NCBI GenBank assembly: GCA_030682795.1
Contig: JAUXNJ010000041.1
Location: forward strand, 1-56,754
Source of the DNA: Sphingobacteriaceae bacterium
GTDB taxonomy: Bacteria > Bacteroidota > Bacteroidia > UBA7662
Direction of reading: 5' to 3'
Length of the DNA: 56,754 nucleotides
Shown here: one piece after another, positions 1 through 56,754 of the stretch
Layout of the letters: each line of letters begins with the position of its first letter
Numbering within the stretch: position 1 is the stretch's first letter
The notes under the pieces: generated by a model
The model's input: the letters and a program-made list of their open reading frames with translations, nothing else
Database searches by the model: none
What the model was told of the DNA's origin: nothing
Translations under genes and position numbers: made by a program

Positions 1-4
1 CTTA

Positions 5-303
5 TCAACGTGAAACTGCCATTTTAACAAGGAGAGAAAGCCTCCAAAAATAAGGCTCTGTGTTAAAAAAAAAGCCCTACAACTTCGAATTGTAAAACGA
101 CCTTAACTATTCACGCCGCATGTTTTTACTTGGCTGTGTAACAGCCATCTGTGTTCCTTCGAGCCAAGCCTCAACCGAGGAAAGGCCTCCTCTCCCTACT
201 TTAGCCGCTTCTAGCACCCCATCAGCCTTTTCAACGTGAAACTGCCATTTTAACAAGGAGAGAAAGCCTCCAAAAATAAGGCTCTGTGTTAAAAAAAAAG
301 CCC
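5..303. repeat. 73-bp perfect direct repeat, 226-bp period, at the window edge
   Basis: Bases 5-77 and 231-303 are identical over 73 bp; the 153 bp between them (78-230) differ from anything else seen. The left copy runs to the window edge, so more copies may lie outside. Read on the minus strand, the right unit stays open from about 332 to 99 and ends at a TAG; the left copy enters the same frame (both give L-K-W-Q-F-H-V followed by E or D, then K). The frame has no good start codon. Small hairpins occur at 131-147 and 169-180. No recognised gene lies in 1-344: it holds this repeat and the terminator of the next gene. It could be a decayed gene duplication, a dispersed repeat or a structured RNA; I cannot tell which. 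Confidence 0.8.
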
Positions 304-324
304 CAACCGTTAAGTTGAGGCTTT
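291..324 (-). terminator. Intrinsic terminator of the AP2/HNH-like gene
   Basis: Arms 297-307 and 314-324 pair over 11 positions with one mismatch and a 6-nt loop. On the minus strand the stem is followed by a T run (299-291). It sits 20 bp past the stop codon at 345. Its T run and part of the stem are inside the 73-bp direct repeat. Confidence 0.8.
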
Positions 325-344
325 CCTAGAGGTTTTTTAATGCT

Positions 345-887
345 TTATTTCGCTTCTGGAACGTTGTTCAAACCATTGGTTTTGCCAAACAACTCCATAG
401 ACTTCTTATTGTAAGCAACAGCAGCTTCTTCAGGCGTGTTAAACAAGCCTAAGTCCATGCGCTCTTTGTTGAAGAAAATGATGGCACGGAATTTCTTGCC
501 GCTTTTTACCACACCACGGAAACCAAACTGGTTTTCGGTTTTGGTAGTGTTCCTTACCACTTTGGCGCGAATGGCCCATTCGAGGTTAGCTAAGCGACAA
601 TCCAAAGGATTTCCGTTCAACAAATTCACCAACAAACGCTCAGGTGACTCATGCTTAGGAATGAATTTCTCTGCAATAAGTTTGTGGAGGTAGATGGTTT
701 CGTTTTTGTAAGCACCATCGCCCAAAGGCCAGTTTTTTTGGAAGAAGGCATAGCCGCGTGAATGCTTACGCAAATTCGCTACAAAGCCAATCTTCTTTAA
801 ATAAGGGTTTTCCGTGAGGAATTCATACACATGATCGTCAACAATGGCAGACTCATCTGTGTTCTTGAGGGGGATTTTTACTAACAT
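345..887 (-). CDS. AP2-domain protein with degenerate HNH-like region
   Basis: A 180-residue protein. Residues about 121-174 match the AP2 DNA-binding fold, with G-F-R-G-V near the start, L-G-L-F-x-T-x-E-E-A-A-x-A-Y-N in the middle and G-x-x-N-G-L-N at the end. Residues 67-104 resemble the HNH part of AP2/HNH homing endonucleases (L-H-K-L-I-A-E-K-F-I-P, later N-G-N and N-L-E-W). The usual V-N-H-x-D-G-N reads V-N-L-L-N-G-N here, so the His and Asp are missing and nuclease activity is unlikely. It may act as a DNA-binding protein only. ATG at 887 is preferred; a TTG at 917 would add ten residues. No mobile-element partner is visible beside it. Target and role are unknown. Confidence 0.8.
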   Translation of the reverse strand: MLVKIPLKNTDESAIVDDHVYEFLTENPYLKKIGFVANLRKHSRGYAFFQKNWPLGDGAYKNETIYLHKLIAEKFIPKHESPERLLVNLLNGNPLDCRLANLEWAIRAKVVRNTTKTENQFGFRGVVKSGKKFRAIIFFNKERMDLGLFNTPEEAAVAYNKKSMELFGKTNGLNNVPEAK

Positions 888-950
888 GGTCTCGACTTTT
901 TTTTGTGTTTTCGTCAACTAAATTGAAATATTGGATGCAATATAGAACAT

Positions 951-2930
951 TCAATAATCAATGTCAAGTCCAAAGGCATTCACAAAAGTCAATAAATGTG
1001 GGTTTTTTTCAGCCATTCGGCCAAATTTGTCGGCAGATGTTACAAGTTTTATAGCTTCTGCTTCTTTTTCTAAAATAACATACTGAAAATCTATCGAAAA
1101 ATTTCCTGTCCAATGCCGAATTTTTTCTAAAATCTCTTGCTTTTCAGGATCAAAAATTTGTTGTTGGGCCTCACTGTGGATGGCAATCTGAAAACATTGT
1201 GCCTCATTGAGCACTGGTTGCGCTTCGTTTAAGATCGAAAAGAGGTAGTCTTTACGAGCGGCCTTGATCTCTGCCAACACCTTTTGCCAAGCTTCTGCAA
1301 AGGAGAGATTGCCCTGCTCCAATACTGCGGAAGTAGCTGCATCAGCTTCGTCCACTTGCGCCACCGCAGTTTTGATGCCGGCCAAGTTTTTACCCACCTT
1401 GATCATGCCACCAGCCATGGTTTTGGTGCCTTTTGTGGAGGCCGTTGCCGAGACAGGCACTTTATTTATGGCAATCGTTGAAGCAGCAGGACTTGTTTGT
1501 TCTGTTTGGTGGGTGTTGGCATGCTCCAAAGCTGCGCCAGCTGCTGTTTCAGTTTTTTGGGGAGGATTTGCATCAGCTGAATCAGGGTCAAGCGGAGGGG
1601 GGGGGATTGGAGCTACCGGAGCCAGGGGTTCCAAAGCTATGGCAGCAGTTTGAGCAGCTGCAGGATGACTTGGATTGGCGGTAGTAGCCTCAACTATGTA
1701 CGAACCGTTGCCGGCCGAACTGCCAACTCCTTGTATTTTAATTGCCGCGGGAGCAGGGATTTTGAAATCTACAACGGCTGGAGCGTCGGCACTAGACTTT
1801 TTTTTTACTTCCTGGGCCAATTGCTCAGGGTACAGCATTTGATTCAGAAAGCACATCTTCATCAGCGCCAACTCCACTAACAGCCGAGGTTGTTTGGCCT
1901 GTTTGTAATTCACTTCTGCGTAGGAGGCAAAATTGAGGGCCGTCAATAAAAAGCCTGCCGGAGCCTGCTGGGTTTGCTGCTGATAGCGTGCTTTAATATC
2001 GTCGCTCACCTCCAGCAACTTTACCGTACGTGGATCTTTGGTCATGAGCAAATTCCTAAAATGCCCCGCCAAACCAGTGATAAAGTTGATGCCTTCAAAG
2101 CCTTTGCTGATTACTTCCTCGAGCAACAAACTCACCCCGGCCAAATCCTGCATGAGCAGCGCTTCGGTGACCTTAAAGTAATAGTCGTGGTCGATGATGT
2201 TGAGGTTTTCGATCACCGCTGCGTAACTCAATTGTCCGCCCGAAAAGCTCACTACCTGGTCCATGATCGACAAAGCATCGCGCAGCGCGCCATCGGCCTT
2301 TTGCGCAATTACGTGCAGGGCATTGTATTCGTAGGTGATGCCTTCTTGCTTGCAAATGCTTTCGAGCTGCATGGCAATGTCTTCCACCTTGATGCGGTTG
2401 AAATCGAAAATTTGGCAACGCGATAAGATGGTGGGCAGAATTTTGTGCTTCTCGGTGGTTGCCAAAATGAAGATGGCATACGAAGGTGGCTCTTCCAGCG
2501 TCTTCAAAAAAGCATTGAAGGCCGCGGTGCTGAGCATGTGCACCTCATCTATAATATAGATCTTGTATTTGCTGCCTTGGGGAGCGTAGCGCACTTGCTC
2601 TACCAGGCTGCGAATATCGTCGACGGAGTTGTTGGAGGCGGCATCGAGCTCGTGAATGGCCATGGAGCCGCCGCGGTTAAACGATACGCAGGAGTCGCAG
2701 CTGTTACACGCCTCCCCATCTTCCCCCAGCTGGGTGCAGTTGATGGTTTTGGCAAAGATGCGCGCACAGGTGGTTTTGCCTACGCCTCTGGGACCGCAAA
2801 ACAAAAAGGCTTGGGCCAGCTGCTGTGTTTTTATCGCATTTTTTAAGGTGCCGGTAATGTGGTGCTGCCCCACCACCATGTCGAAACTGGCGGGACGGTA
2901 TTTCCGGAACGATACGATATAGTTCTCCAT
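951..2930 (-). CDS. dnaX: DNA polymerase III subunit gamma/tau
   Basis: Clamp-loader ATPase of the replicative polymerase, 659 residues. Walker A is G-P-R-G-V-G-K-T-T at 46-54; a zinc module uses Cys65, Cys75, Cys78 and Cys81; Walker B and sensor region contain I-D-E-V-H-M-L and L-E-E-P-P, as in all DnaX proteins. Residues 1-370 are the conserved clamp-loader part; about 380-520 form an Ala/Pro/Thr-rich linker; the C-terminal end is the tau-specific part. Codons 376-378 lie in a run of nine A's that could give a short gamma form (separate entry). ATG at 2930. Monocistronic as far as can be seen, with a TACTTTTG element just upstream. Confidence 0.97.
   Translation of the reverse strand: MENYIVSFRKYRPASFDMVVGQHHITGTLKNAIKTQQLAQAFLFCGPRGVGKTTCARIFAKTINCTQLGEDGEACNSCDSCVSFNRGGSMAIHELDAASNNSVDDIRSLVEQVRYAPQGSKYKIYIIDEVHMLSTAAFNAFLKTLEEPPSYAIFILATTEKHKILPTILSRCQIFDFNRIKVEDIAMQLESICKQEGITYEYNALHVIAQKADGALRDALSIMDQVVSFSGGQLSYAAVIENLNIIDHDYYFKVTEALLMQDLAGVSLLLEEVISKGFEGINFITGLAGHFRNLLMTKDPRTVKLLEVSDDIKARYQQQTQQAPAGFLLTALNFASYAEVNYKQAKQPRLLVELALMKMCFLNQMLYPEQLAQEVKKKSSADAPAVVDFKIPAPAAIKIQGVGSSAGNGSYIVEATTANPSHPAAAQTAAIALEPLAPVAPIPPPPLDPDSADANPPQKTETAAGAALEHANTHQTEQTSPAASTIAINKVPVSATASTKGTKTMAGGMIKVGKNLAGIKTAVAQVDEADAATSAVLEQGNLSFAEAWQKVLAEIKAARKDYLFSILNEAQPVLNEAQCFQIAIHSEAQQQIFDPEKQEILEKIRHWTGNFSIDFQYVILEKEAEAIKLVTSADKFGRMAEKNPHLLTFVNAFGLDIDY
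1797..1806 (-). other. Candidate -1 frameshift / slippage site in dnaX
   Basis: On the coding strand nine A's (1806-1798) and a G give codons GTA AAA AAA AAG for Val-Lys-Lys-Lys (Lys376-378). This contains an in-frame A-AAA-AAG heptamer. A -1 shift, or one added A in the transcript, gives one extra Val codon and then TAG, so a product of about 379 residues ending right after the clamp-loader domains. The opposite shift also stops within about ten codons. Escherichia coli dnaX uses the same heptamer and likewise stops after one extra codon; Thermus dnaX uses transcriptional slippage on an A9 run. No strong downstream hairpin is seen; an AGGAAG lies 4 nt upstream. Confidence 0.65.
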
Positions 2931-2934
2931 TTCA

Positions 2935-2942
2935 CAAAAGTA
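2935..2942 (-). promoter_or_regulatory. Possible -7 element for dnaX
   Basis: TACTTTTG on the minus strand fits the Bacteroidota TAnnTTTG -7 element, but it lies only a few bases before the ATG and no TTG sits at the right distance upstream. A transcript from here would be nearly leaderless. Confidence 0.3.
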
Positions 2943-3000
2943 AACATTTCAAGGGCCAGCGCATCCCCATTTTGCAAAGCTTTTCCACAACTTTGCGCAT

Positions 3001-3022
3001 AAAAAAAGGGAGCCAGGCTCCC
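3001..3022 (-). terminator. Intrinsic terminator after the DUF4382 lipoprotein gene
   Basis: A GC-rich 6-bp stem (3008-3013 with 3017-3022, loop CAG) is followed on the minus strand by seven T's. It lies 25 bp past the stop codon at 3047 and separates this gene from dnaX. Confidence 0.85.
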
Positions 3023-3046
3023 TCTTTTATTAGATGCTGTTTGTGT

Positions 3047-3787
3047 TTAGAAGCTGACTTCTCCTAAATCGGTGACATTGCCGATGGTAACTCCCACATT
3101 ATTAATCGAAAGGTCACCCAAGCTGCCTCCACCTTGCACCACTACATTGTAGCTGCCAGCTGGTAAGCCTTTTAATAAAAAGCGACCGTCGGCAGGAGGG
3201 ATGGTGCCAAAGGTGTCGGTACCGGCAATGGCCATTACGTAAACGGCTGCGCTATCGGGACGGGCATGCCCACGAATGGCCCCACTTTGTGCATTGGTGA
3301 ATACGCGAATCACAGGCTTGAGCAAGTAGCCGCCATTGCCTTGCCGTACAATCGAACGACCGGCGTCGAAATCAAGCACAAATTGATAATTAACGCCAGC
3401 CACCAAATCATACTGCACATTGAGCTTGAGTCCGCTCTGCTGTGCCGATGGTGTTGCCAGGGCAAAAGTATCTCCATCAACCACTACCGAATTGTTGTTG
3501 CCTAAAATGAGCCGAACCTGGTTCATGCGGCCTTCAGGCAAATCGATGTCGGCCAACAGGGTGTCGATGCCGTTGGTAAAATCGAGCAGGTTGTAAACAC
3601 CGGGCCGAACTAAGTTCACGGTGAAAGGGGCATCGCCAGCAATTACTTCGATGGAGCTGATGTCAATCAATACGGCATCATAACTGCCGGGGGCATCGGT
3701 AAGTCTAAACTGTACACTGGCTGTTTTTTCTTCCTTGCTGCAGCTTGCCATTAACAAGACTGCAAATACGAATGCTAACTTTTTCAT
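3047..3787 (-). CDS. DUF4382 domain lipoprotein
   Basis: A 246-residue predicted lipoprotein. The signal peptide ends with L-M-A-S-C, putting the acylated Cys at position 16, followed by S-K-E-E. The body has the DUF4382 signature L-T-D-A-P-G-x-Y-D-A-V near residues 29-39 and I-D-I-S-S-I-E-V shortly after, covering to about residue 165. The last 75 residues look like a carboxypeptidase-regulatory-like beta domain (G-R-F-L-L-K-G-L-P-A-G-S-Y). Such proteins are common in Bacteroidota; their function is not established. Stands alone between two terminated units. A likely location is the outer membrane or periplasm. Confidence 0.88.
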   Translation of the reverse strand: MKKLAFVFAVLLMASCSKEEKTASVQFRLTDAPGSYDAVLIDISSIEVIAGDAPFTVNLVRPGVYNLLDFTNGIDTLLADIDLPEGRMNQVRLILGNNNSVVVDGDTFALATPSAQQSGLKLNVQYDLVAGVNYQFVLDFDAGRSIVRQGNGGYLLKPVIRVFTNAQSGAIRGHARPDSAAVYVMAIAGTDTFGTIPPADGRFLLKGLPAGSYNVVVQGGGSLGDLSINNVGVTIGNVTDLGEVSF

Positions 3788-3930
3788 AAGATAAAATTGT
3801 TGATTAAAACCAAAACATGTGATAGTAAAACATCAATATAAGCTTTTTAGTGTCAATAAGCAAGCTAAATCTTTTTGGCGGGACAGGTCTTGTGTAGAAC
3901 ATGCTGATGCTAACTTCTTTTTTCTGCTAA

Positions 3931-3965
3931 TTGGCTGGATTACTGAAGATGATTCACTACCTTTG
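3931..3965 (+). promoter_or_regulatory. Promoter of rpsF-rpsR-rplI
   Basis: TACCTTTG at 3958-3965 is a perfect TAnnTTTG -7 element 31 bp before the rpsF start. The nearest TTG (3931-3933) is 24 bp upstream, slightly longer than the usual spacing, so the -33 part is less certain. Confidence 0.6.
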
Positions 3966-3996
3966 CATTCCATTTTTTAACCTAAACTGAAAATTA

Positions 3997-4347
3997 ATGA
4001 ATCAGTACGAAACCGTATTTATCATGACGCCGGTGTTGACCGACGAGATGGTAAAAGACGCGGTCGCGAAGTTTGAGAAGGTGCTGAAGGAAAACGGCGC
4101 CGAAATCGTTCACCAGGCTAGCTGGGGCCTGCGTAAGTTAGCGTATCCTATCCAGAAAAAATCTACCGGATTCTATCACCTGATGGAGTTCAAAGCAGAA
4201 GGCACTTTGGTTGACAAGCTCGAGCTCGAGTTTCGTCGCGACGAGCGCATTTTGCGTTTCCTCACTGTGGCACTCGATAAGTATGCCATCACCTACAACG
4301 AATCACGTCGCAGCAATGCTTCGAAAAATGTAAACCAGGAGGCTTGA
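3997..4347 (+). CDS. rpsF: 30S ribosomal protein S6
   Basis: A 116-residue bS6. It begins [14 protein letters not shown], the typical S6 first strand, and contains [12 protein letters not shown] and [11 protein letters not shown]. bS6 pairs with bS18 on the 30S platform. First gene of rpsF-rpsR-rplI, the standard order. No Shine-Dalgarno is seen before its ATG, unlike the two genes that follow. Its last codons (Gln-Glu-Ala) carry the Shine-Dalgarno of rpsR. Confidence 0.97.
4337..4342 (+). promoter_or_regulatory. Strong Shine-Dalgarno of rpsR
   Basis: AGGAGG, 6 nt before the rpsR ATG and inside the last codons of rpsF. Such motifs are unusual in Bacteroidota, whose ribosomes hide the anti-Shine-Dalgarno. 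Confidence 0.8.
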
Positions 4348-4348
4348 T

Positions 4349-4606
4349 ATGATTAGTAATAGCTTTGCAGCCATTCCCGTTAAGGACGAGAACCGCAAGA
4401 AATACTGCCGCTTCAAGAAAAACGGTATTAAGTACATTGATTATAAGGATGCAGATTTCCTCTTGAAGTTTGTAAACGAACAAGGAAAAGTGTTGCCACG
4501 TCGTTTGACTGGTACCTCTTTGAAGTTCCAGCGTAAAGTTGGTCAGGCCGTTAAGCGCGCCCGTCACCTTGCCCTGATGCCTTATGTAGCCGACGGAATG
4601 AAGTAA
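4349..4606 (+). CDS. rpsR: 30S ribosomal protein S18
   Basis: An 85-residue bS18 with the usual N-R-K-K-Y-C-R-F near residue 16, I-D-Y-K-D near 30 and the C-terminal block [14 protein letters not shown] then [10 protein letters not shown]. It binds bS6 and, in the structurally studied Flavobacterium ribosome, helps hold the 16S rRNA 3' tail. Starts one base after the rpsF stop codon and has a strong Shine-Dalgarno, so its translation may respond to how exposed the 3' tail is. Confidence 0.97.
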
Positions 4607-4613
4607 AAGGAGG
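4607..4613 (+). promoter_or_regulatory. Strong Shine-Dalgarno of rplI
   Basis: AAGGAGG, a full complement of the 16S 3' tail, begins right after the rpsR stop codon and ends 8 nt before the rplI ATG. Confidence 0.8.
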
Positions 4614-4621
4614 AGAGAATC

Positions 4622-5065
4622 ATGGACATTATTTTAAAGCAAGATATCAAAGGACTCGGCTACAAGTATGATGTAGTAAAGGTGAAGAACGGTTACGGTC
4701 GTAACTACCTCATCCCCGAAGGCCTCGCCGCTGTAGCGAACAAGTCTACCCTCAAAGAGCGTGACGAAAACGTAAAACAAGCTACCTTTAAGCAAGAAAA
4801 ACTGAAGAACGATGCAACTGCATTGGCCAATGGTTTGAACGAACTTACCCTCAGCCTCGGCGCGAAGGTGGGTGAAAAAGGTCGCATCTTTGGTGCCATC
4901 ACTACCCTCCAGGTAGCCGATGCATTAAAAGCCAAAGGTTTTGATGTTGACCGTCGTCGCATCGAAATCAAAGCCGACATCAAGGAAGTAGGAACTTACA
5001 CTGTTGAAGTGGACCTGCACCGCGAAGTAAAGGCGGAATTTAAAATTGAAGTGGTTGCTGAATAA
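4622..5065 (+). CDS. rplI: 50S ribosomal protein L9
   Basis: A 147-residue bL9: N-terminal domain with M-D-I-I-L-K-Q-D-I-K-G-L-G, then the signature G-Y-G-R-N-Y-L-I-P near residues 24-32, a long helix (about 40-75) and a C-terminal domain with G-R-I-F-G-A-I-T-T. Binds 23S rRNA and projects from the L1 stalk base. Last gene of the operon; a good terminator follows. Confidence 0.97.
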   Translation: MDIILKQDIKGLGYKYDVVKVKNGYGRNYLIPEGLAAVANKSTLKERDENVKQATFKQEKLKNDATALANGLNELTLSLGAKVGEKGRIFGAITTLQVADALKAKGFDVDRRRIEIKADIKEVGTYTVEVDLHREVKAEFKIEVVAE

Positions 5066-5088
5066 GCTGCCTCACCAATAAAGCGAAG

Positions 5089-5118
5089 GCCGCATATCGA
5101 AAGGTATGCGGCTTTTTT
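5089..5118 (+). terminator. Intrinsic terminator of rpsF-rpsR-rplI
   Basis: 8-bp stem GCCGCATA/TATGCGGC (5089-5096 with 5105-5112), 8-nt loop, then six T's. It also lies just past the 3' end of the convergent MFS gene (stop at 5129). Confidence 0.9.
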
Positions 5119-5128
5119 AATGGCTAAT

Positions 5129-6346
5129 TTATAGCTTGATGCTGGCAGGCATGCGTACTTGAATAATGCCAGCCGAAAGCAGGGTGAGTCCGGCAATGAA
5201 GTAAATGGCTACGTCTACGCCAAAGGCATCGGCAAGGAGGCCCGACAACAAAGCGCCGATGGCATAGCCCAGATCGCGCCACAAGCGAAAGGTGCCAATG
5301 CTCTCAGCCCTTTGTTGCGGCGAAGTGGCTTGCGCAATGCTGGTTAAAAAAGTAGGGTATACCAGGGCAGTTCCGAGTCCCAACACAGCCGATAAGCCCG
5401 CCAATACGTAAAAATTACTGCTTCCGGGCAACCACAAAATGGCCAAGCCCTGAAGCAACATCCCCCAAAAGAGCATGGCTTTTTTGGAATAATGGTCCGC
5501 CATTTTGCCTGTAAACAGCTGTCCAATGCCCCAAACCGCAGGATAAATGGCGGTTAGGAGGCCTATTTGTTGGTTGTTGTAATGCAGCGAGATAAGTACT
5601 ATGGGGAGCAGCCCCCAAATCATCCCGTCGTTGAGGTTGTTCACCAAACCGGCCTGCGTAACCGAGCTTAGGGTTTTGTTTTTGAAGCTGGTTTCTAGGA
5701 AGACGTTCTTGAGCTGCGGACTGTTGTCAATCACGCTTTCCTGTTGCACAAAGGCCCGGGTATCCTGCACCCAAAACCAACTGAGGCCAAGTCCGACCAC
5801 AGCAATGCCCATGCCCAGGTAAAAAGGATAAGGAGTGATGCCGTAGCGATTGGCCAGGTAGCCAGTGAGAAAGGCCACGAGTCCAACAGCAAAATAACCC
5901 GCAAATTCGTTCAAGCCCATGGCCAAGCCCCGGTTTTTTTCGCCCACCAGGTCTATTTTCATCACCACGGTGCTGCTCCAGGTAAAGCCCTGACTGATGC
6001 CCAGCAGTACATTGGTGGCAATTACCCAGTTCCAGTGCGGGGCGTAAAGCAGCATCAAGGGTACCGGCAGGGCCAACATCCAGCCAAAAACCAGCAAATT
6101 GCGCCTGCCAAAGCGGTTGGCGAGCCGGCCTGTGAAATACAGGGCCTTGCCCAAGCCAAAGGCGGTGATGAACGACAACAGGGCGGTTTTGGAGGCCAGC
6201 CCAAACACTTCCTCCGCAAACTGGGGTAGAATGCTGCGCTCCATACCAATCATGCCCCCTACAAAGGCGTTTACGATCACCAGAATGGTGAATTGCTTCC
6301 AGTTTTCTTGGAGTCCGAGTTGTACTTGCTTTGCTGCCTGAGCCAT
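5129..6346 (-). CDS. MFS transporter
   Basis: A 405-residue major facilitator with about twelve hydrophobic segments. The loop after helix 2 carries a motif-A-like G-R-L-A-N-R-F-G-R-R (about 72-81), and the second half repeats it as G-K-M-A-D-H-Y-S-K-K, which fits the twofold MFS build. Inner-membrane transporter; substrate unknown, though the overall look is of drug or metabolite exporters. Starts at ATG 6346, 65 bp after the Crp/Fnr regulator gene on the same strand, so it may be the regulated output of that small unit. Confidence 0.92.
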   Translation of the reverse strand: MAQAAKQVQLGLQENWKQFTILVIVNAFVGGMIGMERSILPQFAEEVFGLASKTALLSFITAFGLGKALYFTGRLANRFGRRNLLVFGWMLALPVPLMLLYAPHWNWVIATNVLLGISQGFTWSSTVVMKIDLVGEKNRGLAMGLNEFAGYFAVGLVAFLTGYLANRYGITPYPFYLGMGIAVVGLGLSWFWVQDTRAFVQQESVIDNSPQLKNVFLETSFKNKTLSSVTQAGLVNNLNDGMIWGLLPIVLISLHYNNQQIGLLTAIYPAVWGIGQLFTGKMADHYSKKAMLFWGMLLQGLAILWLPGSSNFYVLAGLSAVLGLGTALVYPTFLTSIAQATSPQQRAESIGTFRLWRDLGYAIGALLSGLLADAFGVDVAIYFIAGLTLLSAGIIQVRMPASIKL

Positions 6347-6411
6347 GTTGCTGCTTTGAACTACAAAGCTCCGCAGCGCAGGGCGTGCTTCTTTTTACAT
6401 ATGATAAGTAA

Positions 6412-6972
6412 TCAAACGATTTCGGCCCGAATGCGGCTCAGCGATACCTGGGTGATGCCGAGGTAAGAGGCAATGTATTTGAGGGGGATTTTTTGCACAA
6501 AGTCGGTGCTAGCGAGCAGCTCTAGGTAGCGCTCTTTGGCGGTGTTGAACTGCAAACTCTCGAGCCGTTTGACGCTGTTTACATACTCCCGTTCGATGAT
6601 TCGCCGAAAGAGCCGCTCCAAATCGGGCTGCTGGTCGAAAAGCTGGAATAATTTTTCTGAGTCGATGGCATAGAGGGTGCTTGGCGAGATGGCCTGGATG
6701 CCTTTGGAGGTGGGTTTTCCGGTAAACAGACTCTCGGCGCGTACAATGAGGTGGTTTTCGAAGGCAAAATGCTCTGTGATGTCGGTGCCGTCTTTGTAAT
6801 AAAAGATGCGGGCACAACCACTTTTAACCCAATACACCGTGCGACAACTGCTGCCAATGGTTTGGATGTGTTCGTTTTTGCCATAACTTTTTTCCTGGAT
6901 GATGGCCACCAGGGCAGTTTTGGCTGCAGGGGAAAGCGGCTGTAGACTGTTGAAAAACGCGAATAATTCCAC
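6412..6972 (-). CDS. Crp/Fnr family transcription regulator
   Basis: A 186-residue regulator. Residues about 1-125 are a cyclic-nucleotide-binding-like beta barrel without the clear phosphate-binding G-E-x-x-x-R-S-A motif, so it may not bind cAMP. The end is a winged helix-turn-helix with I-P-L-K-Y-I-A-S-Y-L-G-I-T-Q-V-S-L-S-R-I (about 162-181), typical of the Bacteroidota branch. No Fnr-type Cys cluster. It lies between the broken methyltransferase gene (23 bp upstream) and the MFS gene, all on the minus strand, and may control them. Confidence 0.9.
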   Translation of the reverse strand: MELFAFFNSLQPLSPAAKTALVAIIQEKSYGKNEHIQTIGSSCRTVYWVKSGCARIFYYKDGTDITEHFAFENHLIVRAESLFTGKPTSKGIQAISPSTLYAIDSEKLFQLFDQQPDLERLFRRIIEREYVNSVKRLESLQFNTAKERYLELLASTDFVQKIPLKYIASYLGITQVSLSRIRAEIV

Positions 6973-6995
6973 GGCTGTAAGGTAGGGGGAAGATT

Positions 6996-7822
6996 TTAAT
7001 CGGACAAGGATGTTCGATGATTGCTTTTTTTAACGGCACAAATCGCATACACCATGGGTATTTTATCTCCCAAATGAGCAATGCGGAATTTGCCTGGGGC
7101 AATGGCTTCGGTGCCTTGAAAACAATTGTAGGGCGAGTAGTCAAACTCCTCAAAATGGGTGATTTGGAGCCGCAACCGTAATAAACTGCTCATTACTTCT
7201 CCCAAACCATGGTTCCAGGTAACGGAGGTAAGCTGCACGGGGGCATGGGTATCGGCATAGCTGCCGGTTTCGGTTTCTACAATGGGGTCGCTTTTGAAAT
7301 AGCGGTAGACAATGCTCTTGAAATCGTTCGAAAACATCCACACCACCGGATGAAACTCCACAAACACCAACTTCCCGCCGGGCTTTAAAAAATGAGCAAT
7401 GGTTTGCGCCCAACGGTCCAGGTCGGGCAGCCAGCCAATGGTGCCATAGCTGGTAAAAACCACATCAAACTGCTCGTTGAGTTGCTGGGGCAGCTCGTAC
7501 ACATCGCAACAGATAAAACGTACATCGCTTTGCAGTTCACCGGCCAAACGCTGGGCGTGGGCAATGGCTTGGTTAGACAAATCTACGCCGGTTACCTGCG
7601 CGCCGAGACGGGCAAGCGAAAGACTGTCTTGCCCAAAATGGCACTGCAAATGTAAAATCGATTGGCCGGTTACATCCCCCAATAAACCCAATTCAATGTC
7701 GTTAAGCGAAGATTTCCCTTCAAAAAGGCTTCAAGCCCGTAAAACTCAGACTTTAAATGCAGCTCGGTACGCTGGTTCCAGGCGTCGCGGTTTATTTGGA
7801 GGTAGTTTTCGGTAGATGACAC
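6996..7822 (-). pseudogene. Class I SAM methyltransferase, split by a frameshift
   Basis: The long downstream frame has the SAM-binding motif I-L-H-L-Q-C-H-F-G-Q-D-S-L-S-L-A-R and V-T-G-V-D-L-S, but its only upstream start is a TTG at 7691, in mid-domain. The missing N-terminus is in the next frame: from GTG at 7822 it reads N-R-D-A-W-N-Q-R-T-E-L-H-L-K-S-E-F-Y-G-L and ends in A-F-L-K-G; the downstream frame continues with K-S-S-L-N-D-I-E-L-G-L-L-G-D. One base added in GGGAAA (7713-7718) restores a 275-residue protein. Either a real recent mutation or a homopolymer sequencing error. Substrate unknown. A TTAAGC/GCTTAA inverted repeat lies at 7832-7851, just before the start. Confidence 0.82.
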
Positions 7823-7958
7823 GGCATAAACTTAAGCAATTGAACGCTTAAAATTAGGTTGTTCGAACAGGTATACGGTTTTAAGTTTGGTATGAGATGG
7901 CACAATATGGCTCACAACTATACTGCAACTAAGCGGAGGAAGGAAAGCTAGTTTTTAT

Positions 7959-7985
7959 CTTGAGGTCACAATTTGTGACCTCAAG
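7959..7985. promoter_or_regulatory. 27-nt perfect palindrome, possible operator
   Basis: Arms 7959-7971 and 7973-7985 are exact reverse complements around a single central T; the core is GGTCACAATTTGTGACC. It lies between pabB (stop 8015) and the methyltransferase start (7822), both minus strand. No T run follows on either strand, so it does not look like a terminator. It may be a regulator-binding site for the methyltransferase-Crp/Fnr-MFS unit. Confidence 0.6.
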
Positions 7986-8014
7986 TGAGCTGTTGGATTA
8001 GACAGGTTGCTGGA

Positions 8015-9313
8015 CTAAGCCGGCCTAAACAAAGCCAAAATCGCCTCGGCCTTCAACAAGCACTCCTGCAGTTCGGCGGCTGGCACCGAGTCGTGGGTGA
8101 TGGCGCTGCCGGTCATGAGGCTGAGGTAGCCCGTAGCAGCATTGTACTGCAACGAACGAATCACCACATTGAAGTCGAAATCGCCATCTGGGGTGAAGTA
8201 ACCTACCGCGCCTGAGTACAAGCCGCGCTTGCTGCTCTCGAGCGCTTCGATAATTTCCATGGCTTTGATCTTGGGCGCGCCAGTCATGGAGCCCATCGGA
8301 AAGGCGTGGCGGATGGCCTGCACCGCCGATTGCCCAGGCAACAGCTCGCCTTTAACGGTGCTGATCATTTGGTGCACGGTTCTAAAACTGTACACCTGCA
8401 TGAGGTTGGGCACCTGCACACTGCCTGCCACACAACTGCGCGAGAGGTCGTTGCGCACCAAATCTACAATCATCACGTTTTCGGCCCGCTCTTTTTCGTC
8501 GCTGGCGAGTTGCTGCATGCGCTTTTTATCGTCGGCGGGCAGCTCGGCACGGCCAATGGTGCCTTTGATGGGCTGACTGAGGAGTTCTTGGCCGGTTTTG
8601 CGCAAGAAACGCTCGGGACTCGCACTCAACAGGTAGCGGTCTTGCGCCTTTAAATACACCGAAAAAGGCGCCTTGGTATTTTTATTCAAACGCCGGTAGG
8701 TGCTCAACAAATCGAGCGCTGGCGCCTTGGCATGCCACTCCATGCAATAATTGAGCTCATACACGGTGCCTTCGGTAATGTGCTGCCGAATGGCATCTAC
8801 GGTGCGCAAATATTTAGCATCGCTCACCTGTCGCTTGAAATGCAGCTGGGGCAACACACTGGCTTCGGTGAGCGGGGCGGCCAAAATGCCGGGCAAGGCG
8901 GCTGCAAAATCTAGTTCGTCGCGCTGCAGCACGATTTCGCCTTCGTGACAGCTGATGAGCAACTGCGGCCGAAAAAACAACATGGGTGCAAAGCCAATGC
9001 CGTCGGGATGGGCAGAGTGCAGTGCCTCGAGCTCGTTTTTTAAATCGTAGGTCAAAAAGCCCACATAATGATCGGGCGAGCCGCTCACCAAAGTCTCCAA
9101 AGCATCAAAACAACCGCTTTCGGGTGCAAAGGCTTCACCATAACTCACCGCCAGCTGCCAGCTAATTTGCTGGTAAGCCTCGGGCAGCTGCTGATTGGGC
9201 AAAATATTGCTGTTAAAAGCCACCACATAAGGCGCCTCCCTAAAATGAAACAGCAGTTGGTGGAGCGCAAACTGTTCGCGCTGGGCAGCAATTTTTATAC
9301 GGGTGCCGCTCAA
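8015..9313 (-). CDS. pabB: Aminodeoxychorismate synthase component I (chorismate-binding)
   Basis: A 432-residue chorismate-utilising enzyme that, with a glutamine amidotransferase, makes 4-amino-4-deoxychorismate for folate. P-I-K-G-T at 248-252 has the Lys (250) typical of PabB, where anthranilate synthase has Ala. Other family blocks: S-A-S-P-E-R-F-L, E-N-V-M-I-V-D-L-V-R-N-D-L-S-R, F-P-M-G-S-M-T-G-A-P-K and G-L-Y-S-G-A-V-G-Y. The start is a TTG at 9313 that overlaps the purA stop by four bases; the next Met is far inside. No lyase (pabC) domain is fused. folK and folB elsewhere in the window serve the same pathway. Confidence 0.88.
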   Translation of the reverse strand: MSGTRIKIAAQREQFALHQLLFHFREAPYVVAFNSNILPNQQLPEAYQQISWQLAVSYGEAFAPESGCFDALETLVSGSPDHYVGFLTYDLKNELEALHSAHPDGIGFAPMLFFRPQLLISCHEGEIVLQRDELDFAAALPGILAAPLTEASVLPQLHFKRQVSDAKYLRTVDAIRQHITEGTVYELNYCMEWHAKAPALDLLSTYRRLNKNTKAPFSVYLKAQDRYLLSASPERFLRKTGQELLSQPIKGTIGRAELPADDKKRMQQLASDEKERAENVMIVDLVRNDLSRSCVAGSVQVPNLMQVYSFRTVHQMISTVKGELLPGQSAVQAIRHAFPMGSMTGAPKIKAMEIIEALESSKRGLYSGAVGYFTPDGDFDFNVVIRSLQYNAATGYLSLMTGSAITHDSVPAAELQECLLKAEAILALFRPA

Positions 9314-10572
9314 CGGTAGAGGGTCTGGGTGCGATCGGGACCAACCGAAACCACTTTGATGGGTACTTCTAAATGCTTTTCTAGGAAGGCGATGTAGTTG
9401 TGCAACTCCACCGGCAATTGCTCAATGGAGGTCATGCCCGTTAAATCTTGCTGCCAACCCGGCACCATCTCAATCACAGGCTTGGCTTCCGCCAAATCAA
9501 ACGGCAACACATCGGTTAAACCTTCGGCGGTTTGGTAATGGGTACATACACCAATCTCCTCAAAACCACTCAATACATCACTTTTCATCATAATAAGCTG
9601 GGTGGCGCCGTTGAGCATGATGGCGTATTTCAATGCAGGCAAATCAATCCAGCCGCAGCGGCGTGGTCGCCCGGTGGTAGCACCAAACTCGTGCCCCAGC
9701 TTGCGCAGCTCTTCTCCCGCTTCGCCGTGGAGCTCGGTGGGGAAAGGACCGCTGCCCACCCGGGTGCAGTAGGCTTTAAATATGCCAAATACTTCGCCAA
9801 TGGTTTGCGGCGCAAGACCTAAGCCGGTGCAAGCACCCGCCGTAATGGTGTTCGAAGAAGTTACAAAGGGGTACGAACCAAAGTCAATGTCTAACAAAGT
9901 ACCCTGGGCACCTTCCGCCAATACCCTTTTGCCGGCTTTGAGGGCTTGGTTGATCACTAATTCGCTGTCACAAGTATGGTAGTCGCTTAAAAAAGCCACC
10001 GCATCGAGCCAGCGCTGCTCTTTTTCGGCCAGCTCTGGGTCGGTATAGTCGAGCAAACGTAAGGTTTGCAGGTGTTTTTCACGGATGTTGTTGTAGGCGG
10101 CTTGGAAGCTGCTGCCGCCAAGGTTGCCGACGCGCAGACCAGAACGGCCAATTTTGTCGGCATAAGTAGGACCAATGCCCTTTAAAGTGGAGCCGATTTT
10201 AGAATCGCCCTTGGCCTTTTCATAGGCGGCATCCAAAATAGGGTGGGTGGGCATGATCAAATGGGCTTTGCGCGAAATGTAGAGGCGGTCTTTTACCGGC
10301 ACACCCAATTTCAGCAAATTGGTGATCTCGCGCTGGAGGGTTACGGGGTCGATGACCACGCCGTTGCCAATGATGTTCATGGCGTGTGGACGGAAAATGC
10401 CCGAAGGAATGGTGTTCAACACCACCTTGGTACCATCAAATTCTAGGGTATGTCCGGCGTTGGGTCCGCCCTGAAAACGGGCAATAATGTCGTATTTGGG
10501 CGTTATTACGTCTACAATCTTGCCTTTGCCCTCGTCGCCCCACTGGAGGCCCAATAGCACATCTACTTTCAT
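9310..10572 (-). CDS. purA: Adenylosuccinate synthetase
   Basis: A 420-residue enzyme making adenylosuccinate from IMP, aspartate and GTP, the first step to AMP. The N-terminal G-D-E-G-K-G-K (12-18) binds nucleotide; G-P-N-A-G-H-T, G-I-G-P-T-Y-A-D-K and T-T-G-R-P-R-R-C-G-W are all present. Full length. ATG at 10572. In the order relA-fur-purA-pabB, all minus strand; ppGpp is a known inhibitor of PurA, which makes the neighbourhood of relA notable. Confidence 0.97.
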   Translation of the reverse strand: MKVDVLLGLQWGDEGKGKIVDVITPKYDIIARFQGGPNAGHTLEFDGTKVVLNTIPSGIFRPHAMNIIGNGVVIDPVTLQREITNLLKLGVPVKDRLYISRKAHLIMPTHPILDAAYEKAKGDSKIGSTLKGIGPTYADKIGRSGLRVGNLGGSSFQAAYNNIREKHLQTLRLLDYTDPELAEKEQRWLDAVAFLSDYHTCDSELVINQALKAGKRVLAEGAQGTLLDIDFGSYPFVTSSNTITAGACTGLGLAPQTIGEVFGIFKAYCTRVGSGPFPTELHGEAGEELRKLGHEFGATTGRPRRCGWIDLPALKYAIMLNGATQLIMMKSDVLSGFEEIGVCTHYQTAEGLTDVLPFDLAEAKPVIEMVPGWQQDLTGMTSIEQLPVELHNYIAFLEKHLEVPIKVVSVGPDRTQTLYR

Positions 10573-10583
10573 TTACAGCTATT

Positions 10584-10606
10584 AAAACCCAAAAATAAGG
10601 GGTTTT
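10584..10606 (-). terminator. Possible terminator between fur and purA
   Basis: AAAACCC (10584-10590) pairs with GGGTTTT (10600-10606) around a 9-nt loop, just past the fur stop. The T tract on the minus strand is short, so read-through into purA is likely. Confidence 0.4.
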
Positions 10607-10616
10607 TAGATGTTTT

Positions 10617-11096
10617 TTAGTTTTTGTTGAAATGTGGACAACTGCCCTCGGCTTTTTGGAGGTCGCAACTGGCGTATAAGTGCAAAGAATGGTGTTTTAC
10701 GCTGTGGTGAAAAAAACTACCCATGTCGCTGCGGATCTCCTGGATGCGGGGGTCGCAAAATTCCTCTACCCGCCCACATTCGATGCAAATGAGGTGGTCG
10801 TGCTGCTTATAACCGTACGCCCGCTCAAATTGGGCCATGTTTTTGCCAAACTGATGCTTGGTAACAAGGTCGCAAGCCAGCAGCAGGTCGAGGGTGTTGT
10901 ACACCGTGGCCCGACTCACCCGGTAATTGCGGTTTTTCATTTGGATGTAGAGCGATTCCACATCAAAATGGTCGTTGCGCGAATAAATCTCCTCCAAAAT
11001 AGCGAAGCGCTCGGGGGTTTTGCGGTGACCATGTTCTTCGAGGTAGGCCGAAAAAATGAGCTTTACTTCTTCAACGAGTGTATTGACCGATTGCAT
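10617..11096 (-). CDS. Fur family metal-responsive repressor
   Basis: A 159-residue Fur/PerR-type regulator: winged helix with [14 protein letters not shown] (about 59-72) and a metal region H-D-H-L-I-C-I-E-C (99-107). Of the usual two Cys pairs, the first (Cys104, Cys107) is intact; the second has only Cys144 in place, with Cys153 further on, so the structural zinc site may differ. Whether it senses iron, peroxide or zinc cannot be read from sequence. 50 bp downstream of relA and 44 bp upstream of purA. Confidence 0.92.
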
Positions 11097-11146
11097 AGTG
11101 GCGTTTAAACGAATATCAACATTATTTCTGAAAAGGGGTTCCTTTT

Positions 11147-13372
11147 TTAGTCGGGATGGGAGTCGAAGCGGGTGACCTTGAGCACGCCCTTCACCTGCAG
11201 CAGCTTGCGCATGAGGGTGTCGAGGTGCTTGGTATCGTTTACAAACACCATGATGGTGCCTTCAAACATGCCGTCGTTCGACAATACGCTGATTGAGCGC
11301 ATGTTTACCTTGAGGTCGGTGCTGATTACCTGCGAAATGCCGCTGATGATGCCGATGTCGTCGAGCCCTGTGATGCGAATGCCGGCCAAAAAGCTTACTT
11401 CGGAGGCTTGGGTCCATTTCGACTTCACCACCCGGTAGCTGTATTTGCTGAGGAGGTGTACGGCGTTGGGGCAGTTTACCCGGTGGATTTTGATGCCCTC
11501 GCTGATGGTCACAAAGCCAAAAATCTCATCCCCGGGAATGGGGTTGCAGCAGCTGGCGAGGGTATAGTCGATTTTGCTGATTTTATCGTCGATAATGAGC
11601 AGGTCGTCGGCGGCGCTGCTGTTGCTGCGTACCAAATTGCCGAAGTTTTTTTCGTCGATGCGCGAGCTGGCGCGACTTTCGGCGGCTTTGTTGGGCTCAA
11701 GCACAAAGGCCTTGAGCTGGGCCAAGTCGATGCGCTCGGTGGCAATGAGGTAGTGGAGGTCGACGGGTGACTGCAGCTTAAACTGGCTCAGGATTTTATT
11801 CATGAGCTCCTCGGTAATTTGTGTTTTCCACTGCTTCATCTTCTTTTCAAAGATGTCGCGGCCGGTGTCGGCCATCTCGCGGCGGTAATCCTTGATGGCC
11901 TGCTTGATTTTGCTCTTGGCCTTGGCGGTGGTTACAAATTTGAGCCAGTCGCTTTTGGGTTTTTGGATGCTGGAGGTGAGGATTTCGACCTGGTCGCCGT
12001 TTTGCAGCGGGTAACTCAGCGGCACAATTTTGTGGTTTACCTTGGCGCCGATGCACTTCATGCCGATGTCGGTATGGATTTCGAAAGCGAAGTCGAGCGC
12101 TGTAGCCCCTGCTGCCAGTTTAATAAGGTCGCCTTTGGGGGTGAAGGCAAATACGTCCTTGGCGTACAACTGCAATTTGAAGTTGTCGATGAATTCGAGG
12201 GCGTTGGGCTCCGGGTTCTCGAGCACCTCGCGGATGCGGGTGAGCCAAGCATCGAAGGCATTGTCGTTGCCGCTTTCTTTGTACTTCCAGTGCGCAGCCA
12301 GACCTTTTTCAGCAATTTCATCCATGCGCTTGGTGCGGATTTGTACCTCCACCCAGCGGCCGCCAGCGCCCATCACGGTGGTGTGCAGCGATTCATAGCC
12401 GTTGGCCTTAGGTGTGCTCACCCAGTCGCGCAGGCGGTTGGGATTGGGCTGGTACATATCGGTAACAATGGAGTAGGCCCGCCAGCAGTCCGATTTTTCG
12501 GTTTCGGCCGGACTCTCCAAAATGATGCGGATGGCAAACAGGTCGTACACCTCGTCAAATTCCACCCCTTGCTTGCGCATTTTGTTGTAGATGGAGTTAA
12601 TGGATTTGGGACGGCCTTTGATTTCGAAGGGCAAACCCAAAGCCTCCATCTCTTTTCGGATGGGGACGATGAAGTCGCGTATAAAGCGGTCGCGCTTGAG
12701 CTTGGTTTCCTGCAAGCGGCGGGCAATGTCTTTGTAGATTTCGGGGTCGGTGTATTTTAGCGACAGGTCTTCGAGCTCCGATTTAACCGCATACAAACCC
12801 AAACGGTGGGCGAGGGGGGCAAATAAAAAGCTGGTTTCTGAAGCTATTTTCAGCTGTTTGTCCTTCGGCATGCTGTCGAGCGTGCGCATGTTGTGCAGCC
12901 GGTCGGCCAGCTTGATCAAAATTACCCGCACATCGTCGGCCAGGGTGAGCAACATCTTGCGGAAGTTCTCGGCTTGGTCGGAAGTATTGGTGCTTTTATT
13001 ATAGAGTCCAGATATTTTGGTCAAGCCGTCGATGATGCGGGCCACCACATTGCCAAACTCCTTTTCTATTTGCTCGAGGGTAATTTCGGTGTCTTCCACC
13101 ACGTCGTGCAGCAAGGCGCAAACCACGGAGGTAGTGCCCAAACCAATTTCTTCTACCACAATGCGGGCTACTTCAAGGGGGTGGTAGATGTAGGGCTCGC
13201 CCGACTTGCGGCGCATGTCTTTGTGCGCATCCAAGGCCATGTCGAAAGCCAGGCGCAATTGTTTTTTATCGCCTTTTTTCATGAAGGGCTTCACCGCCCG
13301 CAACAAGGCCCGGTAGCGCCTTAATATTTCACCACGTTCTATTTCTTCCCTGCTGGGTGCTGCTGCTTCCAT
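11147..13372 (-). CDS. RelA/SpoT bifunctional (p)ppGpp synthetase/hydrolase
   Basis: A 741-residue Rel protein. The HD hydrolase domain keeps H-D-V-V-E-D-T and the synthetase domain has [21 protein letters not shown] and [14 protein letters not shown], so both activities look possible. A TGS domain (F-A-F-T-P-K-G-D-L near residue 405) and a C-terminal ACT domain (about 665-741) follow. ATG at 13372 is chosen; a TTG at 13405 would add eleven residues. Cytoplasmic, ribosome-linked stringent-response enzyme. It heads the minus-strand series relA-fur-purA-pabB. Confidence 0.95.
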
Positions 13373-13469
13373 AAAATCACTGAATTCGAGGATAAAACTA
13401 AACAAATTGTGCTACGAAATGATTCGTTTCCGCTGATTTGGGCTAGATTTTCGAAGAAAGGTTAAAGAC

Positions 13470-13500
13470 TTGGCTATTTGTATAAAAAATAGTATTTTTG
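13470..13500 (+). promoter_or_regulatory. Promoter of tRNA-Leu(TAG)
   Basis: TTG at 13470-13472, 20 bp spacing, TATTTTTG at 13493-13500: a full match to the Bacteroidota TTG/TAnnTTTG promoter, 63 bp before the tRNA. Confidence 0.85.
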
Positions 13501-13563
13501 CAGTCCTTAAAAGCCCACGGTTTTACCTGCGGCAAAAGGGCATACGACAAGGCGTGTCGTTAA

Positions 13564-13645
13564 GCGGATGTGGCGAAATTGGTAGACGTGCCAGACTTAG
13601 GATCTGGTGCCGCAAGGCGTGTGGGTTCGAGTCCCTCCATCCGCA
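13564..13645 (+). tRNA. tRNA-Leu, anticodon TAG
   Basis: 82 nt, class II. Acceptor GCGGATG/CATCCGC, anticodon stem CCAGA/TCTGG with loop CTTAGGA (anticodon TAG), a short variable arm (TGCCGCAAGGCGT), T arm with GGTTCGAGTCC, discriminator A. CCA is not encoded. Confidence 0.95.
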
Positions 13646-13649
13646 CAGA

Positions 13650-14020
13650 ATGATTTAGGATTTGAGATTTATGATTTCAGATTTATGATTTGGATTGGCG
13701 ATTAGCGATTTTGGATTAGCGATTGGCGATTAGTGATTTCAGAGTGGCGATTTCGGATTAGCGAGACGTAAATTTGATAGCGTAGGCGTTTTTTTGGTGC
13801 TTAGAAAAATCGGATATCAGCCACTTATCATAAATCCCAAATCGGAAATCTTCAACCATAAATCACAATTCTCCGTGACCTCCGTGACCTCCGTGTTTTA
13901 AAAAAAAATCTCCGTGTCCTCCGTGACCTCCGTGTTTAATCATAAAGCCCAAATCGGAAATCATAAATCCTAAATCGGAAATCATAAATCTCCGTGTCCT
14001 CCGTGACCTCCGTGTTTAAA
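13650..14020. repeat. Repeat-rich spacer: GATTTATGATT family and CTCCGTG blocks
   Basis: No gene lies in 13646-14043. The first part (13651-13765) repeats variants of GATTTATGATTTCAGATTT and GGATTAGCGATT. The second part has the reverse complement (AAATCGGAAATCATAAATC around 13840, 13951 and 13973), so the spacer is a loose inverted repeat. Three blocks of chained CTCCGTG(A/T)CC units end in GTGTTTTAAA-like tails: 13871-13899, 13910-13937 and 13990-14017; the last two are identical. Units are short and contiguous with no unique spacers, so this is not a CRISPR array. The last block ends 26 bp before the tig start. Confidence 0.85.
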
Positions 14021-14043
14021 AAAAAAATTAAATCCATCATACC

Positions 14044-15405
14044 GTGAACATCACCGCAGAAGCAGTTAATTCCCTTGAAAATAAAGTCATCATCAACATC
14101 GACCAAGCCGATTACGCAGGTCGTTTAGACGAGGCCATCAAACAATATCGTCGCAAAGTGAACATGCCCGGCTTCCGCCAAGGCATGGTGCCTGTGGGCA
14201 TGGTGAAAAAAATGTACGGCAAAGCTTTGTTGTACGAAGAGCTCAACAAAATGGTGCAAGAAGGCATCAATGGCTACCTCGAGGAAAACAAACTCGATAT
14301 TTTTGCCCAGCCTATGCCAGAAACCGATAGCGATCCGTTTGGCGACAGCGACGCGCTCGACAAAAGCTTCACCTTCGAATTCAGCATCGGTCTCAAGCCC
14401 GAAGTAAACATTGCAGCACCTGCCCAAACCTTCACCAAATACCAGGTGGAACCAGCGCAGGAAATGCTCGATAATTACATCAAAGACCTCCGTTCACGTC
14501 ATTTCGAAAATGCCTATCCGGCCATTTCAGAGCCGGGCGACATGGTGTTTTTGCGCATCCGTGAAATAGACGAAGCCGGCGAAATCAAAGTTGGCGGTCT
14601 GGTTACCGTTAGCATGGTGAAATTGGCCGACTTAGCCGATGAGGCTTTACGTGCTGAGTTGACAGGCATTGGCAAAGACTACGCCACCCGCACCCAGTTG
14701 GAGCTCATTTTTGGCAACGATACCGCTGCCATCGCCGCAGGCATCAAAAAATCAGAAGAAGAATTGGCCCTCATCAACCGCACAGTTGAAATTACCGTGA
14801 GTAATGTCATGCGTGAAGGTTTGGCCGAACTCGATACCACCTTCTTCAACAAAGTATTTGGCAACGAAGACATCAAAACCGAAGCCGACTTCACCGAGCG
14901 TGTGAAATTGGAATTGGGTCGTTCACTCCAAGTAGAAGCTGAACGTTATTTGCGCAACCAGGTGATGGAAGCTTTCTTCCAAACCGACGGCATTGAATTG
15001 CCCGATGGCTTTTTGAAGCGTTGGTTGTTGTCGAATGCCAAAAATCCGGTTGACGCTCAAACCCTCGAGCAGCAGTATCCAGAGTATGCCAAGCAGTTGC
15101 GTCGCGATTTGTTGATCGACAAAGTGTTGGAAGCCAATAACATCGAAATCAAAGGTGAAGACATTATTGAAGAAGCCAAAGGCTTGTTGTACCGCCAGTT
15201 TTCGAGCTACGGCATCCCGATGGACGATCAAACCCTCCAGAAATACGCCCTCGATTATTTGCAGAAAGAAGATAATTACACCAATGTGTACTACTCGATG
15301 AAGTACCGCAAAGTGGAAGATTTTATCCGCGAGCAAGTACAGGTAAGCGAGGCGCCAATGTCTTTTGAAGAATTTGAGAAACTTACCAAAGAAAATGCTG
15401 TTTAA
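14044..15405 (+). CDS. tig: Trigger factor
   Basis: A 453-residue ribosome-bound chaperone. The ribosome-docking signature G-F-R-Q-G-M-V-P is at 43-50. The middle part (about 160-250), where FKBP-type PPIase sits in Escherichia coli, begins with P-G-D-M-V-F-L-R-I but lacks the FKBP core residues, so PPIase activity is doubtful. The remaining helical part is the substrate cradle. GTG at 14044 is the only fitting start. First gene of tig-clpP-clpX, with 16 bp to clpP, a common arrangement that joins nascent-chain folding to degradation. Confidence 0.92.
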   Translation: MNITAEAVNSLENKVIINIDQADYAGRLDEAIKQYRRKVNMPGFRQGMVPVGMVKKMYGKALLYEELNKMVQEGINGYLEENKLDIFAQPMPETDSDPFGDSDALDKSFTFEFSIGLKPEVNIAAPAQTFTKYQVEPAQEMLDNYIKDLRSRHFENAYPAISEPGDMVFLRIREIDEAGEIKVGGLVTVSMVKLADLADEALRAELTGIGKDYATRTQLELIFGNDTAAIAAGIKKSEEELALINRTVEITVSNVMREGLAELDTTFFNKVFGNEDIKTEADFTERVKLELGRSLQVEAERYLRNQVMEAFFQTDGIELPDGFLKRWLLSNAKNPVDAQTLEQQYPEYAKQLRRDLLIDKVLEANNIEIKGEDIIEEAKGLLYRQFSSYGIPMDDQTLQKYALDYLQKEDNYTNVYYSMKYRKVEDFIREQVQVSEAPMSFEEFEKLTKENAV

Positions 15406-15421
15406 TAAGTAAATTTCGCCA

Positions 15422-16102
15422 ATGAACTTTCAAACAGAATTTAGGAAATATGCCGTGGGCCATTTAGGCCAAAGCGGTACAGCCATCGATGGCTATGTAA
15501 AACACCAGGTCAATAATTTGACCCCATACATCATTGAAGAGCGCCCGATGAATGTAGCCAGCATGGACGTGTTTTCACGTTTGATGATGGATCGCATCAT
15601 TTTTATGGGGGTGCCGGTGACCGATGAGGTGGCCAACATCATCCAGGCGCAGTTGTTGTTCCTCGACTCGGTAGACAGCAGTCGCGACATTCAGATTTAT
15701 CTGAACAGTCCCGGTGGCTCGGTTTACGCTGGTCTCGGCATCTACGACACCATGCAGTTTGTAGGTGCGGATGTAGCTACCATTTGTACAGGTATGGCGG
15801 CCTCTATGGCAGCGGTATTGTTGTGCGCTGGTGCTGCTGGCAAACGCACAGCCCTCAAGCACGCGCGGGTGATGATTCACCAGCCGATGAGTGGCATGCA
15901 AGGACAGGTGTCTGAAATGGAAATTGCGTTGAAAGAGACCTTAAAAGTGCGCGATGAGTTATATTTGATTCTCGCAGAGCACAGCGGTCAGACTTTCAGC
16001 AAGATTGAAAAAGACAGTGACAGAGATTATTGGATGAGCGCTACCGAGGCAAAAGCTTACGGCATGATCGACGACGTGTTGGTGCGCAGTCCGAAAAAAT
16101 AA
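15422..16102 (+). CDS. clpP: ATP-dependent Clp protease proteolytic subunit
   Basis: A 226-residue serine peptidase that forms the barrel driven by ClpX. Catalytic triad Ser128 (in G-M-A-A-S-M-A), His153 (in M-I-H-Q-P) and Asp200 (in E-K-D-S-D-R-D) are all in place. L-N-S-P-G-G-S marks the oxyanion region. The N-terminal 40 residues include a segment likely to be processed. Three bases separate it from clpX. Confidence 0.97.
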   Translation: MNFQTEFRKYAVGHLGQSGTAIDGYVKHQVNNLTPYIIEERPMNVASMDVFSRLMMDRIIFMGVPVTDEVANIIQAQLLFLDSVDSSRDIQIYLNSPGGSVYAGLGIYDTMQFVGADVATICTGMAASMAAVLLCAGAAGKRTALKHARVMIHQPMSGMQGQVSEMEIALKETLKVRDELYLILAEHSGQTFSKIEKDSDRDYWMSATEAKAYGMIDDVLVRSPKK

Positions 16103-16105
16103 ACA

Positions 16106-17350
16106 ATGGCAACTAAAACCAAGGTACATTGCTCTTTTTGCGGCAAGGACAAGGAAAATACGAAGATCCTAGTAGCAGGACTTGAATCGCACATTTGCGA
16201 CAGTTGTATTGTGCAAGCGCACGAAATTATGCTGGAGCAGGCGAGTGCCGAGAAGGGTCAGGGCACTGCGAACTATCGTAAGTACAACAACCTCAAGCCA
16301 CAGCTGATCAAAAACTACTTAGACGAGTACGTGATTGGTCAGGATGAAGGCAAGCGCACCTTGGCAGTAGCGGTGTACAACCACTACAAACGCATCAACC
16401 AACAGCAAGAAAAGGCTGATGTGGAAATCGAAAAATCTAACATCATCATGGTAGGAGAAACGGGCACGGGTAAAACCTTGCTCGCACGAACCATTGCCAA
16501 AATGCTCAACGTTCCCTTCTGCATTGCCGATGCTACGGTATTTACCGAGGCAGGTTATGTAGGAGAGGACGTGGAGAGTATTTTGAGTCGCCTGTTGCAA
16601 GCTGCCGATTACGATGTGGCAGCAGCGGAGCGCGGCATCGTATACCTCGACGAAATCGATAAAATTGCGCGCAAAGCCGACAATCCTTCCATTACCCGCG
16701 ATGTATCGGGGGAAGGTGTACAGCAGGCTTTGCTCAAAATGCTTGAAGGAACGGTGGTAAACGTGCCGCCGCAAGGAGGCCGCAAGCACCCCGAGCAAAA
16801 ATTCATTCAAGTTGATACCAAAAACATCCTCTTCATTTGTGGAGGCGCTTTTGATGGCATCGACCGCATCATTGCCCGCCGTGTGAAGCTGAACGCTATT
16901 GGCTTCGGCAATGCAAAGGAGCAGAGCATCGATAAACAAAACTTGTTGCAGTATGTGATGCCGAACGACTTAAAGGCTTTCGGTTTGATCCCCGAATTGC
17001 TTGGCCGTTTGCCGGTGGTGGCTTTTTTAAATCCGCTCGACAAACCTACGCTTCGTGCCATCCTTACCGAGCCTAAAAACTCGCTTTTTAAGCAATACGA
17101 GCGTTTGTTTGAGCTAGAAGACATCGTGCTCGTGATTACCGAAGAGGTGATGGACTTCATTGTAGACAAAGCCATGGAGTACAAATTGGGGGCGCGTGGA
17201 CTACGTTCTATCGTGGAAGCCATTTTGATGGATGCCATGTTCCACCTACCAACGGCCGAACCACGGGTGAGTCGCTTTGAGGTGGATCTGAATTATGCAG
17301 AAAATCAATTTAATAAATCGAACATTAGCAGGCTCAAAGCTGTTAGTTGA
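16106..17350 (+). CDS. clpX: Clp protease ATP-binding subunit ClpX
   Basis: A 414-residue AAA+ unfoldase. The N-terminal zinc domain has Cys9, Cys12, Cys31 and Cys34. Walker A is G-E-T-G-T-G-K-T at 117-124; Walker B is I-V-Y-L-D-E-I-D-K; the pore loop G-Y-V-G and the R-K-H loop are present. The I/L-G-F loop for ClpP docking is seen as A-I-G-F-G. Delivers tagged proteins to ClpP; translated right behind it. Confidence 0.97.
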
Positions 17351-17353
17351 TTT

Positions 17354-17884
17354 ATGAATTATACCATCGTTGCGAGCACTAGTCGCGACCAATCTGTAAG
17401 CAGTCAGGTAGCTGCTCAGTACCAAGAAATTTTAGCCGAATTAGGCGTGCAAGCCCGTGTTTTAGACTTGCAGGACATGCCTATTGATATTTTGGAGACT
17501 ACCCTTTACAAAAAGGTGAAACAGCCCAATGCAGCATGGGAGCAAATGCAGGAGGTGGTGAACGCTACCGAGAAGTTTGTATTTGTGATACCGGAGTACA
17601 ACGGCTCGTTCCCGGGCATTTTAAAGGTTTGGGTTGATGCCTGCAAATTTCCAACAAGCTTCAAGCATAAAAAAGCCGCCTTACTAGGCATTTCTGATGG
17701 CACCCAAGGTAGCGCCTTGGCCATGGGGCATTTCGCCGATGTGCTCAATTATGCAGGTACTCACACCCTGGCTTTACGTCCACGCCTGATTCAGATCAGC
17801 AAAAACATGCAGGACGGTCGGATTACCAATGTCGAGTACCTGATGTTTATGCGCCTACAGGCCGAACAACTGCTTACTTTCTAG
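17354..17884 (+). CDS. NADPH-dependent FMN reductase family protein
   Basis: A 176-residue flavodoxin-fold oxidoreductase. The N-terminal strand and T-S-R-D-Q-S loop (phosphate binding) and P-E-Y-N-G-S-F-P-G at 80-88 are the family marks. Likely reduces FMN, quinones or azo compounds with NAD(P)H; true substrate unknown. Three bases after clpX, so co-transcribed with it. Its 3' end overlaps the convergent PLP-enzyme gene by 30 bp, and no terminator fits between them. Confidence 0.9.
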   Translation: MNYTIVASTSRDQSVSSQVAAQYQEILAELGVQARVLDLQDMPIDILETTLYKKVKQPNAAWEQMQEVVNATEKFVFVIPEYNGSFPGILKVWVDACKFPTSFKHKKAALLGISDGTQGSALAMGHFADVLNYAGTHTLALRPRLIQISKNMQDGRITNVEYLMFMRLQAEQLLTF

Positions 17885-18778
17885 GGGATAACCCGACCAG
17901 CCTGGCATGCCACCGCTGTGCAGCCACAAGCAACTTTCTTCTGAGTTTATTTTGCCGGTTAAGAGGCATTGGTGTAGGTAAAGTAGTAGTGCCGCATCGT
18001 AGATGGGGTCGGGTGCCAAGCCTGTTTGTTCGAAACAAGCTTTGCTGATGGCCAACATGGCGGGGCTCAACTTGCCCAATCTTATTTTTTCGGGATGGGG
18101 GGAGAGTTGGCTGAAGGGGTAGCGAGATTGAGCCTGAGCATTCAATTCGGCAAGAAAGCTCGGGTTACTGATCACACTCACCCCATGCAATTGCATTTGC
18201 TGCTTGCGAGCGCCTAGACCTGCTGCCAAGGCTAAAAAGGTAGCACCTGTGCCACAGCTCACCAATAAATGTCGATAAGGGAGCGGTTGTTCATCTAACA
18301 ACTCCGCCAAGCGGTTGGGATTGGGCAGCGGGTGGCCTCCTTCGGGTATTACCAAGGCCTTGGGGTGTTGGGTGCTTAAATAGGCATACAGACTGCTTTT
18401 GTCGCGGTATGTTTCGCGCGGGAGCTTCATAAGCTGCATGCCTAGTTGCCGCAGCCAGCGTTCATAGGTGTTTTCTGAGCGATGTTCATCGCCGCGCAGG
18501 TACCCGTAACTGGGTTTATCGAGGGCCTTGGCCAGACTTGCCACTGCTAACAAATGATTTGAATAAGCGCCACCCAAACTTACCAAGCTGTCGAAATCAA
18601 GCGCTTGCTCTACAAAGGCCGCTAGTTTACGCCATTTATTGCCGTTAATTAGCGGGTGAAGGAGGTCATCGCGCTTTACGGATAGTTGGATGTTGGTGCC
18701 GAGGTAATAGAACTGGAGCACATCAATCCTACTCGGGAGTTGTAAGCCGAGTGTTTGAGTCAAGCTATTGAGAGCCAA
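17855..18778 (-). CDS. D-cysteine desulfhydrase / ACC deaminase-like PLP enzyme
   Basis: A 307-residue fold-type II PLP enzyme. K-R-D-D-L-L-H-P-L-I-N-G-N-K-W-R-K-L puts the PLP lysine at 48; S-L-G-G-A-Y-S-N-H holds the probable catalytic Ser73; S-C-G-T-G-A-T binds the PLP phosphate. Family members release pyruvate or a keto acid and ammonia from D-cysteine or ACC; which one cannot be decided here. The start appears to be TTG (18778), two bases after the stop of the metalloprotease gene upstream; no nearby ATG exists. Overlaps the convergent reductase by 30 bp. Confidence 0.85.
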   Translation of the reverse strand: MALNSLTQTLGLQLPSRIDVLQFYYLGTNIQLSVKRDDLLHPLINGNKWRKLAAFVEQALDFDSLVSLGGAYSNHLLAVASLAKALDKPSYGYLRGDEHRSENTYERWLRQLGMQLMKLPRETYRDKSSLYAYLSTQHPKALVIPEGGHPLPNPNRLAELLDEQPLPYRHLLVSCGTGATFLALAAGLGARKQQMQLHGVSVISNPSFLAELNAQAQSRYPFSQLSPHPEKIRLGKLSPAMLAISKACFEQTGLAPDPIYDAALLLYLHQCLLTGKINSEESCLWLHSGGMPGWSGYPLESKQLFGL

Positions 18779-18780
18779 AA

Positions 18781-20295
18781 TTACCGAATCACAATGCGCT
18801 CAAAAAGCGGACCACGACTGCTTTCTAGCTTTACCTGGTACATGCCAGTGGGCAATGCCGGTAGCTGAATTTGATAGGCGCTGTTGTTGGGTTCAAGATT
18901 TGTTTGCATGACGGTACGGCCTTGCATATCGATCATGCTGAGGCTATGTAATTGAGCTTCGCCGCTTCGAATGTTCAACAGCTGTCCTGCCTCCAATAAG
19001 CTAGGGTACACTACTACATCCTGGCGCTTTGGATCAAAAACCGAAACGCCATAACCTTGGGTTGTGGTAAACGTTCCTACCTGACTTGGCCCCACGCAAG
19101 TCCAACCATGGTTGTAAGGACGAATGGTATAAGTGTAAGTAAGGTTTGGCTGCAATAAACTAAGGGTAAATAACCGGGTGGTGTCGGTGGTTATAAACTC
19201 GGTAACGGGTAGATTATTTCTACGAATACGCACATAATAATGCGTGGCACCTGCAGCCTTGGTCCACCTGAAAAAAACAAAGTTTGCAGGAGAGGGAGGA
19301 TCGTTGGCCAATGGTTCTAAAGGTGTTACATTACTTGTAATGGTATCCCAGGCAGGCATGGGAAATACGGTCAGATAGGCCCTTGGCGCTTGTGAAGTGC
19401 CGCTGCTACGCACCGTAGCACGCATGGTATTCATTTGCTGCGGTGAAAATTTATTCATGCAGAAGTCTGAGGAATAGGACATGAAATAGCCAGCATCAGG
19501 TTGAAATACATCTCCATTAAGATCTGTATCTGTTCGGGCCATGCTGTTGCAATTCCAGCGGAAGCCATAAATATCGGCAGGGGTGTCGCAATAGCGATCG
19601 CCAAAGTTGTTACAATTGGCCGAAAAGCGTGGAGCCACTTCATTGGGATTGCGTGTGACGCGTTCTGCAAATGGACTCAGCGGATCGGTACTGCTTCCAT
19701 CAAAAGTATGTGGGAGGGCAAGATAATGTCCCATCTCATGGGCCAGGGTGGTATTGCCCACTTGCGAACAGCTAATACTCATCATCAAGCCCCCATCACG
19801 AAGTGGGCCTCCAGGTCCTGAGCCAGGGAAATAGGCATAACCGCATAAGCCGATGGCGGAAAGGTCAACGAAGTACGTATTGATGCTTCTGATGACATTG
19901 TGCTCATTCATCAGGGCAGTACCGGTAGCATTTGAGGTGTGGCGAAAATAGAAGGAGTTGTTGATCACATTTACGTCACCGCGCATGTAAAACTGTATGC
20001 CGCTTGTTGCAAATTTTTGATTAAGCTCGCAAAAAACAGTTAGTAAGGTGTTGTAGTCATATTTACTGCCGTTGATATCGGTGACAACATGAAATTTAAT
20101 AGGCAAGTAGATAATGCCATTGGAGTCGTTTTCAACATCCAATCCAAAGCGTTCATTGATGCTTTCAATATATTTGAAATGCGCCTCAGTAGGTTCCTCT
20201 GTTCCGCATACGGCATCAGGGGCAAACTGTGCCATGGCTGGTTTGGCAAGGAGAAGAGAAGCCAAAAGAAATAGGAAAAGGTAATTTTTCTTCAT
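18781..20295 (-). CDS. Secreted M43-like zinc metalloprotease with T9SS sorting domain (copy 1)
   Basis: A 504-residue exported protein. Signal peptide ends at A-M-A-Q (about 23). The zinc motif H-E-M-G-H-Y-L-A-L-P-H is at 186-196 with a Met-turn Y-F-M-S-Y-S-S-D later; this is the pappalysin (M43) pattern, though the usual Gly of HExxHxxGxxH is Ala. Many Cys suggest disulphides. A fibronectin-like segment (about 330-415) leads to a C-terminal type A sorting domain (V-V-V-Y-P-S-L near 425, G-M-Y-Q-V-K-L near the end). Likely extracellular or surface peptidase. Separated from copy 2 by a 171-bp AT-rich gap (20296-20466), unlike the tight spacing of the other copies. Confidence 0.88.
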   Translation of the reverse strand: MKKNYLFLFLLASLLLAKPAMAQFAPDAVCGTEEPTEAHFKYIESINERFGLDVENDSNGIIYLPIKFHVVTDINGSKYDYNTLLTVFCELNQKFATSGIQFYMRGDVNVINNSFYFRHTSNATGTALMNEHNVIRSINTYFVDLSAIGLCGYAYFPGSGPGGPLRDGGLMMSISCSQVGNTTLAHEMGHYLALPHTFDGSSTDPLSPFAERVTRNPNEVAPRFSANCNNFGDRYCDTPADIYGFRWNCNSMARTDTDLNGDVFQPDAGYFMSYSSDFCMNKFSPQQMNTMRATVRSSGTSQAPRAYLTVFPMPAWDTITSNVTPLEPLANDPPSPANFVFFRWTKAAGATHYYVRIRRNNLPVTEFITTDTTRLFTLSLLQPNLTYTYTIRPYNHGWTCVGPSQVGTFTTTQGYGVSVFDPKRQDVVVYPSLLEAGQLLNIRSGEAQLHSLSMIDMQGRTVMQTNLEPNNSAYQIQLPALPTGMYQVKLESSRGPLFERIVIR

Positions 20296-20466
20296 ACCTC
20301 CAAATTATCATTTTGTCGCCAAATTTTCACATTTAATACCAGTTGAGCGACTGAAAATGCAGTATTTGAATATTAATATTTTTAATCAACTGATATTCAG
20401 TGAAATAAATATATTTTTACGGTATTTTTTTGAAAATATTAACTAAACTTAACCAAAACAAGCTGT

Positions 20467-21960
20467 TCAATCCGTCAAAACAAGCTTGTGAAAACTTCGG
20501 TTTCCAGCTTGTTCGAGCTGCAATAAATACAAACCTGCTGGTAGTAATGGCATTGGCCATGACAGTTTCTCCTCTTCCACAAGGAGTGTGGCCTCTTGCA
20601 AAACGCGCCCTTGAAGGTCTCTTAATTGTAACAACAAAGGCATACCAATGTGCAATTGGTCGATGTACAATACAGCATTTTGATCAAGTTTAGTAGGGTA
20701 TACGCGTAGGGCTTGCTTGGACACTATTTGACTGGTGTTTAAGGCCAAGTTTGAGCTTTCAAAGTTTATTCTTCCGCCAAATGGGGTGCACAATTGCGCC
20801 CCAGTGATGGCCCTTACTTCCCAGCTGTGCGTTCTGTTGGGACGTATGTCACGTGTCCTATTTACATAAAAAGTGTCGGCCGTAAAGGTATCTACAACGG
20901 CGAAGTTGAACAGATAAATTTTGATTTGGTATAAGCTTGCGCCTGGAATACGCTGCCAACTGAATACTGCTTGATTGGGAATAACAGTATCGCCGTTTGC
21001 CGGTTGCAATTGTAAGGGAGCGTTGGAAATGAGGGGATAATTGGGCATGGGATTGATGCGCAAATAACCTCGCGATGCGTTGGTATCAACCAGAGTAGTG
21101 CGCATGGCGGTGATTTGCTGGGCTGAGAAGCGACTCATGCAAATATCGCTTGAGTAGCTCATGTAGAAGCTCGAGTCTGGCCTGAAACGATCGCCATTGA
21201 GGTCTAGTTGTACCCTTCCTGAAGGACAGCTCCAGCGATTCCCGATAAAATCAGCAGGTGTATCACAAAAGCCGTCACCTTCTAGATTACAGTTGGCACT
21301 TAAACGGGGTGCAATTTCGTTAAAATTTCTAGTAACCAGCTCAGCTTGAGGGTCTAACGGGTTTGAAGATGTGAAATCGAAGGTGTGAGGTAGATTGAAA
21401 AAATGTCCTATTTCATGGGTAAGGGTAGTACCAGTAGGTTGAGAGCAAGCAAATCCCATTACTACCGCACCATCGTTTTGGAAACCGCCAATTCCTGAAT
21501 TAGGATAAAAGGCAAAGCCACAAAGTCCCATTTGAGAGAGGTTAGTATAGTAGATATTGACCGTTCGAGGGACGTTGTTCGAGCTGATCATATTGAATAA
21601 AGGAGCATAATTGGGCGCGTTATAATAATCATCATCGTTGATGAAGTTTATAGCTTGTGGCACGTAAAAAAACATGCCAGCGCTGGCCATTCGTGTATTC
21701 AAATCACATATTGTGAGGTAGGCTTGTGTTTCGTTGAAGCCGCCTCCACCATTGCTGCTCCGGATGATGTGAATGGTCACCGGGATGTTGATGGAGATGG
21801 TGTCTTCGGGACTAGAAAGGGTATAATCTAAGTTCCGGAGGTAATCCATATTGGCTTTCGAAGGCAATCCTGTACCACAAGGCTGCAGGTCTGTTTGGGC
21901 TTGGATAAAAAAAGGACTCACCAACAAGGCAAGTCCCATATAAATTGTTTTGATCGACAT
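20467..21960 (-). CDS. Secreted M43-like zinc metalloprotease with T9SS sorting domain (copy 2)
   Basis: A 497-residue paralogue. Signal peptide ends at I-Q-A-Q (about 22). Zinc motif H-E-I-G-H-F-F-N-L-P-H at 182-192, with Asn where Gly is usual, and Met-turn Y-M-S-Y-S-S-D-I-C. The C-terminal sorting domain starts near V-Y-P-T-K-L and ends with G-L-Y-L-L-Q-L. ATG at 21960 is preferred to a GTG two codons earlier. Twelve bases after copy 3, so in one transcript with it. Confidence 0.88.
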   Translation of the reverse strand: MSIKTIYMGLALLVSPFFIQAQTDLQPCGTGLPSKANMDYLRNLDYTLSSPEDTISINIPVTIHIIRSSNGGGGFNETQAYLTICDLNTRMASAGMFFYVPQAINFINDDDYYNAPNYAPLFNMISSNNVPRTVNIYYTNLSQMGLCGFAFYPNSGIGGFQNDGAVVMGFACSQPTGTTLTHEIGHFFNLPHTFDFTSSNPLDPQAELVTRNFNEIAPRLSANCNLEGDGFCDTPADFIGNRWSCPSGRVQLDLNGDRFRPDSSFYMSYSSDICMSRFSAQQITAMRTTLVDTNASRGYLRINPMPNYPLISNAPLQLQPANGDTVIPNQAVFSWQRIPGASLYQIKIYLFNFAVVDTFTADTFYVNRTRDIRPNRTHSWEVRAITGAQLCTPFGGRINFESSNLALNTSQIVSKQALRVYPTKLDQNAVLYIDQLHIGMPLLLQLRDLQGRVLQEATLLVEEEKLSWPMPLLPAGLYLLQLEQAGNRSFHKLVLTD

Positions 21961-21972
21961 ACGCACCGGTAT

Positions 21973-23478
21973 TTATGGCATTAATAATATTTTCTGCGTT
22001 TTGCTTTTACCCACATTGTTTTGTAATCGAATGAGGTAAGTACCTGCGGGCAAATCAGCAGGTAATTGTACGGCGCGTTCTTCTGCTGTTAATAGGTGTG
22101 TGAACACCACTTTACCTTGCAGATCATGCATATAAAGATCCATGGGTTCGTTGTTTTGGCGAAGAATGTTGAGCTGATTGCCTTGCTGTATTGGGTTGGG
22201 GTATACAGTTATGTCTGCTATTTCGTTTTCGAATACGTTTGTGGCGGTTCTGGTGCTGGTTCTGAAGTCATGCCAAGTAATGGGCTTTACAACAAAATCG
22301 TTTTCATGATAAGGGGTAACAGACCACTGAAAATCGGTATTGATGTTCATTTTATTGTCGTACACAGAGAGAAAGGTGCCAGCGACCACTGTGTCTTTAA
22401 TCATGGTTGGGATGGCCGCACGTTTAATGCGTACATGGTAGAAGGTGGCACCTGGCACAGCGGTCCAGTTAAAATGCGCGAAATTAGGCTGCACATCTGT
22501 GGCTCCAATGGCTGGGGTTAAGGGCATGGCTTCGACGGTGATTGGACTCGTGCTCGGTCGTTGACGCGCTAATAAATAACCACGCGATGCACTTGTTGAG
22601 GCTAAGGTGGCATTCATTGCATTCATTTGCTGCTCGCTAAAAATATCACGACAAGTATTGGCCGCATAGGACATGATCAAACTCGAATCGGCAAAAAAGC
22701 GATCACCATTGATGTCGAAAGTGGCTGGGTTGGATAAACACTGCCAGCGTGCGCTGTATGGATCGGCTTTGGTATCACAGAAAAAATCACCAGAGGTATT
22801 GCAATTGGCTGGAAGGCGTGGTGCAGTCTCGTTAAAATCGCGTGTAACACGCTCTGCTGTTGACGCAGCGGGATTTCCTGAAGTGCCTTGGAAAGGATGT
22901 GGAAGTGAAAAAAAATGACCTAATTCATGCGCCAGTGTGCCAGATTCTGGTCCTGAACACGAATAGCTCATCATGGCTGCACCGCGAGAGATTGGGCCGC
23001 CAGGGCCGCTATTGGGGTAATAGGCATAGCCGCATAAACCCTGACTGCCTAAGTTCGTGAAATAAATGTTTACCACTCTGTTGAGGTTAAACGAGTCAAT
23101 CATTAAAGTGGCAATCTGTTTGTCGGGTGGATTCGACCAAATTTGATTGATGATGTAGCGAGGCATGCCTGCTTGGTAAAACTGAATTTTGGCTGGGGCA
23201 AAGCGACGGTTGAGCACTTGAAAAGAGCGCTTTAGGCTGTCTAGCGTGATGGCGGGAGCACCAGTAGGGGCATGTACCAAAAAGATTTGTGCCGCTAACC
23301 AAATGGTGTCATTAGAAATATTTTCTGCCGATAGTTGCGCATGGTCAAGCTTTTGAAGCCATTCGCTCAATTCTGGAGGTGTATCGCCGGTGCCACATTC
23401 ATCCAGTAGCTGCGCTTGCGCTAACGGATGCCAAAGGCAAAAAGCGGTTATAAGCCCACTAAATAGGAGTTTTTTCAT
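21973..23478 (-). CDS. Secreted M43-like zinc metalloprotease with T9SS sorting domain (copy 3)
   Basis: A 501-residue paralogue. Signal peptide ends at A-Q-A-Q (about 23). Zinc motif H-E-L-G-H-F-F-S-L-P-H at 184-194, Ser replacing Gly; Met-turn L-I-M-S-Y-A-A-N-T-C. The sorting domain begins I-T-V-Y-P-N-P-I-Q-Q-G and ends with G-T-Y-L-I-R-L, the best T9SS match of the four. Seven bases after copy 4. It is the most divergent in the N-terminal 150 residues. Confidence 0.88.
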   Translation of the reverse strand: MKKLLFSGLITAFCLWHPLAQAQLLDECGTGDTPPELSEWLQKLDHAQLSAENISNDTIWLAAQIFLVHAPTGAPAITLDSLKRSFQVLNRRFAPAKIQFYQAGMPRYIINQIWSNPPDKQIATLMIDSFNLNRVVNIYFTNLGSQGLCGYAYYPNSGPGGPISRGAAMMSYSCSGPESGTLAHELGHFFSLPHPFQGTSGNPAASTAERVTRDFNETAPRLPANCNTSGDFFCDTKADPYSARWQCLSNPATFDINGDRFFADSSLIMSYAANTCRDIFSEQQMNAMNATLASTSASRGYLLARQRPSTSPITVEAMPLTPAIGATDVQPNFAHFNWTAVPGATFYHVRIKRAAIPTMIKDTVVAGTFLSVYDNKMNINTDFQWSVTPYHENDFVVKPITWHDFRTSTRTATNVFENEIADITVYPNPIQQGNQLNILRQNNEPMDLYMHDLQGKVVFTHLLTAEERAVQLPADLPAGTYLIRLQNNVGKSKTQKILLMP

Positions 23479-23485
23479 CTTTAAT

Positions 23486-25033
23486 TTATCGCGTGATCAC
23501 GATTTTTTGATTGTGTGTTTTTTGACCTTGTTGTAACTGCAAAAAATAGGTGCCATTTGCAGCAGTCTGCATGGGGATTTCATAGGCCCCGCCACCTAAG
23601 TGCTCAACTTTACCTTGCTGAAGTGTGCGGCCCTGTAGGTCTTTCAGTTGGTAAACCAAACTTTCGTTATGTTCTTCGGCAATTTGAATTTTAATAGGCG
23701 AGTAACTTTGAAGTAAACTTGGATAAACTTTAAAGTGGTTGGCGGCAACTTCCGCAACGTTTACACCATAGCCTGTGGTAACGGTGAAATTGGTTTCGGC
23801 ACTATACGGACGACAAGTGACTTTGTGGTTCAACGGCATGACAGATATGCGGTATTGAATGCCAGCTGTGAGGGTGTTTTTAGTGTATAAAAAGGAAGTG
23901 TCGGCAGAAGTGAGTAATAGTTCGTCAACGACTGTGAAGTTTCTGCGAATGCGCACAACATACATATTGGCGCCAGGAACACCTCTCCATCTAAAAAACA
24001 CCCAGTTAGCTGGGTGACCTGTACTGTTGTCGGCAGGTTCCAAAACACTCGTATTGCCCGTAATGGTGTCATAGGCAGGCATAGGTGGAATGAGCAAATA
24101 CATGCGTGGACCATTGATGTTTTGACCGGTTGGCGACTGTGTTACAGAAAGTGTAGACCTCATGGCCGCCACTTGCTGTGGTGAAAATTTGTTTTGGCAG
24201 CCGTCGTTTGCATAACTCATATACAGTGTGCCGTCGGGTTGGAATAAATCTCCGTTAAAATCCACTACTGAGGTATTCGGACCAGGGCAATTCCAGCGAT
24301 CGGGACGGAAATCGGCTGGGGTATCGCAAAAACGATCTCCTGCCGTGGTGCAATTTGCCGAAAAACGGGGTGCTACTTCATTCGGGTTTCGGGTTACGCG
24401 CTCACTTGTAGAGGCAGCAGGTGCATCGGAAGTTTGATCGAATGGATGCGGAAGGCTTAAAAAGTGACCCATTTCGTGGGCGAAAGTGCTATTGCCTGGG
24501 CCAGAACAGCTGGGCGCCAACCAAATGGCTCCTTGACGATTCGGCTCGTTCGGAGAGCCTGTATTTGGATAATTGGCAAAACCACAAGCACCTACTGCAG
24601 ATAAGTTAGCGAAGTACACATTTACTACACGATTCACATTGTATTGGGTATTGGCAGCACCAGCAGCAGCAAATGAAGGGAGGTTGTAGATGTTGGTATT
24701 GTTGATGTAATTGATATCACCTCTAATGAAAAATTGTAAGCCGTGGGATTGGAATTTTTGATTCATTTCGCAGATGTTGGTCATTAAATTAGCCAAACTG
24801 TAGTAGCCTAAACCTGCATTGGTTCCAACAATATGTATTTTCAAGGGTATAAAAATGGTATTTTGAATATTTTCAACGTCGATTTGGTTGAAAATTCCAT
24901 TTTCGTGGAGCATGCTGATGTATTCTAAACTGGCTTTTGGTGCAGGACCAGTGCCGCAGGGGGCGTTAGCTTCTTGAGCGAAAATTTGGCTGCTACCAAA
25001 GAGTAAGCTTAAACCTAGAATTAATTTTTTCAT
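23486..25033 (-). CDS. Secreted M43-like zinc metalloprotease with T9SS sorting domain (copy 4)
   Basis: A 515-residue paralogue, first of the series in transcription order. Signal peptide ends at I-F-A-Q (about 20). Zinc motif H-E-M-G-H-F-L-S-L-P-H at 186-196 with Ser for Gly; Met-turn Y-M-S-Y-A-N-D-G-C. Closest to copy 1: both share E-R-V-T-R-N-P-N-E-V-A-P-R-F-S-A-N-C after the zinc motif. C-terminal sorting domain from about F-K-V-Y-P-S-L to G-T-Y-F-L-Q-L. Diverges from mdh across a 116-bp spacer. Confidence 0.88.
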   Translation of the reverse strand: MKKLILGLSLLFGSSQIFAQEANAPCGTGPAPKASLEYISMLHENGIFNQIDVENIQNTIFIPLKIHIVGTNAGLGYYSLANLMTNICEMNQKFQSHGLQFFIRGDINYINNTNIYNLPSFAAAGAANTQYNVNRVVNVYFANLSAVGACGFANYPNTGSPNEPNRQGAIWLAPSCSGPGNSTFAHEMGHFLSLPHPFDQTSDAPAASTSERVTRNPNEVAPRFSANCTTAGDRFCDTPADFRPDRWNCPGPNTSVVDFNGDLFQPDGTLYMSYANDGCQNKFSPQQVAAMRSTLSVTQSPTGQNINGPRMYLLIPPMPAYDTITGNTSVLEPADNSTGHPANWVFFRWRGVPGANMYVVRIRRNFTVVDELLLTSADTSFLYTKNTLTAGIQYRISVMPLNHKVTCRPYSAETNFTVTTGYGVNVAEVAANHFKVYPSLLQSYSPIKIQIAEEHNESLVYQLKDLQGRTLQQGKVEHLGGGAYEIPMQTAANGTYFLQLQQGQKTHNQKIVITR

Positions 25034-25118
25034 ATGTAAAAGGCAGTGATAAGATTGTGGTTTGGACGTTTTGCTTTTAAATCAATCCACAAGATAAGAA
25101 AAAGCGGTTTGAAATCCT

Positions 25119-25126
25119 TATTTTTG
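25119..25126 (+). promoter_or_regulatory. Possible -7 element of mdh
   Basis: TATTTTTG, a TAnnTTTG match 23 bp before the mdh ATG. No TTG at the usual distance upstream. Confidence 0.4.
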
Positions 25127-25149
25127 GGCGTCAAAAAAAACTTTCCAAT

Positions 25150-26085
25150 ATGAAAATCACAGTTGTTGGTGCGGGTAATGTAGGAGCTACCTGTGCAGAT
25201 GTAATTGCTCATAAAGAGCTTGCAAACGAGGTAATTTTGGTGGATATCAAAGAGAACTTTGCCGAAGGCAAGGCCCTGGATATTTGGCAAACGGCCCCGG
25301 TAAATATGTATGATACCCGTGTAAAGGGTTCTACCAATGACTACAGCAAAACAGCTGGCAGTGAGGTGGTTGTGATCACCAGCGGCTTGCCACGCAAACC
25401 GGGGATGAGTCGCGATGACTTGATTTCAACCAACGCCGGCATCGTTAAGTCGGTAACTGAAAATATCCTCAAGCACTCTCCTGATGCGATTATCATTGTG
25501 GTATCCAATCCACTCGACGTAATGACTTATTGCGCTTATTTGGCTGCTAAGAAGGATTCACGCAAGGTTTTTGGTATGGCTGGCGTACTTGATACCGCGC
25601 GTTACCGTGCCTTTTTGGCAGAGGCTTTGGATTGTTCACCAAAAGACATCCAAGCAGTACTCATGGGTGGCCACGGCGACACCATGGTGCCTTTGCCACG
25701 CTACACAACAGTTGGCGGCATTCCAGTAACTGAACTTATCGCTGAAGATAAATTGAATGCCATCATCGACCGTACCAAAAAAGGCGGTGGTGAAATCGTG
25801 AATTTGTTGGGCACCTCGGCTTGGTACGCACCAGGCGCTGCTGCTGCGCAAATGGTAGAAGCCATTGTGCGCGACCAAAAGCGTATTTTCCCGGTTTGCG
25901 CCTTGTTGAATGGCGAATATGGCCTCAAAAACATTTACCTCGGTGTGCCTGTGAAACTCGGTAAAAATGGCATTGAAGAAATCATCGAGCTCCAATTGAA
26001 CGAAGCTGAAAAGCAATTGCTCAACGAGTCGGCCGCCGCTGTTAAAGAGGTGATGGATGTGCTCGACAATATGAAAATGTTTTAA
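25150..26085 (+). CDS. mdh: Malate dehydrogenase
   Basis: A 311-residue NAD-dependent enzyme of the lactate/malate dehydrogenase family. N-terminal G-A-G-N-V-G (7-12) binds NAD; the Arg pair in G-L-P-R-K-P-G-M-S-R-D-D is the malate-specific loop; active-site His is in M-G-G-H-G-D-T-M-V-P-L. Interconverts malate and oxaloacetate in the TCA cycle. Single gene with its own terminator. Confidence 0.96.
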   Translation: MKITVVGAGNVGATCADVIAHKELANEVILVDIKENFAEGKALDIWQTAPVNMYDTRVKGSTNDYSKTAGSEVVVITSGLPRKPGMSRDDLISTNAGIVKSVTENILKHSPDAIIIVVSNPLDVMTYCAYLAAKKDSRKVFGMAGVLDTARYRAFLAEALDCSPKDIQAVLMGGHGDTMVPLPRYTTVGGIPVTELIAEDKLNAIIDRTKKGGGEIVNLLGTSAWYAPGAAAAQMVEAIVRDQKRIFPVCALLNGEYGLKNIYLGVPVKLGKNGIEEIIELQLNEAEKQLLNESAAAVKEVMDVLDNMKMF

Positions 26086-26105
26086 TTAACACCCTGCCTT
26101 ATTTG

Positions 26106-26140
26106 AAAGACGATGTTCACCGCATCGTCTTTCTTTATTT
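26106..26140 (+). terminator. Intrinsic terminator of mdh
   Basis: 10-bp perfect stem AAAGACGATG/CATCGTCTTT (26106-26115 with 26123-26132), 7-nt loop, then a T-rich tail. Ends 4 bp before the next gene. Confidence 0.88.
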
Positions 26141-26144
26141 ATAG

Positions 26145-26576
26145 ATGAAGCATAAAATCCCACTCCAACTCGTAAAACTCGAAGCCGAGGGCTGCCATTT
26201 GCTGCTTAAGGCGCGCTGGCACGACCGCAAACTTACTTTGGTGCTCGATACGGGCGCTAGTAAGACGGTGTTTGACGCTGCCCAGCTACAGGAATGGTTT
26301 CCCGATTTGGCCTTGGAACGTTCGGAGCAAAATTCCGCAGGTCTCGGCACCACCGAAATGCAGAGTCATACTTTTGAACTGAAGTCGTTCAAAATCGGCC
26401 GTTGTCGCATTAAAAACATCACCGCCGCCGCCCTCGACCTGCAGCACATCCAAGCCACCTACGCCCAGCTGGGTTACGGTCAGCTTGATGGCATTTTAGG
26501 CGGCGATGTGCTTCTGAAATACCACGCCCGCATCGATTATGATAAGTTGCTTTTGATTTTGAAAGATGACCAATGA
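26145..26576 (+). CDS. Retropepsin-like aspartic protease family protein
   Basis: A 143-residue single-domain clan AA protein. L-V-L-D-T-G-A-S-K-T around residues 33-41 (Asp35) is the active-site motif, and I-L-G-G-D-V-L near 117 is the Ile-Leu-Gly motif before the final strands. No signal peptide or membrane segment, so it is probably cytoplasmic and dimeric. Function of such small bacterial proteins is mostly unknown. Overlaps tilS by 11 bp and starts an operon of tRNA and rRNA modification genes. Confidence 0.87.
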   Translation: MKHKIPLQLVKLEAEGCHLLLKARWHDRKLTLVLDTGASKTVFDAAQLQEWFPDLALERSEQNSAGLGTTEMQSHTFELKSFKIGRCRIKNITAAALDLQHIQATYAQLGYGQLDGILGGDVLLKYHARIDYDKLLLILKDDQ

Positions 26577-27876
26577 GCTCGTTTTGCGCTTTCAAACCGT
26601 GCTTCGGCAGCAACTGCAACTGCAGCCGGAGCAAGGGATATTGGCCGCGGTGAGTGGTGGGCGCGATAGTGTGGTGCTTGCCCATCTGTTAAAAGCTTCC
26701 CAACAAAAATTCGCCATTGCCCATGTAAACTACGGTCTGCGCGGCGAGGCTTCAGACACAGATGCTGCCTTTGTGCGAGAGTTGGCCGCTGATTTAGAGG
26801 TGCCTTTTTTTGAAAAACGGCTCAATCCCCTCGATTTCAAACAAAATTTACAAGAAAAAGCCAGGGAAGCGCGCTACACCTGGTTCACCGAACTCTGTGC
26901 CGAACATGCTTTGGTGGGCGTGATGCTGGGGCATCACCAGCAAGACCAGGCCGAAACCGTGCTCATGGCACTTTTGCGGGGCAGGGGCAGCAAGGCGGTG
27001 CAAGGCATGCAGTTGAAAAGCGGCAACCGACTGCGACCGCTGCTTGGCTTTGGCGCAGCCGAATTGGCCGCTTATGCCGAAGCCGAAGCTTTGTCATGGG
27101 TAGAAGATGCCAGCAATCGCAGCGATGCTTACGAACGCAATTTTCTACGCTTGCAAGTCAAACCCGTGCTCGATACGCGCTTTAATCAATGGGAGGCATT
27201 GGTAGCGCGTCAGGCGCAGCAGTGGCAGCTCTACCAACAGTTACTCGCCGCGCAAATGCCAGATTGGCGGGCTAAAGTGGTACAGGTTCGGGCGCCGCAT
27301 TGGCATCAGTGGCATTTGGCGCCCTTGGCTGACTTGCCGTATGCCGATTTGATATTGGGCGAATTGGCCCGTGCGTATGACTTAGGTCAACAGCTCACCG
27401 AAGCCCTGCTTTCCTTACAGCATTTGCCCGCCGGTAGGCAGTTGGAGGCAGCTGAATGGCTGGTTACCCGCACGGCTACCGGCTTCGACTGGCACCAGCC
27501 AGCAGTTGTTCAGCCTTTTTCGGTGCAAATCGAGGGTCCTGGTACCTACCAACTCCCATTTGCTACCTTAGAAGTGGCAGTAGGGACCAACTTTGATGCC
27601 TCTTGGGAGCTGTTTGATGCAGAACATGTCAATTTCCCCTTGCAAATCCGCAGCTGGCAGGCTGGCGACAGGCTTTTTCCCTTGGGCATGAGTGGCAGCA
27701 AAAAGCTCAGCGATTTGTTCGCCGACGCCAAATGGAGCGCCTACCAAAAGGCCGCTGCTTTGGTTTTGGCAGATGAAACGCGCATTTATTGGGTGGTTGG
27801 GCTAAGAAGAAGTACTTTTGCACTGCGAACGGCCGGCACACGCACGCTGCTCGCCTATAAAATACAGCATGACTGA
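26566..27876 (+). CDS. tilS: tRNA(Ile)-lysidine synthetase
   Basis: A 436-residue N-type ATP pyrophosphatase that puts lysine on C34 of tRNA-Ile(CAU), switching it to read AUA. PP-loop S-G-G-R-D-S at 30-35, G-H-H-Q-Q-D-Q-A-E-T near 125 and R-N-F-L-R-L are the family marks; the C-terminal domain contains D-L-F-A-D-A-K near 385. The usual S-G-G-x-D-S motif has Arg at the variable place, which is within the family. Overlaps both neighbours. Confidence 0.95.
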   Translation: MTNELVLRFQTVLRQQLQLQPEQGILAAVSGGRDSVVLAHLLKASQQKFAIAHVNYGLRGEASDTDAAFVRELAADLEVPFFEKRLNPLDFKQNLQEKAREARYTWFTELCAEHALVGVMLGHHQQDQAETVLMALLRGRGSKAVQGMQLKSGNRLRPLLGFGAAELAAYAEAEALSWVEDASNRSDAYERNFLRLQVKPVLDTRFNQWEALVARQAQQWQLYQQLLAAQMPDWRAKVVQVRAPHWHQWHLAPLADLPYADLILGELARAYDLGQQLTEALLSLQHLPAGRQLEAAEWLVTRTATGFDWHQPAVVQPFSVQIEGPGTYQLPFATLEVAVGTNFDASWELFDAEHVNFPLQIRSWQAGDRLFPLGMSGSKKLSDLFADAKWSAYQKAAALVLADETRIYWVVGLRRSTFALRTAGTRTLLAYKIQHD

Positions 27877-28942
27877 TTACACAGACGCTCCTGAAGAACT
27901 TTTTGACGCAGAAGCAGCCAACGAACAAGATGATTTGTTCGAACACCACCGCCTCAGCGTTGACAAGGGTCAGCAAATGGTGCGGATTGACAAATTTTTA
28001 TTCGACCGCCTGCCCGCCACTTCCCGCAATCGCATCCAAAATGCCGTAAAAGCGGGCTCGGTGCTGGTCGACAGTCGCCCCGTAAAAGCCAGCTACAAAG
28101 TCAAGCCCGGCGAGGTCATTCAAGTGATTTTGGCCTACCCGCCGCGCGATACCACCATTTATCCCGAAAACATTCCGCTCAACATCCTCTTTGAAGACGA
28201 GGAGCTGCTGATTTTGAACAAACCGCCTGGCTTGGTGGTGCATCCGGGTCACGGCAATCCGAATGGCACGTTGGTAAACGGACTCGTGTACCACCTGAGC
28301 AACCTGCCGACTTACCGCAATGGTGAAATTAGGCCAGGACTGGTGCATCGCATCGACAAAGACACCTCGGGATTGCTGGTGATTGCTAAATCGGAATACG
28401 CCATGAGCCATTTGGCCAAGCAGTTTTTCGACCACAGCATCGATCGTACGTATTGCGCCTTGGTTTGGGGGGATTTTGATGAGGACGAAGGCACCGTAAA
28501 CGCGCACATCGACCGGCACCCGCAAGATCGCATCAAAATGGCCGCCTATCCCGAAGGCAACAAAGGCAAGCATGCCATCACGCATTACAAGGTTTTGGAC
28601 CGCCTGGGCTATGTGAGTTTGCTCCAGTACAAGCTCGAAACTGGCCGCACGCACCAAATTCGGGTACACAGCGCACACATTGGTCACCCCATCTTTAACG
28701 ACTCCACCTACGGCGGCAACCGGGTGGTGAAGGGTACCACCTTTAATAAATACAAGCAATTTGTAGAAAACTGCTTTCAAATCATGCCGCGGATGGCTTT
28801 GCATGCCCAATCGCTGGGCTTTACGCACCCTACCACAGGCGAGCGCTTGCTATTTGAGTCACCTTTGCCCGACGACATCCAGCAAGTAGTCGAAAAATGG
28901 CGCCACTACATCAAGTTTAAGCCTACCGAAGAAGAAGCATGA
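27869..28942 (+). CDS. RluD-type 23S rRNA pseudouridine synthase
   Basis: A 357-residue RluA/RluD-family enzyme. An S4 RNA-binding domain covers about 37-85 (V-R-I-D-K-F-L). The catalytic motif H-R-I-D-K-D-T-S-G (160-168) has Asp163; G-R-T-H-Q-I-R-V-H is the second block. Likely makes the helix 69 pseudouridines, but the exact site is inferred. ATG at 27869 is chosen because it overlaps the tilS stop by 8 bp and keeps the S4 domain; an upstream TTG is possible. The first 35 residues are acidic. Confidence 0.92.
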   Translation: MTDYTDAPEELFDAEAANEQDDLFEHHRLSVDKGQQMVRIDKFLFDRLPATSRNRIQNAVKAGSVLVDSRPVKASYKVKPGEVIQVILAYPPRDTTIYPENIPLNILFEDEELLILNKPPGLVVHPGHGNPNGTLVNGLVYHLSNLPTYRNGEIRPGLVHRIDKDTSGLLVIAKSEYAMSHLAKQFFDHSIDRTYCALVWGDFDEDEGTVNAHIDRHPQDRIKMAAYPEGNKGKHAITHYKVLDRLGYVSLLQYKLETGRTHQIRVHSAHIGHPIFNDSTYGGNRVVKGTTFNKYKQFVENCFQIMPRMALHAQSLGFTHPTTGERLLFESPLPDDIQQVVEKWRHYIKFKPTEEEA

Positions 28943-29553
28943 GCGAAGTAAAAGAACTGTACATCATCCGCCATGGCGAAACCGAGTTCAATCGGCAGCG
29001 CAAGGTACAAGGGCAGGGCATGGATACCGACCTCAACGAGGTGGGATTGGCGCAAGCCGAGGCTTTTTTTAAGAAATACCACACGGCTGGTTTTGATTTT
29101 GTGTACACTTCCCGCCTAAAGCGCTCACAACAAACGGTGGCGCGTTTTATTGATGAGTTGCAATTGCCCACCAAAGCCATGTACGAGCTCGATGAGTTTC
29201 GGTGGGGGATTTTTGAAGGCAGTAGGTTTGATGATTTTAATGCCGATTACGAAACCATGGTACAGGCTTGGCGGGATGGTAATTATGAAGCCGCACCCTT
29301 GCTGGGCGATGCACCGGCGCGGGTGGCGATTCGTCAGCGCCGGGCCATTGCCGATATCCAGGCCAATCCAGCCAATAAAATATTGATTTGCATGCACGGG
29401 CGCGCCATGCGCTTGTTTTTGTGCTTGCTGTTAGACCGTCCTTTTTCGGAGATGGAGGATTTTGAGCATGCCAATTTGAGTCTGTACAAAGTACGACTCA
29501 GCGGCAACAAAGCCGTTTTAGAGCTGGCCAACGACCGCTCGCACCTCGATTAA
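28939..29553 (+). CDS. Histidine phosphatase family protein
   Basis: A 204-residue phosphoglycerate-mutase-like protein. R-H-G-E-T at 11-15 holds the phosphorylated His12; the second His is in C-M-H-G-R-A-M-R. Likely a phosphatase rather than a mutase; substrate unknown. ATGA overlap with the rluD-like gene. Its last four bases overlap the convergent nucleoside phosphorylase gene. Confidence 0.92.
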   Translation: MSEVKELYIIRHGETEFNRQRKVQGQGMDTDLNEVGLAQAEAFFKKYHTAGFDFVYTSRLKRSQQTVARFIDELQLPTKAMYELDEFRWGIFEGSRFDDFNADYETMVQAWRDGNYEAAPLLGDAPARVAIRQRRAIADIQANPANKILICMHGRAMRLFLCLLLDRPFSEMEDFEHANLSLYKVRLSGNKAVLELANDRSHLD

Positions 29554-30422
29554 GCTAAAATTTTGTGTAAAACCGTGCTGATGAGCCGGTCGATGGTTTG
29601 CTGCGGCTCGCTGCTGAAGCTGCCATGCACCCGATTGGCGATGATGGCGTTTACTGACAAGGCCTGGTGACCGAGCAGGCGCGCGAGGCCGTAAATGCCC
29701 GCTGTTTCCATCTCAAAATTGGTGATGCGGTGGCCGGCGTGCGCAAAGCCATTGCAACGCAAGGGTAAAGCCTCCATGCTTGGCTGGTAGCGCAACTTGC
29801 GACCTTGGGGCGCGTAAAAGCCGGAGCAGGTGAGGGTGATGCCTCTTTTAAAGTTTTCTTCTTCAAAAAGCGACAGCAAATTGGCGTCGGCTTCGAATAC
29901 ATAGGGTAGGGCGCAGGCTTTGATTTCGGGCAAAAAGGCTTCAAAAGCTTCCTTCAGTGCTGTTTCTTCGTGTTTTTGCTCGGCTTGGTAAAAGGGCATG
30001 AGGCCATCTATTCCCAAACCATGCGAGGAGCAAACCAGCGAGTCGACCTCAATGTCGGCTTGCAGCGCGCCCGAAGTACCCAAGCGAATGAGGCGAAGGG
30101 AGGTAAGTTCGGTTTTAGGCTCGAGGCTGATCAGGTCGATGTTAAAAAGCGCGTCGAGCTCGTTGAGTACAATGTCGATGTTGTCGGTGCCAATGCCCGT
30201 GCTCACCACCGAAACGGGCTGACCGTGCATCATGCCGGTATGTGTGATAAATTCGCGGTGTTGCACCCGGTACCAAACGGCGTCAAAATGGCGGCTTACT
30301 TGCGCTACCCGATCAGGGTCGCCCACCAAAAAAATGGTAGGAGCAATTTGTTCGGGCAGCAGGTTGAGGTGGTAAACCGCGCCGGCTTTGGTTAAAATAA
30401 GCTCTGAGGGTGCAAAAGGCAT
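29550..30422 (-). CDS. Nucleoside phosphorylase (uridine phosphorylase-like)
   Basis: A 290-residue PNP/UDP family enzyme that splits nucleosides with phosphate. V-G-D-P-D-R-V at 33-39 is the phosphate-binding loop; S-T-G-I-G-T-D-N follows; F-E-M-E-T-A-G at 236-242 recognises the ribose. The pattern fits uridine phosphorylase, but base preference is not certain. Its ATG overlaps the DinB stop by one base (TAATG). Confidence 0.9.
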   Translation of the reverse strand: MPFAPSELILTKAGAVYHLNLLPEQIAPTIFLVGDPDRVAQVSRHFDAVWYRVQHREFITHTGMMHGQPVSVVSTGIGTDNIDIVLNELDALFNIDLISLEPKTELTSLRLIRLGTSGALQADIEVDSLVCSSHGLGIDGLMPFYQAEQKHEETALKEAFEAFLPEIKACALPYVFEADANLLSLFEEENFKRGITLTCSGFYAPQGRKLRYQPSMEALPLRCNGFAHAGHRITNFEMETAGIYGLARLLGHQALSVNAIIANRVHGSFSSEPQQTIDRLISTVLHKILA

Positions 30423-30931
30423 TAGAGGTATTTCGATTTGATGACGTCCATGTGGTGGATTTCGTGCCCGGTGATTACCCGGCCAATCGATTCCACTGTG
30501 GCTTCGGTTTTATTGGCCGTACCGGTGCGGGACAGCATTTCGGCATCAAAAGTTTCGTAAAGGGCAATGCTGGCGTCGCGCACACAGGCAAATTCACGCA
30601 TGAGCGAGTGCATGCTGCGTTTGTTGGCATGGGCCACGGCTACGTAGTCGTCTTGCTCAAAGCCGGTCAATGGCGTTTCGTCGGCCCGCGCAAAACGCAA
30701 GGCCCGGTAAGCAAAAATGCGTTCCGAATCAATGAGGTGCTGAATGATTTCTTTGATGGTCCATTTGCCCGGGGCATAGGCTTTTTCGGCATCGGCATCA
30801 GAAATGCGGCTGAGTATAATTTGAGTAGTGTCGTGGGCTTTGCGCAGGTTGGTAACCAAGTCGCCTTCCGACAAACTGATGTAATAATTGTAGTAAGCCG
30901 GGAAGGCTTTAGGGGGTTGTGCTTTTGACAT
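30422..30931 (-). CDS. DinB family protein
   Basis: A 169-residue four-helix DinB/YfiT-type protein. W-T-I-K-E-I-I-Q-H-L-I-D-S-E (about 52-65) and G-H-E-I-H-H near residue 157 supply the metal-binding His residues. Members include bacillithiol-type thiol transferases; the function here is unknown. ATG at 30931 fits family length; an in-frame ATG at 31018 would add 29 residues and overlap the upstream gene. Coupled to the nucleoside phosphorylase. Confidence 0.88.
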   Translation of the reverse strand: MSKAQPPKAFPAYYNYYISLSEGDLVTNLRKAHDTTQIILSRISDADAEKAYAPGKWTIKEIIQHLIDSERIFAYRALRFARADETPLTGFEQDDYVAVAHANKRSMHSLMREFACVRDASIALYETFDAEMLSRTGTANKTEATVESIGRVITGHEIHHMDVIKSKYL

Positions 30932-31005
30932 GGTGGAGGTGATTGAACGTAAATCTAAAAAAACCTGCGTTAAATAGCCGTGAATTTCGCTGATTTTTCG
31001 CAGAA

Positions 31006-31995
31006 TTATTTCACCCATTTACCAGCTTGCTGAGCGATGGCTTCAAAATTTTGCTGCTGCATGCAGTTAAAATGGCCTTTGGGACAACTGCTGAAGCCTA
31101 TTTTGGAACAAGGCCGGCAGCTCAAGCCTTTCACCTCAAAGCTGGCCGCATGTTCGGGATGCTGCGGCAAATAGGGGTACATGCCCAGTTCGGGGATGGT
31201 ATTGCCCCATACGGCAATGGTTTTTTTGCCGAAAGCCGCGGCCATGTGCATGAGGGCGGTGTCGTGACTGATCACCACCGCTGCCTGTTGCAGTAAACTG
31301 GCCGATTGGTTGATGTTGACGGCGCCGCAGCTCGACACCATGGCTTGACCAGGACAGCTGGCCACAACGGCTTCGGCTACTTTTGCGTCTTCTTTGCCGC
31401 CCATGAGCAAGATGGGGTGCGGAATTTGCCGACAAATAGCTGCTATTTTATCTTGTGGTAGCTTTTTGGTTTGATGTTGACCGCCAATGGAGAAGGCAAC
31501 GTAGGCTTGGGCGAGGAGGGGACTGAAGTTGGGAGCCGCCAGTTGGCTGTCTTCAGGTATGAAATAATCGAGGCCTTGCCCGTCGTTTTTCACGCCCAAA
31601 GCCTTCACTGCATCTAAATAGCGCTCCACAATGTGTACCCGCGGCAGCACGTCGATTTTAAGTTGCACCCGCAGCCATTTGGCCCAATTGAGCTTGTTGA
31701 AGCTGTATTTTTTGCCACTGAGTGCCCGTTTGAACTTCCAGCTCCGCAGGTTGTGGTGCAGGTCGATCACATAGTCGAACCGCTCTTTTTTCAGCTGGGC
31801 TATTACTTTATCGGCCTCTACATCCAGCAAATGAATTTTGTGGATATAGGGATTGGCCCGCAATAGCTCGTAATTGGCGCTTTTGGTAAGGTAGTGCACT
31901 TCCGCATCGGGCAGCTGCAACTTGAGGCAGCGAATCACCGGGCTGGTGAGGATCACGTCGCCCATGGAGCTAAAGCGGATGATGAGTATTTTCAT
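31006..31995 (-). CDS. Glycosyltransferase family 9 (heptosyltransferase-like)
   Basis: A 329-residue GT-B enzyme. N-terminal M-K-I-L-I-I-R-F-S-S-M-G-D-V-I-L-T-S-P is the GT9 start; the C-terminal donor half has I-S-H-D-T-A-L-M-H-M-A-A-A-F-G-K-K. Likely adds a heptose or related sugar to the lipopolysaccharide core at the inner membrane. ATG at 31995 matches the family; an ATG eight codons earlier (32019) lies in a long inverted repeat. Cys-rich C-terminus (C-R-P-C-S-K, C-M-Q) is common to this branch. Confidence 0.9.
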   Translation of the reverse strand: MKILIIRFSSMGDVILTSPVIRCLKLQLPDAEVHYLTKSANYELLRANPYIHKIHLLDVEADKVIAQLKKERFDYVIDLHHNLRSWKFKRALSGKKYSFNKLNWAKWLRVQLKIDVLPRVHIVERYLDAVKALGVKNDGQGLDYFIPEDSQLAAPNFSPLLAQAYVAFSIGGQHQTKKLPQDKIAAICRQIPHPILLMGGKEDAKVAEAVVASCPGQAMVSSCGAVNINQSASLLQQAAVVISHDTALMHMAAAFGKKTIAVWGNTIPELGMYPYLPQHPEHAASFEVKGLSCRPCSKIGFSSCPKGHFNCMQQQNFEAIAQQAGKWVK

Positions 31996-32005
31996 AAAGT
32001 CGCAT

Positions 32006-32035
32006 ATAGGCGTTGCCATTTATGGCAACGCCTAT
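32006..32035 (-). repeat. 14-bp perfect inverted repeat between sppA and the GT9 gene
   Basis: Arms 32006-32019 and 32022-32035 are exact complements separated by two bases. It begins 5 nt past the sppA stop and ends 10 nt before the GT9 ATG. No T run follows on the minus strand, so it is not a standard terminator; it may limit read-through, protect the sppA mRNA end, or affect GT9 translation. Confidence 0.7.
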
Positions 32036-32040
32036 CTATC

Positions 32041-33807
32041 TTAACGGATATACTGATGATCAAACTCCAAGCGCGCCTGTATGCGGTCGCCTTCGAGCAG
32101 GTTTTTGGCCAATTTGTAGTGCTGGTACAAAGGTCCTAGCTCTTGCTCCACAGCACTTACGCGGGCGGCACCAAAGCTCTCGAGGATCATTTGCAACTGG
32201 TCTTTTTGCTCCGGCAAGTTTTTAAGGCGGTAGCCTTCGAGTTTGGCCATACGCGCGGCGCATGCAATGGCGTCTTCGAGGTCGCCAAGCTTGTCAACCA
32301 AGCCAATTTCGAGGGCTTGGGCGCCGGTGTACACCCTGCCTTGCGCCAAGGCATGCACACTGTCGGTACTCAAACCTCGACCATCGGCCACCACTTTCAC
32401 AAAATCGTCGTAGATGCGATTCACCATCTGCTGAACAATGGCTTCTTCCTCGGCCGTCATCGGACGGTTAGTGTTGAGCAGGTCGGCATATTGGCCAGTA
32501 GTTACCCGGTCGAAAGTGATGCCCGTTTTGTTTTTAAAGAAGTTCTGGAAGTTTGGAATCATCCCAAATACCCCAATCGAGCCGGTGAGGGTGTTGGGTG
32601 AAGCAAAAATGCTATCGGCCGCCGCGGCAATGTAATAGCCGCCCGAAGCAGCCAAATTGCCCATGCTTACCACCACCGGCTTTTCGCCTTTGGCCAGCAA
32701 TACTTCCCGCCAAATAATGTCAGAAGCCAAGGCGCTACCGCCAGGCGAATTCACGCGCAGTACAATGGCTTTTACTTCTTTATCTAAACGAGCACTGCGA
32801 ATGGCCGCCGCAATGCGGTCGCTGCCAATGGTTTGGTCGTCGCCCTCCCCCGAATTGATGTCGCCAATGGCGTACACCACCGCGATGCGATTTTTTTCTT
32901 TGAAGTTGCGATCGCTAGGCAGACTGCTCACATAATCTTTCAAACCAACAAAAGCAATTTTTTGGATATCCTTCTGCTCGGTTTCTTTGGCTAAAAGCGT
33001 CAATACTTCATCGCGAAAAGCCAATCGGTGCACCAGGCCTTTGGCAACGGCATCGGCAGCAGAGCGGATTTGCAGCTCGTTGGCCATGGCCCTAAGTTCG
33101 TCGGTGCCTTTGCCGGTGCTCGCGCTCAAATCGGCCAACATCTGGTCGTTTAAGCTTCCCAAAAAGCTTTCGATTTGATAGCGGTTTTCGTCGCTCAAAT
33201 TCTCCCTGATAAAAGGCTCGCCGGCGCCCTTGTACTTGCCTACGCGAATGAGTTTAACGTCGATGTCTAACTTATTCAACATCCCCTTGAAAAACATGGG
33301 GGTGCTGGCCAGACCGTTGAAAAGCATATCGCCGGTGGGGACCATAAAAATGCTATCGGCCACGCTGGCCATCAAATAAGTGCCTTGGGTATAGCCTTCT
33401 GAGAAGGCATAAATGAATTTGCCGCTGGCTTTGAAGTCTACCAAGGCCTTGCGGATGGTAGAACGCAACACCCCATCGGTTTCGATGGTCGATAAATCGA
33501 GGAAGATGCCTTTGATGTTGTCGTCCTCGGCCGCCGCACGGATGGCTTTGAGGTAGTCACTCACCGACTGTTTGCTATTGTTCTCGAAGGTCATGAAGTC
33601 GATGTTCTCAAACGGATTGTTCGAGCTGCGGTCGACGATGGCCTGCGAAAAATCGAGGTGCAGAATGCTGTTGGCTTTTACTTTAATTTCTTTTTCTGAA
33701 GAAGAAGCGAGTCCTGCTATTAAAGCTGTGAATAACAGCATGATGACCACCGATGCCAGTAAAAAACCGAGCATGGAGGCAAAAGTGAATTTAAAAAACT
33801 GGCGCAT
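32041..33807 (-). CDS. sppA: Signal peptide peptidase SppA, long (67K) type
   Basis: A 588-residue membrane serine protease that degrades cleaved signal peptides. One N-terminal membrane segment (about 11-33). Two tandem peptidase-like halves: the general-base Lys193 in G-K-Y-K-G-A-G-E-P-F and the nucleophile Ser388 in N-L-A-A-S-G-G-Y-Y, the arrangement of the Escherichia coli enzyme. ATG at 33807, only 36 bp from the divergent folK start. Confidence 0.95.
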   Translation of the reverse strand: MRQFFKFTFASMLGFLLASVVIMLLFTALIAGLASSSEKEIKVKANSILHLDFSQAIVDRSSNNPFENIDFMTFENNSKQSVSDYLKAIRAAAEDDNIKGIFLDLSTIETDGVLRSTIRKALVDFKASGKFIYAFSEGYTQGTYLMASVADSIFMVPTGDMLFNGLASTPMFFKGMLNKLDIDVKLIRVGKYKGAGEPFIRENLSDENRYQIESFLGSLNDQMLADLSASTGKGTDELRAMANELQIRSAADAVAKGLVHRLAFRDEVLTLLAKETEQKDIQKIAFVGLKDYVSSLPSDRNFKEKNRIAVVYAIGDINSGEGDDQTIGSDRIAAAIRSARLDKEVKAIVLRVNSPGGSALASDIIWREVLLAKGEKPVVVSMGNLAASGGYYIAAAADSIFASPNTLTGSIGVFGMIPNFQNFFKNKTGITFDRVTTGQYADLLNTNRPMTAEEEAIVQQMVNRIYDDFVKVVADGRGLSTDSVHALAQGRVYTGAQALEIGLVDKLGDLEDAIACAARMAKLEGYRLKNLPEQKDQLQMILESFGAARVSAVEQELGPLYQHYKLAKNLLEGDRIQARLEFDHQYIR

Positions 33808-33843
33808 AAGAGTTAGGTTTGTGCTGCTAAATTAGAAGCAATT

Positions 33844-34347
33844 TTGGATTTACAGGAAGCGGGACTCCTTTTAGGGGCAAATTTGGGCAATCGTTACCAA
33901 AACTTAACAAAAGCGAGGTTTTTTTTGGAAGAAAGACTGGGCCTGGTGCTGCGCGCTTCCTCGGTGTACGAAACGGCAGCCTGGGGCGGGGTGAGCACGG
34001 CGGCCTATCTCAATCAAGTGCTTGTTTTTGAGACGGAGATAGCGCCCGAGCAGCTTTTAGCGCATTGCCTGGAGGTGGAGCAGCTGTTGGGGCGGGAGCG
34101 CAAGGAGCGTTGGGGCGATCGGGCCATGGACATCGATGTTTTGTTTTACGGACAGCGGCAAGTGCAGCTGCCCGAGCTGGTTATTCCGCACCCGCGCATG
34201 ACCGAAAGGGCTTTTGTGCTGCAACCTTTGGCGGAGGTAGCCGCTGGATGGCAGCATCCCGCCTTAAAACAAAGTGCAACTGCCTTACTGGCGCAATGCA
34301 GCGATACCCTGGAAGTGAAAATTTGGGAAGGAGCGGAGCGCGTATGA
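33844..34347 (+). CDS. folK: 2-amino-4-hydroxy-6-hydroxymethyldihydropteridine pyrophosphokinase
   Basis: A 167-residue HPPK, the folate-pathway step before dihydropteroate synthase. L-G-A-N-L-G-N-R near residue 10 binds pterin; R-W-G-D-R-A-M-D-I-D-V-L (about 89-100) and P-H-P-R-M-T-E-R-A-F-V-L are the ATP and Mg sites. TTG at 33844 is the only fitting start. Its stop overlaps the deoxynucleoside kinase ATG by four bases. Confidence 0.94.
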   Translation: MDLQEAGLLLGANLGNRYQNLTKARFFLEERLGLVLRASSVYETAAWGGVSTAAYLNQVLVFETEIAPEQLLAHCLEVEQLLGRERKERWGDRAMDIDVLFYGQRQVQLPELVIPHPRMTERAFVLQPLAEVAAGWQHPALKQSATALLAQCSDTLEVKIWEGAERV

Positions 34348-34976
34348 ACCGTTATTTGGTAGTAGAAGGCAATATTGGTGTGGGCAAAACCACGCTCACC
34401 CAAATGCTGTCGAAGGCCTGGGAGGTGCCTACCCTCTACGAGCGGTTTTTGGAGAATCCTTTTTTGCCGCGTTTTTACGAGGACCCCAAGCGTTATGCTT
34501 TTTCGGTGGAGACCGCCTTTTTGGCAGAGCGTTATCGGCAGATGCACGACGAATTTGAGGGGTTCGACCTTAAAAAGACGGGTCTGCTGGCCGATTACAG
34601 TTTCTACAAATCCCTCATTTTTGCCCGCCGCAATTTAGAAGCCGACGAGTTCCGCTTGTTCAGCGAGTTGTTTGGCATAGTAAACAGCAAATTGCCGCAG
34701 CCTTATTTGTTTGTGTACCTCAAAACCGATACCGACAAACTGCTCCGCAACATCGCCAAGCGGGGCCGCGACTTCGAGCAGCAAATCACCGCCGACTACC
34801 TCGAAAAAATAGATGCTGGCTACATCGATTTCATGCAAAACGCCAGCGGACTGCGTTGTTTGCTGGTGCATACCCATCAAATCGACTTCGTACAGGAGCC
34901 CGAGCACCTGCATTTGTTGCAAAAATTGCTGGAGGCCGATTATAAGTATGGGATGACAGAAATTACAATACGTTAA
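34344..34976 (+). CDS. Deoxynucleoside kinase family protein
   Basis: A 210-residue dNK-type P-loop kinase that phosphorylates deoxynucleosides for salvage. Walker A G-N-I-G-V-G-K-T-T at 9-17; E-R-F-L-E-N-P-F and the D-Y-S-F-Y-K-S motif (in place of D-R-S) mark the deoxyadenosine/deoxyguanosine kinase branch; L-R-N-I-A-K-R-G-R-D-F-E is the lid. ATG at 34344 overlaps folK by ATGA, so the two are translationally coupled. Confidence 0.93.
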   Translation: MNRYLVVEGNIGVGKTTLTQMLSKAWEVPTLYERFLENPFLPRFYEDPKRYAFSVETAFLAERYRQMHDEFEGFDLKKTGLLADYSFYKSLIFARRNLEADEFRLFSELFGIVNSKLPQPYLFVYLKTDTDKLLRNIAKRGRDFEQQITADYLEKIDAGYIDFMQNASGLRCLLVHTHQIDFVQEPEHLHLLQKLLEADYKYGMTEITIR

Positions 34977-35055
34977 AAAAATTATCCACTTCACATAAAC
35001 TTAAAGCCAAAGTGCTGGCAATTTGGTTAAGGTTAGTTAGTTTTACCACCCGATA

Positions 35056-37908
35056 ATGGCGATTGTATTGAGACGACTTTACCTCCTCCTGATTTTACTT
35101 CTGACCAGCCAAATGGTGCTCGCGCAAAAAACGGGTATAACGGGCACGGTAACGGATGCAAACGATAAATTACCCCTCATTGGTGTAAACGTTATCATTA
35201 AAGGTACCACCTTTGGGGCCTCCACCGATTTTGACGGCAAATACCGCATTGTGGATGTGCCGGCAGGTACTTACAACATTGAAGTGAGCTATCTGGGCTA
35301 CGAAAAAAAGGTGTTTACGGGCATCAAGGTCGAAAAAGGACAAATCCGAACCCTCAACATTCCCCTCGGCCGTAGCTCGCTCACCTTTGATCAAGAAGTG
35401 GTGATTGTGGGCGACAAGCCTTTGGTTGACATTGAACAAACACGCACCGAACAACGTGTTTCGCAAGATGCCATTGAAGCGGCACCCGTGCGGCAGCTGC
35501 AAGGCGTACTCAACACCCAAGCAGGGGTGGTGCTCAATCCCGAAGGCGTGAGCATTCGCGGAGGACGTACCTACGAAACAGCCTTTATCATTGATGGCGT
35601 TTCGGCCACTGACCCCTTGGCGGGTACGGGCTTTGGCATCGACCTCGGCACCAACTCCATCGAAAGTATCGACATTACCACCGGTGGCGGTGATGTGGCC
35701 TTTGGTGATGGTACTTCGGGCATCGTAAAAACCAAAACCCGTTCGGGTGGCGATCGTTGGGAGTACAGCTTTAACCACCGCCGCGACAACCTTGGCTTCA
35801 ACAGCGGTTGGGGCTCGGTGTGGAACAACTCCAATTATGAAGGTACCGTGGGCGGCTCTATCAAAGGCCTTGCCCCCAAGCCCATTCGTATTTTTAGCTC
35901 GTTTAAGGCAGGTTTCGATGACCAGTACTTCCGTACCCCGGCCAATCAGGTGACTTCCTCGCTGTACAACAATCCCCAGTTTTCGCCTTTCCAAGACAAC
36001 CGCTGGGCAGGGATGCTGAAGCTCGATTATGAGTTCAAGCCTGGCATGCGCTTGAGCTTTACCTATTTGCGCTCGCTCACCATCAACCAAGACGTGAACA
36101 TGCTGCGGATCATTGGCAACGACGTGCCGTTTTTGCCGGGCTTCCAGTTTGAGCACATGCTGCAGCCCGATAACGCAAATACCTATACCCACGATACCAA
36201 TTTAGGTACCTTGAATTTTACCCATACGCCATCTAACAAGTTTTCATACACGGTAAATGCCTCGCGCTTGTTCGTAAGGCTTCGGGCCGATGCCAATGGC
36301 CGCGACTGGCGCCCACAAAACGTAGACAGCGAGTTTGACCCGACGAGCATCGTAAATTTCCCGGTGACCTATTTTAATCCGCAAGACAGCCAGGTGTTTG
36401 TGCAGCCTGGTCCCGGTTTGTTCAACAACGGCGGTATCGGCACCTTGTGGCACGACCACTACGTAACCGAATACAGCACTCGATTTACTGGTAATTATTA
36501 CTACAATTCGCGTGGCGACCGCTTGGTGTTTGGTGCCGAGGTAAAGGCGCAAGACATGCTTTGGATTGATATTATTCGTCCTTGGGTGGGTGCCCCCATT
36601 CCTTTGCCAGATGGCAGTGTGAGTCAGAGCTTCCGTTTGGGTGATTATAGCGACGTTTGGCAGGTGAGTCCAACCCGCGGTGCCTTTTACGCCTCCAACA
36701 AAATCAAATACCGTGGTTTGATTGCCGAGTTTGGCGGTCGCCTCGAATATTGGTTCCCTGGTTCCTTCGTCGACGAAGCCATTGCCGACCCACGTTCGCC
36801 TATTCGCGACGAAATCCGCGAAAACTACAAGAAAAACACCCTCAATATTTTTGGCAGCAGCATGAAAATGCGGTTGTTGCCTAAAATTTCGGCTTCCTTC
36901 CCCATCAAGGAAAACCAGGTGATGTTTTTCAACTACAACCACTCCATGATTTTACCGCACCCAAGTTGGGTGTATCAGGGGTTAAATCCTTTGTACCAAG
37001 ACCGCTCTGTGTTGTCGCGGGTGGGTAATCCCGATTTGAACCCGGAGGTAGACATCTCCTATGAACTAGGTGTTCGCTCGCAATTGGGCAGTAACGATGC
37101 CTTAACGGTATCGGCTTACTGGAAGGATAAATACGATTTTATTACCGCCGCCTCGGTACAAATTCGCGACTTCACTGGTCGGGAAGTCACCCGAACCATC
37201 CGCATCAATGCCGACTATGCGCGGGTGCGGGGCTTGGAAGTGACCTATTTGAAGCGCATTGGTAAGTGGTTTGTGGGACAAACCTCGGCTTCTTACATGG
37301 TAGCCACGGGGCAAAGTTCCTCCGCCAATGAAGCACTCAACCAAATTTTGAACACCGGCAACCGCGAGGACACCCGCGAAACCTTTTTGGCTTGGGACAG
37401 TCCGTTCGACATCAAAGGCAACGCCACCTTCACCGTTAACAACAAAAGCGGTTTGTTTGGGGTGAAGGCATTGAACCGCATTTCGTTTTATGTAGAAGGC
37501 GTTTACCGTACGGGCCGCCGCTACACCCCCTTCATTTATCAGGGTGACGAGCCGATTACGGGGAGGCCGATTTACGAGCGTGACCCTAACCCGCAGGCTT
37601 TGTGGTCGGGTTTGGGTGCGAGTCAAAACTGGGTCGACATCAACCTGCGCAAATGGTGGCAATTGAACAAGAAGGTACGGGTGGAGGCTTCTTTCCAGAT
37701 GACCAATGTATTCAACGTGCTCAATACCATCATTCCGAATCCGGTTACGGGTGAAGCCTGGAGGCCTGGCGATCCGGTACCCTCGAACTGGCGCGATCCG
37801 CGCTTTTTAGATCCGCGTGACTTCCGTTCTCGGGGCACGCCGCCTGATAATCCTGCCCGTTATTTGGCAGGGCGCCACATCATGTTTGGCTTAGGGTTGA
37901 AGTTTTAA
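35056..37908 (+). CDS. TonB-dependent receptor with carboxypeptidase-like domain
   Basis: A 950-residue outer-membrane receptor. Signal peptide to about 24 (M-V-L-A-Q). Residues 27-106 are the carboxypeptidase-regulatory-like domain (G-T-V-T-D at 30-34, then P-L-I-G-V-N-V); a TonB-box-like D-Q-E-V-V-I-V-G is near 112-119; the plug (about 125-235) includes V-S-I-R-G-G-R; the rest is the barrel and ends L-G-L-K-F. No SusD-like partner is beside it, so the ligand is not indicated. Terminator follows. Confidence 0.93.
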   Translation: MAIVLRRLYLLLILLLTSQMVLAQKTGITGTVTDANDKLPLIGVNVIIKGTTFGASTDFDGKYRIVDVPAGTYNIEVSYLGYEKKVFTGIKVEKGQIRTLNIPLGRSSLTFDQEVVIVGDKPLVDIEQTRTEQRVSQDAIEAAPVRQLQGVLNTQAGVVLNPEGVSIRGGRTYETAFIIDGVSATDPLAGTGFGIDLGTNSIESIDITTGGGDVAFGDGTSGIVKTKTRSGGDRWEYSFNHRRDNLGFNSGWGSVWNNSNYEGTVGGSIKGLAPKPIRIFSSFKAGFDDQYFRTPANQVTSSLYNNPQFSPFQDNRWAGMLKLDYEFKPGMRLSFTYLRSLTINQDVNMLRIIGNDVPFLPGFQFEHMLQPDNANTYTHDTNLGTLNFTHTPSNKFSYTVNASRLFVRLRADANGRDWRPQNVDSEFDPTSIVNFPVTYFNPQDSQVFVQPGPGLFNNGGIGTLWHDHYVTEYSTRFTGNYYYNSRGDRLVFGAEVKAQDMLWIDIIRPWVGAPIPLPDGSVSQSFRLGDYSDVWQVSPTRGAFYASNKIKYRGLIAEFGGRLEYWFPGSFVDEAIADPRSPIRDEIRENYKKNTLNIFGSSMKMRLLPKISASFPIKENQVMFFNYNHSMILPHPSWVYQGLNPLYQDRSVLSRVGNPDLNPEVDISYELGVRSQLGSNDALTVSAYWKDKYDFITAASVQIRDFTGREVTRTIRINADYARVRGLEVTYLKRIGKWFVGQTSASYMVATGQSSSANEALNQILNTGNREDTRETFLAWDSPFDIKGNATFTVNNKSGLFGVKALNRISFYVEGVYRTGRRYTPFIYQGDEPITGRPIYERDPNPQALWSGLGASQNWVDINLRKWWQLNKKVRVEASFQMTNVFNVLNTIIPNPVTGEAWRPGDPVPSNWRDPRFLDPRDFRSRGTPPDNPARYLAGRHIMFGLGLKF

Positions 37909-37912
37909 AGAG

Positions 37913-37938
37913 AGGCAGGAGCGCATCCTGCCTTTTTT
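37913..37938 (+). terminator. Intrinsic terminator of the TonB receptor gene
   Basis: 8-bp stem AGGCAGGA/TCCTGCCT (37913-37920 with 37926-37933), 5-nt loop and a T run. The T run touches the stop codon of the convergent trmH-like gene. Confidence 0.88.
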
Positions 37939-38467
37939 ATTGACCGAGCTGTTTGTAGCATTCCCACATCAATATCCCCCCGCAAATACTTACATTGAGT
38001 GAATGTTTGGTGCCGGCTTGGGGGATTTCAATCGCTTCGTGGCACAGGCTTAGGGCTGCTTCAGATACCCCTTCTACCTCATTGCCAAACACCAAAGCAT
38101 ATTTTTTATGCACATCAAATTTGTAAAGATGGAGAGGAATGCTGCCGGTGGTTTGTTCGATGGCCACCAATTGGTAACCAGCGGCCGCCAGTTCCTCCAA
38201 AGCCAGTTCGGTGCTGCTAAAATGTTGCCAATCAACGCTTTCTTCCGCCCCCAAAGCCGATTTGTGGATGTCGCGGTGCGGTGGGGTGCCGGTATAGCCG
38301 CACAAAAGCAATTTCTCGAGTCGAAAGGCGTCTGCTGTTCTGAAAAAAGAACCCACATTGTTGAGACTGCGGATGTTGTCGAGCAGGGCCACAACGGGTA
38401 TTTTTTCGCTATTTTTGAAGCCGTCCGCATCGAGGCGGTTGAGCTCATCCATGGATAGTTTTCTCAT
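37937..38467 (-). CDS. TrmH/SpoU family RNA 2'-O-methyltransferase
   Basis: A 176-residue SPOUT methyltransferase without an extra N-terminal domain. N-I-R-S-L-N-N-V-G-S-F-F-R-T-A-D (about 31-46), L-V-F-G-N-E-V-E-G-V-S and the C-terminal I-P-Q-A-G-T-K-H-S-L-N-V-S are the three family motifs that form the knotted SAM site. tRNA or rRNA target unknown. ATG at 38467 sits 13 bp from the divergent mutS start, so the two promoters must lie in each other's coding sequence. Confidence 0.9.
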   Translation of the reverse strand: MRKLSMDELNRLDADGFKNSEKIPVVALLDNIRSLNNVGSFFRTADAFRLEKLLLCGYTGTPPHRDIHKSALGAEESVDWQHFSSTELALEELAAAGYQLVAIEQTTGSIPLHLYKFDVHKKYALVFGNEVEGVSEAALSLCHEAIEIPQAGTKHSLNVSICGGILMWECYKQLGQ

Positions 38468-38480
38468 AAAGTAAAAAGCA

Positions 38481-41093
38481 TTGGCAAAATCAAGTACCGC
38501 AAAGGAAACGCCTTTGATGCAACAATACAACAGCATCAAGGCCAAACATCCGGGGGCCATCCTTTTATTTAGGGTGGGCGACTTCTATGAAACCTTTGGG
38601 GAAGACGCTGTAAAAACGGCGGGCATTTTGGGGATTGTGCTCACCAAACGCTCCAATGGGGCCGCGGCCGACATGGAACTGGCTGGTTTTCCGCACCATT
38701 CGCTCGATACCTATTTGCCCAAGCTGGTGCGGGCAGGTCAACGCGTAGCCATTTGCGAGCAGATGGAGGATCCCAAAACGGTTAAAACCATCGTCAAGAG
38801 AGGGGTAACCGAAATGGTGACGCCTGGGGTGGCTTTCAGCGATAAATTACTCGACCACCGTTCGAACAACTATTTGGCGGCGGTATTTTTTAAAGAAGAC
38901 AGGGCCGGGGTATCGTTTTTAGACGTGAGCACCGGCGAATACATGGTGGGTGAGGGGCCGCTGGCCGAGATTGAAAAGCTGATGCAGAGTTTTAGGCCGG
39001 CTGAAGTCCTCTACCAAAAAAGCATGGGCAAGCAGTTTTTGGCCACTTTTGGCGAAAAATGGTATGCGCATCCCATCGACGATTGGGCATTTACGGCCGA
39101 TTATGCGCGGGAGACCTTGCTCAAACGCTTTGAAACCAGCTCGTTAAAGGGTTTTGGCATCGAAAGTTTGACCATGGGCGTGGTGGCTGCGGGCGTAGTG
39201 CTGCACTATCTAAACGAAACGCAACATCCACAAACCGACCACATTGCCGGCATTTCGCGCATCGATACGGCCGATTATGTGTGGATGGATCGTTTTACCA
39301 TCCGCAATTTGGAGTTGCTCGACCCGGCGCATGAAGGCGGGGTGCCGCTGATACAGGTGCTCGATCATACACGAACGCCTATGGGCGCGCGCATGCTCAA
39401 GCGCTGGTTGGTGTTTCCGTTGAAGCAACTCGATCGCATCAAAGACCGGCAGGAGGTGGTGCAGCACTTTTTTGCACAGTCGGCCTTTGCCAAGCAGCTC
39501 GAAGAGTTGTTAGGACCGGTGGGCGATTTAGAACGCCTGATTTCTAAAGTGGCCGTTGGCCGCATCAATCCCCGCGAAGTGGTGCAGCTGCGTCGTTCGA
39601 TGGGCTTATTTGAGCCTTTGCGCCAGTTGTGTGCGGGCAGCGGACTGCCGCAATTGCTCACCATTGCCGAGCAGCTCAATCCTTGTGCCCTCATTCGCGA
39701 ACGCCTCGAAAGGGAGCTGCAAGACGATGCCCCCATGCTTTTGAACAAGGGTGGGGTGATGGCCGCGGGGGTAGATGCCGAGCTCGATAAGCTGCGGTCG
39801 ATTGCCTATTCGGCCAAAGATTACATGGCCCAGATGCAGCAGCGGGAGATTGAACGCACGGGCATCACTTCCCTTAAAATAAGCTTTAACAATGTGTTTG
39901 GCTTTTATTTGGAGGTTACCAATTCCCACAAAGACAAGGTGCCCGCCGAGTGGATCCGCAAGCAAACCTTGGTGAATGCCGAGCGCTACATCACCGAGGA
40001 GCTCAAGGAATTTGAGGCGCAGTACCTCACCGCCGAGGAAAAAATAGGGGCTTTAGAAGAGAAGCTGTTTGCCAGTTTGGTGACGGCCTTGCACGAATAC
40101 ATCCAGCCCATTCAGCTCAATGCGCAATTGATGGCGCGGCTCGATTGTTTGTTGTCGTTTTACACCTTGGCCGAGTTGCGGAACTACAGTCGGCCTGAGG
40201 TAGACGACAGCGAGATCCTGCACATTGAAGGCGGCCGGCACCCGGTGATTGAAACGCGCTTAGCAGCTGGCGAAGGCTATGTGCCTAACGACATCTACCT
40301 GGATGCCAACAGTCAGCAAATTTTGATGATTACTGGTCCGAACATGGCCGGTAAATCGGCTTTGCTGCGACAAACGGCCCTCATTACCTTGCTCGCGCAA
40401 ATTGGCTGCTATGTGCCGGCCAAGCGGGCGCAGGTTGGTTTGGTCGATAAAATCTTTACCCGCGTGGGAGCAACCGACAATATTTCGTCGGGCGAGAGTA
40501 CGTTTATGGTTGAGATGAACGAAACGGCCAGCATTCTCAATAACATTTCGACCCGCTCGCTCATTTTGCTCGATGAAATTGGGCGCGGCACCAGCACCTA
40601 CGACGGCATCAGCATTGCCTGGGCCATTGCCGAGTACCTGCACGAGCACCCTGTGTACCGCCCGCGGACGCTTTTTGCCACGCACTACCACGAGCTCAAC
40701 GAGATGGAGGCGCAATACGACCGCATTCACAACTTCAATGTGAGTATCAAAGAGCATGGCAATAAAATCATCTTCCTGCGCAAATTGGTGAAGGGGGGCA
40801 GCGAGCACAGTTTCGGTATCCACGTGGCCCGCATGGCTGGGGTGCCGCAAACCGTGGTACGCAAAGCCGATGAGCTGCTGGCGAGCCTCGAAAAGGAAAA
40901 GGCGCGCGGTAATAAAAAACTGCAACGCTCCCGCAAGGAGGAGTTTCAGTTGTCGCTCTTCGAAATAAACGACCCGCAGCTGGCCCAGGCCCGCGAATTG
41001 CTCGAAAAAACCGATATTAACCGCATTACGCCGGTGGAAGCACTGTTTTTGTTGAATGAGCTGAAAAAGGTGATTGGGGAAACAAGTGTTTAA
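38481..41093 (+). CDS. mutS: DNA mismatch repair protein MutS
   Basis: An 870-residue mismatch-recognition ATPase. The mismatch-contact motif F-R-V-G-D-F-Y-E-T-F (Phe-x-Glu) is near residue 30; Walker A G-P-N-M-A-G-K-S at about 618; Walker B L-I-L-L-D-E-I-G-R-G-T-S; then F-A-T-H-Y-H-E-L. Full domain set to the C-terminal helix-turn-helix. TTG at 38481 keeps the usual M-A-K-x-x-x-x-K-E-T-P-L-M-Q-Q-Y start; an ATG at 38517 would lose it. Confidence 0.97.
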   Translation: MAKSSTAKETPLMQQYNSIKAKHPGAILLFRVGDFYETFGEDAVKTAGILGIVLTKRSNGAAADMELAGFPHHSLDTYLPKLVRAGQRVAICEQMEDPKTVKTIVKRGVTEMVTPGVAFSDKLLDHRSNNYLAAVFFKEDRAGVSFLDVSTGEYMVGEGPLAEIEKLMQSFRPAEVLYQKSMGKQFLATFGEKWYAHPIDDWAFTADYARETLLKRFETSSLKGFGIESLTMGVVAAGVVLHYLNETQHPQTDHIAGISRIDTADYVWMDRFTIRNLELLDPAHEGGVPLIQVLDHTRTPMGARMLKRWLVFPLKQLDRIKDRQEVVQHFFAQSAFAKQLEELLGPVGDLERLISKVAVGRINPREVVQLRRSMGLFEPLRQLCAGSGLPQLLTIAEQLNPCALIRERLERELQDDAPMLLNKGGVMAAGVDAELDKLRSIAYSAKDYMAQMQQREIERTGITSLKISFNNVFGFYLEVTNSHKDKVPAEWIRKQTLVNAERYITEELKEFEAQYLTAEEKIGALEEKLFASLVTALHEYIQPIQLNAQLMARLDCLLSFYTLAELRNYSRPEVDDSEILHIEGGRHPVIETRLAAGEGYVPNDIYLDANSQQILMITGPNMAGKSALLRQTALITLLAQIGCYVPAKRAQVGLVDKIFTRVGATDNISSGESTFMVEMNETASILNNISTRSLILLDEIGRGTSTYDGISIAWAIAEYLHEHPVYRPRTLFATHYHELNEMEAQYDRIHNFNVSIKEHGNKIIFLRKLVKGGSEHSFGIHVARMAGVPQTVVRKADELLASLEKEKARGNKKLQRSRKEEFQLSLFEINDPQLAQARELLEKTDINRITPVEALFLLNELKKVIGETSV

Positions 41094-41211
41094 CAATCAG
41101 CAAGCTTGTCAGCTCGGCGCAATCAACGGCATAGGGAGTCGAAGTCGTAAAAGCGCCTCTTTAGAAAGGCCTCAATATGCCCCATTGTTGGAAAATAGTC
41201 CAATTTGTAGA

Positions 41212-41242
41212 TTGAATATCGAGCTGGGATTGTCTAATTTCG
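41212..41242 (+). promoter_or_regulatory. Candidate promoter of the giant secreted-protein gene
   Basis: TTG at 41212-41214, 20-bp spacing, TAATTTCG at 41235-41242 (one mismatch to TAnnTTTG), 87 bp before the ATG at 41329. It lies in the 235-bp spacer after mutS, which shows no other feature. Confidence 0.5.
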
Positions 41243-41328
41243 CATTCTTTAAGCACTGTAGTGGTTTTTAGGTATTCGGCATGTTTTTTATTAAAGCTAC
41301 CCATATTAGCACATTGTATTTCGCCCAC

Positions 41329-44300
41329 ATGAGGTTAGCATTACTAAGTATTTTATTTTTGGCATCAACCCTGGCGGCATTTGGTCAAGGCGATATTGAG
41401 TTTATTACTGCAACCACCTACAATGGTGGAGGAAATAATGTTGGAAGTGCTGTTTTGCCTGCCCCTACCGGAGTTGAAGTAGGTGATGTGATGGTAGTTC
41501 AGTTAACGAGGAATGATAATGGCATCCCAACAGGAGTGCCCGCGGGTTGGACTTTTATTACTTCTCAGAATAATGGCAACAACATTTCTCAACAATTTTA
41601 CTATAAGTTTATTACAACTTCTGAACCTGCAGATTATACTTTCTCCTACGGAAGTAATGTTCGCACCATTGGACATTTGTTGGTTTATCGAAATATAAAT
41701 GCAAAAAGTCCTTTAGTCAATAATGCTTCTACTTCTGGAAGTGATAACGGCAACAATAACCTTGTTGCACCGTCTGTGAATGCGCTAACTACGAATACAT
41801 ATTTATTAGCATTTTTATCTGCACGTTCACAAAACAACGCAACCGATGTTTATATCGATGGGAGTCTAAGTACAAGGGCTTCAGGAATAATAACTGGAGC
41901 GAATAACAATCGTATAGTTAACATAAATGGCGATGAACCAATTGCTGGCACAGGTAATACAGCAACCAAGTCAGGGGGATATACGCCAACAGGTAATACC
42001 CAACCATGGGTCGCCACCAGTCTCCTCCTTCGTCCCTCCAAAATCTTTTACGCTTACCAATCGGGCCTGTGGTCGGAGCCAAACAGTTGGACCCGCGATC
42101 CATCCGGCACCACGCTTTTGAAACCAGAAGTACCGACGCCTTTTGATAGTGTGGTGATTTTGAACGGCCGGGTCATTACACTCGGCGCCAATGTTACAAC
42201 AGCTTCTCTGGGCATCAACATCCAGGCCGGGGCCACGCTGAATTTGCAGAATTTCACCTTAAATACCCTTACAGCCTTGAGTGGTGCTGGGGTACTTCGG
42301 GTAACAGGTGCCACCGCTTACTACCCTAGTGTAAGTGGTACCAATAGTTTTGTGCAAGCAGGAGGCGGTACGGTAGAATACGCCCTCAATGCGGCAACCA
42401 TTGCCTTGCCAACAGGGCCTTTCAACAACCTGGTGTTGCTCAGAGAAAGCTCCAGCGCTGCCACTTATCAACTTACCAATGACCTCACGGTTTTTGGTAA
42501 TTTGAGTATTCAACGAACAGGATCAGCAAATGCTGTTTTGTTAATAGGTAACAGCACAGTAGTGAGAAATTTGGTGGTTGGCGGTAATGTAAGCGTTGCA
42601 GCAGGCTGCAGTATTACCACCGTAAACGCCAATGCCATCCACAATTTAGAAATTGGGGGAGATTTGGTTAACAATGGTGTGATTCGGTTTACCAATCAAG
42701 GATCTCCTAATTATACAGTTGCAACCACTACAGGGGCAGTAAACGTAACTTTCACCGGTAATAGTAGCAATAAAATCGACTGTTTTGGCACCACCGATTT
42801 TTACCGATTAGTACTTAACAAAGGGGTAGATCAAACCTTTGTGTTGACAGTTAATTCCACGAATGTTGCTAATTTCGGATTGTATGGTCCCAACAACCAG
42901 TCCAACACAGGTGTAGATCCTAATCCAACCATTCTCAAAGCACTTTGGATACAAAATGGCACCTTGCGACTGCGGGAAAACATCAGCGTTCCTTCTTTGA
43001 CGTCTGGTGGTAACGACTTTTTTGTGCCCTTGAATGGTGCTTTGTGGGTGGATGGAGCAACCGTTACTTCTACCAACATAGTTACGGGCAATACAGGATT
43101 TACAATTATCGGAAAACTTTTAGTTTCGGCAGGGGAGTTAAATTCTGCGTCATCAGCAGGTATTGTTTACCGGCAAGATGCGCAGATCATTGTAACAGGA
43201 GGATTGGTTGATATCGGGCAGTTTCGTAGATCTGGTGCATCTGGAAATTTTCGTGCCTCCTACAATCAATCTGGTGGGTTAGTGATTGTACGCGGTGGGG
43301 AAGACAACAACGGGTTTGCCCGTTTTGGATTACCCGATGCTGATTGCGCCTTTACCATGTCGGGCGGCGAATTACGTATTAGTAGCCCTACCACCCTAAA
43401 TCCCGGTGGTGCCTTTGGCATTCAGGTGTCCCCCTTGAATTATAATGTCACAGGCGGAACAATCCGCATCACCTCCAATACCGCCAATTTAGCCCGCATA
43501 AATACAAGCGGACCGATTTTTAACCTGATTTTAGAGCGCACGGGCAGCGGTGCCAATTTCGAGCTAAATTCAGATTTAACCATCTTGAATGACATATCGA
43601 TTAACACGACCGCCTCTAACCTTGTTACCAATAATTTTGCACTCAACATCCGCCGAGATTTTACCATTGCCGCTGGAACAACCTTTACGCCAGGCACCTC
43701 TACCATAACTTTTAATGGGGCGTCCAGGCAAGCTTTTACCATCAATGGGGCTATTTCTGGCACCATTCATAACTTAACCGTTAACAAATCGGCCGACACC
43801 TTACAGCTTTTAGGGAGCTTGTCGACCTTGGAGGTAAACAACAGCTTTTCGCTTTTGTCGGGGGTGTTGAACGACAATGGCAAAACTGTTGAGATTCGGG
43901 GGCCTTTAAACTTGAGCGGTATCCATATTGGGACTGGAAAATTACAGTTAACAACCGCGATATCGCGCAATATCAGCGGAAGTGGTAGTGGAGTGGTGCA
44001 AAACCTAGAATTATCGGGTCCTGCCTCCAATACCACCTACACCCTTCAGGCGCCGTTGCGCATTAAGGGCGCACTTACCTTCATTGCGAGCGGGGGCAAC
44101 CAACGCATCTTAGATATCCAGTCTAATAACCTTTTGTTGGATACCAATGCAAGTGTTACTGGCAACAATACCACCCGTTTTATACGCACCAATGGTTTGC
44201 AGTCGGCAGGTGGCGTTACCAAATTCTACGACGGCAATACATTTACTTTTCCGGTGGGTACCACCACCAGTTATGCCCCAGCCACCATTGCTTTTGATGT

Positions 44301-47300
44301 AAATCCCGCTACGCGTGGAAGCATTACGGTGAGGCCGGTTAATTTTGAGCACCCTAACGTCACCATTAACAATCGGTCGCTCACCTATTATTGGCGGGTG
44401 ACTCAAAATGGATTTGTATTGGGTAGCGCCAAGGTGATTCACAATTATACCTATCCGCAAGCCAATGTGGTAACCGGCACGGGGATTACAGAAGATGGCT
44501 ATGTATCGGCTCGTTTCGATGCTAGCAACAATGGTTGGGTGGTAGGTACAAGTGCCGATGTAAACGAAACTACCAATGAAATTACCTTGGCATCTGCCAC
44601 TTTTGAAACATCTATAACGGGTGATTACACAGCGGGCGACAACGCTCCTGACAATCCCTTTGGAACCGTTACGATTTATTACAGCTACCAAAGCGGTCCG
44701 TGGAACAACCTAAGTACGTGGTCTATAGCAGGACATACAGGTACCCAGGTACAACCGGTATCGATTCCCAACGCCAACAGCATCGTACGTATTGGAAATG
44801 GAACGAATGTTTTTCATACCGTGAACGTTACCGCAAATGCTGCCCTTTCGGGAAGTTTGGTGATTGCTTTTGGATCTACGCTTGATTTGCAACAAACAAC
44901 AGGACACAACTTTGGAGCCATTGATGGAGAGTCTGTGGCGGGCAGCGGTCGTTTACGAATTGACAGGAGTGGGGCCACTTACATTTTTCCAAATGGCGAT
45001 TTTGGCGACTTTATCGGCAATAATGGTGGTGAAATGGAGTATTACAACAGCACAACGAATGCTGTAAACTTGCCGGCAGCGCCCGTTCAGTATAAAAATC
45101 TCACCATCAATGCCCAAAATACAGGGATCATTACTTTTCCTGCTACCAATTTGGTGGTGTTAGATACATTAAAATTTAGCTCGGCCAGTACCCGACAAGT
45201 TTACTCATACAATACTGCGGCAGTAGGAGGAAATATCACCGTTAATAAAGATTTAAAAGTACAGGGCGGCATTTTTGAAATCCGCAACAACGGAAATGCC
45301 CGCAACATTACAGTGCTCAGGAATGTAGAAGTGGCCGCGGGCGCTATTTTTAGAATTGAAGGAGGTGGCACCGCCACGACGCATGCCTTAACAGTGGGAG
45401 GTAACATTACCAATAATGGCACTTTCGATCTTTGGCAATCGGCTACACTTCTCATTAATTTGTTGGTAAATGGCACCAATGAAGCCCTGTTAACAGGTAC
45501 CAATGGATCGGCAACTACGGAGTTAGGTAATTTAACAGTTGATAAAGGTTTGAATTGTGCAAGCGGTTTTAGGGTGAATGTGTTAGGGACTTTCACCACG
45601 CAATCGAATAGCTGGCTGACCTTATCAAAAGGATATTTTGATTTTGCGCGAACTACAGGAGCAATTACGCTTACCAACACTGCGGTTGCTTTTGATATTC
45701 CTGCAAATACTTGTTTGATTTTGAGTGGTGCCGGTGCAACAATCAATGTAGGCAACGTCGCAAGCAATGATGCAGATTTAAATTTGAGAGGCTTGTTGCG
45801 CATATCAAATGGCACGTTTAACGTTGGAAATGCGGCCAATAATACGAACAACGATATTGAAATTGCTTCAGCTGGTAACCCAGAATTAGAAGTGTCGGGA
45901 GGGGGAGTGCTCAACGTAAATGGACAAATTCGTCGCTCCTTGGTTACACAATCAGGAGCGCTCATCTACAAACAAGCAGGAGCCAGTAATGTAACCATCC
46001 GTGGGCGCAACCACAACAATACCCGTGGTAAAATTGAGGTGCTTAATCAGGGTGCTTATTTTGAAATGGGCGGCACTGCCCAACTTAACATCAATACAGG
46101 AGGTGCTACCACTTATGCAGATTTATATGTAAGGCCAGACAGCAGCTTGGTAACGGGAGGCACTGTACGGCTTACGCCGCTCACTGCTGGTGGATCAGAA
46201 ACTTTTACTTTCGATGTTACCTACAGCTTTTACAACCTCGAAATCATCAGGAATGGTGGCTCAGGTACTTCTACAGTGAATTTGTTTGTGAATAACCTCA
46301 CGGTTAACAACGATTTTACACTAGGTGCAGGCGGCATCATCAACACCAATAATTTGAATGTACGAATCGGTGGTAATTTCATAAAATCGGCTACTGCAGC
46401 GCAATACAATGGTGGTACTTCAACGGTAACCCTGTTTGGCAATGCCGCCCAAATTAGTGGCGATTTTACCACCCAGTCGTTTCACCAGCTCACCATCGAT
46501 CAAAATGCAACGGTTACCCAACAGGCATCGAGTCCCATTCGTGTGCTCAATACCCTCGAAATCAGAACAGGAGCTACCCTCAACGATAATGGAAATGCCA
46601 TACAATTACGTGGCAACGTAATTAATAACGGCATCCACACTTCTCCTTCTAATAGTGCAAGTAACACCTTGGTTTTTGAAGGTGTCAATTTGCAGTCGAT
46701 CACAGGAACGGGTGTTTTTGGTAATCTCGTACTCAACAACAGCAATAACTTATTATTGAATAATTCCATTACCATCAATAGGCAATTAAGCATGACCTTT
46801 GGTTTGATCGATTTGGGAGCTAATCGTATTAGTTTTGGCGAAAATGCTACCATAACGGGTTCTTTTAGTACTACGCGCATGCTCAGGTCTAATGGGGTTT
46901 TGAGTGATGCAGGGGTCACCAAGGCTTGGAATGGTACAGGTAGCTTTACTTTTCCGCTTGGAGTAAGCGGAAAATACACGCCTGCAACCATCAATGTGAC
47001 GGCTGCTACTAATCCAGGGACAGTTAATATAAGGGTTGTGAATGTGAAACATCCAAGCACCCGCGATGCGGCTGATTTACAACTGAATTATTACTGGCAG
47101 GTTGATACCACTGGTTTCGCAGGCGGAGTAACCGCTACCCATACTTACACTTACGCGCAAAGTGATGTAACAGGTACTGAAGCCAATTATCGGGGAGGAA
47201 GATTTTTGTTTCCTAATTGGTCGCCGCTGCTCGGCATTGTTGGTGCAGTAAATGCAAGTACCAACGTAATTACTTTAACAGGTGTTAATTATCTTGGTGG

Positions 47301-49974
47301 AGGCTTTACCGCGGGTGAGAGCTCAGAGTTCACAGCGGTGAGTACTTATTACAGTCGCGATGCAGTATGTCCTGGGGGATGTAACTGGGAAGATGTGAAT
47401 AGTTGGTCTACCACAGGTCATGCAGGTGGAGCAGCTGCAACTCCTCCCAATGGCGCTCCGGTTATTATTGCCACAGGACATACTGTAAATGTCACTACCA
47501 ATACTCAATTGGCCGAATCGGTACAGCTCAATGGCACCGCAATACTTAATACCAATCAAACTTTCGCACATAATTTTGGAGTGGTAAGCGGTACGGGTAC
47601 CATCCGGATTCGGGCCACGGGCAGTCAACAATTTGTTTTCCCAGGAGGCAATTACACGGCCTTTACCAGCAGTACCGGTGGTACTGTGGAGTTTTATAAT
47701 GCCGGTAATGGCATTTTGCCGACCCAAACTACCTACAATAGGATTGTATTTAAAGATGCAAGTACACGTACTCAAGCCAATGTAGACTGGGTGATTAATG
47801 GAGATGTAATTATTGAGGCAGGTAATGTGAACAACACGAGTTTTAATAAAAACTGGGAATTAAGGGCTAATTGGAATAACCAAGTAGGGGCAGCAGGCTT
47901 TGTACCTGGCACAGGCACGGTAACATTCAATTCGGCTTCGGCTCAAACCATTACTGGAGTTACAAATTTCTTTAGAATGGCAGTATCGGGAGGTGGGGCA
48001 AAAAACTTAAACAATACCATTACAATTCAAGACCAACTCATATTAAACAGCGGTCGTGTTTATTTAGGTACACACGATTTAGTTATGGATTCCTTGGCCG
48101 GTGTGGGTGGTAGTCCAAATGCCTCCGCTATGGTGGTGCAAAATGGCACTGGTAGGCTGCGTAAAAATTTTCGTTCAACTTCAGGTGCCTTTACTTTTCC
48201 TATCGGAGAAGAGACTGGAACGGCGGAATACAGTCCTGCTACCCTCAATTTCACCGCTGGGACCTTCAGCAGTAATGCACAGGCAAGTGTACAAGTGGTA
48301 GATGCACAGTCGAGCGAATGCTCGGGAAATAACAATTATATTACAAGGTTCTGGACTTTTGCACACAATGGAATTACTGCTTTTACAGTTACCGCAACAG
48401 GACAATACACTGCTGCCGATGTGGTTGGACAAGAAGCGCAAATATTTGCCCGTATGTCGCGTCCTTCGCTTTCGTGTTTGAATGGAGCGGCAGCCAATCT
48501 AACCCTCAAAACCATTACCATTTCAGGCATTAATGTACTGAACATACTGTCAGCAGGAGAAGCTGCCGCACCAGAACCCACCATTTCAGCTACGCTCCTG
48601 ACCTTTGCCAATGTGAGCAGTACTAGTTTGACCATTAAATGGACCAATGGTAATGGCAGCGGACGGCTAGTCCTCATGCGAGCAGGCAGTGCAGTGAACA
48701 GTAATCCCGCCGATAATGTATCCTACACTGCTGACTCTGTATTTGCTGCTGGTTCGGAAATAGGTACCTCAAACTGGGTGGTTTTTCAAAGCAGCGGCGA
48801 CAGCGTGCGGGTTACTGGCTTACTCCCTGCAACGCAATATCACATAGCTGTTTTTGAGTACAGTAACTTTGGTATCGACATAGATTTTAAAATTTCAGCA
48901 CCTGCCATTGGCAACCGAGCAACGCTGGCTTTAGAACCGACAACTCCTGCGGCTAGTTTGTCATTTAGCAGCATCGGTGTTTCGCAGTTTACATTAAATT
49001 GGAGCAATGGAAATGGTGCAGGTAGATTGGTGTTGGCGCGACAAGCAGGACCCGTAAATGTCGTTCCTGCTGATGGCATGGCTTATGCTGCCAACGCCTC
49101 TTTTGCCCAAGGTGCAGAAGTGGGGAGCGGAAATTTTGTTGTCTTTGCAGGTAGTGGAAATACTTTCACAGTTACTGGCCTCAATCAAAATGAACGCTAT
49201 CACTTTAGTGTATTCGAATATAATGGCGCAGATTCGCTACGCAATTATTTAGCTACCGCGCCTGCAGTTGGTAATCAGCATACTTGGCTCAGACTCCAGA
49301 TGAAGGCACATTTAGAAGGTCCCTACAATAAGGAGAATAATCAAATGATACAGAATTTAACTGGTATTATTCCGCGACAACATCCTTATAAAAACAGCCC
49401 TTTCAATTTTTCAAGTTACGATAGTATCCAAGTTTTACCAGCAGGGGCTTTGATTGATTGGGTGCTTCTAGAAGTGCGAATGGCAAGCGCAGCTGCAAAT
49501 GCAACAGCCGCTACCATCAAAGCACGTACTTTGGCTTTTATTGATAATCAAGGCAATTTGGTGGATACCGCGGGCGGCACAGCAGGTGTTGTGTTTCCAA
49601 CCGATAGCAATGGGCAGTTTTACATCACCCTGTACCACCGTACCCACATTCCTGTGATGTCGGCTTTAGCAGCGACTCCACCTGTGGATCAGGTGAATGG
49701 CGCTTTTAGTTACGACTTTACAACGGCAGTTAACCGGGCTTTTGGTACCGATGCCTTGATTGAAGTAGAAAATGGCGTTTGGGCATTGTACGCGGGTAGG
49801 GTCGAAAATGCCACGCCTTTTACGATCGACCAGGCAGATCGCAATGCTACTTGGAGCGACCGTAACAAACTTGGTTACGAGGCCAGTGATGCTGCTTTAG
49901 AAGGAACGGTGGATGCTACCGACCGGTCGTTGACCTGGAATAACCGTCAGCGAGCCAGCCAAATCCCTCAGTAA
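41329..49974 (+). CDS. Giant modular secreted protein (three G8-like/beta-solenoid units, two FN3-like domains)
   Basis: A 2881-residue exported protein, Asn/Thr/Gly-rich. ATG 41329 gives a clean signal peptide (L-L-S-I-L-F-L-A-S, ending A-F-G-Q); an ATG 16 codons earlier is less good. After an N-terminal beta domain, a threefold unit follows: a G8-like module with W-x-x-x-x-S-W at about 42,050, 44,680 and 47,340, then beta-solenoid-like sequence, then a T-F-P-(V/L/I)-G module at about 44,240, 46,940 and 48,190. Two fibronectin-type-III-like domains follow (about 48,570-49,280). The C-terminus has H-L-E-G-P-Y, D-W-V-L-L-E-V-R and H-R-T-H-I-P-V-M-S-A, a pattern shared by large Bacteroidota surface proteins, then two D-R-x-x-T-W-x-x-R repeats. 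No standard T9SS sorting domain is visible. Likely adhesin or matrix protein; function unproven. Confidence 0.85.
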   Translation: MRLALLSILFLASTLAAFGQGDIEFITATTYNGGGNNVGSAVLPAPTGVEVGDVMVVQLTRNDNGIPTGVPAGWTFITSQNNGNNISQQFYYKFITTSEPADYTFSYGSNVRTIGHLLVYRNINAKSPLVNNASTSGSDNGNNNLVAPSVNALTTNTYLLAFLSARSQNNATDVYIDGSLSTRASGIITGANNNRIVNINGDEPIAGTGNTATKSGGYTPTGNTQPWVATSLLLRPSKIFYAYQSGLWSEPNSWTRDPSGTTLLKPEVPTPFDSVVILNGRVITLGANVTTASLGINIQAGATLNLQNFTLNTLTALSGAGVLRVTGATAYYPSVSGTNSFVQAGGGTVEYALNAATIALPTGPFNNLVLLRESSSAATYQLTNDLTVFGNLSIQRTGSANAVLLIGNSTVVRNLVVGGNVSVAAGCSITTVNANAIHNLEIGGDLVNNGVIRFTNQGSPNYTVATTTGAVNVTFTGNSSNKIDCFGTTDFYRLVLNKGVDQTFVLTVNSTNVANFGLYGPNNQSNTGVDPNPTILKALWIQNGTLRLRENISVPSLTSGGNDFFVPLNGALWVDGATVTSTNIVTGNTGFTIIGKLLVSAGELNSASSAGIVYRQDAQIIVTGGLVDIGQFRRSGASGNFRASYNQSGGLVIVRGGEDNNGFARFGLPDADCAFTMSGGELRISSPTTLNPGGAFGIQVSPLNYNVTGGTIRITSNTANLARINTSGPIFNLILERTGSGANFELNSDLTILNDISINTTASNLVTNNFALNIRRDFTIAAGTTFTPGTSTITFNGASRQAFTINGAISGTIHNLTVNKSADTLQLLGSLSTLEVNNSFSLLSGVLNDNGKTVEIRGPLNLSGIHIGTGKLQLTTAISRNISGSGSGVVQNLELSGPASNTTYTLQAPLRIKGALTFIASGGNQRILDIQSNNLLLDTNASVTGNNTTRFIRTNGLQSAGGVTKFYDGNTFTFPVGTTTSYAPATIAFDVNPATRGSITVRPVNFEHPNVTINNRSLTYYWRVTQNGFVLGSAKVIHNYTYPQANVVTGTGITEDGYVSARFDASNNGWVVGTSADVNETTNEITLASATFETSITGDYTAGDNAPDNPFGTVTIYYSYQSGPWNNLSTWSIAGHTGTQVQPVSIPNANSIVRIGNGTNVFHTVNVTANAALSGSLVIAFGSTLDLQQTTGHNFGAIDGESVAGSGRLRIDRSGATYIFPNGDFGDFIGNNGGEMEYYNSTTNAVNLPAAPVQYKNLTINAQNTGIITFPATNLVVLDTLKFSSASTRQVYSYNTAAVGGNITVNKDLKVQGGIFEIRNNGNARNITVLRNVEVAAGAIFRIEGGGTATTHALTVGGNITNNGTFDLWQSATLLINLLVNGTNEALLTGTNGSATTELGNLTVDKGLNCASGFRVNVLGTFTTQSNSWLTLSKGYFDFARTTGAITLTNTAVAFDIPANTCLILSGAGATINVGNVASNDADLNLRGLLRISNGTFNVGNAANNTNNDIEIASAGNPELEVSGGGVLNVNGQIRRSLVTQSGALIYKQAGASNVTIRGRNHNNTRGKIEVLNQGAYFEMGGTAQLNINTGGATTYADLYVRPDSSLVTGGTVRLTPLTAGGSETFTFDVTYSFYNLEIIRNGGSGTSTVNLFVNNLTVNNDFTLGAGGIINTNNLNVRIGGNFIKSATAAQYNGGTSTVTLFGNAAQISGDFTTQSFHQLTIDQNATVTQQASSPIRVLNTLEIRTGATLNDNGNAIQLRGNVINNGIHTSPSNSASNTLVFEGVNLQSITGTGVFGNLVLNNSNNLLLNNSITINRQLSMTFGLIDLGANRISFGENATITGSFSTTRMLRSNGVLSDAGVTKAWNGTGSFTFPLGVSGKYTPATINVTAATNPGTVNIRVVNVKHPSTRDAADLQLNYYWQVDTTGFAGGVTATHTYTYAQSDVTGTEANYRGGRFLFPNWSPLLGIVGAVNASTNVITLTGVNYLGGGFTAGESSEFTAVSTYYSRDAVCPGGCNWEDVNSWSTTGHAGGAAATPPNGAPVIIATGHTVNVTTNTQLAESVQLNGTAILNTNQTFAHNFGVVSGTGTIRIRATGSQQFVFPGGNYTAFTSSTGGTVEFYNAGNGILPTQTTYNRIVFKDASTRTQANVDWVINGDVIIEAGNVNNTSFNKNWELRANWNNQVGAAGFVPGTGTVTFNSASAQTITGVTNFFRMAVSGGGAKNLNNTITIQDQLILNSGRVYLGTHDLVMDSLAGVGGSPNASAMVVQNGTGRLRKNFRSTSGAFTFPIGEETGTAEYSPATLNFTAGTFSSNAQASVQVVDAQSSECSGNNNYITRFWTFAHNGITAFTVTATGQYTAADVVGQEAQIFARMSRPSLSCLNGAAANLTLKTITISGINVLNILSAGEAAAPEPTISATLLTFANVSSTSLTIKWTNGNGSGRLVLMRAGSAVNSNPADNVSYTADSVFAAGSEIGTSNWVVFQSSGDSVRVTGLLPATQYHIAVFEYSNFGIDIDFKISAPAIGNRATLALEPTTPAASLSFSSIGVSQFTLNWSNGNGAGRLVLARQAGPVNVVPADGMAYAANASFAQGAEVGSGNFVVFAGSGNTFTVTGLNQNERYHFSVFEYNGADSLRNYLATAPAVGNQHTWLRLQMKAHLEGPYNKENNQMIQNLTGIIPRQHPYKNSPFNFSSYDSIQVLPAGALIDWVLLEVRMASAAANATAATIKARTLAFIDNQGNLVDTAGGTAGVVFPTDSNGQFYITLYHRTHIPVMSALAATPPVDQVNGAFSYDFTTAVNRAFGTDALIEVENGVWALYAGRVENATPFTIDQADRNATWSDRNKLGYEASDAALEGTVDATDRSLTWNNRQRASQIPQ

Positions 49975-50066
49975 TTTTTTTCTTTCTCTGATTGGCATAA
50001 TTGGTTATTAGCTGCCAATTCAGTGGGTTGAGTGTCAAACAACCTCCTATTTATTATCTTCGTGCC

Positions 50067-50834
50067 ATGATTCAAACTGCAGAACGCTCTTCGGCCCAAA
50101 GTGCCTCCGAAAACCCGATTTACCAGCGTCACATCATCGCTTACCTGGAAGCTGCCAAACGTATCAGTGGTGCCTTGTTGGAAGTGGGTTGTGGTGAAGG
50201 CTACGGAATCAGCATTTTAGGTCCACATTGTAGCAGTTATTTGGGCATTGATAAATTCCCAACCAGTGCTACGGTGCCAGCGCATGGGCGTATCCTGCAA
50301 ATGGAAGTGCCGCCATTCAAAGGCATTGAAGATAACAGCTTCGACTTTGTAGTGACCTTCCAAGTCATTGAGCACATCGAAAACGACTTACTGTTTTTAC
50401 AAGAAATTAAACGTGTGCTTAAGCCAGGCGGGAAGTTGATTTTAACCACTCCAAATCGCCTCATGTCGCTTAGCCGCAATCCTTGGCACATCCGCGAATA
50501 CGTGCCGGGCGAGATGAAAGGCATTTTGGCCGAAGTTTTTGGTGCAGAGCAAGTTGATTTACAAGGCATCTTCGGCAACGAAAAGGTGATGGCCTACTAT
50601 GAGAAAAACAAAGCCTCTGTGCGTCGCTTCACCCGCTTTGATATTTTTAATTTGCAATATAGATTGCCACGTAGGGCATTGCAAGTGCCTTATGACCTGG
50701 CCAATCGCCTCAACCGCATCCTCCTTAAAAAAGAAAATGCAGGTTTGGTAAGCGATATTGTGGCTTCAGACTATTTTGTGGCACCTATCAATGAGCATGC
50801 GCTCGACTATTTTGCCGTTACTACCAAAAAATAA
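50067..50834 (+). CDS. Class I SAM-dependent methyltransferase
   Basis: A 255-residue methyltransferase. Motif I is L-L-E-V-G-C-G-E-G-Y-G (37-47); F-D-F-V-V-T-F-Q-V-I-E-H-I and L-K-P-G-G-K-L-I-L-T-T-P-N are motifs II-III. The form resembles enzymes acting on lipids, quinones or glycans; target unknown. ATG at 50067; a start 22 codons earlier would include what looks like promoter sequence (TATCTTCG at 50055-50062). Confidence 0.88.
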   Translation: MIQTAERSSAQSASENPIYQRHIIAYLEAAKRISGALLEVGCGEGYGISILGPHCSSYLGIDKFPTSATVPAHGRILQMEVPPFKGIEDNSFDFVVTFQVIEHIENDLLFLQEIKRVLKPGGKLILTTPNRLMSLSRNPWHIREYVPGEMKGILAEVFGAEQVDLQGIFGNEKVMAYYEKNKASVRRFTRFDIFNLQYRLPRRALQVPYDLANRLNRILLKKENAGLVSDIVASDYFVAPINEHALDYFAVTTKK

Positions 50835-50885
50835 ACGCTTTCTACAGGTTCTCGGGTAGCAAAAATCAGGGAAAGAGGGGATGGA

Positions 50886-50912
50886 TTGGTATGGAAAGAG
50901 CTTCTAGCTTTG
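50886..50912 (+). promoter_or_regulatory. Promoter of the small lipoprotein gene
   Basis: TTG at 50886-50888, 16-bp spacing, TAGCTTTG at 50905-50912, 12 bp before the ATG at 50925, which leaves only a very short leader. Confidence 0.65.
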
Positions 50913-50924
50913 TTCAAAAACCAA

Positions 50925-51398
50925 ATGAAAAAGCTTTCCTTACTCACTTTTGTTCTGCTGCTGGCTGTGGGCTATGGCTGTAACAAAGAGGACAATGGCG
51001 ATTGTCCTACCACTGAAAACCTTTGTGTAGAAATGGGCGACCAAAAAATTGCCGGTCCCGCCAGCTGGTATCGCATACCTGGCCAAAATCGTTTTCGCAT
51101 TTTATGGGAAGAAGGACAGGGAACCACCTATCGCAACATCGAAATAGATGTGTACACCGCCGATTCGGTCTTGACCGCAGGCACCTTCAATTTTAACAAC
51201 AGCCGAGCAGCAGGCAGTGCCACCTTTCAATGGTACGCCAGTCAAACACCTTGGTACGGCAATGCTGGCAGCTTGGTGCTTGAAACCGTCACCGCCACGC
51301 AAATCAGCGGCACCTTTACAGGTGTAGTAGCTAAAGATGGTACGGGAGAAACCCTTAACGTGAGCAAAGGAAAATTGCAATCGGTTCCTAAACAGTAA
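50925..51398 (+). CDS. Small predicted lipoprotein of unknown function
   Basis: A 157-residue protein with signal peptide and lipobox ending V-G-Y-G-C (Cys19), followed by N-K-E-D-N-G-D. The mature part is predicted beta-rich with many Thr and aromatic residues (W-Y-R-I-P-G-Q near residue 50). I do not recognise a family. ATG at 50925 is chosen because it opens the signal peptide and follows a good promoter. Own terminator downstream. Probably attached to the outer membrane. Confidence 0.8.
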   Translation: MKKLSLLTFVLLLAVGYGCNKEDNGDCPTTENLCVEMGDQKIAGPASWYRIPGQNRFRILWEEGQGTTYRNIEIDVYTADSVLTAGTFNFNNSRAAGSATFQWYASQTPWYGNAGSLVLETVTATQISGTFTGVVAKDGTGETLNVSKGKLQSVPKQ

Positions 51399-51411
51399 CC
51401 CGGGAGGGGAG

Positions 51412-51432
51412 CTGCCATTTCTGGCAGGTTTT
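51412..51432 (+). terminator. Terminator of the small lipoprotein gene
   Basis: CTGCCA/TGGCAG stem (51412-51417 with 51422-51427), TTTC loop, then GTTTTG. 13 bp past the stop codon. Confidence 0.65.
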
Positions 51433-51437
51433 GTGGA

Positions 51438-51464
51438 GAGCCGCTTCGATTATCGGAGCGGCTC
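51438..51464 (-). terminator. Hairpin over the folB stop codon
   Basis: GAGCCGCT/AGCGGCTC (51438-51445 with 51457-51464) with an 11-nt loop that contains the folB stop codon (51450-51452). No long T run on the minus strand, so it may act more as an mRNA 3'-end barrier than a classical terminator. Confidence 0.5.
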
Positions 51465-51803
51465 GTTTGTTACTTCAACGTAGGCGCGGTAGAGTTCGCC
51501 GCCAACGGGTGGACTAAATTTGCTGATCCGCACCCGAATGGGCGTGGCAGGAAAGTGTCCTTCGAGATCTGCTAAAATTAATTCAGCCAAATGTTCGATT
51601 AATTTCACCGGACTTTGCATTCTTTTGGCCACGGTGGCATAAATAATTTCGTAGTTAGCCGTCTTTTCAAGCGCATCTGCATTGCCTTCAAAGGCATAAT
51701 CCAGGTACACATCGGCCATAAAACCGCCTCCGGTAATACTTTCTTCCCGGTGTACGCCATGATAGGCATGAAATTTCATTCCCTCCAACACAATTAGCCC
51801 CAT
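51450..51803 (-). CDS. folB: Dihydroneopterin aldolase
   Basis: A 117-residue FolB of the tunnelling-fold family. M-K-F-H-A-Y-H-G-V-H-R-E-E (9-21) is the N-terminal signature with the conserved Tyr and Glu region; V-K-L-I-E-H-L-A-E near residue 66 and V-R-I-S-K-F-S-P-P-V-G-G hold pterin-binding residues, including the catalytic Lys. Makes 6-hydroxymethyl-dihydropterin, the substrate of FolK (33844-34347). Confidence 0.94.
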   Translation of the reverse strand: MGLIVLEGMKFHAYHGVHREESITGGGFMADVYLDYAFEGNADALEKTANYEIIYATVAKRMQSPVKLIEHLAELILADLEGHFPATPIRVRISKFSPPVGGELYRAYVEVTNEPLR

Positions 51804-51846
51804 AATGGTTATTTATTAATTCGGTTTAAACACCCGGCTAAAGTCT

Positions 51847-51854
51847 TAAATTTG
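51847..51854 (+). promoter_or_regulatory. Possible -7 element of the acyl-CoA dehydrogenase gene
   Basis: TAAATTTG, 21 bp before the ATG at 51876. No clear TTG upstream. Confidence 0.4.
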
Positions 51855-51875
51855 CAGCACTTTCAAAACATAAAC

Positions 51876-53054
51876 ATGAGAACTGATCGATTTCAACATC
51901 CCGACCACTACTTAATGGACGAATTGCTCACCGAAGAGCATAAATTAATCCGCGACACCGTGCGTGCGTGGGTAAAAAAGGAGTTGAGCCCAATTATAGA
52001 AGATTATGCCCAGCGTGCTGAATTTCCAAAGCACATCATCCGTGGTTTGGGAGAAATTGGGGCCTTTGGTCCTTCATTGCCCGCCGAATACGGTTGTGGG
52101 GGCATGGATCAAATCAGTTACGGCATCATCATGCAAGAATTAGAGCGTTGCGATTCGGGTATCCGGTCTACTGCCTCGGTACAAGGATCTTTGGTGATGT
52201 ACCCTATATATAAGTATGGCAGCGAGGAACAGCGCCGTAAATATTTGCCCAAGTTGGCGAGTGGCGAAATGATGGGTTGCTTTGGTTTGACCGAGCCCGA
52301 TCATGGGTCGAACCCAGGCGGCATGACCACCAATTTTAAAGACATGGGCGACCATTACCTGCTCAATGGTGCTAAAATGTGGATTTCGAACGCCCCCTTT
52401 GCCGATATCGCAGTGGTTTGGGCTAAAAATGAAGCTGGCAAAATACATGGTCTCATCGTAGAGCGTGGCATGGAAGGCTTCACCACCCCCGAAACGCACA
52501 ACAAATGGAGCTTGCGTGCTTCGGCAACCGGCGAATTGGTTTTTGATAATGTGAAAGTGCCTAAAGAGAATTTACTGCCGAATATTTCGGGCTTGAAAGG
52601 ACCGATGGGTTGTTTAGATTCAGCCCGTTACGGCATTGCTTGGGGTGCCATTGGTGCCGCCATGGATTGCTATGATTCGGCTTTGAATTATGCCAAGGAA
52701 CGTGTTCAGTTCGACAAGCCCATTGCCGCTTTTCAGCTTACTCAGAAGAAATTGGCGGAGATGCTCACCGAAATTACCAAGGCGCAGTTGTTGACCTGGC
52801 GTTTGGGCGTGTTGAAAAACGAAGATCGTGCTTCAACCCCGCAAATCTCCATGGCCAAACGTAACAATGTGGAGATGGCCTTGCACGTGGCCCGCGAAGC
52901 CCGTCAGATTCACGGCGGCATGGGCATCACCGGCGAGTATCCGATTATGCGCCATATGATGAACCTCGAGTCGGTAGTGACCTATGAGGGTACCCACGAC
53001 ATCCATTTATTAATCACTGGCATGGACATAACAGGCATGCCAGCTTTCAGATAA
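51876..53054 (+). CDS. Acyl-CoA dehydrogenase, glutaryl-CoA dehydrogenase-like
   Basis: A 392-residue FAD enzyme. F-G-L-T-E-P-D-H-G-S-N-P-G-G-M is the FAD/substrate loop; the catalytic Glu371 is in T-Y-E-G-T-H-D-I-H. C-L-D-S-A-R-Y-G-I-A-W-G and the I-R-S-x-x-S-V-Q-x-S-L-V block point to glutaryl-CoA dehydrogenase (lysine/tryptophan breakdown) within the family. ATG at 51876; a TTG 8 codons earlier lies in the -7 motif. rpe starts 5 bp after its stop, though the pathways are not linked. Confidence 0.9.
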   Translation: MRTDRFQHPDHYLMDELLTEEHKLIRDTVRAWVKKELSPIIEDYAQRAEFPKHIIRGLGEIGAFGPSLPAEYGCGGMDQISYGIIMQELERCDSGIRSTASVQGSLVMYPIYKYGSEEQRRKYLPKLASGEMMGCFGLTEPDHGSNPGGMTTNFKDMGDHYLLNGAKMWISNAPFADIAVVWAKNEAGKIHGLIVERGMEGFTTPETHNKWSLRASATGELVFDNVKVPKENLLPNISGLKGPMGCLDSARYGIAWGAIGAAMDCYDSALNYAKERVQFDKPIAAFQLTQKKLAEMLTEITKAQLLTWRLGVLKNEDRASTPQISMAKRNNVEMALHVAREARQIHGGMGITGEYPIMRHMMNLESVVTYEGTHDIHLLITGMDITGMPAFR

Positions 53055-53059
53055 TACAA

Positions 53060-53704
53060 GTGATTTTAGCTCCTTCTATTTTAGCCGCCGATTTCGGCAA
53101 CTTGCAACGAGATGTGGAGATGGTGAACCGCTCGCAAGCCGACTGGTTCCACATCGACATCATGGATGGTGTATTTGTGCCGAACATCTCCTTTGGATTT
53201 CCGGTGCTCGAAGCCATTCGCAAAAAGGCCGAAAAGCCGCTCGACGTACACCTCATGATTGTGCAACCCGAGCGCTACATTCAGGCTTTTGCCGATGCAG
53301 GAGCTGCGGTCTTAACGGTTCACCTCGAGGCCAGCACCCACCTGCACCGCAGTTTCCAGGAAATCAAAAAGGCAGGCATGCAAGCAGGAGTAGCCCTCAA
53401 TCCACATACGCCCGTGCATTTGCTCGAAGACATCCTCGGCGATACCGATTTGGTGTGTTTGATGTCGGTGAACCCGGGTTTTGGGGGACAAAAGTTCATT
53501 GAACGCACCTACGATAAAATCAAGGCCTTGGATGCCATGCGCAAGGCCGGCGGTTACAATTTCAAAATCGAAATTGACGGCGGCGTGAATCAGCTAAATG
53601 CGCCTTTATTGCTTGCAGCTGGGGCAGATGTGCTGGTTGCTGGCAACTTTGTTTTTTCGGCTTCCGACCCTTTGGCCACCATTGCGGGCTTAAAAGCGCT
53701 TTAA
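53060..53704 (+). CDS. rpe: Ribulose-phosphate 3-epimerase
   Basis: A 214-residue TIM-barrel enzyme interconverting ribulose-5-phosphate and xylulose-5-phosphate. L-A-P-S-I-L-A-A-D-F at the start, W-F-H-I-D-I-M-D-G-V-F-V-P-N, D-V-H-L-M-I, N-P-G-F-G-G-Q-K-F and E-I-D-G-G-V hold the metal His/Asp residues and phosphate site. Starts with GTG at 53060. 10 bp before the TonB receptor frame. Confidence 0.95.
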   Translation: MILAPSILAADFGNLQRDVEMVNRSQADWFHIDIMDGVFVPNISFGFPVLEAIRKKAEKPLDVHLMIVQPERYIQAFADAGAAVLTVHLEASTHLHRSFQEIKKAGMQAGVALNPHTPVHLLEDILGDTDLVCLMSVNPGFGGQKFIERTYDKIKALDAMRKAGGYNFKIEIDGGVNQLNAPLLLAAGADVLVAGNFVFSASDPLATIAGLKAL

Positions 53705-53714
53705 AATACTACGG

Positions 53715-56192
53715 TTGGGGCTCCTGCGTTTTGGCATAGTGTTACGATGGATTGGCTTTGTGCTTTTATCGGGGATGCTGTGCATACAAAGCGCCGGAGC
53801 CCAAGCTACCAATGTTTTGCTGCGCGGTAAGGTGGTAGATGAACGAGGCCAACCGCTCGAACTGGTGAGCGTGTTGATTTTAGAACTCAATACGGGTACC
53901 GCAACCAATGCACAAGGGATTTTTGAAATCAGTCTGCCTGCACCCAAGGTCTATAGTTTTAGGTTTCAGTCGCTAGGATACGAAACAGCACAAAAAACCA
54001 TCCGCCTCAAAGCAGGCGAAACACCACCACCCCTGGATGTGGTGATGAAAATGGCCATCTTTAACATAGAGGGGGTTTCGGTAGAAGACCGCATGGAGCG
54101 TAATTCCAACCTCATTAAAATCGACCCCAAAATCAGTGCTTCTCTAGCCAACCCTTCTGGTAATTTTGAGATGATCTTGCAAGGCATGGGTGCCCGCTCG
54201 TCGCAGGAGCTGAGCTCTCAATATTCGGTGCGCGGAGGCAACTTCGACGAGAACCTCATATATGTAAACGACATAGAGATTTACAGGCCGGTGTTAATGC
54301 GCTCGGGGCAGCAAGAAGGCATGAGCTTTATCAATCCCGACCTCGTAGGCAGCATACAGTTTTCGGCTGGCGGCTTCGAGGCACGTTATGGAGATAAAAT
54401 GAGCTCGGTACTGGATGTGCGTTATCGCCGTCCCGAAGCTTTTCGGGTAGGGGTGCAAGCCAGTTTTTTGGGTGGCTCTTTGTCGGTGGAGGGCGTCGAC
54501 AGTAGCAAAAAATTCACCTATTTAATAGGTACACGATACCGCACCCTCAGCTATCTCTTTGGATCCTTAGATACGCGGGGCGAATATGACCCAGCCGCAG
54601 GCGATGTGCAAGGGCTATTTACCTTCACTCCATCCAAAAAATGGGAATTCAGTTTTTTGGCGAATTACAATCAGAACGACTACCGCGTAACGCCCGCGAA
54701 CCGCGAAACCGTTTTTGGTACGGTAAAGGAGGCGTTGCAATTGCGGGTGTTTTTTGATGGGAGGGAGCAAACTTCTTTCAAAACCTTTACTTCGGGACTT
54801 ACCGCAACCTACCGCCCCCATTCCTTGCTGCAGCTCAAGTTCATCGCTAGCATGTACACCAGCGACGAGCGTGAGAACTTCGACATTGAAGGCGCCTGGC
54901 TACTGAACCAGCTTGATACAGAATTGGGGTCGGAGAATTTTGGTAAGGTGGCCTTTACCCGAGGGGTAGGGGCCTTCCAGGATTTTGCCCGCAACCAACT
55001 TACCACCCAGGTGTATGCCTTCGATCACAAAGGCTATTGGCAGTCGCCGGTACTGGGCTATGTACAATGGGGCTTGCGGTTGCAGACCGAACGCATTGAG
55101 GACCGACTTTTTGAATGGAGCACCAGCGATTCGGCGGGATTTGCGGTGCCGACTTGGAGTCCGGGCGACTCGGTGGTGCGCCTACGCGAGAACATCTTTG
55201 CCAACAACCAAGTGATTGGGCAGCGGATTTCGGGCTATGTGCAAGACAGCTGGCTGTTGAACGATGCCTTGAATATGAATTTAACGGCTGGTGTGCGGTT
55301 CAATTACTGGACCTGGAACCAGGAAATGCTGGCGAGTCCACGGGCGGAGCTGTCGTTTAGTCCACGCTGGCAGCGCGACTGGGTGTTCCGGGCCGCTGCT
55401 GGCATGTACGGGCAGCCTGCCTTTTACCGAGAGCTGCGCAATCAGTTTGGGCAACTCAACAGGGGCATTGTAGCACAGCGGGCCATCCACTATGTGGCGG
55501 GTGCCGATTACACCTTCAAAGCCTACGATCGACCGTTCCGTTTTGTATCGGAAATCTATTATAAAGACTTGCGGCGCTTGGTGCCCTACGAGCTCGACAA
55601 TGTACGGGTGCGCTACCTAGGCGAAAACAACGCCAGGGGCTATACCACCGGCATCGACCTGCGCATCAATGGTGAATTCGTAAGCACCTTGCAGTCTTGG
55701 GCCAGCCTTTCCCTCATGCGTACGCGTGAGATTGTGGAAGGCACCTTCTATACAGATGCCAATGGCAACCTCACACCAGCGGGCTACATCCCGCGACCAA
55801 CCGACCAAGTCGCCATGTTCAACATCATGTTCCAGGACCTCATTCCCAGCAACCCTACTTATAAGGTACACCTGAACATCGTATATGGTACGCCTTTACC
55901 GTATGGCCCGCCCGATTACGACCGTGGTCGCGACACCCTGCGCATGCCGGCCTACCGCCGCGTGGATATTGGCTTCAGCAAATTGCTGATTGGTGAAGGC
56001 TCCAATTGGGGCAAGCAGGGCTTTGGTAAACACTTCAAATCGCTTTGGATCAATGCCGAGGTATTCAACCTGCTTCAGGTCAACAATACCATCTCCTATT
56101 TGTGGGTGCTCGATACCGAGGGTTTCCTGCAAAACATCCCCAATTATCTTACAGGTCGGCTGCTGAATATCCGCTTGGTGGCGGCGTTTTAG
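53715..56192 (+). CDS. TonB-dependent receptor with carboxypeptidase-like domain
   Basis: An 825-residue outer-membrane receptor. Signal peptide ends at S-A-G-A-Q (30). Carboxypeptidase-like domain about 34-113 (G-K-V-V-D-E-R-G-Q-P-L); plug about 130-235 with Y-S-V-R-G-G-N-F-D-E-N-L; barrel to the end, closing with R-L-V-A-A-F. Start is TTG 53715 or GTG 53739; both give a signal peptide. No SusD, sensor or anti-sigma partner lies nearby, so the substrate is unknown. No clear terminator follows in the 150-bp spacer. Confidence 0.92.
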   Translation: MGLLRFGIVLRWIGFVLLSGMLCIQSAGAQATNVLLRGKVVDERGQPLELVSVLILELNTGTATNAQGIFEISLPAPKVYSFRFQSLGYETAQKTIRLKAGETPPPLDVVMKMAIFNIEGVSVEDRMERNSNLIKIDPKISASLANPSGNFEMILQGMGARSSQELSSQYSVRGGNFDENLIYVNDIEIYRPVLMRSGQQEGMSFINPDLVGSIQFSAGGFEARYGDKMSSVLDVRYRRPEAFRVGVQASFLGGSLSVEGVDSSKKFTYLIGTRYRTLSYLFGSLDTRGEYDPAAGDVQGLFTFTPSKKWEFSFLANYNQNDYRVTPANRETVFGTVKEALQLRVFFDGREQTSFKTFTSGLTATYRPHSLLQLKFIASMYTSDERENFDIEGAWLLNQLDTELGSENFGKVAFTRGVGAFQDFARNQLTTQVYAFDHKGYWQSPVLGYVQWGLRLQTERIEDRLFEWSTSDSAGFAVPTWSPGDSVVRLRENIFANNQVIGQRISGYVQDSWLLNDALNMNLTAGVRFNYWTWNQEMLASPRAELSFSPRWQRDWVFRAAAGMYGQPAFYRELRNQFGQLNRGIVAQRAIHYVAGADYTFKAYDRPFRFVSEIYYKDLRRLVPYELDNVRVRYLGENNARGYTTGIDLRINGEFVSTLQSWASLSLMRTREIVEGTFYTDANGNLTPAGYIPRPTDQVAMFNIMFQDLIPSNPTYKVHLNIVYGTPLPYGPPDYDRGRDTLRMPAYRRVDIGFSKLLIGEGSNWGKQGFGKHFKSLWINAEVFNLLQVNNTISYLWVLDTEGFLQNIPNYLTGRLLNIRLVAAF

Positions 56193-56340
56193 GAGGGAAG
56201 CGCTGCGCGTGCTGCAGTCGTTTAGTTGCCTTGAGGGGCTCAAAAGGGACTATTTAGGATGCTTTCAAAAAAACTTTCAGGAAAAGCCTTTTGATAATGA
56301 ACGACTTCCGAGTTTTTGGTGATTTTTTTTGAAAGAGGCC

Positions 56341-56370
56341 TTGCTACAATTAAAAAAGTATCTACCTTTG
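56341..56370 (+). promoter_or_regulatory. Promoter of the tRNA-Gly/tRNA-Leu pair
   Basis: TTG at 56341-56343, 19-bp spacing, TACCTTTG at 56363-56370: a full consensus match 43 bp before tRNA-Gly. Confidence 0.88.
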
Positions 56371-56412
56371 CTCTCCCGTCGCGAACGGGTGTTCATTGAG
56401 AAAAACATTTTT

Positions 56413-56486
<74 letters not shown>

Positions 56487-56490
56487 ACGG

Positions 56491-56575
56491 GCCCAGGTGG
56501 TGAAATCGGTAGACACGCAGGACTTAAAATCCTGTGTCCGTTGAGGACGTGCGGGTTCAAGTCCCGCCCTGGGTA
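56491..56575 (+). tRNA. tRNA-Leu, anticodon TAA
   Basis: 85 nt, class II. Acceptor GCCCAGG/CCTGGGT (first pair G-U), anticodon stem CAGGA/TCCTG with loop CTTAAAA (anticodon TAA), long variable arm, T loop GGTTCAAGTCC, discriminator A. Five bases after tRNA-Gly, so co-transcribed. Confidence 0.95.
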
Positions 56576-56603
56576 CGAGCTTCAAAAAAATTAATTTTTT
56601 TGT

Positions 56604-56635
56604 TTGCAAAAGTGAAATTAAAAGTTGTACCTTTG
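56604..56635 (+). promoter_or_regulatory. Promoter of a probable rRNA operon
   Basis: TTG at 56604-56606, 21-bp spacing, TACCTTTG at 56628-56635, in an AT-rich region right after the tRNAs. Confidence 0.8.
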
Positions 56636-56754
56636 CAGCCGCTTCGAACGACAGATGGTCGGGAGTTGAGGAAAGCAGAGGGGAATTTTGGAGAGCGAAG
56701 AGATCTTTTAGAGAGATAAGTTCATTGACATACTGGATACCATTTATAAACAAG
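56636..56754 (+). other. Leader, probably of a 16S-23S-5S rRNA operon
   Basis: Transcribed leader with no protein-like frame. GTTCATTGACATACTGGA near 56720-56738 resembles leaders before 16S rRNA in Bacteroidota. The 16S gene itself is outside the window, so this is inference. Confidence 0.6.

What the first reader, a model, noticed from the sequence alone, without database searches (positions are those of the whole stretch)
41329..49974. Threefold modular build in a 2881-residue surface protein
A G8-like module recurs at about 42,050, 44,680 and 47,340, spaced near 880 residues, each followed by solenoid-like sequence and a T-F-P-x-G module (about 44,240, 46,940 and 48,190) whose next lines share Y-x-P-A-T-(I/L) and later T-Y-Y-W or T-R-F-W. 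The third unit is shorter. The copies are well diverged, so the triplication is old. I know of no named family with this full order.
Basis: partly seen in the sequence, partly recalled or inferred. Interest (0 to 1): 0.55.

Follow-up and report, generated by a model that had tools for sequence, protein, structure and literature searches.

The report
Ancient threefold bacterial surface stalk protein
This very long exported bacterial protein is built from three related copies of one large unit, an arrangement kept in distant relatives across a whole phylum, and its relatives swap the tail piece that should fix them to the cell surface, including one tail type that no family database we searched describes.

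Summary
Window 41329-49974 encodes 2881 residues with three homologous units: U1 238-1115, U2 1116-2004, and a shortened U3 2005-2420. U1 against U2 is 28.6% identical over 923 columns, E 4e-47; profile-profile E 3e-121, with nothing from shuffled columns. U3 lacks about 470 middle residues.

The layout is a family trait. A core of [head-middle-TFPxG] x2 plus a third head is found in 38 of 40 uncut proteins from Bacteroidota/Balneolota, and the copies group by position rather than by genome. No Pfam or NCBIfam model covers the core. 'G8' is not met for this protein. U2 is predicted with high confidence as a beta-helix (pLDDT 93.1), resembling adhesin and tailspike helices.

My reading is an exported rigid adhesin or stalk. 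Its homologues carry interchangeable tails: T9SS type A (20 of 45), type B (2), a 'PxTGPxYHxPN' ending (17 by pattern and eye), or, as here, a dockerin-resembling C-terminal module (4). That module ends 26 of 26 examined frames and sits in one clade inside type A relatives. I predict, untested, that it is an undescribed T9SS sorting or anchoring tail.

The parts
41329..49971 (+). whole reading frame of the 2881-residue protein
   Evidence: open frame; full-length relatives at 58% (residues 237-2880) and 44% (9-2881) identity
41329..41388 (+). signal-peptide-like start (aa 1-20)
   Evidence: judged by eye from the translation; no predictor was run
41389..42036 (+). N-terminal region before unit 1 (aa 21-236), no family assigned
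   Evidence: no Pfam or NCBIfam match
42040..44673 (+). unit 1 (aa 238-1115): head 42046-42396, middle 42922-43482, TFPxG module 44122-44664
   Evidence: blastp and hhalign to unit 2; module models
44674..47340 (+). unit 2 (aa 1116-2004): head 44677-45063, middle 45604-46179, TFPxG module 46819-47334
   Evidence: AlphaFold model with pLDDT 93.1
47341..48588 (+). unit 3, shortened (aa 2005-2420): head 47347-47709, no middle, TFPxG module 48070-48537
48595..49284 (+). two fn3-like domains (about aa 2423-2514 and 2530-2652)
   Evidence: Pfam fn3 E 3.2e-7, two stretches, best at 2423-2514; the second range is read from matches to relatives
49273..49971 (+). C-terminal module resembling a dockerin at its end
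   Evidence: profile match E 4e-102, the window being a member of the profile; no Pfam match at E up to 5, no NCBIfam match in the last 130 aa

Best explanation
It is a Sec-exported, surface-displayed giant protein made of a rigid stalk of two full beta-helix units and one shortened unit, each closed by a TFPxG module, then two fn3 spacers and a C-terminal sorting/anchoring module. Shown: three homologous units; conservation of the layout across Bacteroidota and Balneolota; orthologues with T9SS type A or type B tails in the same place. Predicted only: the beta-helix fold (high-confidence model of unit 2). [quoted passage not shown] Most speculative step: the dockerin-resembling tail is what the T9SS or a dedicated surface partner recognises, replacing the type A tail.
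For: Units. Conserved order in 38 of 40 uncut frames. Positional grouping in trees. Beta-helix model with pLDDT 93.1; VIA-align Z 13.5 (rmsd 3.5, 220 aligned) to the adhesin-like Awp1 A-domain, 12.5 (4.2, 256) to TibA, 11.1 (4.7, 261) to antigen 43. Type A tails on 20 and type B on 2 of 45 homologues. PorP/SprF directly after both type B cores. The own genome has SprA and 111 type A tails. The dockerin clade lies inside type A relatives. The module is always C-terminal in the 26 frames examined.
Against: No binding or secretion was tested. The fold matches are generic to beta-helices: phage tailspikes and an alginate lyase score about the same, and Foldseek gives no PDB match at E up to 1e-3. 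The tail's own fold could not be predicted (pLDDT 50.5). SprA is present in 286 of 295 genomes of the class sample, so its co-occurrence with the tail is uninformative. No T9SS gene lies among the neighbours scanned beside the window gene.
Confidence: 0.6

Rival explanations
1. The units are catalytic: beta-helix polysaccharide lyases or hydrolases in tandem, so the protein digests rather than binds.
For: Similar VIA-align scores to an alginate lyase (6kfn, Z 11.9), an alginate epimerase/lyase (8jaz, Z 10.8) and tailspike depolymerases; near-invariant polar residues in the unit 2 middle.
Against: No Pfam enzyme family matches the protein or any sizeable number of the 47 unit 2 members; the conserved columns are mostly glycine and structural.
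Confidence: 0.15
2. The C-terminal module is not a T9SS signal but a docking module that binds a partner on the surface, as a dockerin binds a cohesin.
For: Two D-x-x-x-D-R-like segments at the end; one relative's protein reaches Dockerin_1 weakly (E 0.012, 16.3 bits, cut-off 22.9).
Against: No cohesin was found in the shared N-terminal domain of other tail-bearing proteins; the tail replaces a type A tail on an orthologous core, and something must still carry the protein over the outer membrane.
Confidence: 0.3
3. The repeat is only the low-complexity look of any solenoid and not a true triplication.
For: The reversed profile still gives E 2.5e-5 and weaker off-register hits exist.
Against: The collinear hit over 812 columns has E 3e-121 and ordered motifs recur in all three units; shuffled controls fail.
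Confidence: 0.01

Closest known systems
SprB and other T9SS type B adhesins with PorP/SprF partners
   Same: Giant exported protein; two relatives carry a type B tail with PorP/SprF directly downstream.
   Different: The window protein has no type B tail, no SprB repeat match and no PorP/SprF gene beside it; its genome has two PorP/SprF genes on other contigs.
Self-associating autotransporter passengers (antigen 43, TibA, UpaB)
   Same: Predicted long beta-helix.
   Different: No autotransporter match in Pfam; homologues carry T9SS tails instead; three-unit build.
G8-domain proteins (PF10162)
   Same: The head module's W..P..W motif and the G8 profile are weakly alike in 3 of 47 members.
   Different: No match in the window protein even at E 1.
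T9SS type A, B and C sorting tails
   Same: C-terminal position; orthologous cores carry type A or type B at the same place.
   Different: The window tail module is about 230 residues, and its last 130 residues match none of TIGR04183, TIGR04131 or NF033708.

Membership tests
G8 domain (PF10162) | profile match over the curated cut-off | tested here: not met
   no match in the whole protein at E up to 1; none in unit 2 at E up to 0.1, and 3 of 47 members at best E 2.8e-4
T9SS type A cargo | C-terminal TIGR04183 / PF18962 domain | tested here: not met
   window tail: no family (member 1), though 20 of 45 homologous tails match TIGR04183
T9SS type B cargo | C-terminal TIGR04131 / PF13585 domain | tested here: not met
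   window tail: no family (member 1); 2 of 45 homologous tails match TIGR04131
T9SS type C cargo | C-terminal NF033708 domain | tested here: not met
   window tail: no family (member 1); 1 of 45 at E 0.0093
Dockerin type I (PF00404) | profile match over the curated cut-off | tested here: not met
   window tail: no family at E up to 5; one of 6 proteins scanned reaches 16.3 bits against a cut-off of 22.9
T9SS-exported protein of any kind | export over the outer membrane that depends on SprA and the T9SS motor | not testable with these tools
   needs an experiment; the genome has SprA
Autotransporter (type V secretion) | C-terminal translocator barrel | tested here: not met
   no autotransporter model hit in Pfam
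Fibronectin type III | fn3 profile over the cut-off | tested here: met
   30.9 bits against a cut-off of 25, two stretches

The most novel reading that the evidence does not exclude
The C-terminal module at 49273-49971 is an undescribed class of T9SS sorting/anchoring tail: it ends proteins of many kinds, replaced a type A tail on an orthologous giant core, and is multiplied in some genera. The core family is then a natural swap experiment in which one stalk is paired with type A, type B, 'PxTGPxYHxPN' and dockerin-resembling tails.
Probability: 0.4. Interest if true: 0.72.

Novelty: new variant of a known kind. Interest (0 to 1): 0.5.

Why it matters
If right, it names an unannotated phylum-wide giant surface family with an old, fixed repeat order. 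It also offers a directly testable set of orthologues that differ in the C-terminal sorting module. How the T9SS recognises different tails and sends cargo to different places is an active question (PMC12618676, abstract and passages read); a further tail class would widen it and add proteins to the predicted secretomes of many Bacteroidota.

Tried and rejected
Viral contigs: no relative. Self-blastp of the whole protein gave only the trivial match, so units were compared apart. PDB sequence search with the U2 profile found nothing at E up to 1, and with the tail profile nothing below E 0.97. Foldseek against viral models gave two matches under 1e-3, both uncharacterised phage proteins with TM-scores of 0.2 or less, taken as generic solenoid matches. 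A cohesin reading of the N-terminal domain shared by some tail-bearing proteins was dropped: no PDB or Pfam support. The idea that SprA co-occurrence supports a T9SS role for the tail was dropped: all 36 tail-bearing genomes have SprA, but so do 250 of the other 259 sampled. Structure of the tail: pLDDT 50.5, unusable, so no fold search was made with it. Literature: seven searches listed no paper that by its title or abstract start deals with this tail or core, in an open-access library only.

Limits. Unit trees used 16 genomes chosen by me from 48 aligned cores, and the unit 3 TFPxG piece was long enough in only 11 of 16. In the head-module tree, unit 2 of L037, L041 and L038 falls beside unit 3, and unit 2 of L085 falls beside its own unit 1 (L085 rows are long branches). 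The core alignment kept 47 of 58 relatives' frames plus the window (coverage and span filters). Module models were built from the same family they then scanned, so counts are descriptive; neighbouring hits of one module were collapsed before the count. Several loci are the same organisms seen twice (L032 = G057, L034 = G005, L037 = G046, judged by equal contig lengths and frames). Tail classes 'PxTGPxYHxPN' and 'dockerin-resembling' were assigned by pattern and by eye: 15 and 3 relatives by pattern, L072 and L084 added to the first by eye, the window added to the second. The remaining two of 45 (L036, L075) look frame-broken. Which 20 tails match TIGR04183 was not listed one by one; I equate them with the 18 pattern hits plus L051 and L085. 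Pfam's CHU_C model touched 3 of 45, TIGR04131 2 of 45; I count 2.

Full report
What is there. The frame 41329-49974 (+) is open throughout and encodes 2881 residues with a signal-peptide-like start (the signal peptide was judged by eye). Split into pieces, unit 1 matches unit 2 at 28.6% identity over 923 columns (E 4e-47). Unit 2 matches unit 3 in two blocks (1127-1241 with 2022-2125, E 6e-14; 1711-1989 with 2128-2404, E 2e-15), so the third unit lacks the middle of about 470 residues. Shuffles put the comparisons U1/U2, U2/U3 and U1/U3 37.7, 17.3 and 8.7 s.d. above chance, and the flanking regions 1.0-1.3.

The layout belongs to a family. Among 60 related genomes, 27 have some match; a 58% relative (G005) and a 44% full-length relative from another family (G057) share the order including the tail, and a 38% one (G046) shares residues 232-2259 and then ends in another tail. 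One scan of 84,980 species genomes gave 55 loci, most of them covering residues about 240 to 2200 or beyond. The 47 frames kept plus the window align with 364 columns in which at least 80% of rows agree. Models of head (G8-like), middle and TFPxG modules read the order head-middle-TFPxG-head-middle-TFPxG-head in 49 of 59 frames, and in 38 of 40 that are not cut by a contig end. The two exceptions are L075, which looks frame-broken, and L083, where the second head is not detected. A third TFPxG module was recognised in 10 of those 49. Extra modules precede the core in many; the G005 relative has three tandem heads of about 115 residues (59/113, 46/113 and 50/115 identical pairwise). A model of the unit 2 middle finds a match in 24 of 395 sampled genomes of the phylum, own genome included: wide but scattered.

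The triplication is old. In a tree of TFPxG modules from 16 genomes the rows group by unit position (3 label changes where 2 is the least possible; shuffled mean 20), and in the head tree 4 changes against a shuffled mean of 23. The exceptions are told under Tried and rejected. The scattered distribution leaves room for spread by gene transfer, so the age is not fixed.

Shape. The AlphaFold model of unit 2 with 47 sequences has mean pLDDT 93.1 and pTM 0.82 and is almost all strands. VIA-align places mostly model residues 250-730 on solved beta-helices: Awp1 A-domain Z 13.5 (rmsd 3.5, 220 aligned), tailspike 5w6h 12.7 (3.5, 258), TibA 12.5 (4.2, 256). These ranks are tied, identities are 6-13% in the rows listed, and the head and TFPxG ends are barely tested. 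Foldseek finds no PDB match at E up to 1e-3. I read each full unit as a beta-helix with a TFPxG closing module, so the protein is likely a stiff rod. Rod and adhesin are inference. The near-invariant polar residues of the unit 2 middle (QIRR, NNDIEY, DLYxRP) are the best candidates for a binding or catalytic face.

Tails. After the core the window protein has two fn3-like domains and a C-terminal module of about 230 residues with no Pfam match at E up to 5 and no NCBIfam match in its last 130 residues at E up to 0.01. Of 45 tails with a complete 3' end (44 relatives and the window), 20 match T9SS type A and 2 type B; the rest are 17 with a PxTGPxYHxPN-like ending, 4 dockerin-resembling and 2 that look broken (by pattern and eye). 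Both type B cores are followed 27 and 34 bases later by PorP/SprF. In seven loci with the PxTGPxYHxPN ending a CHU_C gene and then PorP/SprF lie within about 4.2 kb downstream; none of the type A or dockerin-resembling loci shows these within the DNA held, which differs between loci (families by Pfam). On a tree of unit 2 the four dockerin-tailed cores are one clade (SH-aLRT 99) inside a clade with three type A-tailed cores, two from Balneolales and one from Bacteroidetes bacterium HLUCCA01; over all 40 labelled rows the tails need 10 changes against a shuffled mean of 17.1. So tails were exchanged on an orthologous core.

The dockerin-resembling module elsewhere. It is found in 36 of 295 genomes of the class, own genome included, often many times per genome in genus g14. 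In the 26 frames read in 23 loci (25 distinct proteins, since L088 repeats one of L022; far fewer than all hits) it always ends the protein, 0-31 residues before the stop, which leaves no room for a type A tail of about 70 residues behind it. The genomes that carry it have SprA, but SprA is nearly universal in the sample (286 of 295), so this is no test. PMC10202324 (passages read) describes types A, B and C as the known T9SS tails; PMC5831590 (one passage read) states that no cohesins or dockerins were found in its genome, in line with other Bacteroidetes genomes. I therefore predict, with probability 0.4, an undescribed T9SS-linked tail; a docking module for a surface partner is the main rival.

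Surroundings. The window gene lies between mutS (38481-41093) and a methyltransferase gene (50001-50834), with no T9SS partner gene among the ten neighbours scanned. Only one other protein of its genome (909 aa, contig C5) shares its tail.

Verdict. The finding is real and its main interpretation holds, except for the G8 name. It is an unnamed, phylum-wide giant surface-protein family of a known general kind; the tail swapping raises it above ordinary.

Noticed in passing
L053:256-8775, L060:2672-14454, L044, L056, L063, L078, L082: In Bacteroidales relatives the core protein, and in L053 and L060 one or two secreted proteins after it, end in a short motif like PxTGPxYHxPN with no T9SS tail of their own; a CHU_C (type B) protein and then PorP/SprF follow. 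It looks like a shared C-terminal motif within SprB/SprF-like operons.
   Followed up: partly
L034 (same protein as G005:C18), residues about 243-590 from its likely start: The head module is tandemly triplicated at the N-terminus in this relative, so heads can multiply on their own.
   Followed up: partly
genomes of genus g14 (G460, G542, G517, G631 and others); L097-L099, L101, L103-L105: The C-terminal module of the window protein is heavily multiplied there: 16 to 58 first-look candidates per genome, of which at most nine were scored.
   Followed up: partly
G000:C5 (L029:1273-1827), L022, L025: Some tail-bearing proteins share an N-terminal domain of about 170 residues (VxVxNQ..FYFDVYL) with no Pfam or PDB match; it often comes with the dockerin-resembling tail.
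   Followed up: partly
window 18781-25033 (-): Four reading frames of about 500 aa in a row on the minus strand; the two scanned match peptidase M43, one of them with a T9SS type A tail. The other two were not scanned.
   Followed up: no
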